This document shows positions 1 to 42,329 of a stretch of 42,329 bases of DNA, in pieces. The DNA comes from a virus. The translations under genes were made by a program, and so were the position numbers. Location: positions 1-42,329 of IMG/VR virus record IMGVR_UViG_3300031963_000323; one strand, 5' to 3'. Positions within the stretch are counted from its first letter, which is position 1. Each line of letters begins with the position of its first letter. Below the pieces are notes generated by a model, which saw only the letters and a program-made list of their open reading frames with translations, was not told the origin of the DNA and made no database searches.

Positions 1-129
1 TGTTCCGTGATCTGTTATTGCTAATGCTGTTTGACCAGCATCTTTTGCCGCCTTTACAAGTTCGGCAGGAGAGTTAAGGCCATCCATCAATGAATAATAT
101 GAATGCACATGTAAATGTGTAAATGACAT
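1..129 (-). CDS. dnaE: DNA polymerase III alpha subunit (DnaE type), N-terminal fragment
   Basis: This is the first 43 codons of a gene that runs off the left edge of the window. It begins at an ATG (129-127) preceded by a GGCGGAG ribosome binding site. The peptide opens [17 protein letters not shown] and continues to an AITDHG motif. This is the hallmark start of the PHP domain of bacterial DnaE/PolC replicative polymerases, where the HLHVHS histidines and the TDHG aspartate-histidine line the metal site. It lies 24 nt downstream of the SSB gene and completes a replisome cassette with primase and helicase. Other PHP-family enzymes start in a similar way, but the location in a replication module favours DnaE. 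Only the N-terminus is visible, so the catalytic palm cannot be checked. Confidence 0.88.
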
Positions 130-153
130 TAACTCTCCGCCTTTAACTTTGTA

Positions 154-825
154 TTACCAGTCTACGCTGCTTGATGTAGCAGAAGACTCTTCGTTACCAC
201 CATTTTCTCCCATATAGAAAGCTTCTTGCTCTGCATATGGAACATGACGAACTGCTGTCTTTTCAAGATCAAACAATTCAAGACTTGTAAAGTCGAATGG
301 CGTTTCGTCTTTAGCAAGTGGGATGATTGTATAGCTTGTGTCTGTTTTGGTTCCGTTACGCTTAATGCGCCACATCAGGTTAGTGATGCTTCCCATTTCG
401 CCAGCGTATTCAATCAAGGTAGGTGTGATTGTTTTACCACTGGTTCCCTGAGATAGAATTGCAACATATGGCTCTTCTTTACCGTCATCTACCAATACAT
501 TAATGTATAGGCGTGTTCTGGCCTTCCAGCCAGCCTTTGGATCCTTGCGGTGCTGTTCATTAGCCCAGTCACGACCCTCAGACTCCATTGTATCTAGAGC
601 CTTGCGACGGTAATCCTTTGGGTTTGTGTGCTCCAATGCAATAAAACCGCATCCAAGCTTGTCGTTATAATTTGGTGAATCTGGATCTAGTTCCTGGAGG
701 AATCTAATCTTTACGCTTTCGCCGTCTTCAATCTTAAGCCAGCGAGCCTTGCTATCGTCCCCACCACTGTAGGTAGGCTTGTCTAGCGCTTTGTTTAGGT
801 CTTTTAGACCCTTTACTATACTCAT
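154..825 (-). CDS. Single-stranded DNA-binding protein, gp32-like
   Basis: The 223-residue protein probably coats single-stranded DNA at the phage fork. Evidence is mixed. The N-terminal helix-forming stretch followed by a basic/aromatic OB-like core (WLKIEDGESVKIRFLQEL, then TRLYINVLVDDG) resembles phage gp32-type SSBs. The C-terminal tail is rich in Glu, Ser and Asp and ends SSSVDW, like the acidic protein-docking tails of SSBs. The zinc knuckle of T4 gp32 is not evident. The gene sits between primase and DnaE. The ATG at 825 has a strong AAAGGAG Shine-Dalgarno sequence, and an extended -10 promoter lies just upstream, so it may be transcribed above its neighbours. A different recombination or annealing role cannot be excluded. 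Confidence 0.72.
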   Translation of the reverse strand: MSIVKGLKDLNKALDKPTYSGGDDSKARWLKIEDGESVKIRFLQELDPDSPNYNDKLGCGFIALEHTNPKDYRRKALDTMESEGRDWANEQHRKDPKAGWKARTRLYINVLVDDGKEEPYVAILSQGTSGKTITPTLIEYAGEMGSITNLMWRIKRNGTKTDTSYTIIPLAKDETPFDFTSLELFDLEKTAVRHVPYAEQEAFYMGENGGNEESSATSSSVDW

Positions 826-870
826 TTATTCTCCTTTATAGTTGATGGTATATATCCATCTGTATTTGTC

Positions 871-879
871 ATTATATCA
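871..879 (-). promoter_or_regulatory. Extended -10 promoter for the SSB gene
   Basis: The minus strand reads TGATATAAT, a perfect TGN-TATAAT extended -10 box, 45 nt upstream of the SSB start codon. It overlaps the TGA stop of the primase gene. No good -35 hexamer is present, which extended -10 promoters often do not need. A start near 864 would give a leader of about 40 nt carrying the AAAGGAG ribosome binding site. Confidence 0.4.
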
Positions 880-1869
880 TGAATTCCAGGATCTGTATTC
901 TATATCGGATACAGCATTTTTAATACAAGTTTTTATTTCTTCATCAGTCATATCGCCTGCATCTTTTGCATCATGTGGATATATCTTACCATATTCGTAC
1001 GAAGCCCACAAGAGGTCCTTGAATTTTAATTTATTGACTATGCTTTGACCTAATTCTCTGCCAGCCAAATCTGCGTCTGTCATTACTGTTATTTTATTAA
1101 AATGTCTATTTAATAAATTATGTTGTTCTTTTGATAAGAATCCGCCAAGCGTAGCAACCACATTTGGGAAACCTGCTTGATGAACACGTATTGCATCGAA
1201 ATTAGATTCAACTACGATAACATGGTCGCCAATTTTCTTAGCACGATGTATATTAAATAAAGTTTTGCTCTTTGGTAGATTGGTGCTGTTTTTAAATTCC
1301 TTACCTTCGATTGATCTGCCAACTAATCCTATTGGTGTTCCATCTGGACTATGCACTGGTGTAATAACCATATTCATAGATGCTGAATATCCTAGACTAA
1401 AATGATCGATAGACTCTTTATTGATTCCTCTTGAAGCAAGATACTCCACTGCTTCTTTAGACATGCCTGCATGCAATCTATCTAATGTCTCCTGAGAAAA
1501 CTCTTCAAACACTGGCTTCTCTTCCATAGCCTCTGAAAGTAATGCATCGAAATTCTCTAAAGCTTCTGCTTCTTTAGAAGATATAAAACGCATAGCCTCA
1601 TATTCATTCTTATTCATCACACGCTTAACTAATTCTTGTAGCGTTCCAGCCTCTCCGCATGAAGGGTTAAAGCAAATAAATGCTCCTTTTTCACGGCTTA
1701 CGCTAAATGAAGATGTGTGTCTGTTGGAATGAAATGGGCAGTAGCATAGAAAGTCATTACCAGTTTCGCCAACAATATTCAGTCCTATAGATTTTAAGAC
1801 TGACTTGATATGCGCTGGCGTGTATTGCGTGGTATCAACTTCCCTTGTGTTATACCCTCTAATTGCCAT
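877..1869 (-). CDS. dnaG: DNA primase, DnaG type (CHC2 zinc finger + Toprim)
   Basis: The 330-residue primase makes RNA primers for the phage fork. Counting from the chosen ATG, it has a CHC2-type zinc-binding domain (C44, H47, C66, C71) at residues 38-80. A Toprim domain follows at about 215-285, with the acidic residue E221 in VVESNFDAI and the DxD pair D265/D267 in MTDADLAG. It is much shorter than bacterial DnaG (about 600 residues) and lacks a clear helicase-binding C-terminal domain, which is common in phages. The frame is open upstream to a TTG at 1920. The ATG at 1869 is preferred because conserved sequence begins after it and a purine-rich GGGAAAGAAGAAAG precedes it. It overlaps the upstream gene by 76 nt, which is long, so the exact start is uncertain. 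Confidence 0.9.
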   Translation of the reverse strand: MAIRGYNTREVDTTQYTPAHIKSVLKSIGLNIVGETGNDFLCYCPFHSNRHTSSFSVSREKGAFICFNPSCGEAGTLQELVKRVMNKNEYEAMRFISSKEAEALENFDALLSEAMEEKPVFEEFSQETLDRLHAGMSKEAVEYLASRGINKESIDHFSLGYSASMNMVITPVHSPDGTPIGLVGRSIEGKEFKNSTNLPKSKTLFNIHRAKKIGDHVIVVESNFDAIRVHQAGFPNVVATLGGFLSKEQHNLLNRHFNKITVMTDADLAGRELGQSIVNKLKFKDLLWASYEYGKIYPHDAKDAGDMTDEEIKTCIKNAVSDIEYRSWNS

Positions 1870-2096
1870 GCTTTCTTCTTTCCCACATATACACCATGGA
1901 TGCTCATTAAGAACTTCCAAGTCTCGCCTGTGAATTCTACCGAAAAGGCTGGGTCTATGTCAAGTACCCTGACATATCCTTTCCCTCTCATGTCCTGCGT
2001 TAATAAATTTTCATACTGTGGCCTCAAGCTTATTAGGCGTGAGTTATCATCAAACTGTACCTCAATTTGAAATCTTTTAATTTTTCGATGAGTCAC
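1794..2096 (-). CDS. Unknown small protein between helicase and primase
   Basis: I do not recognise this 100-residue protein. It starts at a GTG 20 nt inside the end of the helicase gene and its end overlaps the primase gene, so it is embedded in the replication operon. It is basic, with an N-terminal beta-rich part (KIKRFQIEVQFDDNSRLISL) and a C-terminal basic tail (KLIPRNTRQRISSQS). No cysteine or catalytic motif is visible. Its position and basic character suggest a nucleic-acid-binding or helicase/primase accessory protein, but that is inference. The ribosome binding site is weak, so expression probably relies on translational coupling to the helicase. Confidence 0.6.
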   Translation of the reverse strand: MTHRKIKRFQIEVQFDDNSRLISLRPQYENLLTQDMRGKGYVRVLDIDPAFSVEFTGETWKFLMSIHGVYVGKKKAWQLEGITQGKLIPRNTRQRISSQS

Positions 2097-3327
2097 TGTT
2101 TAGCTCTGGAAGGTTTTCATAAATCGGAGTAATAACACCACGATTAATATCCCAGTCTAGATAGAAGTCAAACTCATGACCATGACGATTCTTTCTAGAT
2201 ACAACTTCAATCATATTGGTTCCTGGGTAACGATGAATAGCCATAGCCATATCAGCATCATATTCAATTGCCTTTGACCAAGCTACCTGACTCATCATTG
2301 GTGGATTATCTTGATCTGAGATATCGTCTGCAGTTGCTGCAGTAATATCAATTACTGGAATATTGTTTGATACTGCAAGCAATTTAAATTCACGAGAAAT
2401 ATTTCTGTTACGTTCTACTTCAGAGTTGCTTCGCTTATTATCATTAAACAATTGATGGTAATCAAGAATAACTAAGTCTGGCTTATGCTGGTCAATCTTA
2501 CCTTGAATTGTTGCTGGAGTTACATCTCCTGCTCCTTCATTTGACACAAGTATGAATGAGTTCTTGCCAGTAAATTTCTTTTGGCCCCATGACTTAAATG
2601 TATCAACATCGATATCTCCCTTAGAGAAATCGCTTGCACGGAATAAACCAGAACCTAGCATTGTATAAATGCGGTCACGCATATTCTCTGGAGACATTTC
2701 AAGAGATACAATCATTGGCTTAAATCCCTGTTCCCATGCCTTGCATGCAAGGTAGGATGTAAACCATGTCTTACCACGCCCTGGCCAGCCGATAGCAACT
2801 ATGAGATGGCCTGGAGCCATACCAGTCGGATATGCCTTATCGATAGCTTCAAAACCCGTTAGGATTCCTGGACTACCGCCCATAGCCGCTGATCGTTCTT
2901 TGACCGAAAGGAAGTGATTCTCTGCTGCCTCTAAATCGGTAACATCGATATCACGTACATTATTTGTAAACTTGCTAAGACTTGCTAATCTACTCTGCAT
3001 GTCTGCAAGAACTCTGGACGCTGCATCTTCTTTGAGAGCTGAGCCTGAATGAATTAAAATACTCTTAAGCTTACTTGAAAGATATTCATTCTTAAGCTTA
3101 TCTAAATAGTATCCAGTTTCTCCTTTGGTTGCTACTGGTTCAAAATCTTTAAATCTTTCTACAAGGATTCCAACTTCTGGAACAGCCTTAAACTTATAAT
3201 AATATGACTTTAGGCTATCCCATATATCTTTATGAGAAGTAAAGATCTCATCAACATTATCTGCAAGTAGTGTGCTTATGTCTTTGTTCTTGCATACCGC
3301 AGAGATTAGTTCCGCCTCTGTATTCAT
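2077..3327 (-). CDS. dnaB: Replicative DNA helicase, DnaB type
   Basis: The 416-residue protein is a RecA-fold hexameric fork helicase. An N-terminal helical domain (residues 1-140) resembles the DnaB primase-interacting domain. The ATPase core follows, with Walker A at 180-187 (GWPGRGKT), an MIVSLEMS strand at 205-212 and Walker B at 285-290 (LVILDY). The SLEMS segment and the later SREFKLLAVSNNIPVI strand are typical of DnaB. The ATG overlaps the TGA of the upstream gene by 4 nt, with AGGAATAG as ribosome binding site, so the two are translationally coupled. It is slightly shorter than bacterial DnaB (about 450-470 residues). With the primase and DnaE genes nearby it should form a phage-encoded replisome. 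Confidence 0.92.
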   Translation of the reverse strand: MNTEAELISAVCKNKDISTLLADNVDEIFTSHKDIWDSLKSYYYKFKAVPEVGILVERFKDFEPVATKGETGYYLDKLKNEYLSSKLKSILIHSGSALKEDAASRVLADMQSRLASLSKFTNNVRDIDVTDLEAAENHFLSVKERSAAMGGSPGILTGFEAIDKAYPTGMAPGHLIVAIGWPGRGKTWFTSYLACKAWEQGFKPMIVSLEMSPENMRDRIYTMLGSGLFRASDFSKGDIDVDTFKSWGQKKFTGKNSFILVSNEGAGDVTPATIQGKIDQHKPDLVILDYHQLFNDNKRSNSEVERNRNISREFKLLAVSNNIPVIDITAATADDISDQDNPPMMSQVAWSKAIEYDADMAMAIHRYPGTNMIEVVSRKNRHGHEFDFYLDWDINRGVITPIYENLPELNSDSSKN

Positions 3328-3641
3328 TCTATTCCTTCCACAAGCTTCCTTGTCTCTTCCCGTAGGTGGTCCCTATGGATTCTATCGTTCTGTATATCTT
3401 TTTGCATTCTATCAATTCTATCGAAGTTATAGAAAAAAAATTGCAGTGGATGATTAAACTTATTTATTCTGAAATAATATTCAATCAATTCTTTTGCACG
3501 TTCATATCCTACACTATCTATAACGTCTTGCATACCCCACTTTTCACGAAACTTATTAATTCGTGGGCTTCTATTATATTTCTGTTTATATAAAGACTCA
3601 TATAAACTAATTAAAATATAAGGACCCTTATCATTTGCCAC
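3324..3641 (-). CDS. Unknown basic protein upstream of helicase; loader candidate
   Basis: The 105-residue protein is helical, charged and rich in Tyr, Arg and Lys (for example SLYESLYKQKYNRSPRINKF and the C-terminal RKLVEGIE). It has no recognisable catalytic motif. Its stop overlaps the helicase start codon by 4 nt and its own start overlaps the end of the previous gene, so it is coupled on both sides. Small basic proteins directly before a phage DnaB gene are often helicase loaders or replisome organisers, and the central part (GYERAKELIEYYFRI) could be such a helical bundle. This is inferred from context only. The start has a GAGGAAT ribosome binding site with long spacing. Confidence 0.65.
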   Translation of the reverse strand: MANDKGPYILISLYESLYKQKYNRSPRINKFREKWGMQDVIDSVGYERAKELIEYYFRINKFNHPLQFFFYNFDRIDRMQKDIQNDRIHRDHLREETRKLVEGIE

Positions 3642-3834
3642 GTTTTAATTCCTCTTCTACTTCACGAGTCTTTTCAATAAGCTTTTCTTCTACAAACTTA
3701 TAAACTCTTTCTGTAGCCACATTTACTGTCTCGCCTGCACGAAGATCGTCTTCTACTCCAACACCTATCTTGATGCTTTCATAGTTTCCTAGATTACGTG
3801 TAAAGGACAAATCAACTTTAACCCTTGTTGTCAT
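3631..3834 (-). CDS. Conserved small phage protein, unknown function
   Basis: The 67-residue protein starts at an ATG with a strong AAGGAGCAC ribosome binding site. An N-terminal beta-rich half (VDLSFTRNLGNYESIKIGVG) is followed by an amphipathic, very charged helix (VYKFVEEKLIEKTREVEEEL). From memory, short proteins with an NLGNY...I.VGVEDD...GE pattern recur in replication regions of many siphoviruses, with no assigned role. It is translationally coupled to its neighbours: a 4 nt overlap with the tiny zinc-finger gene before it and an 11 nt overlap with the gene after it. A protein-protein adaptor role is possible but unproven. Confidence 0.75.
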   Translation of the reverse strand: MTTRVKVDLSFTRNLGNYESIKIGVGVEDDLRAGETVNVATERVYKFVEEKLIEKTREVEEELKRGK

Positions 3835-3935
3835 TTGTGCTCCTTCATATGTCTAGATAAACTATCGTGAGCGAATATGCCCCACCGTAGTTCCCACTCT
3901 TTACCGCAAACATCACATTTAATAACTCTGCTCAC
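3831..3935 (-). CDS. 34-residue C2H2-type zinc-finger microprotein
   Basis: This very short reading frame fills what would otherwise be a 100 nt gap. It begins at a GTG (3935-3933) that shares one base with the TAG of the preceding gene, and it has a good GGCGGAG ribosome binding site. Its TGA overlaps the ATG of the next gene by 4 nt. The peptide begins VSRVIKCDVCGKEWELRW and ends SRHMKEHK. This gives C-x2-C and H-x3-H pairs spaced like a classical C2H2 finger with a somewhat long loop. Both overlaps and the ribosome binding site make it very likely to be translated. It could bind DNA or RNA, or act as an adaptor. No function is known to me. Confidence 0.75.
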   Translation of the reverse strand: MSRVIKCDVCGKEWELRWGIFAHDSLSRHMKEHK

Positions 3936-4417
3936 TACTCCGCCTTCCAAACAGGTACAAACGAACCGTCAACGGTCTTAGTATACAATATTAAGTTGTG
4001 TTTGAGAAGAGCCTGTAATTCTGAGCGTGATGGAAGATCTCGAATATGTCCAGCATCAATAATAAATTGATGAATGTCCAAAATGTCCGATTCGCTCAAC
4101 ATATATCGAGACCATGTACTATCTGGATTACTAATAGGATAAACTTTTTGCGGTCTTTTTATTTTACCCTGCAAAATATATTCTTCTATTGTTACCCTAT
4201 GTCTATTTAATATTTTACCAGCTTCAATTATGCTGTAAGCCTTTTCCATATTTTTTTCAACCTGAGAATAAGAATACATTACACGTTTTTTATCTGGGTA
4301 TGACCAAGCAATAATTTCATCTTTCGCCCTAGACGCTTTAAGAACCTTATGGATCTTTCCGTTTAAGAAGAAATAGAAGAGCTTTTTGCGTAATCCCTGT
4401 CTGTTTTTTCTAACCAT
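3935..4417 (-). CDS. Predicted helix-turn-helix DNA-binding protein
   Basis: The 160-residue protein is very basic at its N-terminus (VRKNRQGLRKK). At about residues 58-92 it has a segment (AYSIIEAGKILNRHRVTIEEY, then ILQGKIKRPQKVY) that reads like the MerR/excisionase-type winged helix-turn-helix. In these proteins a helix pair is followed by the '(I/L)..G.I..P...Y' wing. A C-terminal helical part follows (ESDILDIHQFIIDAG). It may regulate transcription or help phage replication. The start ATG at 4417 overlaps the previous gene by 55 nt and lacks a clear ribosome binding site, so a later start is possible. Its stop shares one base with the start of the zinc-finger microprotein gene. Confidence 0.68.
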   Translation of the reverse strand: MVRKNRQGLRKKLFYFFLNGKIHKVLKASRAKDEIIAWSYPDKKRVMYSYSQVEKNMEKAYSIIEAGKILNRHRVTIEEYILQGKIKRPQKVYPISNPDSTWSRYMLSESDILDIHQFIIDAGHIRDLPSRSELQALLKHNLILYTKTVDGSFVPVWKAE

Positions 4418-4551
4418 TTACCGAACGCATTCGTTTCCTTATTGATCATCCAACGCTTTCCGCATAGGATGCAAAACAATTCTGTGTGTAGTTTTTGAGA
4501 GAATACTCTATCAATAAAAACTCTACCATTGCATCTCTGACATTTCATCAT
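4363..4551 (-). CDS. Small zinc-ribbon protein
   Basis: The 62-residue protein carries two CxxC knuckles, CQRC at residues 4-7 and CILC at about 27-30. These would form a single zinc ribbon of the kind seen in small phage transcription or replication factors. A basic and polar tail follows, ending in serines. It starts at an ATGATG in which the first ATG overlaps the TGA stop of the metallophosphoesterase gene, so it is coupled to it. The end overlaps the helix-turn-helix gene by 55 nt in another frame. The protein is probably nucleic-acid binding, and the target is unknown. Confidence 0.72.
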   Translation of the reverse strand: MMKCQRCNGRVFIDRVFSQKLHTELFCILCGKRWMINKETNAFGKWLEKTDRDYAKSSSISS

Positions 4552-5348
4552 ACGGAAAACAGCTTCCCATCAACAACACAGGTATAGTCTGGAGAAATAT
4601 GAATCATTTGAATATGAGGATAATCATTTACAATATGGGCAACTGCAAAACCCTTTTGCCAATCATGGTGCTGGGTATACTTCATGCCGTCACTCTTTTC
4701 ATCGCACATGTGTCCAATTTCATATCCACGAAGAGTTTCTCCCTCACCATTATTTCTAAGTTCATATGTTACCATATGTGAAGCAATTCTGTGAGAGTGG
4801 CCACGAATTAATGATACCTGCATATCTTCCATATCTTTTCTTGCAGATCCAGTAGCGGCAATTGATAGTCCATGATGTACGTGAATGTCACCAAATCTCC
4901 GCTTAGGCAACTCGTTGTAATATATGTATTCATACCCCAGAGAATCTAATGACCACAACGCCTCTGGCGTCACTTCATTAATATAGTCTGGAAGCTTTGC
5001 GTCGATATAATTAAATATACGAACATCATGATTACCAAGTGCTGAGAATAGTTGAGCATCTGGAAGCATGTCACGAGTCTTAGTATAAAAATCTCTTGCA
5101 CCTTTTGCCTCGTGTCGCATCATAGGCACAATTAAATCTTTGCTGTCTGTTTTATGAAGGTTCAAAAACTCTGCTGAGCGACCCTCTGTATACTTGCTAT
5201 AGCAAGCTTGATCATCTGTATCGCCAAGGTAATCCACAACATCTGGCTTAAACCACTTCATGACTTTAAACCATAGCTCAATGGCCTTATCATCCTGATA
5301 TGGGAACTGCTGATCGGACGATAGCATCCATTTCAAATCGTTTGACAT
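4548..5348 (-). CDS. Calcineurin-like metallophosphoesterase
   Basis: The 266-residue enzyme has the metallophosphoesterase motif series with a two-metal site: D12 in SSDQQ, GD at 42-43 (LGDTDD), GNHD at 105-108, HHG at 158-160 and GHSH at 183-186. The usual first motif DxH is DxQ here, which may alter metal binding as in some Mre11-like and cyclic-nucleotide enzymes. Phage members of this family act as exonuclease partners or general phosphatases. The location at the head of the replication operon suggests a nucleic-acid role. The frame is open to an ATG at 5375, but that lies inside a terminator hairpin. The ATG at 5348 has AAGGAAAA in front and is taken as the start. It is the first gene after the promoter at 5402-5429. 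Confidence 0.87.
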   Translation of the reverse strand: MSNDLKWMLSSDQQFPYQDDKAIELWFKVMKWFKPDVVDYLGDTDDQACYSKYTEGRSAEFLNLHKTDSKDLIVPMMRHEAKGARDFYTKTRDMLPDAQLFSALGNHDVRIFNYIDAKLPDYINEVTPEALWSLDSLGYEYIYYNELPKRRFGDIHVHHGLSIAATGSARKDMEDMQVSLIRGHSHRIASHMVTYELRNNGEGETLRGYEIGHMCDEKSDGMKYTQHHDWQKGFAVAHIVNDYPHIQMIHISPDYTCVVDGKLFSV

Positions 5349-5363
5349 TAATTTTCCTTGCGT

Positions 5364-5386
5364 AAAAAAAGTCACGGAGTCGTGAC
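5364..5386 (-). terminator. Intrinsic terminator at the tail/replication boundary
   Basis: The minus strand has a perfect 6-bp stem GTCACG/CGTGAC with a 4-nt loop (ACTC) followed by seven T residues. This is a textbook rho-independent terminator. It should stop transcription coming from the tail genes. It also lies only about 10 nt downstream of the start predicted for the promoter at 5402-5429, so it may attenuate that transcript or cap its 5' end. Confidence 0.8.
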
Positions 5387-5401
5387 TTAGATGTTATAGA
5401 A

Positions 5402-5429
5402 ATTGTAGCATATATTGCTAGCCTGTCAA
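5402..5429 (-). promoter_or_regulatory. Sigma70-type promoter for the replication operon
   Basis: On the minus strand a perfect -35 TTGACA (5429-5424) is followed, after 16 nt, by -10 TACAAT (5407-5402) with an upstream TGC extension. It is the best promoter match in the window. Two inverted repeats overlap it: CTAGCC/GGCTAG at 5418-5437 across the -35, and TAGCA-N5-TGCTA at 5406-5420 across the spacer and -10. Either could be a repressor operator. A start near 5395 would give a leader of about 47 nt before the metallophosphoesterase gene, including the terminator-like hairpin. Confidence 0.68.
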
Positions 5430-5433
5430 TAGG

Positions 5434-5862
5434 CTAGTTTTTAACTGCTAGAAAATATATTGAAATATATTTATCGCTACCCGAACCATGAATTTGTACT
5501 TTAGCAGTTTCTTGAGAAACTGACCCACTTACTATAGATGGCTCTTGTATATCTGCAAAACCAGACTTACAGACGGCTGTTAGTAATATCGCTGAAGGCT
5601 TTCCAGAAAATTTAGCACCTGAATAATCAATAGTATATGTAGTCACCTTACCCTTAGTAACTTTTTCTGCACCAGTTTTACCGCCAAAAAATGAAGGAGG
5701 AGTAATTTCTGCTGGAGTTTTATTTTCTAAATCTCCTACATTAATACTTGATCCAGCACTAACCTTTGATCCTGCTAATGCGGTGGCTTTAGCTACATCT
5801 GTTTTTAATTTTTGCAACAGGGTAGCATCAATTGGATCACCATCATTAAAGGTATCGCTCAT
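5434..5862 (-). CDS. Small virion protein, possible H-type-lectin-like domain
   Basis: The 142-residue protein is the last gene of the tail module, starting at an ATG with a GGAGAAAATATA ribosome binding site. The N-terminal half is low complexity. It starts MSDTFNDGDPIDATLLQKL, a phrase often seen at the start of phage fibre or appendage proteins. The C-terminal half (about 75-142) alternates beta strands (TYTIDYSGAKFSGKPSAILL, ending YISIYFLAVKN). This is reminiscent of the small H-type lectin fold of phage receptor-binding proteins. The lectin call is tentative. It overlaps the previous gene by one base. Confidence 0.6.
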   Translation of the reverse strand: MSDTFNDGDPIDATLLQKLKTDVAKATALAGSKVSAGSSINVGDLENKTPAEITPPSFFGGKTGAEKVTKGKVTTYTIDYSGAKFSGKPSAILLTAVCKSGFADIQEPSIVSGSVSQETAKVQIHGSGSDKYISIYFLAVKN

Positions 5863-6269
5863 TATATATTTTCTCCTAAATCATGTGCTGAAACTTCTGC
5901 CTCAGACACTTCAATCATCTTAGATCTATCTAATCCATATTTAGTAAACGAATCTGGGTCTACAATATGTCTTAGTTTATTCTGTGATACTAAGTATATT
6001 TTACCATCTGCTATGTTCTTGATCAAGGCTCCGTCTCTGAAACCTAACTTGCCTGCAACTTTAAATCCTGCTAAAGCCGCTTCAGTTGCATTTACAGTTG
6101 TAAATGACCAAGACTTGGCAGCCCTATCAGAAATTAACCTATACCTCTTGCCATCTTTAATCCAATATGTATCTTTATCTGTTTTAACAGCGATACCTGA
6201 AGGAAAATTAGTTGGCTGTGAGATCGTTAAGGTGGCTTTCGTATTCTTTAACAGCCTCAACCTTAGCAT
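5862..6269 (-). CDS. Tail-associated protein with two DGK-type repeats
   Basis: About 135 residues. It has two copies of a short beta repeat, TDKDTYWIKDGKRYRLIS and IADGKIYLVSQNKLRHIVD, each followed by a 'position/aspartate' helix (FTKYGLDRSKMIEVSEAEV). This pattern (x-YLV-x-x-GKxRxI) is common in actinobacterial and Gram-positive exported proteins and phage tail appendages. The start is ambiguous. The frame is open to 6347, but the segment before about 6260 reads as non-protein-like sequence lying over the coiled-coil gene. ATG 6269 (weak GGAAG) and TTG 6260 are candidates. The overlap with the preceding gene is about 60 nt in the +1 frame, so a frameshifted fusion with that coiled coil is a possible alternative. 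Confidence 0.6.
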   Translation of the reverse strand: MLRLRLLKNTKATLTISQPTNFPSGIAVKTDKDTYWIKDGKRYRLISDRAAKSWSFTTVNATEAALAGFKVAGKLGFRDGALIKNIADGKIYLVSQNKLRHIVDPDSFTKYGLDRSKMIEVSEAEVSAHDLGENI

Positions 6270-6393
6270 CCTTTTCTTCCATAAGCTTAGTAATTTCTGC
6301 CCTAAGTATTGCAATTTGAGTTTCATAGTTAGATACGATTTCTCCAATGCGTTGCTGTAGAGCGGTAATAATTAGTTCCGCTTTTTCTGCCAT
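6208..6393 (-). CDS. Small coiled-coil protein
   Basis: The 61-residue protein is almost entirely a heptad-patterned helix (ALQQRIGEIVSNYETQIAIL, then ITKLMEEKDAKVEAVKEYES). It starts at an ATG with AGGAATATAA in front. It resembles the short oligomerisation coiled coils found near phage tail fibres, and may trimerise with, or be fused by frameshift to, the downstream DGK-repeat protein, whose frame overlaps its last 60 nt. No known family was recognised. Confidence 0.65.
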   Translation of the reverse strand: MAEKAELIITALQQRIGEIVSNYETQIAILRAEITKLMEEKDAKVEAVKEYESHLNDLTAN

Positions 6394-6401
6394 TTATATT
6401 C

Positions 6402-6635
6402 CTACTCTTCTGTGACGACGGCTGCTTCAAGTGGTGCTGCTTCTGCTTCCAGAAGTGCTCTCTTTGAATTTAAAGCAGTTAGTCTTGTATTAAGTCCAGA
6501 AACGGTTTCTGAATTAACAGGGGATTCAGCATTTGCTACAATCAAATCTAACTCTGTATTATAGATCTGAAAGTCTAGACTCTTGATATGCTGATTTACT
6601 ACACTTAGTTTATCTGCGTTTGTTAATAGTGACAT
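6402..6635 (-). CDS. Small alpha-helical/coiled-coil protein
   Basis: The 77-residue protein is predicted to be two long helices with a short linker (NTELDLIVANAESPVNSE, then LNTRLTALNSKRALLEAEA) and an acidic C-terminus. A very strong ribosome binding site, GAAAGGAGGG, suggests abundant synthesis, as expected for a structural or assembly protein. It lies in a run of four small genes after the giant Fn3 proteins. Holin-like hydrophobic segments are absent. Function unknown. Confidence 0.65.
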   Translation of the reverse strand: MSLLTNADKLSVVNQHIKSLDFQIYNTELDLIVANAESPVNSETVSGLNTRLTALNSKRALLEAEAAPLEAAVVTEE

Positions 6636-6672
6636 TTTAACCCTCCTTTCATATTATATCATTTAAACCTGA

Positions 6673-6879
6673 TTAGTCAAGGGGTGCTGGCCATGTGCCG
6701 CCCAGCAACTCTAACTCTTGAATTAAAGCTGATTTTACAATATTACATTCTAACAAAACATCATCAAGGGAATATTTTTCTTGAAATACGTCTGCATGCT
6801 CTATGTATGAAATAATAGAGCTTTCAACATTGTCTAGCCTAGCAATGATTATCTTTATTTTATCTTTGTTATTTATCAT
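6673..6879 (-). CDS. Small helical protein, unknown
   Basis: The 68-residue protein starts at ATG 6879. That start has a TAGGAG ribosome binding site overlapping the stop of the giant Fn3 gene; the longer reading to 6918 would lie within that gene and lacks a site. The sequence is mainly helical (KIKIIIARLDNVESSIISYI, ALIQELELLGG). It ends GGTWPAPLD, similar in style to short tail proteins that carry a Trp-Pro motif. No domain recognised. Probably a virion-associated or assembly protein, judged by position only. Confidence 0.6.
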   Translation of the reverse strand: MINNKDKIKIIIARLDNVESSIISYIEHADVFQEKYSLDDVLLECNIVKSALIQELELLGGTWPAPLD

Positions 6880-6887
6880 TAATTCTC

Positions 6888-9800
6888 CTATACATAAGTT
6901 GTGCTCGATGGATACCATGCTGAATACGTTGAAACTCCAGCAGTATTTCTAGCCCTTACCTGAGCTCTTGCATAATTATTTGAACCCGCATACCCTTGCG
7001 TAGAACTAAGCTGTAAAGATGTTCCAGTTATTCCTGTAGTGGTATAAGGTCCAAGTCGGTTGGTAGTATTTGTTGGTGCTGATGTTCTATCTGTATAATT
7101 TAGCACTTCATAGGTATCTGCTCCAGATACTGCATCCCAACTTACAAGTCCGCTACCAGACACTGTCACGCCAGTTGGAGTTGATGGAGCGGTTGCTGAA
7201 GCTTGCCAATAGGCATAAAATGTTATATTAGAAGTAACAGTCCAAGACCCTCCAGGATTAATTTGATATACATAACTAAATACGTTTGGAGAATCTCTCC
7301 AATATAAAAATGTGTACCCTGCTCTAGTCGGTGTTGGTGCTGTAACTGAAGTACCGCTATTCACAGTATTTGAAGCTGGAGATACAGAACCACCATTTGC
7401 ATTCCATGAAATTGTATATTGTGTAACTACAGCAGGTGTAGATATAACTGTATTAGATGCCACAGTATTGCTACCAAAACCATTTGTTCCTGTAGTAAAT
7501 GCTCTGAATTGATCTGGAGTACCAGATGCTTCTGAATCAGTAATGGTATGAGAAGCTACGTTTCCAGTTCCAGTTCCACTAGCAACCCTTGTTCCATCTG
7601 TGTCTGATGTAGGAGACGATCCTGTTTTCTTAACAATATATGTTTGATATGATATTGTTGCGGTGCCAGACATTGCAGATACATTTGCGGTAATTGTAGT
7701 TCCAGCCTGCTGAGTTCCGCTTGGACTTAATGTTACAGAGCCTCCACTGGGAGCAACTCCAGATGCATTTACGGTAACACTAGATGACTGTGTAGTTAAT
7801 GTTCCAACACCGTTATTTGCAACAATTTGACACCTTAATCCAGTTCCGTATATAGACGCATAGTTTGATGGCGGAGAATATGTAGAAGATGTTGCTCCAC
7901 TTAATGCGACCCATCCAAAAGATCCGCCTTCGAAATATTGCCATTGATACGAAATATCGGCTGCTGGTGCTGCACTAATAGAAGGAGATGCTGTATATGT
8001 TGTAGTTCCGCCTGTTCCAGATGAAGGAGACACGCTAACGCTTCCAGTGGGAGAAGCAAATGTGTAAGAGGCTGCTCCAGTTGATGGACCATATTCGCTA
8101 TACGTTCCAGCAGTTCCAACTCCATTATTTATTGTGTTTCCTAGATTTTCACTAGACGATCTTACATAAAAATAATACGTAGTACCACTTGAAAAACCAT
8201 AATCTTCCATTATTGTACTTGTAGTGCTTGCGGCGTCATATCTATTTTCTCCAACTGGAGCGGTGGAAGAAGAAACCCACCATAGTTGATAATAAGGTCC
8301 ACTAGCACCAGATGAACCAATATATGCCCTAACAGTAGTATCGTTAAGCCGTGACATAGACACAATAGATGTACTTGTAGCTGGAGTTAACGCAACTCCT
8401 GTAGGAAAGTTAGTTTCATTTTGTCCATACAAATCATCATAATTTCTAACTCTTACTTTGACATAATATGTGCTACTAGGAATTAAATTTGTTAAAGAAA
8501 TTGTTGCAGAGCTACCAGATATTGTAGTTGTAGACCATGTAGAACCATAAGACTCGGTACTTCTTCTTACCATATACTCTAATGTTGAATATAAATAATT
8601 GCTTCCAGTAGATGATGAAATTGAAACTGGAATTGTTGCAGTAGTAGATCCTGCTGTTATTGTTCCAAATGACGGAGCGGTTGGTGCTGTTCCAGTTGCA
8701 TATATATAAACAGGAGAACTTGAAGATCCTCCGTCTGAAAAAGCAAACACACTTGAATTTGGATTACTTGCTCTTATGCTAGCTCTCATGAAAGAATAGT
8801 AGTTGTACCCACCAGAAGGTTTTGGACTTCCCCAAGATGCAGAATTGCTTGTTGTAGTAGAATAAGGAGAGGCCAAATATGTTTGCTCTGTGGTCCAGGA
8901 AACGTTGTCATTGCTTCCTTCATACAAAATTTGATATCTAGTTGCATTAGTTGATGCATTCCATGAAAGAGATGTGCTTCTTATAACTCCTTGGGAGCTT
9001 GAACTCGGGAAACCTTTTATAAAAGATATTGTATTAAATGGTTCAGGATCTTGAGCCTGATTAGTTTTAATATTTTTATTATCCTGTACAGTAAAGGCAG
9101 ACTTTGGAGTAAATCCATTTATATTAATAACAGAACCTAAATATTTTGCTGGAAGAGTGCCAGAGTTATTTAGGGTAAGCCTTGCTATATAATATTTGTT
9201 TATAATTGTTGGATTGTGATATGTAGTAGCACTTTTTACTGTAGTTCCAGTTGTAGGAAATGTGCTTAGATATTCTATCTGCACCCTATTAGATGTTGTT
9301 AAAGCATCTGTTAAATTGTCTACAGCAAACCATTCGACATAAGATTCTGATAAGTCTGTTTTATCATACCATCTGCTACTGAATGTAAAATTAGCAGACA
9401 TGGTTGTAGCTGTAAGAGCAATGTCTTTTTCAAGCATTGTAATAGTGCCAGTTGGTCTTTCTCTTACTATGTATACTTGAGTACTTTCGGCTGATGCTGT
9501 TCCAGCAGAATTTGTAGCACTTACTCTAAATGTTAAAAAATTTCTATCAAAGTAATCTCCATCACTTTGACCAAGGTGTGAAGATAGGTTTGTGAGCATA
9601 TCTGTTCTTCCAGTAGTAGATGTTACATTCAGCTCAGCAGTATTATCATTTTGATTTCCAGAAAGATTATATAGCCATGTGTAAGTAAATGTCATTGAGC
9701 TTCCGTTTCCAGAAACCCAAGTTCCATCATATCCCCATAAATGTCTTCCAAGGCTTTCGTATGGCCAACCCAAAACTGGGGATGTATAGTTTGGACCCAT

Positions 9801-10088
9801 TTGTTGAACTGGAGGAGCTTCAACTACTGGGTTAACTGGGTCATCTATTGTTCCAGTAGGATTATATGTACTATCTGTTCTAAAGGTATTAAGTCTTATT
9901 TTAGGTATATCGTTACCGCTAATAAATGGTCTATTGCTAGTAGTATCAAATACTTTACGCCATCCGCTAGATGTTTTTACATATGCTTTTCTGATAGCCG
10001 TCCATGTCTGACCACCAGTCTTTACATACATTTTTTTTATTCGGTCCCAGTCGTAGGCACCAACTTTTATATATGACTTACCTGCCAT
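6888..10088 (-). CDS. Giant tail adhesin with Fn3/Ig-like and Listeria-Bacteroides repeat domains
   Basis: The 1066-residue, Ser/Thr-rich protein is nearly all beta structure. An N-terminal anchor with repeated 'YVKT..GW..V' elements (residues 1-47) is followed by a long chain of Ig/fibronectin-III-like domains. The clearest are at about 360-470, 475-570, 680-780 and the last 100 residues (SWDAVSGADTYEVL). At about 885-960 there is one domain with the WNANGGSVSP...TPTRAGYTFLYW...TFYAYW pattern of the Flg_new/Listeria-Bacteroides repeat found in cell-surface proteins. It probably decorates the tail tip or tube and binds host glycans. It starts at ATG 10088 with GGCGGATTAATA in front, immediately after the preceding stop. 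Confidence 0.85.
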   Translation of the reverse strand: MAGKSYIKVGAYDWDRIKKMYVKTGGQTWTAIRKAYVKTSSGWRKVFDTTSNRPFISGNDIPKIRLNTFRTDSTYNPTGTIDDPVNPVVEAPPVQQMGPNYTSPVLGWPYESLGRHLWGYDGTWVSGNGSSMTFTYTWLYNLSGNQNDNTAELNVTSTTGRTDMLTNLSSHLGQSDGDYFDRNFLTFRVSATNSAGTASAESTQVYIVRERPTGTITMLEKDIALTATTMSANFTFSSRWYDKTDLSESYVEWFAVDNLTDALTTSNRVQIEYLSTFPTTGTTVKSATTYHNPTIINKYYIARLTLNNSGTLPAKYLGSVININGFTPKSAFTVQDNKNIKTNQAQDPEPFNTISFIKGFPSSSSQGVIRSTSLSWNASTNATRYQILYEGSNDNVSWTTEQTYLASPYSTTTSNSASWGSPKPSGGYNYYSFMRASIRASNPNSSVFAFSDGGSSSSPVYIYATGTAPTAPSFGTITAGSTTATIPVSISSSTGSNYLYSTLEYMVRRSTESYGSTWSTTTISGSSATISLTNLIPSSTYYVKVRVRNYDDLYGQNETNFPTGVALTPATSTSIVSMSRLNDTTVRAYIGSSGASGPYYQLWWVSSSTAPVGENRYDAASTTSTIMEDYGFSSGTTYYFYVRSSSENLGNTINNGVGTAGTYSEYGPSTGAASYTFASPTGSVSVSPSSGTGGTTTYTASPSISAAPAADISYQWQYFEGGSFGWVALSGATSSTYSPPSNYASIYGTGLRCQIVANNGVGTLTTQSSSVTVNASGVAPSGGSVTLSPSGTQQAGTTITANVSAMSGTATISYQTYIVKKTGSSPTSDTDGTRVASGTGTGNVASHTITDSEASGTPDQFRAFTTGTNGFGSNTVASNTVISTPAVVTQYTISWNANGGSVSPASNTVNSGTSVTAPTPTRAGYTFLYWRDSPNVFSYVYQINPGGSWTVTSNITFYAYWQASATAPSTPTGVTVSGSGLVSWDAVSGADTYEVLNYTDRTSAPTNTTNRLGPYTTTGITGTSLQLSSTQGYAGSNNYARAQVRARNTAGVSTYSAWYPSSTTYV

Positions 10089-10090
10089 TA

Positions 10091-13027
10091 TTAATCCGCC
10101 GTACTAAATATAACGTCACCAATTAGCCCAACATAGGGCCAACGAACATGGTTTATGTTTGTAATGCTTGTTTCTGATGCTCCAGATCTATAAAATGCTC
10201 GTCCAGCAGTAACTCTTCCATCACTAAAAATTTGTAAAACAGCACCCGCTTCTTTGCTACTATTGTACATGCTATGAGTAGCAGTTGTAAATCCTTTAAG
10301 AACAACACCACCAGTAGCATTTGTATTTATAACAACTCCAGTACCGCTTAAACTAATATATGATCCGCCTCCCTGCAATGTGGAATATCCAGATGTTGAC
10401 ATAAATAATGCAGGAGATGTAGTTGCGTTATATCCACTAGATGGCTTAATACTAATTGAGCTTGCTGTAGCAGTACCTGGTGATGAAGCAACAAATGAGT
10501 CTTGAACTTCTCCGTCAGTATTTGTGTCAGATCCATAATATGAAGATGAGCTTATAGCGCTTCCTGCTATAGTATATGTAAAGTTATCATTGTCTATCAA
10601 GAATCCGTTTGTAAAACTAATATGCTGTGAAGCAGCATTTAATGTTATTCCTGCGGAAGATAATGATGTGGCATTAACTGTCCATCCACCAATTTTTCCA
10701 GTACCATCTTTTGCTAATTCAAATCTTGGTGCAGTTACGCCATTTGCATATGCGGCAATTCCGCCTGAGTTAATTAATATTCTATCACCACTCGTTGCGC
10801 TAGCACCGATATAGAATGTTCCAGTAATGTCTAGGTTACCAGTAATAGTTCCAGAATTTGCAAGAATTTTTCCAGTAATTTCTGCATCTGTGGCTATAAG
10901 TTTTCCAGTAGATGCCGCAATTGATGTTGCTCCCACGTTTAAAGATCCACCTGTAATTGTTATATCTGAAGCCGTTACAGCTCCAGCTGGAGTAACAGAA
11001 AACTTTGCAGTTGATGATCCAGCAGAAGTTGGGGATCCTGCCCAAATTGCATATGTTCCAGATGAACTAATTCCAGTGTATGTTCCAGTAGATCCTCTTT
11101 CAAATTTAGACGAATCAATTGTCCATCCAGCAATTTGTCCATATTGTGCGTATATTCCGCCATCAGAAGTATCAAGTCTTAGTTGAACTGAACCCTTTTT
11201 AATTACAAGGCCGCTACTATTTAAAAGGAATCCGTCAGATGCTAAATTTCCAGAAGACAATGTACCCTGATATATAGATGCACCAGATACACCCATTGCA
11301 ATGTTTCCGCCAATTGTTGTTCCGCCAGCAACTCCTAAATCTCCGTCTATTGATAATTTAGTACCGTTCCAAGAAACGTAGTTTGATGAGGCCCCGCCAA
11401 TTTTAAATAAAGCCGATTCTGCAGAATCTATATACCAGTAGTTATTTGCGTTAAATACAAGTCCACGTTTGCCAGTTTCTACTCCATATCCAAACTTAAA
11501 CATTCCTGTGTCACCACTAGAACTAGCTCCGAAATATCCCGTAGTGGTTACGTTTGTACCAATAAATGGTGTTCCAGAAACTGTTAGGTTTGGAGCAATT
11601 GTAGTATATGCAGAAGAAGTATTATTAAACTCATCATATGAAGCTATTCCTATTTCGTATGTAGTGCCTACTGCTAGCCCGCCGAGTCTATACGTTGTTC
11701 CAGTTCCTGGAGAATCGACATAAGAATAATTTTCAAAAGGTGCGGCGGCTTTGTATGGCCTAAATCTAATTCTATATCCTCGAAGAGTTGAATCTGACAC
11801 AGCTGACCATGATAAGCTAAGGAATCCATTGAATCCGATTGATCCAGTACTATCGATCCCCGCCGTTCCAGTGATTGTTGCTGGAGCATTTGGAGCATTA
11901 ACATCTGCAGCAATTGCGTCAATTGGTGTAACTGTTTGTTCAGCAGACCACGATGAAGTAAACCCATCATCAGTTAAAAATTTTATTTTAACAAATCTTT
12001 GTGTGTATACAGTTTTCTTTATAATTGCTGGACTTGATCCGCTAAATACTAAATCAGATTCTGATGGATCACCTGCACCCCAAGTTGTTCCAGATTCATA
12101 AACCTTTGCATAAGAAGCTCCAGTTGGCAACGTCCAAGTTGCGGTGTACCCATTTGTAATTGCAGTTAATGTAAACGATGGCGTCACTCCAGTTAACGGA
12201 TTTGTTTTTGTTCCTACCGTAAATGCTGTTCCAGAGTCACGATTATCTAATGAATCTGCAGAAACAAATAGGCCTGTGAATGATGTGTAGTACTGACCAA
12301 ATGTGTTGTATAGTTCTGTTTGTGTAATTAAAATTGATTGTGATGTTCCAGCGGTGGAGGGAAATTTAGTAAAGTATCCGTCATTAGATCCGTTAGTAAG
12401 CTTAATAATAAACTTCTTAGCATCTGCTGAAACTGTTGCTGTAATTAATATGTTATTTCCTGACCAGACTGCAGTTACAGAACTTGCTGCAGTAGGTGGA
12501 GTTACATCAAGTGCTGCTGCTACTGGGTCTACTGGAGTAACTGCTACTGGATCTGAATATGCGGTATTGCCTGCAATTTTATCTGTAAGTTTTAAGCGAA
12601 CCCATCTTTGAAGAACATCTCCAACTGTTATTGTAATTGGGTTAGATGACGTTACACCAACTTCTTGATAGCCAGTTGTAGGTGCGGTGCTTGACGTAGA
12701 AACTGCCTCTTCAATAATAGCATTATCAAAATTCTTATCTGTTTGCTTAGTATATGAAACCGTATAGCCAAGAGAGGCTGGTGTGACTGTAATAGTAGGC
12801 TTAGTTAATTTTGAAACATAGGAGGCGGTAGTTAAAGTTAATCCATCTGACCACGGACTTACTTTACCATTTGGATACACCCATTGAAAATTAAAAGAAT
12901 ACTGTTGTCCAATTTTTAAATCTACAACAGGTATTGTAAAGTAGTCTTGACCAGTCTTTACCTTTTTGTCTTTATTTAAATCATCTGGGTAATCTTTTGA
13001 AGCACCATCTCCATAATATTTAACCAT
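10091..13027 (-). CDS. Large tail-tip/fibre protein with Fn3 domains and GWTI repeats
   Basis: The 978-residue minor tail protein has an N-terminal half of Fn3-like domains (for example PWSDGLTLTTASYVS, and SLSWSAVSDSTLRGYRIRF near 410). From about residue 560 a repetitive, Gly/Ser-rich beta-helix-like fibre follows. It contains the paired motifs IAGWTIDSS and IGGWTVNAT and short strands such as ATDAEITGKI. Such GWTI repeats are typical of the receptor-proximal part of siphovirus tail-tip proteins. It ends with a compact C-terminal part that may be the receptor-binding tip. ATG 13027 follows the previous stop directly and uses GGAG within that gene's last codons as ribosome binding site. Confidence 0.82.
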   Translation of the reverse strand: MVKYYGDGASKDYPDDLNKDKKVKTGQDYFTIPVVDLKIGQQYSFNFQWVYPNGKVSPWSDGLTLTTASYVSKLTKPTITVTPASLGYTVSYTKQTDKNFDNAIIEEAVSTSSTAPTTGYQEVGVTSSNPITITVGDVLQRWVRLKLTDKIAGNTAYSDPVAVTPVDPVAAALDVTPPTAASSVTAVWSGNNILITATVSADAKKFIIKLTNGSNDGYFTKFPSTAGTSQSILITQTELYNTFGQYYTSFTGLFVSADSLDNRDSGTAFTVGTKTNPLTGVTPSFTLTAITNGYTATWTLPTGASYAKVYESGTTWGAGDPSESDLVFSGSSPAIIKKTVYTQRFVKIKFLTDDGFTSSWSAEQTVTPIDAIAADVNAPNAPATITGTAGIDSTGSIGFNGFLSLSWSAVSDSTLRGYRIRFRPYKAAAPFENYSYVDSPGTGTTYRLGGLAVGTTYEIGIASYDEFNNTSSAYTTIAPNLTVSGTPFIGTNVTTTGYFGASSSGDTGMFKFGYGVETGKRGLVFNANNYWYIDSAESALFKIGGASSNYVSWNGTKLSIDGDLGVAGGTTIGGNIAMGVSGASIYQGTLSSGNLASDGFLLNSSGLVIKKGSVQLRLDTSDGGIYAQYGQIAGWTIDSSKFERGSTGTYTGISSSGTYAIWAGSPTSAGSSTAKFSVTPAGAVTASDITITGGSLNVGATSIAASTGKLIATDAEITGKILANSGTITGNLDITGTFYIGASATSGDRILINSGGIAAYANGVTAPRFELAKDGTGKIGGWTVNATSLSSAGITLNAASQHISFTNGFLIDNDNFTYTIAGSAISSSSYYGSDTNTDGEVQDSFVASSPGTATASSISIKPSSGYNATTSPALFMSTSGYSTLQGGGSYISLSGTGVVINTNATGGVVLKGFTTATHSMYNSSKEAGAVLQIFSDGRVTAGRAFYRSGASETSITNINHVRWPYVGLIGDVIFSTAD

Positions 13028-13954
13028 TTAGAACTCCAGCTGTAACTTATATTCGATATCTACTGGTCTACCAGGTTTCTTAATTAATGGTGTTGATAAA
13101 ACAGATCTGCTAATTAAACCATATGTTGGATCAAATGTGTCTTCATCGTTTATTCTTATAGCGTCAAAGTAGACTGTTGTATTACCACCAGATGCAGTTG
13201 TTTCTACGCCAATCTTTATGATAGAAGATGGATCTGGCAAGTTGGGGGCAGCTGTGTAATTTGAAAAAAGATTATTAAGCGATACAGTCTGTATCTTATC
13301 TCCAGTTCCAGATTCTGGCGTAAAGTCTACATAATAATATGCTAAATCAGAACTGTAAAACTTTAATCTAATCTTAGATACATTATTGTCTGCTTTTTTA
13401 TACGCAATAGCAATTGTGTCATTTATACTGTAACCAGATATGTCATCAGAAATAAGAGAGTTAATATACTCTTTTGTTTGACCAGATGTAACGTCAACCC
13501 TTATCATACTATCACTAACCTTTGATAAGAATGTATAGTTACCATTAGAATCTATTGTATTGCCTTGTGAGCTTGGATTAGTCGATCCACTAAACCAATT
13601 AAATTCGTTTGTAAAAGATGTAATAAACTTACTATCAAAATTATTAAATGACGTTCTGTCTCCAGGATATAACCCTATTTCAGAAATCACTCCAGATATA
13701 TCTTGTGGAATTGTTGATTTATATGTAATAAAATAATCAAACACTGGGTCTCCGTCGATATCTACGCCTGTTTGTAAAATATTAAAACTAGATAACTCTA
13801 CTGGTAAACGATAAAACTCAAACTCTAATTTAGTGTCATTACCCTTTGCATTTGGCGCAGTTGATCCAATCCCAAGAGCCAGTTCTTTTGACAAAAAGGA
13901 ATTGTTTCCTGATAGGTAACTTATTAAAAATCTTTTACCAAATTTAGTTATCAT
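13028..13954 (-). CDS. Minor tail protein, baseplate/tip component
   Basis: The 308-residue protein starts KFGKRFLISYLSGNNSFL and soon reaches ALGIGSTAP. From memory this style of opening is seen in phage tail-tip proteins with a 'lists of samples' beta sandwich. The middle (about 110-245) looks like a carbohydrate-binding or concanavalin-like fold (FYSSDLAYYYVDFTPESGTG, KIGVETTASGGNTTVYFDAI). It overlaps the upstream gene by 4 nt (ATGA) with GGAG as ribosome binding site. Its location between the tip protein at 14390 and the Fn3 fibres suggests it links the two. No enzymatic motif. Confidence 0.7.
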   Translation of the reverse strand: MITKFGKRFLISYLSGNNSFLSKELALGIGSTAPNAKGNDTKLEFEFYRLPVELSSFNILQTGVDIDGDPVFDYFITYKSTIPQDISGVISEIGLYPGDRTSFNNFDSKFITSFTNEFNWFSGSTNPSSQGNTIDSNGNYTFLSKVSDSMIRVDVTSGQTKEYINSLISDDISGYSINDTIAIAYKKADNNVSKIRLKFYSSDLAYYYVDFTPESGTGDKIQTVSLNNLFSNYTAAPNLPDPSSIIKIGVETTASGGNTTVYFDAIRINDEDTFDPTYGLISRSVLSTPLIKKPGRPVDIEYKLQLEF

Positions 13955-14373
13955 TTTTTCTCCACTCTTACATTTATTGCTTTTAGCTCTACTCCACTGC
14001 TATTCTTAACTTTAAATACTACTTTTGCACTTGGGATATTTGCTGCATCAAGAACCACTTCATTTGATACTATTTCAATATCTACAAGACTCGGTCTTAG
14101 CTTACTGTCTGTCTCTTCGCCGTCCCCAGATTCTCCTTCACCAGACTCTTCTTCATTTTCAGACCCATCATCTTCCTCATCATCTTCTGGATCATCGCCT
14201 AAATTATCACTAGCTAATTTACCCTGACTTAATGCAGCCGCATATTGAGGCAGCTCATATGCCAAATAGTTAGAGTTTGTATAGAAGTCAAGTTCTGACC
14301 CAGCCACCGTAACAAGAGCTGCGGTGTTTGGCTGGCTGCTTACTGAGGGCTTCTTTTTGTTTGAGGATACCAT
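13951..14373 (-). CDS. Small tail protein with acidic linker
   Basis: The 140-residue protein has a short N-terminal polar part, an extremely acidic low-complexity linker at about residues 68-95 (runs of Asp, Glu, Gly and Ser) and a C-terminal beta domain (VDIEIVSNEVVLDAANI, then VVFKVKNSSGVELKAINVRV). No ribosome binding site precedes the ATG. Instead an extended -10 box sits 6 nt upstream, so a leaderless transcript is likely, giving it or the downstream fibres a separate promoter. It is probably a spacer or attachment factor of the tail tip. Function is inferred from position. Confidence 0.7.
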   Translation of the reverse strand: MVSSNKKKPSVSSQPNTAALVTVAGSELDFYTNSNYLAYELPQYAAALSQGKLASDNLGDDPEDDEEDDGSENEEESGEGESGDGEETDSKLRPSLVDIEIVSNEVVLDAANIPSAKVVFKVKNSSGVELKAINVRVEKK

Positions 14374-14379
14374 TTTTTT

Positions 14380-14388
14380 ATTATACCA
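14380..14388 (-). promoter_or_regulatory. Extended -10 promoter giving a leaderless mRNA
   Basis: The minus strand reads TGGTATAAT and then six A residues directly before the ATG at 14373. There is no Shine-Dalgarno sequence. Transcription would begin at or beside the A of the start codon. No convincing -35 is seen. It would drive the genes for the fibre proteins downstream. Confidence 0.5.
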
Positions 14389-14389
14389 T

Positions 14390-17300
14390 TTATGAACTAT
14401 AAATAGATCTAGTCGTTATCTTGGTACTTAGCCCCCCATCAAATGAATTATTAATGTTTGATACTATAAATTTTTGTGTTCCGTCTAGCCCATTAGATGG
14501 ATAGTTAATTGTAACAATATCTCCTACAGAAATCAAGGGGTTTGAAAATACTTCTAGTTCACATACGGATTGCTTTTTTGACCACTGACCCTTAATCCAA
14601 TCAGACAGACTTTTAGCATCTGATTCTTTTTGAATCCATACTGATTCAAAAGTTACCTGTTCTGGTACGGTAAATTCATTTATTGTCTTATCTAAATATT
14701 CATTTTGACCAGACTGAACTAATGTATTTCCAATAACGCTGAATGACGCAAATCTGGAATCGTCCAGGGGTACGAAAGTTCCAGCATTATTTAAAACATA
14801 TACTTCTGCTCCGAATGAATTTAATCTATAACCCAAAAACTCTACAAACTGATTTAGTCCTAAGCTAGGTATAATTGGAAAAGCTGGTCTAGAATCAAAT
14901 TTAATATTTACTTTTAGAAGCTCTCTTGCCACCGTTCCAAATTCATCTATGGCTCCGCCAGCTATTCCAGTATTATTAAATCCGCTAGAAAGCTTATCGC
15001 CATATAAAAAGTCTAGCGTCGTTGAGCCAAATCTTCCAGCGTATTGATTTCCAATTATTCCATCCGTATACTGCTGTTGGCTAAGCGGAATAGAATATAC
15101 ATAATCAAAAAATGTCGAATTAACATTTGAAAATAATGCTACATTGCTTGTTGGAGAAAGTGTGTCAGAAGCATCTACTGCTGTTACCTTAAAATTATTA
15201 ATAAAAACATCTATCGCAACAACTGAACTTTGTATTTTTACACGAACATCAACCTTATAAGAAACCCCTTGTGCCAAATAAGCTAAGGACTTTGTATTAC
15301 CTTCTTGGCTATCTTTTAGTGGAGTTATCACACCATTTTTTACTTTAAAGATTGATAGTGGTCTATCAGATCCGCTTTCTGCCTGATTGCTTGTTGTTTC
15401 TAATTTAATATAATATCCGTCTAAACCATTTGCACTAGTAAAAAATCCCATTCCGCCAGAAGCTCTTGTGTTATCTTTTGTGCCTTTAAAGAATAAGCCT
15501 GTGCCAACATTATAATAATCTCCAGTCGATACAATTCCCATATCTTTTACACAGACAGAATATTGATTCTTAGTGTTAGAGCTTCCACTAGATGTGATTT
15601 GAAATAAAGATTTTTGAATTGATTTAACTGGGCTTCCGTCATCTGCTATAGTTGCGGTTTGTTGAGAAACATTTGAAGGGCTGCTTGTACCATTTAAGTT
15701 ATCAGAACTAGATCTAAATGTATTATCAAAACCATTCCAGCCAGTTACTGATCCAGTTTTTGCATGAGCCACAGCGGCTGTTCCAAATGCTCCTCTGGAC
15801 TTTATTCTAACTTTGCCTGTTTGACTAATTGCTTCATTGGCTGGCAATGTAGTAGTGATATCATTAGCTATTTTTTGTAAATCTGAAATTTGTGTAATCC
15901 AAACTTTTGTGTTTACTAGTTGTTGATTTGCATACTGATATTCAATTGCATCATATTCTATAATTTCAGAATCTATAACTAAATATCCAGCATAGTTATA
16001 TATAATTTGCTTAAGGTCTTGATTAACTGTTATAGGAATTAAGCTCATTTCTGTCCCCGCACCGCCGCCACTTGTGCTAGCAGGGATATCTGTTGATAAA
16101 GAGTAGGCTCCTAGATAGGCTGACCCAGATTTCCATAAAGGTTGTCCATCTCCAATAAGTTGACTTGATGTTACTGGACTCCATAAAACCTTTACTTGAT
16201 TGACTGCTGGAAGATCACGTTTTTGTAAAGAAATAATATTTGGCAAAATGCTTCCGTCTTTTGAATATTTAAAATTCCAATGAGCATCTGATTGAGAAAA
16301 TAAGTAGTCTCTTGTATAGAACTGCAAAATATTATTTTCGTCAAATGTTGCAACCATTTGAGAGTCTCTGCATAATTCTTGAATAGCGTTCCATACACTT
16401 TCGCCATCATCTGTCCACCAATAAAACGGACTAAGAATAGAAGTATCTGTTATTTTACCAGTAATATCAGTTTTATATTTTATATCATAGTTTGTAAATC
16501 CAATATTATCTAACATTCTTCTAATAATTCCTACCGAAGTAGAGTCTTTAGAAACCATGCCAGGACAAGATACGTCTTGTAAAAACTTTGCACCATCTAA
16601 GGCATCTAAGGATATTTCACCAAACTCTGAAGTACTCCAGTTATCAATATAAAATGTACCCTGTTTAACCTTTTCATATTGTCCTTTTGAGTCTGTGTAT
16701 GGAGCTCCAGAATAATATACTTTTATGTATGGTTTTAACTCTGCTGACTTATACATATATAAATTAGAAGCATTAAATGCTGTGCCTTTTTCATATGTAA
16801 TAATTTTTCTAGAAGATTCATACGACACCAAGTCCATAGAAGCTGAGTTAGCCGAAACCTTACCTACTGGTAAAATGTCATCTGCGCTTGTAGACGACTC
16901 TTGAGATATAGAAAGACCAACAATATGATCTGTTAAATCTGCTACCCATCTAGGAGACACTTCAATGACTCCAACGTGGGCGCTAGTAACGCCAGACGTT
17001 ACTAGCTTTAAAGCTGTTATAGATACAGGAGCAGCTAATGTAGAAGGTTCTGTAGTTGTCCATGCCGTTCCATTATAATAAAGAGTTAATGTTCCAGCAT
17101 CGTAATTCTTTGTTCCGTTAGTTGTAAAAGGCTTTATGGCAGCACTTGTGCCTTCTGCAAGAAGTGCGTCGCCTTCTTTATATACTTGCCACGTTCCTGG
17201 AATAGAATGTGATATTTCAAATCTAACAATAACTTTATTTGTTAAAACAGCTTGTGGATACGTTATAGTTATATTAGCCCCAGTACCCTTTTGTGAAACC

Positions 17301-17632
17301 CAATATTTATAATATGTATCAATGCCAGGATAGTACGTCCTAAAATTTAAAGGATATTCAATTTTCTTAGGGTCTTTCCAAGTATTGAGGGCTACGTCTC
17401 CGAATATTCCATATTTTACTCCCGCCCCTAGAGGTCTAAATGGTTTGATAACAGAGGAAGCTGGAAATAATTTCTGATAAGGCTTAGCACCATCTGATCT
17501 AACATAATCTGAACCAACTACAGTAATATTATCTACCATTGAGTTCATATTATATTCAATAGTACAACCTACATTAGTTTGAATTGTAGTATTTTGCTCT
17601 ATTAATGTTTTAACTACTGGAGACGAAATCAT
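14390..17632 (-). CDS. Large tail-tip/central tail protein with LamG-like insert
   Basis: The 1080-residue protein lies directly after the distal-tail-like gene, the usual place of the siphovirus tail-associated/tip protein. Residues 1-230 include a carbohydrate-binding-like beta domain (TWQVYKEGDALLAEG). Residues 230-500 contain a hub-like fold (YEKVKQGTFYIDNWSTSEFG, SLDALDGAKFLQD). About 640-860 looks like a LamG/jelly-roll insert (GMGFFTSANGLDGYYIKLE). The C-terminus (SVGDIVTINYPSNGLDGTQK) resembles gp27/tip hub C-termini. The ATG overlaps the previous TAA by one base (TAATG) with GAAGAGG as ribosome binding site. No lysozyme or peptidase motif was found. Confidence 0.8.
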   Translation of the reverse strand: MISSPVVKTLIEQNTTIQTNVGCTIEYNMNSMVDNITVVGSDYVRSDGAKPYQKLFPASSVIKPFRPLGAGVKYGIFGDVALNTWKDPKKIEYPLNFRTYYPGIDTYYKYWVSQKGTGANITITYPQAVLTNKVIVRFEISHSIPGTWQVYKEGDALLAEGTSAAIKPFTTNGTKNYDAGTLTLYYNGTAWTTTEPSTLAAPVSITALKLVTSGVTSAHVGVIEVSPRWVADLTDHIVGLSISQESSTSADDILPVGKVSANSASMDLVSYESSRKIITYEKGTAFNASNLYMYKSAELKPYIKVYYSGAPYTDSKGQYEKVKQGTFYIDNWSTSEFGEISLDALDGAKFLQDVSCPGMVSKDSTSVGIIRRMLDNIGFTNYDIKYKTDITGKITDTSILSPFYWWTDDGESVWNAIQELCRDSQMVATFDENNILQFYTRDYLFSQSDAHWNFKYSKDGSILPNIISLQKRDLPAVNQVKVLWSPVTSSQLIGDGQPLWKSGSAYLGAYSLSTDIPASTSGGGAGTEMSLIPITVNQDLKQIIYNYAGYLVIDSEIIEYDAIEYQYANQQLVNTKVWITQISDLQKIANDITTTLPANEAISQTGKVRIKSRGAFGTAAVAHAKTGSVTGWNGFDNTFRSSSDNLNGTSSPSNVSQQTATIADDGSPVKSIQKSLFQITSSGSSNTKNQYSVCVKDMGIVSTGDYYNVGTGLFFKGTKDNTRASGGMGFFTSANGLDGYYIKLETTSNQAESGSDRPLSIFKVKNGVITPLKDSQEGNTKSLAYLAQGVSYKVDVRVKIQSSVVAIDVFINNFKVTAVDASDTLSPTSNVALFSNVNSTFFDYVYSIPLSQQQYTDGIIGNQYAGRFGSTTLDFLYGDKLSSGFNNTGIAGGAIDEFGTVARELLKVNIKFDSRPAFPIIPSLGLNQFVEFLGYRLNSFGAEVYVLNNAGTFVPLDDSRFASFSVIGNTLVQSGQNEYLDKTINEFTVPEQVTFESVWIQKESDAKSLSDWIKGQWSKKQSVCELEVFSNPLISVGDIVTINYPSNGLDGTQKFIVSNINNSFDGGLSTKITTRSIYSS

Positions 17633-18135
17633 TATACCTCTTCCAGTTCAATAGAAACATTCCAGTGTGGCTGTAGACCACGTTTTACAACTGAAAAATT
17701 ACAGCCTCCAAATACCACCGTATATAGTTCTGACGATGTTGTAGCCATGTTTGGCGTATATGCAGTGCCAGATGAAGAAGTATCTGTTCCGCCTTTTGCT
17801 AAGTTAATTCTAATATTAAATTCTTTTTTACCATCATCGCTTAGATAGAAAGATCTTAAGTCTTCAGCTCCCCAGCCTCCGTCAACTGTTAATGATCTAT
17901 AAGATGGAAGCATAGTCCAAGACATTGAAAATCTACGCTTATCAGCAATATGATTTTTTCTTAAAGTTCCATTAGATGTTCTTGTAACCTTTTCAATTCT
18001 ATCTACTGATATACTAATATCTGATCTATTATGCTCAGTAACCTTGTTCCAAATTTTAGTAGTTCCTTCAGGGGTTGCAAGTAAATCCTTTGCCTCTATA
18101 TTTAAAACGGAGCCTCTAGGTAAATACATAGCCAT
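17632..18135 (-). CDS. Distal-tail-like minor tail protein
   Basis: The 167-residue protein follows the tape measure gene immediately, the position of the distal tail protein (Dit-like) in siphoviruses. It is beta-rich, with WNKVTEHNRSDISISVDRIE, a RRFSMSWTMLPSYRSLTVDG segment and a C-terminal HWNVSIELEEV strand. From memory, actinophage minor tail proteins downstream of the tape measure look like this. It is shorter than a two-domain Dit (about 250 residues). The ATG is 2 nt after the tape measure stop and has only a weak GGTG site, so it is probably coupled. Confidence 0.68.
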   Translation of the reverse strand: MAMYLPRGSVLNIEAKDLLATPEGTTKIWNKVTEHNRSDISISVDRIEKVTRTSNGTLRKNHIADKRRFSMSWTMLPSYRSLTVDGGWGAEDLRSFYLSDDGKKEFNIRINLAKGGTDTSSSGTAYTPNMATTSSELYTVVFGGCNFSVVKRGLQPHWNVSIELEEV

Positions 18136-18137
18136 TA

Positions 18138-21100
18138 TTAGGCACCAACCCTTCTACTTATTCCTTCTTTAGCATTAATCAACGCAAGCTCTCTCTTGAA
18201 GCTATTTAGAACATCATCTGCGGTTACAGTAGTTCCGTTCAAATCTATATCTATATTATATATGTTATTGCTACTTGGGCTATTAATTATATTAGCACCT
18301 ATGGTTCTAGTTCCAGTAGGGATATTATAAGAATCATTCATTTGGTCTAGCAAAGGTATTCCAAACTTTTGAGTTGCCGCCGCATTAAGAACATACTCGC
18401 CATTTGAAAGCATTGCTGGAATTGAATCAGATGTAGCCGTTCCTGCACCCCAGACTCCGCCCTGAGATCCGCTACCATATTTTCTAATAGCCCCGCCCTT
18501 GTATTTACGTGCTGACATTTCTGAAGGAATAACACCTTCAAACTTTTGAGCAACAGCTTGATGGCCAAATCCAATTTTTTCTTTTACTTTATATTTTCTT
18601 CCGTAAGTATCTATAAATTCATCTCCAGGCTCTAGACCCTCTGCCTTCATAATAGCTTTCTTTGCATCATCTGTTAGCATTCCACCAGAATAGGCTTTCT
18701 TTACATCCCCACTTGCTCCGCCTTTTACAAGAGCCGCAGACATTGCTGCATCATTACCCTTATAATCTCTTAACTTACCATCATTAATTTTATCTGTTAA
18801 AATAGTTACTTCTTCGGCATTAATTCCATTTTTAAGAGCAGTGGTAAGTTCTGATACAACATCCTTTGCTGGTGTTTTAATTCCTAGTTTTTTACCGAGC
18901 TCATCTAGACCACTTAGCGCTGCCTGATATTCTTTAGTATTTTTAAAGTTAACATCTGTTAAATACTTAAACATTGTTGTATTTAGATTTTGAGTATATT
19001 CTTGTAGTTTAGTATTATAGTCATTAGCTTTATTTCTAAGATCAGAAAGGCTATCTCCAGCAAGTGCCGCTTTCTTTGCAGCAGCTTCATTCTTAGCAGT
19101 AATAGCATCAAGTGCATCCTGAAGAGGCTTAACATCAATTTCTGCTTTAGCAATAATTGCTTCTTCTGCAGCCTTACGATTAGCATCATTCATTAACTGC
19201 TCAATTGTCATTTGCTCTTCAGCATATGAAGACATGTTGCCTTGAATCAATGCCTGCTGAGCTCTTAGTTGAGCTTTCTGAATTTCTAGCTGAGTATTTT
19301 CTGCCTCAGTTGCTTTACGAATTCCTTCAATTTTTTCCTGAGCGGCTTTTTTAATATCTGCAATTTGTTTTTGTAACCTAGCTGCTTCTTCTTTAGCATT
19401 ATATTGAGCTTTTACAGATTGACCCCTTTGAGCTTTTTCAAGGTCTTTAATTCTGTTTGTCATCTTCTTATACTCTGCATTTGCACTTGCAACAGCAGGA
19501 TTAAGTTGAACCTGAGCCTTTACTATTTCATTTAAAGATAATGCAGCAATTGCTGCTTCTCCAGACATTGTCTCAAAGTCTAGAGCTACGCCCTGAATAA
19601 TCAATCTATATTTAGCCCATGCGCTAGATAATGTATCTGTATTGTTTAACATTTGAGCAAGTAGCGGATCTGTTTTGCCTAGCTCATTAATAACATCTTT
19701 GGATAGATTTGCTTGCTTGCCAAATGATTCATTTATTTTTTCTAGCTTCTGCTGTATTGCATTTCCAACATCATCAGCACTAGCTTTTCCTGCTGCACCT
19801 AATTCTTTTTGTTTTGATATGGTCTCTTCTAAAGTAGCGTCCATTGCCATAAATGTACTATGTAGTGCTCTAGCTTGAGATTCAGCATCTCCTGTTTTCA
19901 TTGCAGCTTCAAATGTTTTTACTGTTTGAGCTGATGCCTGTTCCATATTTTGAATGCTCTGGAATGCATTAGAACTAATTGCTTGTGCAGCCATGTTAGC
20001 ATTTTCAGACTGCTTAATCATTGTAAATATCTTAGCAGTAGCAACTTCTGCAGAATCTCCTGCAGCCATAAATTGTGCCTTTAATTGAATAGCAACATTT
20101 CCAACATCTTTTCTGTCTGTCTGACTAAACAATTCTATATAGCTACCCATAGTTGACTTGACTTGCTCTTTGAGCTTCTTGTATTGCTCAATTGTCATAT
20201 TCATTGGAACGTTAGCCTTTGTCATGCTTTCATAAATCATCATGTTTCGTTCTTTTAATGCTTTAGCATCTTCAATAGCATCTTTTATCTTAGCATTATA
20301 ATCTGTGTATTTAAATCCTGCCTTTTCAGCTGCTGCTGCATCTAAACCAAAAGCCAGTCTGCCTGTCTCTAAGGCCTTTGCTTTCTCTCTTTGCATCTTT
20401 ACGAATAAGCCTATACCAGCTGTTAATGTGGTAATTGCTATTCCTAGAGGGCTAGTAAATCTTAGTAATGTTGCAAATCCTTTTAGTACGGGACCGAAGA
20501 CTCTAGCGATTCCACCCAAATTACCAGCAACCCTAGATGATGCTGTAGCTAAATTATTTAATGGACCAATTGGTGTCTTTAGCTTAGCCGCAGTTTCAGG
20601 ACCAAATGTTTTATCTAATCCTCTTGAAACCATTCCTCCGCCACGACCACCCATTCCGCCAAAGCCCATCATAGATCCAACTATAGATGAACCCATAGAT
20701 ATTGCTGATCCCAATCCACCACCTATTTGGTTTCCTATCATCTGACCGCCTAAACCAACTGCAAGACCGCCAAGCATTGGTCTTACAAATCCGCCACGGC
20801 GAACATCAACTGCTCCTTCTTGTAAACCTAATGTTTGATCTAAATTATATCCAGCATTCATTAGGGCAAGAGCTCCAGCATTTCCACGAGTTGCTGTCTT
20901 TGTTACAACAGACTCTCCTGGTTCAAGTAGGGCTGGTATTGTGTCTCCGCCACCATATCCTGGAAGATTTGTTACACCCTTCTGATGCCTTCCAACATTC
21001 TTTGCAAAGTTAGTTGGATCGCTGGCATGCAAGAACATCTCGTCTTGTGTCCCTCTAAATTCAGTATTAGGAATAACTATTTTATTTCCGCTTGCATCTG

Positions 21101-24100
21101 TTAATCTAATTACTTTATAAGAGGTACTTCTTCTTGATAAATTTGTATTTATTGGACTCTTTGAGCTAAACTGTTTCCAAAGTGAAAGTATCTCTTTATC
21201 GCCCTTAAACGCCATTCCAATTACTTTATTGGATTCTGTCCAATAAGGATTTGTAGCGTCACCTATAAATTCTTTAGCTGAAACTTTATTAACATAATTT
21301 GTAGAAATTTGTCCCAGTAGTTCGTCAGCTTGTCTTGGGCTTATCTTGCCACTTCTAACAAGTGCTTTTATGAAGGCATCTGTGCCACCTCTAACGACAC
21401 CGTTACCTGCTGCCAATATTGATTGTAGGTAGGGGCCTGTAGGCATTGTGCCTGCTGTTAAAAGAGCATTAGCGCTCTCTCTTGTATATCCTGGAATTTC
21501 TTTACCATATACTCCAGACACACTCTTAAACTTATATGCACCTTGTTTTGCTCTAGATGATAGCAAGCCTATCTTTTGAGCTACGGCTTTTCCTAAAACT
21601 AATCCAGCTCCAACGATTCCTCTAGCATATTTTTGAACTCCAACCACACCGTTTGAAAGTTTTTTAGGAACTGTTGTTTCAATATTATATCCAGCACCAG
21701 ATGTTCTAACCCCAAGTGCTCCTGCTACTTTATTTATAAAATCTCTAGTCTTACCCTTTTTGAAAAGCTCTCTCATATTAGATTTACCGCTAGCATCTAC
21801 TACTGGTTGATTTAATGTAGGAACCATAGTTGGATTAATTGTTCTACCCATTGCCGCCGCCTGAGTTCCAACTGCTGAAGCAATCATTCTTTCTGTTTCT
21901 AAGTTAAGGGCAATTATTTTTGCCTTTGCTGCTTCTACAGTCATTTTGCCTGCACGTAATTCGGCAACAATCATTGCAGATTCTCTTGCAGCATTATCTG
22001 TCAGCTTAGATACAACTGGCAAAATATCATCGAACTGCATCATGAAATCTTTACTTACAACACCCGTAGCAACAATTTGTTTCTTTAACGCCTCTATTTC
22101 TGCCTTTGACTGCATTGCAAGTGTTGCCATCATTGCATGCCATCTTGCAGCTTCTCCAGAAACTATACCAGTTGAAACTCCGCCAACTGTTGTTAAGCCA
22201 GGAACATTTGGCAATTGATCATTCATGTAAATCTGTGGATTTTGACCAATCTTCTGATTAACTGGACCAGATCCTGGAACCATTCCAAACATAGTTTGTG
22301 CAAGTCTTTCCTGCTCTGTCATTCCAGATCTTGGAACCATATGAGAACTTGCCCTACTTCCCATAGGACCCGCTAGTGGGTGTTGTGGATTAACTACTCT
22401 TTGTCCGCCTGCTCCAACAACTAAATTACCAGCCATTGTTGTTACTGCTGGATTTACAGACATTGACCCAGCCTTGGCCTTTTGTTCTAATAGTGCAAAC
22501 TCATCCAATAAATTTCTTAATGCTTGTTGTAATACTGCTGCTGCTTTAGCATCACTATAAAATGATTGTTCAACTAATCTACCAGCTTTTTCTGCCGCCA
22601 ACATTTCTGGTGTTAGATATTTCCAGCCTTCTCCACCCTTTAGGAATGCCTTCATGTGGAAAGCTCCCTTTAATAAATATCCAAAGAAGTTTGCAAGTAC
22701 ACCAGTTAACATAATTACTGGACCGATGATTGCTGTGATTCCACCTGCTAAAGCTAATATTTGTTTTACTGGACCTGGCAAATTATTTGCAAATTGAACT
22801 ACTTTGTCAATTACTTGAATAAGCACTGTATTAATAGTTAAAAACTGTTCGCCTACTTCTGCTAGAGAAGCTCTTAGGCTTTCTATTGCTCTACGATATT
22901 TACCAGAAGCAGATTCTGTTACGGCTGCTAATTCTCGATCAGCTACTGAAGCTAAATCCGAAGAGGATGCTTTCATTAAATCTAAAACTTGCAAGGTCTG
23001 AGATCCTTGACGACCTAAGTTTTCAAACAAAGCATTCAGTCTTGAGAATTGAAACTTACCAAACAACTGCTCAATAGCCTGTTGTTTTTGTAGAGGATCT
23101 AAATTATCTAGTGCCCCTTGTAATGCCATTAATGTGCCAGTTAAATTACCAGCGTTATTATTTACAATTCCTAAAAGATCTATACCTAGAGCTTGAAATT
23201 TACCTACTGCAACGTCTGTTGGGTTAATTAAAGAGGCAAGTGCTGACTTTAGAGCGTTTGCACCCTCTGATGCATTAATACCGCCTTCACGCATAGCAGT
23301 TAAATAAAGTGCTAAGTCTTGTACGCTTCCGCCCAATCCTTGAATTACTGGACCAGCTTTTGGAATAGCTTCCACTAAATCATTAAGAGTTGTAGAAGTT
23401 TGGTTTTCAACTGCGTTAAGGAAGTTAATAGATTCAGATAATTGATCTGTGTTTTGTTTAAACGCTGACTGAATAGCTAAAGTTGCCTTCATAGCCTCTT
23501 GACGATCTACTTCACCAAGTACTGCTAATCTTGTTGTTTCCTTAATAGATCCTAAAAGCTCGTCACCAGTTTTACCAGTTGCTGCAATATCAGCGGCTAA
23601 ACCAATTGTTTCTTTAAATGAAACACCCATTGCTGAAGAAATTTCTTTTGCAGTAGCAGATACTTCATCTCTGACTCTGCCCAATTCTGCTGCTGATGTT
23701 CCTGCAACATCTCCATAAACCTTAGTTAAACGAACTAACTCTTGATCAGCTTCTCTAAATGCTTTAGCTGCTTGTGCTCCAAATGCTACAAGCGGAACTG
23801 TTAAGCCAACAGTTAACTGGCGACCAGCCCACTGAGTATTCTTACCCCAGTTAATAAGTTGTCCAGCGCCATCCTGGATAACCTTGTTCATGATTTGTAG
23901 CTCTTGTCTTGCTATTGCTGTCTTGTTTTTTATTTCATCCAGACCTCGTGGAACATGCACATTGAATTGCATTAGTCCCTGTGCGTTTCTGCCTAGTGGT
24001 TGTAATATCGAGTTCTGTAAAGCTACTTGCTGTTTTGCTAAGTCTCTTATAAGACCGCCAGATGTTCTAGCATGGTCTCTAAATGTATTAAAATATTGAC

Positions 24101-24371
24101 TTAATTTTAGCTTTCCGCCATCAAGATTTTTACCAAATTTTTCTACATCTGATTGGAGACTTACAAAGTGTGTTGAGAATTGACCAGTGCTTCTTAATGT
24201 ATCCGCAAATGATCTATTCATGACGGCAATTTGATTTGCCATCATCTTATTGGAGTTAGCTAATTGTTCCTGTAATTTAGATAGGCTGGCAGTAACCTTA
24301 TGCACATCGGCAATAAGAGCTGAGAAGTCGGCATTAGCGACTATTCGGGTACTGATTGTTTCGTCAGCCAT
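18138..24371 (-). CDS. Tail tape measure protein
   Basis: At 2077 residues this is by far the longest gene. It sets tail length (about 0.15 nm per residue, so roughly 300 nm) and helps DNA ejection. Residues about 200-400 match the TP901-type tape-measure core (SATAKEISSAMGVSFKETIG, GLAADIAATGKTGDELLG, MREGGINASEGANALKSALA). Hydrophobic segments lie at about 530-565 and 1275-1300, after a Gly/Met-rich stretch. Long coiled-coil helices fill about 1310-1800. Two IPA(L/M)L..GE motifs flank this region, at about 1135 and 2005. No lytic domain is evident. It follows the GT chaperone stop by 11 nt, with a distant AAGGGAG site. Confidence 0.95.
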   Translation of the reverse strand: MADETISTRIVANADFSALIADVHKVTASLSKLQEQLANSNKMMANQIAVMNRSFADTLRSTGQFSTHFVSLQSDVEKFGKNLDGGKLKLSQYFNTFRDHARTSGGLIRDLAKQQVALQNSILQPLGRNAQGLMQFNVHVPRGLDEIKNKTAIARQELQIMNKVIQDGAGQLINWGKNTQWAGRQLTVGLTVPLVAFGAQAAKAFREADQELVRLTKVYGDVAGTSAAELGRVRDEVSATAKEISSAMGVSFKETIGLAADIAATGKTGDELLGSIKETTRLAVLGEVDRQEAMKATLAIQSAFKQNTDQLSESINFLNAVENQTSTTLNDLVEAIPKAGPVIQGLGGSVQDLALYLTAMREGGINASEGANALKSALASLINPTDVAVGKFQALGIDLLGIVNNNAGNLTGTLMALQGALDNLDPLQKQQAIEQLFGKFQFSRLNALFENLGRQGSQTLQVLDLMKASSSDLASVADRELAAVTESASGKYRRAIESLRASLAEVGEQFLTINTVLIQVIDKVVQFANNLPGPVKQILALAGGITAIIGPVIMLTGVLANFFGYLLKGAFHMKAFLKGGEGWKYLTPEMLAAEKAGRLVEQSFYSDAKAAAVLQQALRNLLDEFALLEQKAKAGSMSVNPAVTTMAGNLVVGAGGQRVVNPQHPLAGPMGSRASSHMVPRSGMTEQERLAQTMFGMVPGSGPVNQKIGQNPQIYMNDQLPNVPGLTTVGGVSTGIVSGEAARWHAMMATLAMQSKAEIEALKKQIVATGVVSKDFMMQFDDILPVVSKLTDNAARESAMIVAELRAGKMTVEAAKAKIIALNLETERMIASAVGTQAAAMGRTINPTMVPTLNQPVVDASGKSNMRELFKKGKTRDFINKVAGALGVRTSGAGYNIETTVPKKLSNGVVGVQKYARGIVGAGLVLGKAVAQKIGLLSSRAKQGAYKFKSVSGVYGKEIPGYTRESANALLTAGTMPTGPYLQSILAAGNGVVRGGTDAFIKALVRSGKISPRQADELLGQISTNYVNKVSAKEFIGDATNPYWTESNKVIGMAFKGDKEILSLWKQFSSKSPINTNLSRRSTSYKVIRLTDASGNKIVIPNTEFRGTQDEMFLHASDPTNFAKNVGRHQKGVTNLPGYGGGDTIPALLEPGESVVTKTATRGNAGALALMNAGYNLDQTLGLQEGAVDVRRGGFVRPMLGGLAVGLGGQMIGNQIGGGLGSAISMGSSIVGSMMGFGGMGGRGGGMVSRGLDKTFGPETAAKLKTPIGPLNNLATASSRVAGNLGGIARVFGPVLKGFATLLRFTSPLGIAITTLTAGIGLFVKMQREKAKALETGRLAFGLDAAAAEKAGFKYTDYNAKIKDAIEDAKALKERNMMIYESMTKANVPMNMTIEQYKKLKEQVKSTMGSYIELFSQTDRKDVGNVAIQLKAQFMAAGDSAEVATAKIFTMIKQSENANMAAQAISSNAFQSIQNMEQASAQTVKTFEAAMKTGDAESQARALHSTFMAMDATLEETISKQKELGAAGKASADDVGNAIQQKLEKINESFGKQANLSKDVINELGKTDPLLAQMLNNTDTLSSAWAKYRLIIQGVALDFETMSGEAAIAALSLNEIVKAQVQLNPAVASANAEYKKMTNRIKDLEKAQRGQSVKAQYNAKEEAARLQKQIADIKKAAQEKIEGIRKATEAENTQLEIQKAQLRAQQALIQGNMSSYAEEQMTIEQLMNDANRKAAEEAIIAKAEIDVKPLQDALDAITAKNEAAAKKAALAGDSLSDLRNKANDYNTKLQEYTQNLNTTMFKYLTDVNFKNTKEYQAALSGLDELGKKLGIKTPAKDVVSELTTALKNGINAEEVTILTDKINDGKLRDYKGNDAAMSAALVKGGASGDVKKAYSGGMLTDDAKKAIMKAEGLEPGDEFIDTYGRKYKVKEKIGFGHQAVAQKFEGVIPSEMSARKYKGGAIRKYGSGSQGGVWGAGTATSDSIPAMLSNGEYVLNAAATQKFGIPLLDQMNDSYNIPTGTRTIGANIINSPSSNNIYNIDIDLNGTTVTADDVLNSFKRELALINAKEGISRRVGA

Positions 24372-24382
24372 TTATATTCAAA

Positions 24383-25047
24383 CTACTCCCTTGAGTATCC
24401 TAGTCCTTCACCAATTCCAAAACCAGCTTGTGCTGCGAATCTTCCTTGTAGCGAAACAACGTCGTTGCTAGTAGCATTTATTCCTGCTGCTCTCAACTGT
24501 ATGTCTTCGAAACTAGAACCCTCCTTTTTATTTTCTTTGTACTCACCTATATCTACTCCCTTTAAAGATGCAAAGAACTTTTTGTCTTCATGATCTTTTT
24601 TCTTTAAAGCCTGTAAAGTATTTATAAGCTCTGGCATTGATAAATTTTCTTCCAGTTCATCATAATTTTTCCAATGTCCAAGTAAGAAAACTTCTCCTTC
24701 TAAAGCGGCTAAATCTAGTTCTGACCAGCCAGAACCGCTGCCGCTAGTAGGTTTGGGTCGTCAAGTTTAATTCCTCCGCAAACTTCAAGGATGCGGTTCA
24801 TAGTTGGTACGTCGATAGCATCTTCAAATGCTTCTCTGTCTGCTACTAATTCTGGTAGCTGCTTTTCTAGTGCGATTGCACATGCATCAATTAGGATGTT
24901 TAAAGTTTCATCCTCTGTCTGAGACTCTGCTGTCTTCTTAATTGCTATCATGAACTTACGAAGTTCTTTAATTGATAGAGGCTTTAACTTTACTACTGCC
25001 CCATTTTGTAGAGTAATTTCTTCTACGTTATATACTGTTGTTGCCAA
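24383..25047 (-). CDS. Tail assembly chaperone GT fusion made by -1 frameshift
   Basis: A ribosome reading the G gene that slips back one base at the heptamer CCCAAAC (24757-24751) enters a frame that stays open to 24383, giving a fusion of about 221 residues. The extension runs PTSGSGSGWSELDLAALEG and then contains LLGHWKNYDELEENL and MPELINTLQAL. These resemble the T part of lambda-like G/GT chaperones. G and GT bind the tape measure protein and recruit major tail protein. The frame has no good start of its own before the ATG at 24637. The order major tail, G, GT, tape measure is canonical. The fusion is inferred from sequence, not from protein data. Confidence 0.85.
24715..25047 (-). CDS. 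Tail assembly chaperone G
   Basis: The 110-residue unshifted product contains NGAVVKLKPLSIKELRKF, typical of siphovirus tail assembly chaperones of the G/gp24 type. A helical body (LIDACAIALEKQLPEL, MNRILEVCGG) follows. It ends at a TAG shortly after the slippery heptamer. The frame opens at a TTG at 25074, but the TTG at 25047 is preferred. It follows a perfect AGGAGG with 6-nt spacing, while the earlier one has no site. TTG starts are common in high-GC Gram-positive phages. The chaperone acts in the cytoplasm during tail assembly and is not in the virion. Confidence 0.88.
   Translation of the reverse strand: MATTVYNVEEITLQNGAVVKLKPLSIKELRKFMIAIKKTAESQTEDETLNILIDACAIALEKQLPELVADREAFEDAIDVPTMNRILEVCGGIKLDDPNLLAAAVLAGQN
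24751..24757 (-). promoter_or_regulatory. -1 ribosomal frameshift slippery site CCCAAAC
   Basis: The minus strand reads C CCA AAC in the G frame, an exact X-XXY-YYZ heptamer, 34 nt before the G stop codon. After slippage the P- and A-site tRNAs pair with CCC AAA. It lies where almost all siphovirus G/GT genes have their slip site. No stable downstream hairpin is obvious, as in several other phages. Confidence 0.82.
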
Positions 25048-25076
25048 TTTAATCCTCCTAGGATCTACTCTCAATC

Positions 25077-25105
25077 ATTATACTAAAAATAATATACTAA
25101 TACAA
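25077..25105 (-). promoter_or_regulatory. Promoter for the tail assembly genes
   Basis: A perfect -10 TATAAT (25082-25077) lies 17 nt after a weak -35 TTGTAT (25105-25100) on the minus strand. It follows directly after the terminator that ends the major tail gene. The predicted start would be about 25070, giving a leader of about 20 nt with the AGGAGG site of the G gene. Confidence 0.5.
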
Positions 25106-25132
25106 CCAGAAAGCCCCCAATTTCTTGGGGGC
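25106..25132 (-). terminator. Intrinsic terminator after the major tail protein gene
   Basis: A perfect 8-bp stem GCCCCCAA/TTGGGGGC with loop GAAA is followed on the minus strand by TTTCTGG. The GC-rich stem and GNRA loop make it strong, although the T tract is short. It lies 20 nt past the major tail stop and resembles the hairpin after the capsid gene, so it probably keeps tail-tube mRNA separate and abundant. Confidence 0.75.
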
Positions 25133-25152
25133 CTTGGTAATTAATTACTTAA

Positions 25153-25875
25153 TTATACTACCAATACACGGTCAATAATCTTACCGTATTCTTGTCCTTC
25201 GTAGCCGCTCATAGCGGTTGGAAGGAGACGGAATGTTACTGGGAATGTAGTTGGGGCTGATCTTGCCAATGTGAAAGCTGATTGCTGCACTGACAAAACA
25301 CGACGTGCATAATATACACGCTCTGTCTGTGATCCTGCTGCTGTTGGTGCTTGACCAACTGCAATAAGCTGACGCTCTGTTGGTGCGATACCAAGAGCTC
25401 CAGCTGCTAGACCTAGAGTGTCCTTCTTTGTATTTCCTGTACCTGATGAAATGATTGTATTGTTTTGTGAAATTGTTGAAGTGTTAGCTGGATCGTCTGG
25501 TTGTCCGAATACAACTAGAACGTTCTCTAGTGTACCTTCTGACATTTCAGTTGCGATCATAACCTCCATCGCTGACTTGAACAGCTTTGCTGTATCAAGA
25601 AGCTGGTCGACAGTTACTGAATCATATGTTGGATTGTATGTAATCTGCAAACCGTTATTGGTAAAACCTACGTTTCTGTAATAGAAAGTACCAGAGTCAA
25701 CTGCGTTAAGTGTAGTTGTATAGGATGTTCCTGTAGCAAATGCACCTGCGTTTGTTGTACCTGGCTCTGAGTTCTCGTATGTTGCGTATCCTGCTGATGT
25801 TGAATCGATATTCGAAATAAACAATGGGGATGCACCTACGAGAATGTTTTTAGCATTACCTGCGTTTTGTGCCAT
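25153..25875 (-). CDS. Major tail (tube) protein
   Basis: The 240-residue protein polymerises into the tail tube. It begins MAQNAGNAKNILVGASPLFI, typical of actinophage and Gram-positive siphovirus major tail proteins, whose mature N-terminus folds onto the tube. It then has alternating beta strands (TFYYRNVGFTNNGLQITYNP, FPVTFRLLPTAMSGYEGQEY) and ends KIIDRVLVV. The ATG follows one of the strongest ribosome binding sites in the window (AGGAGGTGG). It has its own probable promoter and is followed by a strong terminator, as expected for a protein needed in hundreds of copies. It lies between the tail terminator and the G chaperone genes. Confidence 0.88.
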   Translation of the reverse strand: MAQNAGNAKNILVGASPLFISNIDSTSAGYATYENSEPGTTNAGAFATGTSYTTTLNAVDSGTFYYRNVGFTNNGLQITYNPTYDSVTVDQLLDTAKLFKSAMEVMIATEMSEGTLENVLVVFGQPDDPANTSTISQNNTIISSGTGNTKKDTLGLAAGALGIAPTERQLIAVGQAPTAAGSQTERVYYARRVLSVQQSAFTLARSAPTTFPVTFRLLPTAMSGYEGQEYGKIIDRVLVV

Positions 25876-25962
25876 ATTGTGTTTCCACCTCCTGGAATTC
25901 TTTGGTTATTAAATTGTAAATCTAAAAATCTTGGCTGGCTAGGCCTCTTCCCTCTTGGTACA

Positions 25963-25991
25963 ATTTTAGTCCATTAAGAGTAAAAAGGCAA
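25963..25991 (-). promoter_or_regulatory. Candidate promoter for the major tail gene
   Basis: The 120 nt gap before the major tail gene contains -35 TTGCCT (25991-25986) and, 17 nt on, -10 TAAAAT (25968-25963) on the minus strand. It would give an untranslated leader of about 80 nt including the AGGAGGTGG site. Both boxes differ from consensus, so this is a moderate match. Nothing else recognisable is in this gap. Confidence 0.35.
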
Positions 25992-25995
25992 ACCC

Positions 25996-26508
25996 CTAGA
26001 GGAATCTACCTTGACCGTCTGTAATTCGAGAATATTTAATTTCTAAAATGACCTCGGCGGCAAAGAAACCTTGAAGCTCTTCTGATGGAGCAGTTGGAGA
26101 GATATCTGCCACCCATATAGTATGAAACTTAAACTTGTCAGATAGGCCAGACCACTTATTGATATCTTTAGCCGATTCATCCATACGTCTAAATTCATCA
26201 GTTAGGTAGTTTCTAATCTCATTAATATCAGAAACTGAAGTTGAATATAGAGTAAGCATAATTTGCTCACAACATATTAGCCAGTTATCCTCATAAGACA
26301 TTCCTATCTTGTCATAGACTATATGCTTCTTGCCGCTCAAGAATTGATTCATTTCTGCCGCCTGTTGAACTGGAATGATTGGAACTATATTTTCATTTAA
26401 ATTATCACTCCAGTAGTCATTCTCATCAAATATGTTTCTTGAGGCAAGCTGGTCCCAAAGGTACTTCCTTAGTTCTAGCATTGCATCTAATTTATAATTA
26501 GCTGTCAC
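25996..26508 (-). CDS. Tail terminator / tail completion protein
   Basis: The 170-residue protein precedes the major tail gene, the usual slot of the tail terminator (lambda gpU or SPP1 gp17 type) that caps the tail tube. It has a helical start (MLELRKYLWDQLASRNIF) followed by beta strands (WLICCEQIMLTLYSTSVSDI, FHTIWVADISPTAPSE) and a C-terminal AAEVILEIKYSRIT. It starts at GTG 26508, overlapping the previous stop by 4 nt, with GGAGGTGCAAT in front. The call rests on position and overall pattern. Confidence 0.68.
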   Translation of the reverse strand: MTANYKLDAMLELRKYLWDQLASRNIFDENDYWSDNLNENIVPIIPVQQAAEMNQFLSGKKHIVYDKIGMSYEDNWLICCEQIMLTLYSTSVSDINEIRNYLTDEFRRMDESAKDINKWSGLSDKFKFHTIWVADISPTAPSEELQGFFAAEVILEIKYSRITDGQGRFL

Positions 26509-27287
26509 ATTGCACCTCCAAATGATAGGGTGAGGGCTGCATCAGCCTGAGACCTAATAGTGTTTGGTGAAAAAGAATATTGAACTTTTTTAATATTAGA
26601 TGGGACAGCGAGTGCTTTTGTCATACTAGAATTAAATATTTTTTGAAATCCAGATCTCTTGATTGATTCGTTTACTAGTCTTCCGCTAAAAAATCTTGAA
26701 TAAGCTAATGAGAATTGATTACGTGCTCCTGATCCGCCAGGTCTTTTTACTGTAACCGAAGCGCCTTTGGGCATGAATACAGTTTCTCCATTATATTCAA
26801 ACACTAATCTATCTGAATTTTTTGGACGGATAACTAAAGGCTTACCTTGCTCCATTACTTCTGCTTTATTCATAAACATATGGCGTCTCTTACCTTTAGG
26901 CGCTGGAACCATAGATCTAGAAGGAAGAAATTCATAATTCATTCTAAACGATAATCCCTGCTCAGATATTTTATTTAATTTAAAAAGTCTTGCAGATTTA
27001 TTTCCTGTTCTTTTCCACTCATATACGTGATGTAAAGATTTGGGTCTAGTTCTAGCAAGGGCATCTATGTAGGCTCCAAAATCTGCATCTATCTGATCAA
27101 ATATAATTTTTGTAAATGCTCCCTGAAATGCCTTATTTGTTGTAAGCTTAGCAATCACTGCTGCTTCATAATATACAAATGCTGACACCTGAGCTACTGT
27201 GCTATCTTTTAATGGTCCGTTTTGATTAGCATACATCATTCCCTCTAGTCCGCTGGATGCCTGAATCAACATTGCGCTATTGTCCAA
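26505..27287 (-). CDS. Head-tail completion/neck protein, HK97 gp10-like
   Basis: The 260-residue protein is basic and probably joins head and tail. The N-terminal helix and a central region with HHVYEWKRTGNKSARLFKL and GLSFRMNYEFLPS are reminiscent of HK97 gp10-type proteins, although it is about twice their usual 120-150 residues. Two starts are possible: TTG 27287, with GGAG 10 nt upstream, or ATG 27272 five codons later. It overlaps the head-closure gene by 11 nt. It lies between the head closure and tail terminator genes. Confidence 0.6.
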   Translation of the reverse strand: MDNSAMLIQASSGLEGMMYANQNGPLKDSTVAQVSAFVYYEAAVIAKLTTNKAFQGAFTKIIFDQIDADFGAYIDALARTRPKSLHHVYEWKRTGNKSARLFKLNKISEQGLSFRMNYEFLPSRSMVPAPKGKRRHMFMNKAEVMEQGKPLVIRPKNSDRLVFEYNGETVFMPKGASVTVKRPGGSGARNQFSLAYSRFFSGRLVNESIKRSGFQKIFNSSMTKALAVPSNIKKVQYSFSPNTIRSQADAALTLSFGGAM

Positions 27288-27705
27288 TTTGCTGATTCTC
27301 CGATCTCTTCATAGATGAGTTGTATGCTATCACACGACCAAATGGGTCTGTGACTGGAGTTGTACCCATAACTTCAAACACTGTTGGAGTTTCTGTTGGG
27401 AAATTAATTTCATTCCAGATTACATTACCTTCGTTATCACAGATGTTTGTGACCTTTTCTCTAGCAGTTAATTTTTCTGAAGTTCTAACTTGAATAATTT
27501 GATCATTAGTATATTTGTTTGAGAATATCTGCTTGTCACTAGATCTAGTTGTTGCAGAATTGCTTATAACTCCTTTAGCATGACACGGTATAGTTTTATA
27601 ATATGTCCACTCACGCACAATTGCTCCAGTGTCTGGATCTTGTGTCTCAAACTGTCTATAAACGTCCAGACTCATAGATAATACTGAGTCTATTAAATCG
27701 TTCAT
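27277..27705 (-). CDS. Head closure protein (SPP1 gp16-like)
   Basis: The 142-residue protein has the pattern of a beta-barrel head-closure/stopper protein. It has an N-terminal MSLDVYRQFETQDPDTGAIV, a middle KTIPCHAKGVIS, and later PTVFEVMGTTPVTDPFGR. The latter echoes the 'Y.V.....DPFGR' of neck stopper proteins. It follows the connector gene with a one-base TAATG overlap. Such proteins close the portal channel after packaging. Assignment is by pattern and order. Confidence 0.7.
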   Translation of the reverse strand: MNDLIDSVLSMSLDVYRQFETQDPDTGAIVREWTYYKTIPCHAKGVISNSATTRSSDKQIFSNKYTNDQIIQVRTSEKLTAREKVTNICDNEGNVIWNEINFPTETPTVFEVMGTTPVTDPFGRVIAYNSSMKRSENQQIGQ

Positions 27706-28688
27706 TATATAATTTCTACCTTTGTAACAAGTACGTACTCTGATAGAAGCTTATCTGCATATGCATTTCCAGTACCAGCATTAGCGTCACTAGTAAACTC
27801 AAAGTCCCAGTCAAATGTCGAGATAGTTTTGACATACTTATTTCTCCAGACTGTATCTTTAGCAAAGTAGTCTTTCATTAATTCTATCCCAGCCAATTCA
27901 ACTTCGTCTGGAACCTTTTCCCATCCAAATCTACCCTGAACCTTATATGGAATTCCAGATTTAAAAACTCCATTACCATAATCATTAATGCTTGGAGGGA
28001 CCATACCGTTTGCTGTATAAACTGTATTGTCTAACATGTTTGCACGATTAATTTTGATTCCATATCCAGTTGGAGTTATTTCTATTGGATAGTTCCAATT
28101 ATCAATTTCATTAATTGTGTCTAGTAAAAGTACGTCTCTAGCATAAAGCTCATGCAATGTGTCAATTTTTGATGGCAATGGCAATATGTCTGAGTCGTAT
28201 CCGTAAACAACTACAACGTCGTCATATAGATAAAAACTTTGCCCAGTATACTGTTCTATTTGTTTTCTAGCATACCTTTCAGCCTTAATAAGTTCTTTGT
28301 AAGAACGATAATTTGGATCTGAAGGATCTGTGCTAAATCCAAGATCCTGTACGTGGTTAAAATCTACATATGGAGTTACAACATATACTTCATCTACCCT
28401 AATTACATTTGTTGCGCCTATTGCGTATTCCCACTGAAGTCTAAGAGTTCTATTTCTATCTGTATATTGATATGGTATATACACTGTATATGTTCCAGGA
28501 TTATTTTCATCCGCCACCGATGTTAATATTGTTAAAAGGTGAGTAGGGTTAATAGCTGGATTAATTGCAGGATCATTAGTTACATCATAAAGTTTTACAA
28601 CAGGAGTAGTGTCTGGTGTAGTAATATCACCATTCCAAAAAACCTGATGTGTTATTGGGGACTGCGTCCTGATTAATACCTCTGCCAT
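27705..28688 (-). CDS. Head-tail connector (adaptor) with N-terminal beta domain
   Basis: The 327-residue protein combines an N-terminal immunoglobulin-like domain (about 1-110; QSPITHQVFWNGDITTPDT, TYTVYIPYQYTDRNRTLRLQ) with a C-terminal adaptor domain. The adaptor's YKELIKAERYARKQIEQYTG helix resembles gp6/gp15-type connector proteins, in which helices dock on the portal. The extra N-terminal domain makes it about three times longer than a minimal adaptor and may be displayed at the neck. The ATG lacks a clear ribosome binding site and sits 14 nt after the previous stop. It precedes the head closure gene, as expected. Confidence 0.7.
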   Translation of the reverse strand: MAEVLIRTQSPITHQVFWNGDITTPDTTPVVKLYDVTNDPAINPAINPTHLLTILTSVADENNPGTYTVYIPYQYTDRNRTLRLQWEYAIGATNVIRVDEVYVVTPYVDFNHVQDLGFSTDPSDPNYRSYKELIKAERYARKQIEQYTGQSFYLYDDVVVVYGYDSDILPLPSKIDTLHELYARDVLLLDTINEIDNWNYPIEITPTGYGIKINRANMLDNTVYTANGMVPPSINDYGNGVFKSGIPYKVQGRFGWEKVPDEVELAGIELMKDYFAKDTVWRNKYVKTISTFDWDFEFTSDANAGTGNAYADKLLSEYVLVTKVEII

Positions 28689-28702
28689 TTTATAGGCTTA
28701 GA

Positions 28703-29104
28703 TTAGTTGTAATACTCCTGGACTTCCTTTGGAGTTGCTAATCTAAAGCCCTCCTCCTTATCAAAAATTTCTTGAGCCTTGTCTTTATTCATTGCTACAA
28801 ACGGGTGATCTTTTGTAAATGTATGACCCATAATATCATATCTAAAGTTTGCTCTGGTCATTCTTACTAATACTGTGTCTGCTGGCTGTTCCGCCTTTGG
28901 ATCAAACTTAGGTAATACTTCTACTGCCATATCGTCTTCGTCTTCTTCCATCTTCTCAATGGTCTTGTTATATACAGACCAAGTTACGCCCTCTTCTGCG
29001 AGTGCTGCAATTATGTCGGCTTTATTTTTTAGGCCTTCAGTTTCGACTGCAAAGTCTTCTGCAATCTTTTTTAATTCAGATACCTTCAATGTCTCAAATG
29101 ACAT
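28703..29104 (-). CDS. Head protein with SAP/HeH-like N-terminal domain
   Basis: The 133-residue protein follows the major capsid gene. Residues 1-40 (FETLKVSELKKIAEDFAVET, then GLKNKADIIAALAEEG) form a helix-extended-helix typical of SAP/HeH/Rho-N domains, which bind nucleic acid. Many phage head-region proteins carry this. An acidic linker (EEDEDD) leads to a C-terminal strand region (ANFRYDIMGHTFTKDHPFV) and ends at VQEYYN. It may be a minor capsid or connector-associated protein that contacts packaged DNA. It has a good AGGAG site and its own promoter directly upstream. Confidence 0.65.
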   Translation of the reverse strand: MSFETLKVSELKKIAEDFAVETEGLKNKADIIAALAEEGVTWSVYNKTIEKMEEDEDDMAVEVLPKFDPKAEQPADTVLVRMTRANFRYDIMGHTFTKDHPFVAMNKDKAQEIFDKEEGFRLATPKEVQEYYN

Positions 29105-29131
29105 ATATATCTCCTAATTCTACTCAAATCA

Positions 29132-29160
29132 ATTATAGCATTACTAAATTAAAATGAAAA
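29132..29160 (-). promoter_or_regulatory. Extended -10 promoter just after the capsid terminator
   Basis: The minus strand carries -35 TTTTCA (29160-29155), a 17 nt spacer and -10 TATAAT (29137-29132) preceded by TGC, a perfect extended -10. The -35 lies inside the T tract of the capsid-gene terminator, so termination and re-initiation are fused in one compact element. Confidence 0.6.
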
Positions 29161-29184
29161 GCCCCCAAAAATTAATTCGGGGGC
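29151..29184 (-). terminator. Intrinsic terminator after the major capsid gene
   Basis: A perfect GCCCCC/GGGGGC stem with a 12 nt AT-rich loop, partly able to pair further (GAATT/AATTT), is followed on the minus strand by TTTTCATTTTAATTT. It lies 24 nt after the capsid stop. The stem core is the same as in the terminator after the major tail gene. Confidence 0.82.
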
Positions 29185-29207
29185 CTTTCTTACGGGTTAA
29201 TTCCTAA

Positions 29208-30257
29208 TTAGGAAGCTACCTTAACGTTCTTAACAACTACCCAAGCATCTGCTTGCTCGATCTGGACGCCAACACGAGTATACATTGTGTACTCAATTGA
29301 GTCCTTACGTGGCCAGAAGAAACGGTAAACTGTAACATCACGCTTGATACCAATAACAACGTTATTTGGGAATGTCAAGTGGATATCTCCATGGTTACCT
29401 GTCTCGCCTGTGTAATCGCCATCTTGTGCTTCAGGAAGTAGTGGAACTTCAACAATCGGAATACCGAATGCGAATGGAGCCACATAACCTGCTGGACCAC
29501 CTAGAGGCTGTACACCTTGTCCACGGATTACGCTTGAAGCGATATCCTGTGGGATAGTGTTGTTTGTTCCAATGCTGTTAGCATATAGGAAATCTTGGAT
29601 AAGGTTTGAACCTGCCAAGAAGCGAAGGTCTGCACGACGTTGCTTGTACTTACGTGGAAGAGCCTTAAGAGCGCTGTTAAATACAGCACGGCTTACTGCA
29701 GCTCCTGCAGCATCGACAACGTGACCGTTTGCCTTTGCCTTCTTAACTACACCGTCAAATGCGCTGTAAAGCGGATCTGTACCTGCAGCATTACCATTAA
29801 GAACAACATCTTCAATGTCGTTACCTGCTTGTGTTGCCATCATTCTGGCAATATGATCTTCAAGATCAGCACCCTCAATATTGTCTTCTAGAGACTCAGT
29901 TGAAAGTTCCCAATCTAGACGAAGCTTCTTTGTTGAAAGAGAGATCTTTGAGAAAGTAACGGCTGCGTTTGTTGCAGTGTTATCTCCTTCAGTTGCAAGT
30001 CTCATAAGCTTCTCGCCTACTGACATACGATCAATCTCTGTTGTATCTGCTCTCATTCGGACAGTACGTGCGACCTTTCCAATTACGGTTGCGTCGAACA
30101 TGTAGTCTAGGAAGCGGGCAGATTGTTCTGGGTTTAGAAGACCACCGTTTCCGTTTTCGGAAGCACGGTGTACACCAGTTCCACCAGTTGTGGAAGCAAA
30201 TGTACCTGTTGCAGTTGTACCTGCAGCAATTGTCTTTTCTAATGTTTCATTACTCAT
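29208..30257 (-). CDS. Major capsid protein, HK97 fold
   Basis: The 349-residue protein builds the head shell. After a flexible Gly/Thr/Ser-rich start (to about 40), it has the HK97-family pattern. An N-arm/E-loop segment (LDYMFDATVIGKVARTVRMR) is followed by SKISLSTKKLRLDWELSTES and by the spine helix with EGADLEDHIARMMATQAGND and VVLNGN. A helix follows at ALKALPRKYKQRRADLRFLA, and the C-terminal P-domain strands at about 300-345 include TVYRFFWPRKDSIEYTMYTR. It starts at ATG 30257 with GGTAGGTGAAA in front and follows the protease-scaffold gene, as in HK97-type phages. It is followed by a strong terminator. Confidence 0.93.
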   Translation of the reverse strand: MSNETLEKTIAAGTTATGTFASTTGGTGVHRASENGNGGLLNPEQSARFLDYMFDATVIGKVARTVRMRADTTEIDRMSVGEKLMRLATEGDNTATNAAVTFSKISLSTKKLRLDWELSTESLEDNIEGADLEDHIARMMATQAGNDIEDVVLNGNAAGTDPLYSAFDGVVKKAKANGHVVDAAGAAVSRAVFNSALKALPRKYKQRRADLRFLAGSNLIQDFLYANSIGTNNTIPQDIASSVIRGQGVQPLGGPAGYVAPFAFGIPIVEVPLLPEAQDGDYTGETGNHGDIHLTFPNNVVIGIKRDVTVYRFFWPRKDSIEYTMYTRVGVQIEQADAWVVVKNVKVAS

Positions 30258-30279
30258 TTTATATTTTCACCTACCTTTT

Positions 30280-31608
30280 TTAGTTAAAAATTTCATTCAC
30301 GGAACCGAGGAAAGAACCGTTCCACTTTGATTTTTTGATTGTTACTTCCTGAGACCCGCCAAGGTCCGAGGACTTCTTAATTGCAGTCTCTGATTCTACT
30401 GCATCGACACGCTTTTCTACGCCATCAATCGTGTTCTTGATATCTTCTACAGCCTTTGAAAGTGCTGCATGTTGTTCTGCCAATTCTGAAATTCGGCCAT
30501 CGACGCTCTTGCTGAATGTTTCAACTGTATCTTTAATAGCTGAAACTTGAGCAGCATTTGCTTCTGAAGCCTTGTTTAGTGTATCCGAGAAAAAGCCTTT
30601 AAGATCGCCTAGCATCTTTGCAAAATCAGGTTCATCAACCATAACTTCTGATACGTCGGCTGCTTTTTCTAGAACTTCGGCAGAAGCGTCTGCTACTGCA
30701 TCTGCAGGAGCTTCTTCAACAGCTGGTGCTTCCTCTGCGGGAGCAACTGCTGCTGTGTCTTCTACGGCTGCTTCTGGTGCTACTGCATCTTCTGCAACTA
30801 CGTTTTCTGTATTCTCTGACACTTCTTTACCTCCTTCTATGTCTGCCTGTTTTGCAATTTGTGTTTCAGGCATGGACAATCTTGACTTTTTGTGTAAATC
30901 AAGAATCTTATCTATTTCTTTTGCTTTGTTAACATCGTTTGACTCTACCCAACCGATCAATGTTGCAGGCTTACCTGTAACTGGGGAATCATAAGATGAT
31001 TCTGTTGATACAAATACTGAATCACTGTCTGCACAGTAAAAAATATTTTCTGCTACAACTTCTGTTGCCATTCCTTTAAATACTAGCTGACCGTTCATCT
31101 TCTGAACAGACAAGATGTTGCATAGCTCATTTGCTGGTGAGTCAACTACTGACAACTCCATCAATGAGTATTCTTTAATAAAGCGAACTGTTTTACCAGT
31201 TGACTTGTTAACTTCGTTTTCTGAATCTACAATCTTTCCGCCGATTGAGAATCCTGCTAGAGTACCATCAAGAATCTTTTCCCAAGTATCTTGTGCACCC
31301 TTTGAAATGTATGCATCTACATAAACGCCATTGTAAAATTCTTTTGTTGCTGGGTCATAAAATGTTTCTGGTCTAAATGAAACCATCTTACCAACTGCAT
31401 TTGATCCATGCATCTCACGTATGTTGCCACGGAAATTTTCAAATGCTTTTAGACTTGCTTCTGCTGAAACAACGTCGCCTGTTTGATCTAAGTTATCGAG
31501 TGTCGCAAAACCAGAGACGGTGCGCTTTTCACGATTGACTTTAGTGAATGGCACAGATAAACTGATGTTATCGCCATGTGAAGACCACAAAGATTTTTCA
31601 ATATTCAT
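30280..31608 (-). CDS. Prohead protease fused to scaffold
   Basis: The 442-residue protein has an N-terminal protease domain (1-165) of the prohead serine-protease/XkdF type. H67 lies in REMHG, S121 in AGFSIGG, and a conserved MELSVVDSPANE strand follows at 150-161. A long linker rich in Ala, Glu, Val and Pro (about 265-325) precedes a coiled coil (about 335-420), the expected scaffold core. It would line the procapsid, cut itself and the capsid protein, then leave. The ATG has no Shine-Dalgarno sequence; a -10 box lies 7 nt upstream, behind a perfect inverted repeat. It lies directly upstream of the capsid gene. Confidence 0.88.
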   Translation of the reverse strand: MNIEKSLWSSHGDNISLSVPFTKVNREKRTVSGFATLDNLDQTGDVVSAEASLKAFENFRGNIREMHGSNAVGKMVSFRPETFYDPATKEFYNGVYVDAYISKGAQDTWEKILDGTLAGFSIGGKIVDSENEVNKSTGKTVRFIKEYSLMELSVVDSPANELCNILSVQKMNGQLVFKGMATEVVAENIFYCADSDSVFVSTESSYDSPVTGKPATLIGWVESNDVNKAKEIDKILDLHKKSRLSMPETQIAKQADIEGGKEVSENTENVVAEDAVAPEAAVEDTAAVAPAEEAPAVEEAPADAVADASAEVLEKAADVSEVMVDEPDFAKMLGDLKGFFSDTLNKASEANAAQVSAIKDTVETFSKSVDGRISELAEQHAALSKAVEDIKNTIDGVEKRVDAVESETAIKKSSDLGGSQEVTIKKSKWNGSFLGSVNEIFN

Positions 31609-31615
31609 ATGCTTA

Positions 31616-31644
31616 ATTTTATAGCGTTATTCACTATAACGCAA
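31616..31644 (-). promoter_or_regulatory. Leaderless promoter with inverted repeat, protease-scaffold gene
   Basis: The minus strand shows -35 TTGCGT (31644-31639), a 17 nt spacer and -10 TAAAAT (31621-31616), then 7 nt to the ATG at 31608. A perfect 7-5-7 inverted repeat, GCGTTAT-N5-ATAACGC (31624-31642), fills the spacer and could be an operator. It is not followed by a T tract, so it is not a normal terminator. Confidence 0.5.
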
Positions 31645-31661
31645 ATAATGGTTGAGTAGGG

Positions 31662-33245
31662 CTAGTCGACTTGTCGTCCGTCGCCCTGAGCATTTCTGCC
31701 TTCCCCAGAAATATCTGGTGAATTTGCAGACCTTTCGGAATCTCTAGTTCTAGTTTGGCCAGCCTGTGCCCTAACTTCTGCCTGGGCCTGTGGCTTTAAT
31801 TCTACAACTTTATCTCCACCTTCAAGTGGGACCATGCCCATTCTAATTCTAATTTCATTAGGGGTAACTACCTGCATTCTTAAATATCTCTCATCGATCT
31901 TAGATTGAGTATCTTCATCGGTTAGGGTCAATTCATTGAATTTAAGTAATAGGGCATCGGTCATTTCCTGAATAATCTTATTTAATTTCTTTTCTAAATT
32001 CATTTGAGCTGGACGACATACTTGCTCTCTAAATGTCTTATCGGCATCTCTTGCCACCGCCAAATTAACTCCTTCTGGAGTTCCAATTTTATTAATTGGT
32101 ACACGGTGAGATAATAGAATTTCATCTCTATTAGATTTACGATACACGTTAAATGAAGACTCTTGAGTTCCTGCCTCAATTGGCTCCATCTTAAATTCAA
32201 CCTTTGAGTCTGGTGAATCTGGTGGAAGAGGGATATATAAAGATCTATGATTCTTGCCTCTTAGTCCAACCTGGAAGAACTCTAGAAGCTTACGCTCTGA
32301 TTCTGTAGATAACTTAGCACCCTTTACAGTGATAATATATCTTGGGACCGCCTTGTTTTCGAAGTAGTCAAGGTTGTACTTGCCAGCGAATTCGTTTCCT
32401 GCCATTGCATTCTGTGATGCAATAATATCTGGGATACCATAATAGTTATTTGTTGGAGTATACTTCTTTAAATGAATAATCTCATTTGGTCTTTCTAGTC
32501 CGCCATCAATCGGATTTGGTGTGTCTTGATCTCCAAAGTTACGGAAATAAACAGCTTTGCCATAAAGCAATTGAATAAAGCCATCACGCAAACGGCGAAC
32601 TCGCATAGTCTTTGCTGGTATATGTCCGATATATCCAATCTTACCTGCTGAGGTTCTACCAATTTCAAGGTAGCCATTACCTGTGGCCTCAACATCTGTG
32701 TAGGCCTTGATTAAAGTTTCAGTAAATGTTTCTTCTTCATTGCATTCCTCTAGCCAATCATATAAATCTTGGCGAAGTCGATTTAGTTTACGACGTGCAC
32801 GTTCCAGTGCTTTATCGTCTGTAATGTTATCAAACGCTTCTTGTGTTTTTCTTGTCTCAACAAAGTCGTGGCCTAAGCCAACGATATTGGAAACTTTAGC
32901 ATTAATTGCTGCATAGTTGTATGGTGAAATTTCATAAATCTGTGAAAGATAATCTAAGTTATATGGTGGCTCAATAAGATCAAACATTGCGTAGCCAGTA
33001 ATAGCTTGTGCAAGGAGGTTCTGTTGTGTTTCTGTTCCGTCAATTCCTTGGAAACGCTTTTGCAAATCTCTGTTCATCTTGCGACGGAATGAAGCGCCTA
33101 ATCCAGACACCTTTGTTAAATCTTCTCCCTGAATTTTAAATGGGTCATTGCTCTTTGATTCCACTGGGGTATTAAATCTCATCCAATCTGCAACATTGGA
33201 AATTGATACTTCTTCTCCGCCTTCATCATCAATAAACTCTATCAT
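31662..33245 (-). CDS. Portal protein
   Basis: The 527-residue protein forms the DNA-entry ring at a capsid vertex. It has the typical portal features: a helical wing (LEPPYNLDYLSQIYEISPY type segment at about 95-115), ETLIKAYTDVEATGNGYLEI, a stem-like IHLKKYTPTNNYYGIPDI and ISAxxNA helix, and LPPDSPDSKVEFKMEPI before the tunnel loop. It resembles PBSX/HK97 family portals. The C-terminus (about 485-527) is low complexity (PQAQAEVRAQAGQTRTRDSE). ATG 33245 follows a GGGGGG-rich ribosome binding site and overlaps the previous gene by 4 nt. It is followed by the protease-scaffold gene, as in HK97-like phages. Confidence 0.93.
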   Translation of the reverse strand: MIEFIDDEGGEEVSISNVADWMRFNTPVESKSNDPFKIQGEDLTKVSGLGASFRRKMNRDLQKRFQGIDGTETQQNLLAQAITGYAMFDLIEPPYNLDYLSQIYEISPYNYAAINAKVSNIVGLGHDFVETRKTQEAFDNITDDKALERARRKLNRLRQDLYDWLEECNEEETFTETLIKAYTDVEATGNGYLEIGRTSAGKIGYIGHIPAKTMRVRRLRDGFIQLLYGKAVYFRNFGDQDTPNPIDGGLERPNEIIHLKKYTPTNNYYGIPDIIASQNAMAGNEFAGKYNLDYFENKAVPRYIITVKGAKLSTESERKLLEFFQVGLRGKNHRSLYIPLPPDSPDSKVEFKMEPIEAGTQESSFNVYRKSNRDEILLSHRVPINKIGTPEGVNLAVARDADKTFREQVCRPAQMNLEKKLNKIIQEMTDALLLKFNELTLTDEDTQSKIDERYLRMQVVTPNEIRIRMGMVPLEGGDKVVELKPQAQAEVRAQAGQTRTRDSERSANSPDISGEGRNAQGDGRQVD

Positions 33246-33589
33246 CTTGTCCCCCCATTTTTAAGAGCCTTCATCTGGTCTTTATATTCACCAATATCCA
33301 AAGGATCTGGTGTGAGTCCCCACTTTAATCTTGTTTGCTGTTCTTCAAATTCTTCGTCGTTGATTTTTCGTTTACCCATAAGAAATTTAGGCCCGCCCTC
33401 ATATATACCGTATGAGCGAACTTCTCTAGCCAAAGCATCGATTCTGGATCTATTTCCTTTTTTGGACGTGATCGAAAGAAAGTTTCCATCATCATCTCCT
33501 ATCCAGCGTCCGTCTGGCATTTCCCAGACATATACTCCAAGAGTTGTTTCGTCCTCATTGAACTTGGCGCCCATTCTTTTAATATCCAT
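33242..33589 (-). CDS. Small conserved head-region protein upstream of portal
   Basis: The 115-residue protein has an N-terminal beta part (ETTLGVYVWEMPDGRWIGDD, GNFLSITSKKGNRSRIDALA) and a helical, charged C-terminus. Short proteins with a 'GVYVWEMPDGRWIGDDDGN' phrase directly before the portal gene are familiar to me from actinophages, without a firm function. It overlaps the portal gene by 4 nt. There is no ribosome binding site; an extended -10 box lies 8 nt before the ATG, so a leaderless transcript is probable and would begin the head operon here. Confidence 0.72.
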   Translation of the reverse strand: MDIKRMGAKFNEDETTLGVYVWEMPDGRWIGDDDGNFLSITSKKGNRSRIDALAREVRSYGIYEGGPKFLMGKRKINDEEFEEQQTRLKWGLTPDPLDIGEYKDQMKALKNGGTR

Positions 33590-33597
33590 AGGTTTTT

Positions 33598-33606
33598 ATT
33601 TTACCA
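33598..33606 (-). promoter_or_regulatory. Extended -10 promoter at the start of the head operon
   Basis: The minus strand reads TGGTAAAAT followed by 8 nt and the ATG at 33589. There is no Shine-Dalgarno sequence, which suggests a leaderless message. A -35-like TGGACT lies 17 nt upstream (33626-33621). The element lies in the only gap between the LamG protein and portal genes. Confidence 0.48.
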
Positions 33607-33631
33607 TTCTTTACTATCTAAGTCCAGCTTT

Positions 33632-33650
33632 TTGTCAAGGTAGGTGACAA
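33632..33650 (-). repeat. Inverted repeat upstream of head operon promoter
   Basis: TTGTCA-N7-TGACAA forms a perfect 6-bp inverted repeat about 25 nt upstream of the -10 box at 33598. It has no following T tract on either strand, so it is more likely an operator than a terminator. Its right arm provides a TTGACA, but no -10 lies at the correct spacing. Confidence 0.45.
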
Positions 33651-33652
33651 AT

Positions 33653-35398
33653 TTATACGCTTTGCACCACAACCCAGTCATTATCATAATATACTGGAGC
33701 TAATTCTGTCATGTCTATGACTGGATCGGTGGTTGAAGAAGACGGTCTTCCACAATATAAATCGAAATGGGTATCTACCATTTCCTCAGTAAGAGATCTA
33801 TTATATATTGCAATATTGTTATATAGATTATCTGGTCCGCCTGAAGTTTCATAATTAAATTGAAGGGATCCAGTTACTGATGCTGAAAATACTAAAACAA
33901 TATGATGTGGCTCTCCTGCCACCAGGAAATTGCTTATATTGGTCTGTGAGGTCTTATCTACCCCATTGACGTAAACCTTGCTTATAGAGGCCTTAGAGAC
34001 CGTTCCAGACCCATTCCAGGCGTACTTGGTGCTGGTTGTTGTATCATAGAATAAAGTATTTGCTCCAGTTGTTTTAGGAGTAAAAAACATCTCTACTGTA
34101 TTTATATCTAATTCAGTATTGATATCAAATCCATATCCTGAAGCAGGCCTAATTCCATTATTATAATGTCTAAGAAGCGGGGAATAATTTAAAGACCCTA
34201 TGGCAAATTGATCATCTGACTCAATATAGCTATTAAAGTTATCGGCATATATTCTAGTCTGGCTATAAAACTTAATTGAGAAATGCGATAGTCTTGGCAA
34301 GAATTTGCTAGCATCTGTAGTAGTCATGGTAATTCTAATATATAGAAGCCCATTTGTATCAAAGCTTCCTTTTTTATATTGTGGAATTGCCTCTCCATTT
34401 ACGCAAGGAAGGTATATTGTTCCGTCTATACTGGTTTCAACTGATATGCCTAATTCATTCCGCCACTCAATTTTAGAGTTTGTGAATCCTGACTCCGTTG
34501 GAACAAATAAAAAGTCATTGATAGTAAAAGACTTCGACTGGGCTGTATCTGTTGGAATAAATCCTATATATTTACCCTTATCATCATAGTATGTATTTGA
34601 TTCTATAAAGCTATCCCATGTAGCATCTACTCCATAGGTATAGCTGAAATCTATTCTATTTGTTCTATCTGAACATGAAAATAATGTTCCTTCTTCTGGG
34701 TTCACTACATGTATTGGCTGTATGTAATAATTGGCATCATTGTAATGTCTTGTAATTGCCGCTGAATTTAATCCATATCGATATACTGCTGGAGCATCTA
34801 CTATAAAAGAATCTTCAGAGTCAGATGTTGGACCTATCTGTAGGTCAAATGCTGTATTTGTAAATTTAAAATTAGGATCTAGAGTTTTAGTTGCAACCTG
34901 AGTTCCGTCAATATATAGAGAAATAGAATTTACTGAATATATACCTACGACATGTATTGTTTTCTTAGTATATGTTACTGCCCACCTAATTTGTTCTGTG
35001 CCTGAAGCCTTAAATACTACATCGCCCTTTTCCCAATATAATCCTATGCCATCTGTTGTATCGGCAAATATTGTTGTTTCTGATGATGACTGAATAGATG
35101 GACTAATCCATACCTCTAAAGTAAAGTCATTATCTGATGAGTATTTGTTTGCAAGTCCATTTGAAACGCTTGATCCATAAAAATCTTTTGATGTTGGTAA
35201 AGTAATATATGCTGTATTAGTTATCCTGGTTCCCGATACCCCGCTTGGAATTAATGGCAACATGTTTGATGCAGGAGAACCAACGTAGGTTCCGTTATTG
35301 CCACATCCAGATGAATCTGCTGCGATAACACCAGAGGACTCATCCAGGGGCCAAAAGCCCACTGGAGAGTCCTTGATGACTTTCAGCTGGTAAGACAT
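33653..35398 (-). CDS. Virion surface protein with two LamG/concanavalin-like domains
   Basis: The 581-residue protein has an N-terminal LamG-type jelly roll (about 10-230). Its typical signature is SPVGFWPLDESSG...ADSSGCGNNGTYVGSP, then DFTLEVWISPS, SISLYIDGTQV and VYRYGLNSAAITRHYNDA. A second copy lies at about 395-565 (NTVEMFFTPKTTGANTLFYD, IYNRSLTEEMVDTHFDL). LamG domains bind sugars and are common on phage heads and fibres. There is no Shine-Dalgarno sequence; a TATAAT lies 7 nt before the ATG, so a leaderless message is likely. Placed between the accessory operon and portal genes, it may decorate the capsid or a fibre. Confidence 0.82.
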   Translation of the reverse strand: MSYQLKVIKDSPVGFWPLDESSGVIAADSSGCGNNGTYVGSPASNMLPLIPSGVSGTRITNTAYITLPTSKDFYGSSVSNGLANKYSSDNDFTLEVWISPSIQSSSETTIFADTTDGIGLYWEKGDVVFKASGTEQIRWAVTYTKKTIHVVGIYSVNSISLYIDGTQVATKTLDPNFKFTNTAFDLQIGPTSDSEDSFIVDAPAVYRYGLNSAAITRHYNDANYYIQPIHVVNPEEGTLFSCSDRTNRIDFSYTYGVDATWDSFIESNTYYDDKGKYIGFIPTDTAQSKSFTINDFLFVPTESGFTNSKIEWRNELGISVETSIDGTIYLPCVNGEAIPQYKKGSFDTNGLLYIRITMTTTDASKFLPRLSHFSIKFYSQTRIYADNFNSYIESDDQFAIGSLNYSPLLRHYNNGIRPASGYGFDINTELDINTVEMFFTPKTTGANTLFYDTTTSTKYAWNGSGTVSKASISKVYVNGVDKTSQTNISNFLVAGEPHHIVLVFSASVTGSLQFNYETSGGPDNLYNNIAIYNRSLTEEMVDTHFDLYCGRPSSSTTDPVIDMTELAPVYYDNDWVVVQSV

Positions 35399-35405
35399 AT
35401 TTTAT

Positions 35406-35411
35406 ATTATA
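35406..35411 (-). promoter_or_regulatory. -10 box for leaderless LamG-protein transcript
   Basis: A perfect TATAAT (35411-35406) lies 7 nt before the ATG at 35398 on the minus strand, preceded by TG without the usual single-base gap. No ribosome binding site and no good -35 are visible. Confidence 0.4.
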
Positions 35412-35416
35412 CAGTA

Positions 35417-35698
35417 TTAGTTATCAGATTGCTTATTTGCTTGGTTAAGAAGGGCTACTACCATTTCAGCTGTTTCTCTAGTAGAAATAGCGCTGGCAAT
35501 ATCTTTTGCTGCCGATCTGATATCCAATAGACTTGCTTGTCTTTGAATCTCAAACTTCTTTGAAACATCCGTAATTACACGAAATGTTCCATTGAGGTCT
35601 TTAACTACAAAAAAGAGGGTCTCAACTTTTTGAGAGTCATCTTCCTTTACTTCATCTTGCGGTGTAGATTCTTCTACGTTTTCCATATTTTCTGTCAT
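35417..35698 (-). CDS. Small acidic phage protein, unknown
   Basis: The 93-residue protein has an acidic N-terminal tail (ENVEESTPQDEVKEDDSQK), a beta part (VETLFFVVKDLNGTFRVITD) and a helical C-terminus (SAAKDIASAISTRETAEMVV, ALLNQANK). It starts at ATG 35698 with AGGAG in front. It is not recognised. Small proteins of this style occur near fibre and head genes in actinobacterial phages. It could be an assembly factor. It lies between the membrane protein that ends the halogenase operon and the LamG protein. Confidence 0.6.
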   Translation of the reverse strand: MTENMENVEESTPQDEVKEDDSQKVETLFFVVKDLNGTFRVITDVSKKFEIQRQASLLDIRSAAKDIASAISTRETAEMVVALLNQANKQSDN

Positions 35699-35706
35699 TT
35701 TTTCTC

Positions 35707-35994
35707 CTAGGCTAAGAAGTGCTTAAGTATCGAGGCCGTCGCCAAGATGCACCATGCTATATTAAACCATATAATTGTTGGCAATGTTTTAATTGTTGAA
35801 GTAACTATCAATGTCATACTTGAAATCAAAGCAAAGATGAATAGCCACCACCATTGTTTACCGAAAAGCAATCCAGGAAAGATAATACTAATCTTTGTTC
35901 CAAATGAGACTGCCTCTATAGTATTTACTTTGTTCCAGTAGGACTTTTGAAAAAATCTTTTACTGACTACTTTAAAATCATTTAACTGCATCAT
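35707..35994 (-). CDS. Small membrane protein at the end of the halogenase operon
   Basis: The 95-residue protein has two or three hydrophobic segments: KISIIFPGLLFG (about 33-44), WWWLFIFALISSMTLIVTST (48-67) and IIWFNIAWCILATASIL (75-91). The N-terminal 30 residues are polar and probably cytoplasmic. Its ATG has GAGG in front, and its start overlaps the end of the second halogenase by 17 nt, so it is co-translated. It might anchor the halogenases, export or import a substrate, or have an unrelated role such as a holin-like pore. No family was recognised and no holin motif is certain. Confidence 0.6.
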   Translation of the reverse strand: MMQLNDFKVVSKRFFQKSYWNKVNTIEAVSFGTKISIIFPGLLFGKQWWWLFIFALISSMTLIVTSTIKTLPTIIWFNIAWCILATASILKHFLA

Positions 35995-37510
35995 GTCTAT
36001 CCTCGATCATTTTTAAAACCTGTTGCCAATTAGCAGAAGTTTGTAATGTTAAGTTTTGCTTTATTTTAAAAATCTCATAATTCTTGTTCTCTTCTTCGGA
36101 ATAAGTATTATTGAACTCTTTTATATAGGGCTCTAAATTAAGTATACCATTTCCCTGCATTACAAACAAGTAGTTTTCTAAGGCAAAAATATTAGTGCCT
36201 TCAAAATCTTTATACTCTAAAATATTATTCTTAGATTTAGACAATATTTGTTTTGTGAAGTCTGGCATTTTGTTATTGATTGTAAAATTTTTCCAAAACT
36301 CTGTGTCATCCCTATTGGTTACATAATGAAGGTAGATAAAATTTAATATTTCTTCTTGATCTGACCTAAATTTAGCATTAAAATTATTTTTGTCTGGTTC
36401 TGTGGCCTTAAGCAGATCTTCTATATTTCCTGGAAGTCTTTTTAAACTTTGAAGGCTTGACAAGATAGAAGTTGCTTCTAGCGGTTCAATGAAAGCTGAA
36501 GATAACCCAACAGCGATGCAGTTTTTAATCCAAACATTTTTAAATGACCCTGGATTAAATTCAAAAAATAATCCCTGCCTTGGAGGCTGAACTTCAAATC
36601 CAAAATACTCTTCGACTTCTTTTTTTGCTTCCTCTAATGTTATATAAGAAGAATCAAACACATATCCACAACCATATCTGCTTTGTATTGGAATCTGCCA
36701 CATCCACCCATACTTCATTGCAACAGCGTTAATATGTGAAGTAACTCCCTTTCCCATCTGCTCGTGAGATAGAAAAAATGGAAAAGCTTTATCTGCTGGT
36801 AAATGCTCTGAGTAACTTTTCCATTCTGAATTATAGTATTTACCAATTAATAGTCTTTTAAATCCGCTGCAATCAAATACAAAATCTGAATGAACGGCAT
36901 TGCTTTTGCAATTTATTTTAACGATTTCTTTATTAGAATTTTCTTCAAATGATATTATTTCGTCATCAATATAAAATATACCACGCTCTTCTATAGCTAT
37001 TTTTTTAAAATATTCTGCGACCAACCTGGCATCAAAATTTAAAGAAAAGTGTGCCAGCCTATCAGAATTTATTGAAAAAGGAAATTTATTATTTTCTGCT
37101 AAATTTGAATTAAAGTCAAACTGGTGCTGTTTATTGTTCTTTGCTATAGAGTAAATTATTGCTCTGGAGTTATACTGAGTTACTGGATCTATAAAAGAGT
37201 TTAGTGTTGATATGGCTAGGTCTTCATCTGCTGCAAATGAGTTGTAATAGTATCCGCCATCTTTATTCCAGTTGCTAAATTTTGCTGAAACTTTAAGGGT
37301 TGCTTCGCAGTTACGAATTAATTCATAAAATGGAATTTTTATAATATCAAGGAAATCTATGAACATTGGGGTGGTGCTTTCTCCAGCTCCCAGTACTCCT
37401 ATCTCTTCGCTTGCAATAACAGTTACCTTAGAATCTGGGTAAATTTGTTTTGCATATAAAGCGGTAATCCATCCAGCGGTTCCTCCGCCAATAATAACTA
37501 TATTACTCAT
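35978..37510 (-). CDS. FAD-dependent halogenase, tryptophan-halogenase family (second copy)
   Basis: The 510-residue enzyme adds a halogen to an electron-rich substrate through a flavin-generated hypohalous acid and a lysine haloamine. The FAD-binding GGGTAGW (8-14) is intact. The catalytic lysine is K73, in CEATLKVSAKF, aligned with PrnA K79. The WxWxIP motif is at 269-274 (WMWQIP) and the catalytic glutamate is E342 in FIEPLEA. All are present, so activity is predicted. The longer frame to 37576 includes 22 residues overlapping the previous gene; ATG 37510 has AGGAAG in front and overlaps the previous TAA by 8 nt. It is slightly shorter than its partner at 38186-39814 and clearly divergent from it. 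Substrate unknown. No flavin reductase gene is nearby, so host FADH2 is needed. Confidence 0.92.
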   Translation of the reverse strand: MSNIVIIGGGTAGWITALYAKQIYPDSKVTVIASEEIGVLGAGESTTPMFIDFLDIIKIPFYELIRNCEATLKVSAKFSNWNKDGGYYYNSFAADEDLAISTLNSFIDPVTQYNSRAIIYSIAKNNKQHQFDFNSNLAENNKFPFSINSDRLAHFSLNFDARLVAEYFKKIAIEERGIFYIDDEIISFEENSNKEIVKINCKSNAVHSDFVFDCSGFKRLLIGKYYNSEWKSYSEHLPADKAFPFFLSHEQMGKGVTSHINAVAMKYGWMWQIPIQSRYGCGYVFDSSYITLEEAKKEVEEYFGFEVQPPRQGLFFEFNPGSFKNVWIKNCIAVGLSSAFIEPLEATSILSSLQSLKRLPGNIEDLLKATEPDKNNFNAKFRSDQEEILNFIYLHYVTNRDDTEFWKNFTINNKMPDFTKQILSKSKNNILEYKDFEGTNIFALENYLFVMQGNGILNLEPYIKEFNNTYSEEENKNYEIFKIKQNLTLQTSANWQQVLKMIEDRHDAVK

Positions 37511-38189
37511 AAGACTTCCTATTCCATTTAAAGTTTTTATACCATCCAAATGCTCTTCTTGTTGTATCGAATTCATTTTTAATTGCTATGTCTGTTATTG
37601 ATTTATCATGTTCAGATTGCCAGTTTTCTCTTTTAAATGGCATAACTTGATATATGGGAGTACCTACTGGGATAATGCCCTCAAAGCCTGATTTTAAAAA
37701 GAATGGCAGATTGCCTCTTGCCATTGTCATGTCAGAGTCAACAATACCAGAAAGTGTAGTAAATGGAAGATCAAACCTATTGTGTGGGTGAGATATTAAA
37801 ATACTATAACCCTTTGGGGTCTGGATATTAAACAATGACTTCCATGCGTAATGATCTTCATCATGACCTGCTGGTGTGGGCAATGTTTTATTTATTCTAG
37901 GTCTTTTTTCAATTGGATCTGGTCCAAGTCTCCACTGTAGCTTTGGCCCAAGTTCCGTCTGCTCTACAATAATATCTGTCCATAAAAAGGCAGTGTACCC
38001 AGAAGTCATTGCGTCTAAAAATGGCATACATAGCTTTAGCCCATGATTACTTGTGCCATTTCCTATTTTCATATTTCCGCCTACAAACCTTTCAGCATCT
38101 CTATACCATTCTGGTATATGCTTTTTAGCAGCATTTGGAATATCTATTAGGTCATTTCCTTGAATTGAAAATTTTATTTTTTTACTCAT
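37503..38189 (-). CDS. Halogenase-associated protein, unknown (type B)
   Basis: The 228-residue protein lies between the two halogenases, overlapping both (4 and 8 nt), with AAGGATAAG as ribosome binding site. It is rich in aromatic and basic residues, with ISHPHNRFDLPF, TLSGIVDSDMT and a C-terminal EGIIPVGTPIYQVMPFKREN. From memory, small proteins with these phrases occur in phage and bacterial clusters together with flavin halogenases (possibly DUF6065), without a known function. It looks like a single beta-barrel or double-psi type domain. It may bind or deliver substrate, or be a halogenated substrate itself. The relationship to the protein at 39811-40512 is weak but suggestive. Confidence 0.7.
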   Translation of the reverse strand: MSKKIKFSIQGNDLIDIPNAAKKHIPEWYRDAERFVGGNMKIGNGTSNHGLKLCMPFLDAMTSGYTAFLWTDIIVEQTELGPKLQWRLGPDPIEKRPRINKTLPTPAGHDEDHYAWKSLFNIQTPKGYSILISHPHNRFDLPFTTLSGIVDSDMTMARGNLPFFLKSGFEGIIPVGTPIYQVMPFKRENWQSEHDKSITDIAIKNEFDTTRRAFGWYKNFKWNRKSYE

Positions 38190-39814
38190 ATCTTATCCTT
38201 ATATAAAGTATTTGATAAGTGCTCATATACTGTAGGAAGCTCTTTAGAAAGCTCTGACCATTTATTTTTATTTTCAGACCAAATTTGATCTAGATAGTTT
38301 ATTCTTCCTTGTACATCAATTCCTAGAGAAGCCTGATTAGTATAAACTTCTGTTGCAGAAATAATAGGATAATTTAATCCAGTTGCAACACAACTTAGTC
38401 CCGATGCTGGACCTCCGTATTCATTTCTAGATCCCCACTTATTTATATAAAATTTTCTTGCTACTAGATCTAGCGGCGTGGATGCTATGGTATACTCACT
38501 ATTTATTAATTCTGGGTAATAGGTTTTTCCAGTAGCATTTTTCCAATACTCTGTATCATCCCTTAAAGAAAGAGCATAGTGTAGTGTTACAAAATCTGCA
38601 AATAAATTAAACTGCTCAAATGTTACATTGTTGTATGCATCTCTGTCCCACTGTGAAACCTTTTTTCGCTCTAAAGTGGCACACAAATATTCCAAGAACT
38701 TATGAACTGTAAAAAGTCCATTACTTTCTAGCGGTTCAATGAAGCCAGCGGCTAATCCTATTGCTACTACATTTTTAACCCATGTTCTTTTATGAATTCC
38801 AATTTTAAATTTAACATCTTTAAAGCTCATAGAATCTACGTCTCTATCTGGATTATATGCACTCACATAGTCTGTTTTTAAATAATTTTTAAATTGATTT
38901 AAGGCATCTTCTGGCGAAATAAACTTATCACTATACACATATCCAGTACCTATTCTCTTCCATGAAGGAATATTCCACACCCAACCATTTTCTATAGCTG
39001 TACATGTAGTATATGGCTCCATCTCTTTATTTTTATCAATATAAGGTATTTGCGTAGCCCATGCTCTATTGTTTGGAATTTTATCAGAATAATCAATCCA
39101 CTCTTCCTGTAAAGCTTTTCCAATTAATATAGAGTGAAAGCCAGTACAATCTATGAAAAGGTCTGAATATACCTTTTCACCACTATCTAATAAAAGATAG
39201 TCAATACCTGAATCGGACAATGACCAATCTTTTACTGTATTTGTTTTAAGGATGACACCTTTTGGTAAACAGAAGTTTTCTCTTAACCATGCTCCAAACA
39301 TGCTTGCATCAAAATGTAACGCCGATCCAACACTGGAATCAAATAATACGGTTCCGTCTTTATCTTTAAAAATATTAGTAAATTTATTTTCAGGCAGTAG
39401 GTGTGAGACTGGGTAGAATGTATCTGTATAGTCTTCTACAGGAGTTTCTGGATTAAACATCTTTTTTACATACCAGTCTTCTGTTTCTCCCATACCCTTT
39501 ATTGAATCTACAATTGGTCTAGTAAATGGGTAATGAAATGATCCACTTCCCTTTTCATAAAAATCTCTAAATTTAATACTTAATTTATATATTGCATCGC
39601 ATTCCGCCATAAATTTTTCTTTAGGCAGTCCAATTAACCTAAGCCAGTCATTCATAAAGCCAAGGGTGCTCTCGCCGACACCTACTGTTGGAGTATCTGG
39701 ACTTTCAATTACAATAACTTCTTTTTCAGGAAATACAGACTTAATTGTTGCAGCAGCCATCCATCCTGCGCTACCTCCACCAACAACTACAACTTTATTA
39801 ACTATTAAATTCAT
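38186..39814 (-). CDS. FAD-dependent halogenase, tryptophan-halogenase family (first copy)
   Basis: The 542-residue enzyme has the complete flavin halogenase set: GGGSAGW at 12-18, catalytic K77 in AIYKLSIKF (PrnA K79 position), the WxWxIP motif at 279-284 (WVWNIP), GTGYVYSDKFIS, and catalytic E361 in FIEPLESNGLF. Length fits the family (510-540). PrnA-like enzymes chlorinate or brominate indoles, and the cyanophage enzyme VirX1 prefers iodide; the substrate here cannot be read from sequence. ATG 39814 overlaps the previous gene by 4 nt (ATGA) with AAGGCAAT in front. It differs from the second halogenase throughout the substrate-binding middle (about 85-200), suggesting a different substrate or site. 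It needs reduced FAD, presumably from the host. Confidence 0.93.
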   Translation of the reverse strand: MNLIVNKVVVVGGGSAGWMAAATIKSVFPEKEVIVIESPDTPTVGVGESTLGFMNDWLRLIGLPKEKFMAECDAIYKLSIKFRDFYEKGSGSFHYPFTRPIVDSIKGMGETEDWYVKKMFNPETPVEDYTDTFYPVSHLLPENKFTNIFKDKDGTVLFDSSVGSALHFDASMFGAWLRENFCLPKGVILKTNTVKDWSLSDSGIDYLLLDSGEKVYSDLFIDCTGFHSILIGKALQEEWIDYSDKIPNNRAWATQIPYIDKNKEMEPYTTCTAIENGWVWNIPSWKRIGTGYVYSDKFISPEDALNQFKNYLKTDYVSAYNPDRDVDSMSFKDVKFKIGIHKRTWVKNVVAIGLAAGFIEPLESNGLFTVHKFLEYLCATLERKKVSQWDRDAYNNVTFEQFNLFADFVTLHYALSLRDDTEYWKNATGKTYYPELINSEYTIASTPLDLVARKFYINKWGSRNEYGGPASGLSCVATGLNYPIISATEVYTNQASLGIDVQGRINYLDQIWSENKNKWSELSKELPTVYEHLSNTLYKDKI

Positions 39815-40512
39815 ATTATTGCCTTTTTAATTTCCTTTATAGCTATTTTATTAATTCGTTGTGAATTAAATTTTTCATAAAGATCTTGGAGAGAAGTATT
39901 CTTTTTATACCTTTTTATTTCTAATGAACTTTTTACAATATCTTTTAGTGTATCAGTAAAATAAAATTCTATAAAATTAATTTTTTTATCTGTGTCAAAC
40001 TTTACATAGAATAGGTCGTCCCCCTTATCCAAGGTAAATCTTCCATTATCGTATATAGAGTATGATGGGATTAATGGTCTAAACCAATTTGAAATATTAA
40101 ATTGTCCTGGTATTAAATGAGCATTATTTAAATTTTTATTTGATAGAAATGGTTGACTTAATGTTATATTTATATCATTTTCTGAAAATAATGATAATGG
40201 AACCAAATAATCAAGTATGACATTTTTATCTGAATACTCTCTTACAGATATATAATCTTCTAGATTATTATCTAACCAATCTATAGTTTTATTGCTATTT
40301 AATTTTATATCTAGGGTCATAGGGTTAGTAAATGCAAATGTATTCTTTAATAAATTTGTAACAGCTGGGCAGCCTAGCCAATTTACATCATCCTGTACAG
40401 GATTTCCTATTTTTTTATGTAAAGAAGACAATACTGGGCTTATAGAAATATCCATCATATAATTCATGTTTTCGGTAAACATGTTATATTTTGACCAGTA
40501 TACATTTATCAT
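39811..40512 (-). CDS. Halogenase-associated protein, unknown (type A), leaderless
   Basis: The 233-residue protein is first in the halogenase operon. Its features include LGCPAVTNLLKNTFAFTNPM near residue 47, a SNWFRPLIPSYSIYDNGRFT segment, and a long basic C-terminal helix ending NKIAIKEIKKAII. A similar order, (C)P..........F..P or T.., then P....F....G...Y.V.F, is seen in the protein at 37503-38189, so the two may be remote relatives. I do not recognise its function; a substrate-binding or scaffold role for the halogenase is possible. There is no ribosome binding site; the ATG lies 6 nt after a -10 box, so the mRNA is probably leaderless. It overlaps the first halogenase by 4 nt. Confidence 0.72.
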   Translation of the reverse strand: MINVYWSKYNMFTENMNYMMDISISPVLSSLHKKIGNPVQDDVNWLGCPAVTNLLKNTFAFTNPMTLDIKLNSNKTIDWLDNNLEDYISVREYSDKNVILDYLVPLSLFSENDINITLSQPFLSNKNLNNAHLIPGQFNISNWFRPLIPSYSIYDNGRFTLDKGDDLFYVKFDTDKKINFIEFYFTDTLKDIVKSSLEIKRYKKNTSLQDLYEKFNSQRINKIAIKEIKKAII

Positions 40513-40518
40513 ATAATC

Positions 40519-40548
40519 AGTATATCATTTATATGTGATATAAGTCAA
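40519..40548 (-). promoter_or_regulatory. Promoter of the halogenase operon (leaderless)
   Basis: On the minus strand -35 TTGACT (40548-40543) and -10 TATACT (40524-40519) are spaced by 18 nt, with a TGA extension before the -10. The ATG at 40512 follows the -10 by only 6 nt, so transcription starts at or beside it. The -35 overlaps the TGA stop of the preceding gene. It is among the best promoter matches here. Confidence 0.65.
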
Positions 40549-40883
40549 TGGGTATGTGAGTGTCCCCACTCAAATTTATTTACCCCTGGCCCTTCATTTA
40601 CATTTCCAATAAATCTTAATGTATCTTTTATAACATTTTCAATAACCTTATATGATACTTCGATCATATTTGCAATATGAGGAAGGTTTAAATGCTTAAA
40701 TTCTTCTTTAATTACAATAGGAGACTTTTCAAATAGATCAATATTATTTTCAGAAAAAATAGAAATTACATCTTTATATGTAATAAAATTATTTTTATCT
40801 TGCCATGCATCTAAATACATTTCAAGGGCAGAGTCTTTTGCTAGAGCAACCAATCTTGGGGCTAATATGTTATTATTTATCAT
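40545..40883 (-). CDS. Small unknown protein ending in His cluster
   Basis: The 112-residue protein is mainly helical (LAPRLVALAKDSALEMYLDA, MIEVSYKVIENVIKDTLRFI) and ends EWGHSHTH. The terminal histidines could bind a metal. No family is recognised. It overlaps the fibre-assembly-like gene by 11 nt, and its stop lies within the -35 of the halogenase operon promoter. It may belong to the tail-fibre group rather than to the halogenases, since the promoter comes after it. The ribosome binding site is poor (AGCGG), so coupling is likely. Confidence 0.6.
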   Translation of the reverse strand: MINNNILAPRLVALAKDSALEMYLDAWQDKNNFITYKDVISIFSENNIDLFEKSPIVIKEEFKHLNLPHIANMIEVSYKVIENVIKDTLRFIGNVNEGPGVNKFEWGHSHTH

Positions 40884-41301
40884 CCGCTGGCTTTTTCAAT
40901 AAAGGAAGTCCAGATTCTGGAACTGGTTGTCCCAATAAATTATCTATCACACTTTCTGGCGGAAGCTTGACTAAAAGCAATTCAATTTCATCTGTAGTCA
41001 GGCCCAACTTTAACAAAATCTTTGATTTTTCTTCTAAAGCTTCTTTTAATTCTTCTTTTAGTTTAGCAACATCTTCTTCAGAAATTCTTTCAATTTCTGG
41101 CTCTGTATCAACATCTTGAATTATCCAAGAATTTTTTTCTTTATTAAAATAACAAATATGAGTTTCTGGATTAAATTCTGGAGCAGGTATTTCTGTAGAA
41201 TATGCTGGCATTAACCATACACCTGGCTCTAGCGGAGATTCATCTACGCTAGATTCTCCGACAAACTCCATGGTAATAGGGTTGTAAGTATAAGCAATCA
41301 T
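40873..41301 (-). CDS. Tail fibre assembly-like protein
   Basis: The 142-residue protein has an N-terminal segment of the type YTYNPITMEFVGES...DESPLEPGVWLMPAYST...PAPEF, followed by NSWIIQDVD. This 'EFxGES..ADxSPLExGVWLxPAxxT' pattern marks small proteins next to tail fibres (tail fibre assembly/chaperone-like). A long acidic helix (VAKLKEELKEALEEKSKILL) and a proline-rich C-terminus follow. It lies directly downstream of the tail-collar fibre gene, the expected place for a fibre chaperone or a fibre-tip protein. The start codon ATG 41301 has only a weak purine-rich AGAAAAGAAAA site. Confidence 0.68.
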   Translation of the reverse strand: MIAYTYNPITMEFVGESSVDESPLEPGVWLMPAYSTEIPAPEFNPETHICYFNKEKNSWIIQDVDTEPEIERISEEDVAKLKEELKEALEEKSKILLKLGLTTDEIELLLVKLPPESVIDNLLGQPVPESGLPLLKKPADDK

Positions 41302-41323
41302 AGATTTTCTTTTCTATTATTAA

Positions 41324-41345
41324 TTAAGTTTAGATTAAAACTTAA
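41324..41345. repeat. Perfect inverted repeat at the end of the tail-collar gene
   Basis: TTAAGTTT-N6-AAACTTAA is a perfect 8-6-8 repeat that includes the stop codon of the collar-fibre gene. It is AT-only apart from one GC pair per arm and has no T tract, so as a terminator it would be weak. It might be an RNA-stability hairpin or a protein-binding site. Confidence 0.4.
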
Positions 41346-41853
41346 TGCAAAAACGCATTGCTACGTTTCTAGGTCTTAGCTGATCTCCTTCAGCAACTCC
41401 GCCAGAAACATCGATGCTTCTTTCTCCAGCAGAATCTCCAAATGGTTCCCATCTGAATTCATTTGATGTTCCCCATCCGAAGTGTGATCCACCCTGAACC
41501 TGAGCGTGACCCCATCCGTAAAGGTACCAAGATCTGGTCTGGTGACGGTGTCTAGGCATCATTGCTGCTTGTGCAGAAGCAAATCCTCTACCACTGTCTG
41601 CTCCACGACCATCATCAAAACCACGGATAAATTCTCCACGAAGATCTGGGACGTTAAATGTAGTTGAGCCATCACCTCCACCAAAGTTTCCTCCAATTGC
41701 TGCGAACAAATCTGCGTACAGAGTACGACTGATTGCTGCACCATTGCAGTGTATGTATCCATTTGGTGTGCTATTTGCTCCCCAGGCAATTACTGTTCCT
41801 GCTGGAACAATGCCGCCCAATGAGTTGTTTAATAAGTTGGTTAACGTTGCCAT
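41335..41853 (-). CDS. Tail fibre protein with tail-collar domain
   Basis: The 172-residue protein contains a classical phage tail collar domain: IVPAGTVIAWGANSTPNGYI, then CNGAAISRTLYADLFAAIGG, FNVPDLRGEFIRGFDDGRG, and a C-terminal LRPRNVAMRFCIKF. This is the family of short phage fibre tips where a trimer binds the receptor, with metal-binding residues in the middle part (MPRHRHQT...GWGHAQVQGGSHFG). The His cluster (RHRH, GGSH) is similar to the metal-binding knitted domain of T4 gp37-like tips. The start is the ATG 41853 that shares one base with the previous stop (TAATG); six further upstream codons lie in the previous gene. Confidence 0.9.
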   Translation of the reverse strand: MATLTNLLNNSLGGIVPAGTVIAWGANSTPNGYIHCNGAAISRTLYADLFAAIGGNFGGGDGSTTFNVPDLRGEFIRGFDDGRGADSGRGFASAQAAMMPRHRHQTRSWYLYGWGHAQVQGGSHFGWGTSNEFRWEPFGDSAGERSIDVSGGVAEGDQLRPRNVAMRFCIKF

Positions 41854-42329
41854 TATGCTATGATTCTCCATCCGTAAGTTGTATTGCTAAACATTAATCT
41901 GACAGAAGCATTGTTTATGTTAAACGGCATATCTTCTGCAAGGCCCTGGATTAGCTGTCCATTTCGGGCAATATTTACTGGCGTATTGAATGCTGTACCA
42001 GCGATATCTGTTAGAACTATTTCATCTCCAAGTGCTGGTGATGCTGGCAGTGTCAGTGTTAGTCCTGAAGCTGGAACTATAAAGTAATTTCCTGTGCTTT
42101 GTACGCCGCTTGTTCTTAGATTTCCACGAGCAACCAGTGTTTGAGAAGTGGTGATAATCGTTGGTCTCATATCAACATATCTCTTAGTTGCTACTGCAAG
42201 ATCTACTCCAGCAGTTGGGTCTTGAGACACTTGAACTGTAGTTCCACCAGTAATTGTTACTGTGTTAGCATTTAGAGATATTGTTCCATTAAGTGTTGAA
42301 TCTGCTGCACCAATTGTTACGTTAGTTGT
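41853..42329 (-). CDS. Tail fibre protein, C-terminal part (runs off right edge)
   Basis: The reading frame is open from the right edge of the window to the stop at 41853, so the gene begins beyond the window; GTG 42230 is not its start. The visible 158 residues begin with a short repeat region of 'NVTIGAADSTLNGTISLNAN' type, then DPTAGVDLAVATKRYVD. This 'DPTxxxDLATKxYVD' junction is typical of tail fibres, where the coiled or beta-helical shaft meets a globular tip. After it come beta strands (GLTLTLPASPALGDEIVLTD) and a C-terminal TTYGWRIIA. It is probably a receptor-binding fibre, followed by the collar-domain tip gene. Confidence 0.82.
   Translation of the reverse strand, partial: TTNVTIGAADSTLNGTISLNANTVTITGGTTVQVSQDPTAGVDLAVATKRYVDMRPTIITTSQTLVARGNLRTSGVQSTGNYFIVPASGLTLTLPASPALGDEIVLTDIAGTAFNTPVNIARNGQLIQGLAEDMPFNINNASVRLMFSNTTYGWRIIA

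Follow-up and report, generated by a model that had tools for sequence, protein, structure and literature searches.

The window analysed here, the complete 42,329-base IMG/VR record of a freshwater virus that infects bacteria (G+C 37%), carries five overlapping genes that we propose, with a probability of about 0.45, to form a conserved phage halogenation module in which a flavin-dependent halogenase would work with a small membrane partner, TM95, on an aromatic substrate. The proposal is drawn from comparison of sequences and predicted structures.

The late genes of the virus lie on the minus strand in the order tail collar, tail-fibre-assembly-like protein and orf112, then the module, then orf93, LamG protein, portal, head protease, tape measure and minor tail proteins. 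The nearest relatives of the head protease are found in Streptomyces phages (45% identity), and the virus was therefore placed near the tailed actinophages. The module and its immediate context are as follows.

41335-41871, minus strand: tail collar (PF07484, E 1.2e-22), upstream context
40873-41301, minus strand: tail-fibre-assembly-like protein (phrog_105, E 1.3e-8), upstream context
40545-40883, minus strand: orf112, upstream context (the tail-fibre context as a whole spans 40545-41871)
40519-40548, minus strand: candidate sigma-70-type operon promoter, TTGACT-18-TATACT with TG extension; well placed, not significant as a pattern
39811-40512, minus strand: orf233, module gene 1; phrog_17480 (PHROG E 2.5e-23), distantly DUF6065-like; overlaps HalA by 4 nt
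38186-39814, minus strand: HalA, flavin-dependent halogenase of the VirX1-like deep clade; PF04820, 327 bits; K77, WVWNIP at 278-283, E363, ESNG
37503-38189, minus strand: orf228, distant DUF6065 relative, phrog_7084; predicted dUTPase-like fold
35978-37510, minus strand: HalB, flavin-dependent halogenase of the second deep clade, 510 aa; PF04820, 307 bits; K73, WMWQIP at 269-274, E345, EATS
35707-35994, minus strand: TM95, small membrane protein with three predicted helices, 95 aa; overlaps HalB by 17 nt
35417-35698, minus strand: orf93, downstream context (as a whole 31662-35698)
33653-35398, minus strand: LamG protein (PF13385, E 1.6e-12), downstream context
33242-33589, minus strand: orf115, downstream context
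31662-33245, minus strand: portal (phrog_12, E 1.4e-54), downstream context

All five module ORFs are present and intact, with gene-to-gene overlaps of 4, 4, 8 and 17 nt in order, which bears out the preliminary description of five joined genes ending in a small membrane protein. The longest ORF for HalB begins at 37576, and the most likely start, judged from the AGGAAG Shine-Dalgarno sequence that precedes it, is the ATG at 37510; the sister contig L174 has an identical 8-nt overlap and a HalB that is also 510 aa long. A single promoter had also been claimed for the operon. The candidate is well placed, but promoter-like sites numbered 39 against 39.3 in shuffled sequence, and a claim to one significant promoter was rejected because the scan count is indistinguishable from shuffles. 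Between 33000 and 42329 of the window, terminator-like hairpins numbered 12 against 5.2 in shuffles (sd 2.4), an excess of about twofold. Elsewhere in the window, two large proteins of 1066 and 978 aa that had no PHROG match are encoded at 6888-13027, downstream of the minor tail genes; these are possible tail-tip or receptor-binding proteins.

HalA and HalB are both complete PF04820 proteins whose full-length profile scores (327 and 307 bits; cut-off 21) lie far beyond chance, so that the earlier reading of two intact flavin halogenases stands. The flavin motif (GGGSAGW/GGGTAGW), the WxWxIP motif and, by alignment with K79 of RebH, the catalytic lysines K77 and K73 were confirmed. The catalytic glutamates, previously named as E361 and E342, were reassigned to E363 in HalA and E345 in HalB, since it is the second glutamate of EPLE that aligns with E357 of RebH. 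Among 88 representative phage halogenases, the lysine was kept in 87 and the catalytic glutamate in 83. In a FastTree phylogeny HalA and HalB fall in two deeply separated clades, one with ESNG or ESTG at the halide loop and the other mostly with EATS, as in HalB. The solved relative nearest to HalA is VirX1 (PDB 6qgm; E 3.3e-95 over 534 residues), which belongs to the same deep clade, is matched over the whole length and shares the lysine, glutamate and WxWxIP. The two have nevertheless diverged: the Syn10 copy is 36% identical, HalA has ESNG where VirX1 and RebH have ESTG, and the HalA operon includes a membrane-protein partner. VirX1 is neither the best solved relative of HalB nor a member of its clade; the best are RebH variants (E 6.4e-59). 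HalB aligns with RebH over about 400 residues and has the same catalytic lysine and glutamate as the bacterial tryptophan halogenases RebH and PrnA, but differs from them in its EATS loop, in an unlike C-terminal part and in having no pathway genes nearby.

The loop difference raises the possibility that these proteins, or at least HalB, have lost the ability to halogenate and work as flavin monooxygenases, hydroxylating an aromatic or peptidyl group. Within the clade of HalB, 23 of 39 rows lack ExxG at this position, and NCBIfam profiles gave weak similarity to the flavoproteins LodB, GoxB and QhpG. The lysine, glutamate and WxWxIP that define halogenases are, however, retained by nearly every row in either clade, and because halide contacts in the ExxG loop are largely main-chain, the change in HalB may be neutral. 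Loss of halogenation was considered improbable.

Paired halogenases are not new to phages, contrary to what the preliminary description had supposed: overlapping pairs followed by an orf228 homologue are already present in the cyanophages Syn9 (gp41-gp42), Syn10 and S-RIM44, and a table of 2010 lists a cyanomyovirus genome with two copies of prnA (PMC3037559). Translated CPUG_00131 of Syn10 matches the VirX1 sequence, so the crystallised enzyme VirX1 is encoded by the second of two tandem halogenase genes, after which comes an orf228 relative. The arrangements CPUG_00132-CPUG_00131(VirX1)-CPUG_00130 in Syn10 and gp41-gp42-gp43 in Syn9 resemble the window in consisting of an overlapping pair with an orf228-family gene, located after tail-fibre and fibre-assembly genes. 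They differ in that 2OG oxygenases follow the pair, that the two Syn9 enzymes share a deep clade, and that TM95 has no match in any isolate phage. What is distinctive in the window is the pairing of one enzyme from each deep clade. The Actinomycetia phage DSL-LC01 has an actinophage halogenase beside collagen-like structural genes and a glycosyltransferase; this halogenase is single and distant (27% identical to HalB), and no TM95 was annotated or found by search.

The preliminary description passed over TM95, the gene whose presence predicts a halogenase. To assess this linkage, 80 loci were gathered by TM95 sequence alone, forming 53 clusters at 90% identity. In this collection, which under-samples distant relatives of TM95 and the halogenases because it was made with peptide patterns from the query, and in which many contigs are fragments, a halogenase was present in 70 of the 80 loci and adjacent to TM95 in 56. 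By cluster, a halogenase was in the locus in 48 of 53 and adjacent in 31, and 50 clusters had one when the rest of the record was counted. The two genes stood in the order halogenase-then-TM95 on one strand in 46 adjacent pairs, mostly overlapping by 4-17 nt. By contrast, only 4 of 80 loci selected by orf228 contained a halogenase. As for the five clusters whose loci lacked one, for L224/L226 and L244/L246 the record of a member encodes a halogenase outside the locus; in L197 TM95 lies at a contig end, and L217 and L241 are fragments of 7.9 kb and 26 kb. When loci were instead selected by HalA, TM95 was present in 14 of 80; its absence from the other 66 indicates that halogenases do their chemistry without requiring it, and that dependence runs from TM95 to the halogenase. 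The halogenase tree shows at least 16 changes in linkage to TM95, which occurs in both deep clades (FastTree; gains and losses are indistinguishable). Co-transfer alone could account for the adjacency. One further record (G033, 188 kb; locus L258) carries four PF04820 halogenases as two tandem pairs together with a TM95 relative.

Relatives of TM95 were found, within the searches made, solely in uncultivated viruses. Capture of a host gene was rejected, as pattern searches of 84,980 species genomes, and searches of isolate phages and plasmids, returned no relative. The AlphaFold2 model (pLDDT 86.7) has an N-terminal helix and three long helices, and no convincing match was obtained in Pfam, PDB sequences or PDB folds (best fold E 1.5). 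The size and topology of TM95 suggested a SemiSWEET/PnuC-like transporter, for riboflavin for example, but neither Foldseek nor Pfam supported this; the comparison with SemiSWEET 4qnc was not significant (E 4.1, TM-score 0.48/0.56) and there was no PDB sequence match. From these sequence surveys TM95 is judged to be a new part, a virus-only halogenase partner that rarely occurs without a halogenase. Across 49 sequences 21 residues are invariant, including Y19, W20, W49 and W81, and Glu27, Lys34 and Asn78, whose conservation inside predicted helices suggests a role beyond simple anchoring. TM95 might be the protein substrate of the halogenase, with the invariant Y19, W20, W49 and W81 halogenated, or an obligate channel that delivers halide or substrate. 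We regard this as rather unlikely; if true, it would be a new kind of phage membrane system built on halogenation.

The order orf233-halogenase-orf228-halogenase-TM95 recurs in seven distinct contigs, with halogenase amino-acid identities down to 0.53. Median dN/dS was 0.37 for orf233, 0.20 for HalA, 0.17 for orf228, 0.125 for HalB and 0.105 for TM95, absolute values that are rough because many synonymous distances are large. A check for frameshifts, lost active sites and missing synteny encountered none of these. The comparisons support reading the module as a coupled operon that is conserved and evolves under purifying selection. In the sister phage L199, a NodU/TobZ-type carbamoyltransferase (3130-4569) is inserted in the module between halogenase and TM95.

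The position of the module, between the tail collar and fibre-assembly genes on one side and the LamG and portal genes on the other, is as first described, and had led to the suggestion of surface or fibre modification, in which the halogenases would have fibre or LamG proteins as substrates, at their aromatic residues or glycans, alongside nearby hydroxylases and transferases. Families found near phage halogenases and TM95 included 2OG-Fe(II) oxygenases, epimerases, a carbamoyltransferase, sulfotransferases, a glycosyltransferase and collagen, as counted on cluster representatives rather than against a random background. Such neighbours fit a modification cassette and at first favour a surface target, as do the tail-fibre genes ahead of the cyanophage pairs and the grouping of collagen genes, halogenase and glycosyltransferase in DSL-LC01. 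Against this, the halogenase-TM95 pair directly follows an ORF of 640-700 aa in ten loci, an ORF that is a ribonucleotide reductase in L208, and TM95 adjoins a DNA primase gene in L224. These contexts indicate that the halogenase-TM95 unit is not tied to tail genes; although the tail-gene location is real, they weaken the argument that it points to the target. A substrate that is a virion protein in the cytoplasm would also leave the coupled membrane protein unexplained, and modification of the virion is considered unlikely. In L208 the arrangement is a class II ribonucleotide reductase (2407-4437), then a halogenase, then TM95, extending to 6282.

The enzymes might alternatively halogenate a small molecule in auxiliary metabolism, such as free tryptophan or indole, a host signal or a competitor-directed compound, as suggested for cyanophage prnA. 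VirX1 is reported to accept many aromatic substrates, with a preference of I > Br > Cl (PMC8407142), and an antibiotic-protection role has been published as a speculation (PMC2984593). The module, however, contains no biosynthetic genes, and VirX1 has so open an active site that a small amino acid is hard to see as its dedicated substrate; neither TM95 nor the DUF6065-related proteins would be explained. A small-molecule role of this kind was therefore also judged doubtful.

The two small proteins that had been described as unknowns can now be placed in or near the domain-of-unknown-function family DUF6065; no mention of DUF6065 was found in the literature searched. Among 54 relatives of orf228, 33 match DUF6065 (PF19541; best 2.8e-34), whereas orf228 itself was not matched by PF19541 even at an E-value limit of 10, so that its relation to DUF6065 runs only through these relatives. 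Comparison of family profiles (hhalign) linked orf233 to orf228 with a probability of 94% (E 1.5e-7); orf233, whose invariant features are CP, GxF and WxR, is thus probably a distant relative of the orf228 family. Relatives of orf228 or orf233 were present in 37 of 80 TM95 loci against 12 of 80 HalA-selected loci, which speaks for the module. None of 80 loci with bacterial orf228/DUF6065 relatives, mostly from Rhizobiales, had a halogenase within 6 kb. On this count, and on that of 4 in 80 for the phage loci, DUF6065 was rejected as a halogenase-specific partner; since its relatives usually have no halogenase neighbour, it appears to be a general protein that is sometimes recruited into halogenase modules. 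Stand-alone orf228-like DUF6065 relatives (L305-L384), whose dUTPase-like fold is assigned by their relation to orf228, are frequent in Rhizobiales genomes.

The model of orf228 (AlphaFold2, pLDDT 92) has dUTPase/dCTP deaminase as its nearest Foldseek matches (E 2e-4; TM-score about 0.6 by target and 0.3-0.4 by query). Relatives of orf228 and orf233 in HF2 (L008), S-RIM4 (L011) and CRP-6 (L007) lie near ribonucleotide reductase, MazG or transaldolase genes with no adjacent halogenase, in line with a dUTPase-like fold. When the related records were searched with the dUTPase profile (PF00692), two DUF6065-like proteins beside halogenase genes scored below the cut-off. Together with the ribonucleotide-reductase-type gene ahead of halogenase-TM95 in ten loci, these observations could be read as nucleotide or DNA modification, in which a halogenated base is made and the dUTPase-like protein handles the nucleotide. 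In orf228, however, HPHNRFD replaces the phosphate-binding motif 2 (RSS/RSG) and the glycine-rich C-terminal motif 5 is absent, and with these motifs missing it is not expected to be an active dUTPase. DUF6065 moreover stands alone in Rhizobiales, and we are aware of no flavin halogenase that acts on nucleobases. We consider nucleotide modification very improbable.

The preferred interpretation is therefore the halogenase-TM95 partnership, with action at the membrane favoured because it best explains the coupled membrane protein. HalA and HalB would be FAD-dependent halogenases from two anciently separated clades, for which FADH2 (from a host reductase), O2 and halide would yield HOX that is passed to the active-site lysine, and an electron-rich aromatic substrate would then be halogenated. 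This chemistry is assumed from established knowledge of halogenases and from the activity of VirX1 with iodide, bromide and chloride (PMC8407142). General annotation of the genes around the module brought up no flavin reductase. TM95, probably made in step with the halogenase through the overlapping genes, would most likely form a complex with it and hold it at the inner membrane. A location there may give access to a membrane-embedded or membrane-synthesised aromatic compound, to protein Trp or Tyr, or to a supply of halide or flavin. The proteins encoded by orf228 and orf233 would be optional helpers that may bind or present the substrate.

What phage halogenases do in nature has been a question ever since cyanophages were seen to carry them. 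Work on VirX1 has so far treated it as a biocatalyst on its own; its gene belongs to a module of several genes that also encodes another halogenase and a member of the DUF6065 family. Because TM95 predicts a halogenase nearly everywhere it occurs, the question of role now becomes testable as the action of this pair at the membrane.
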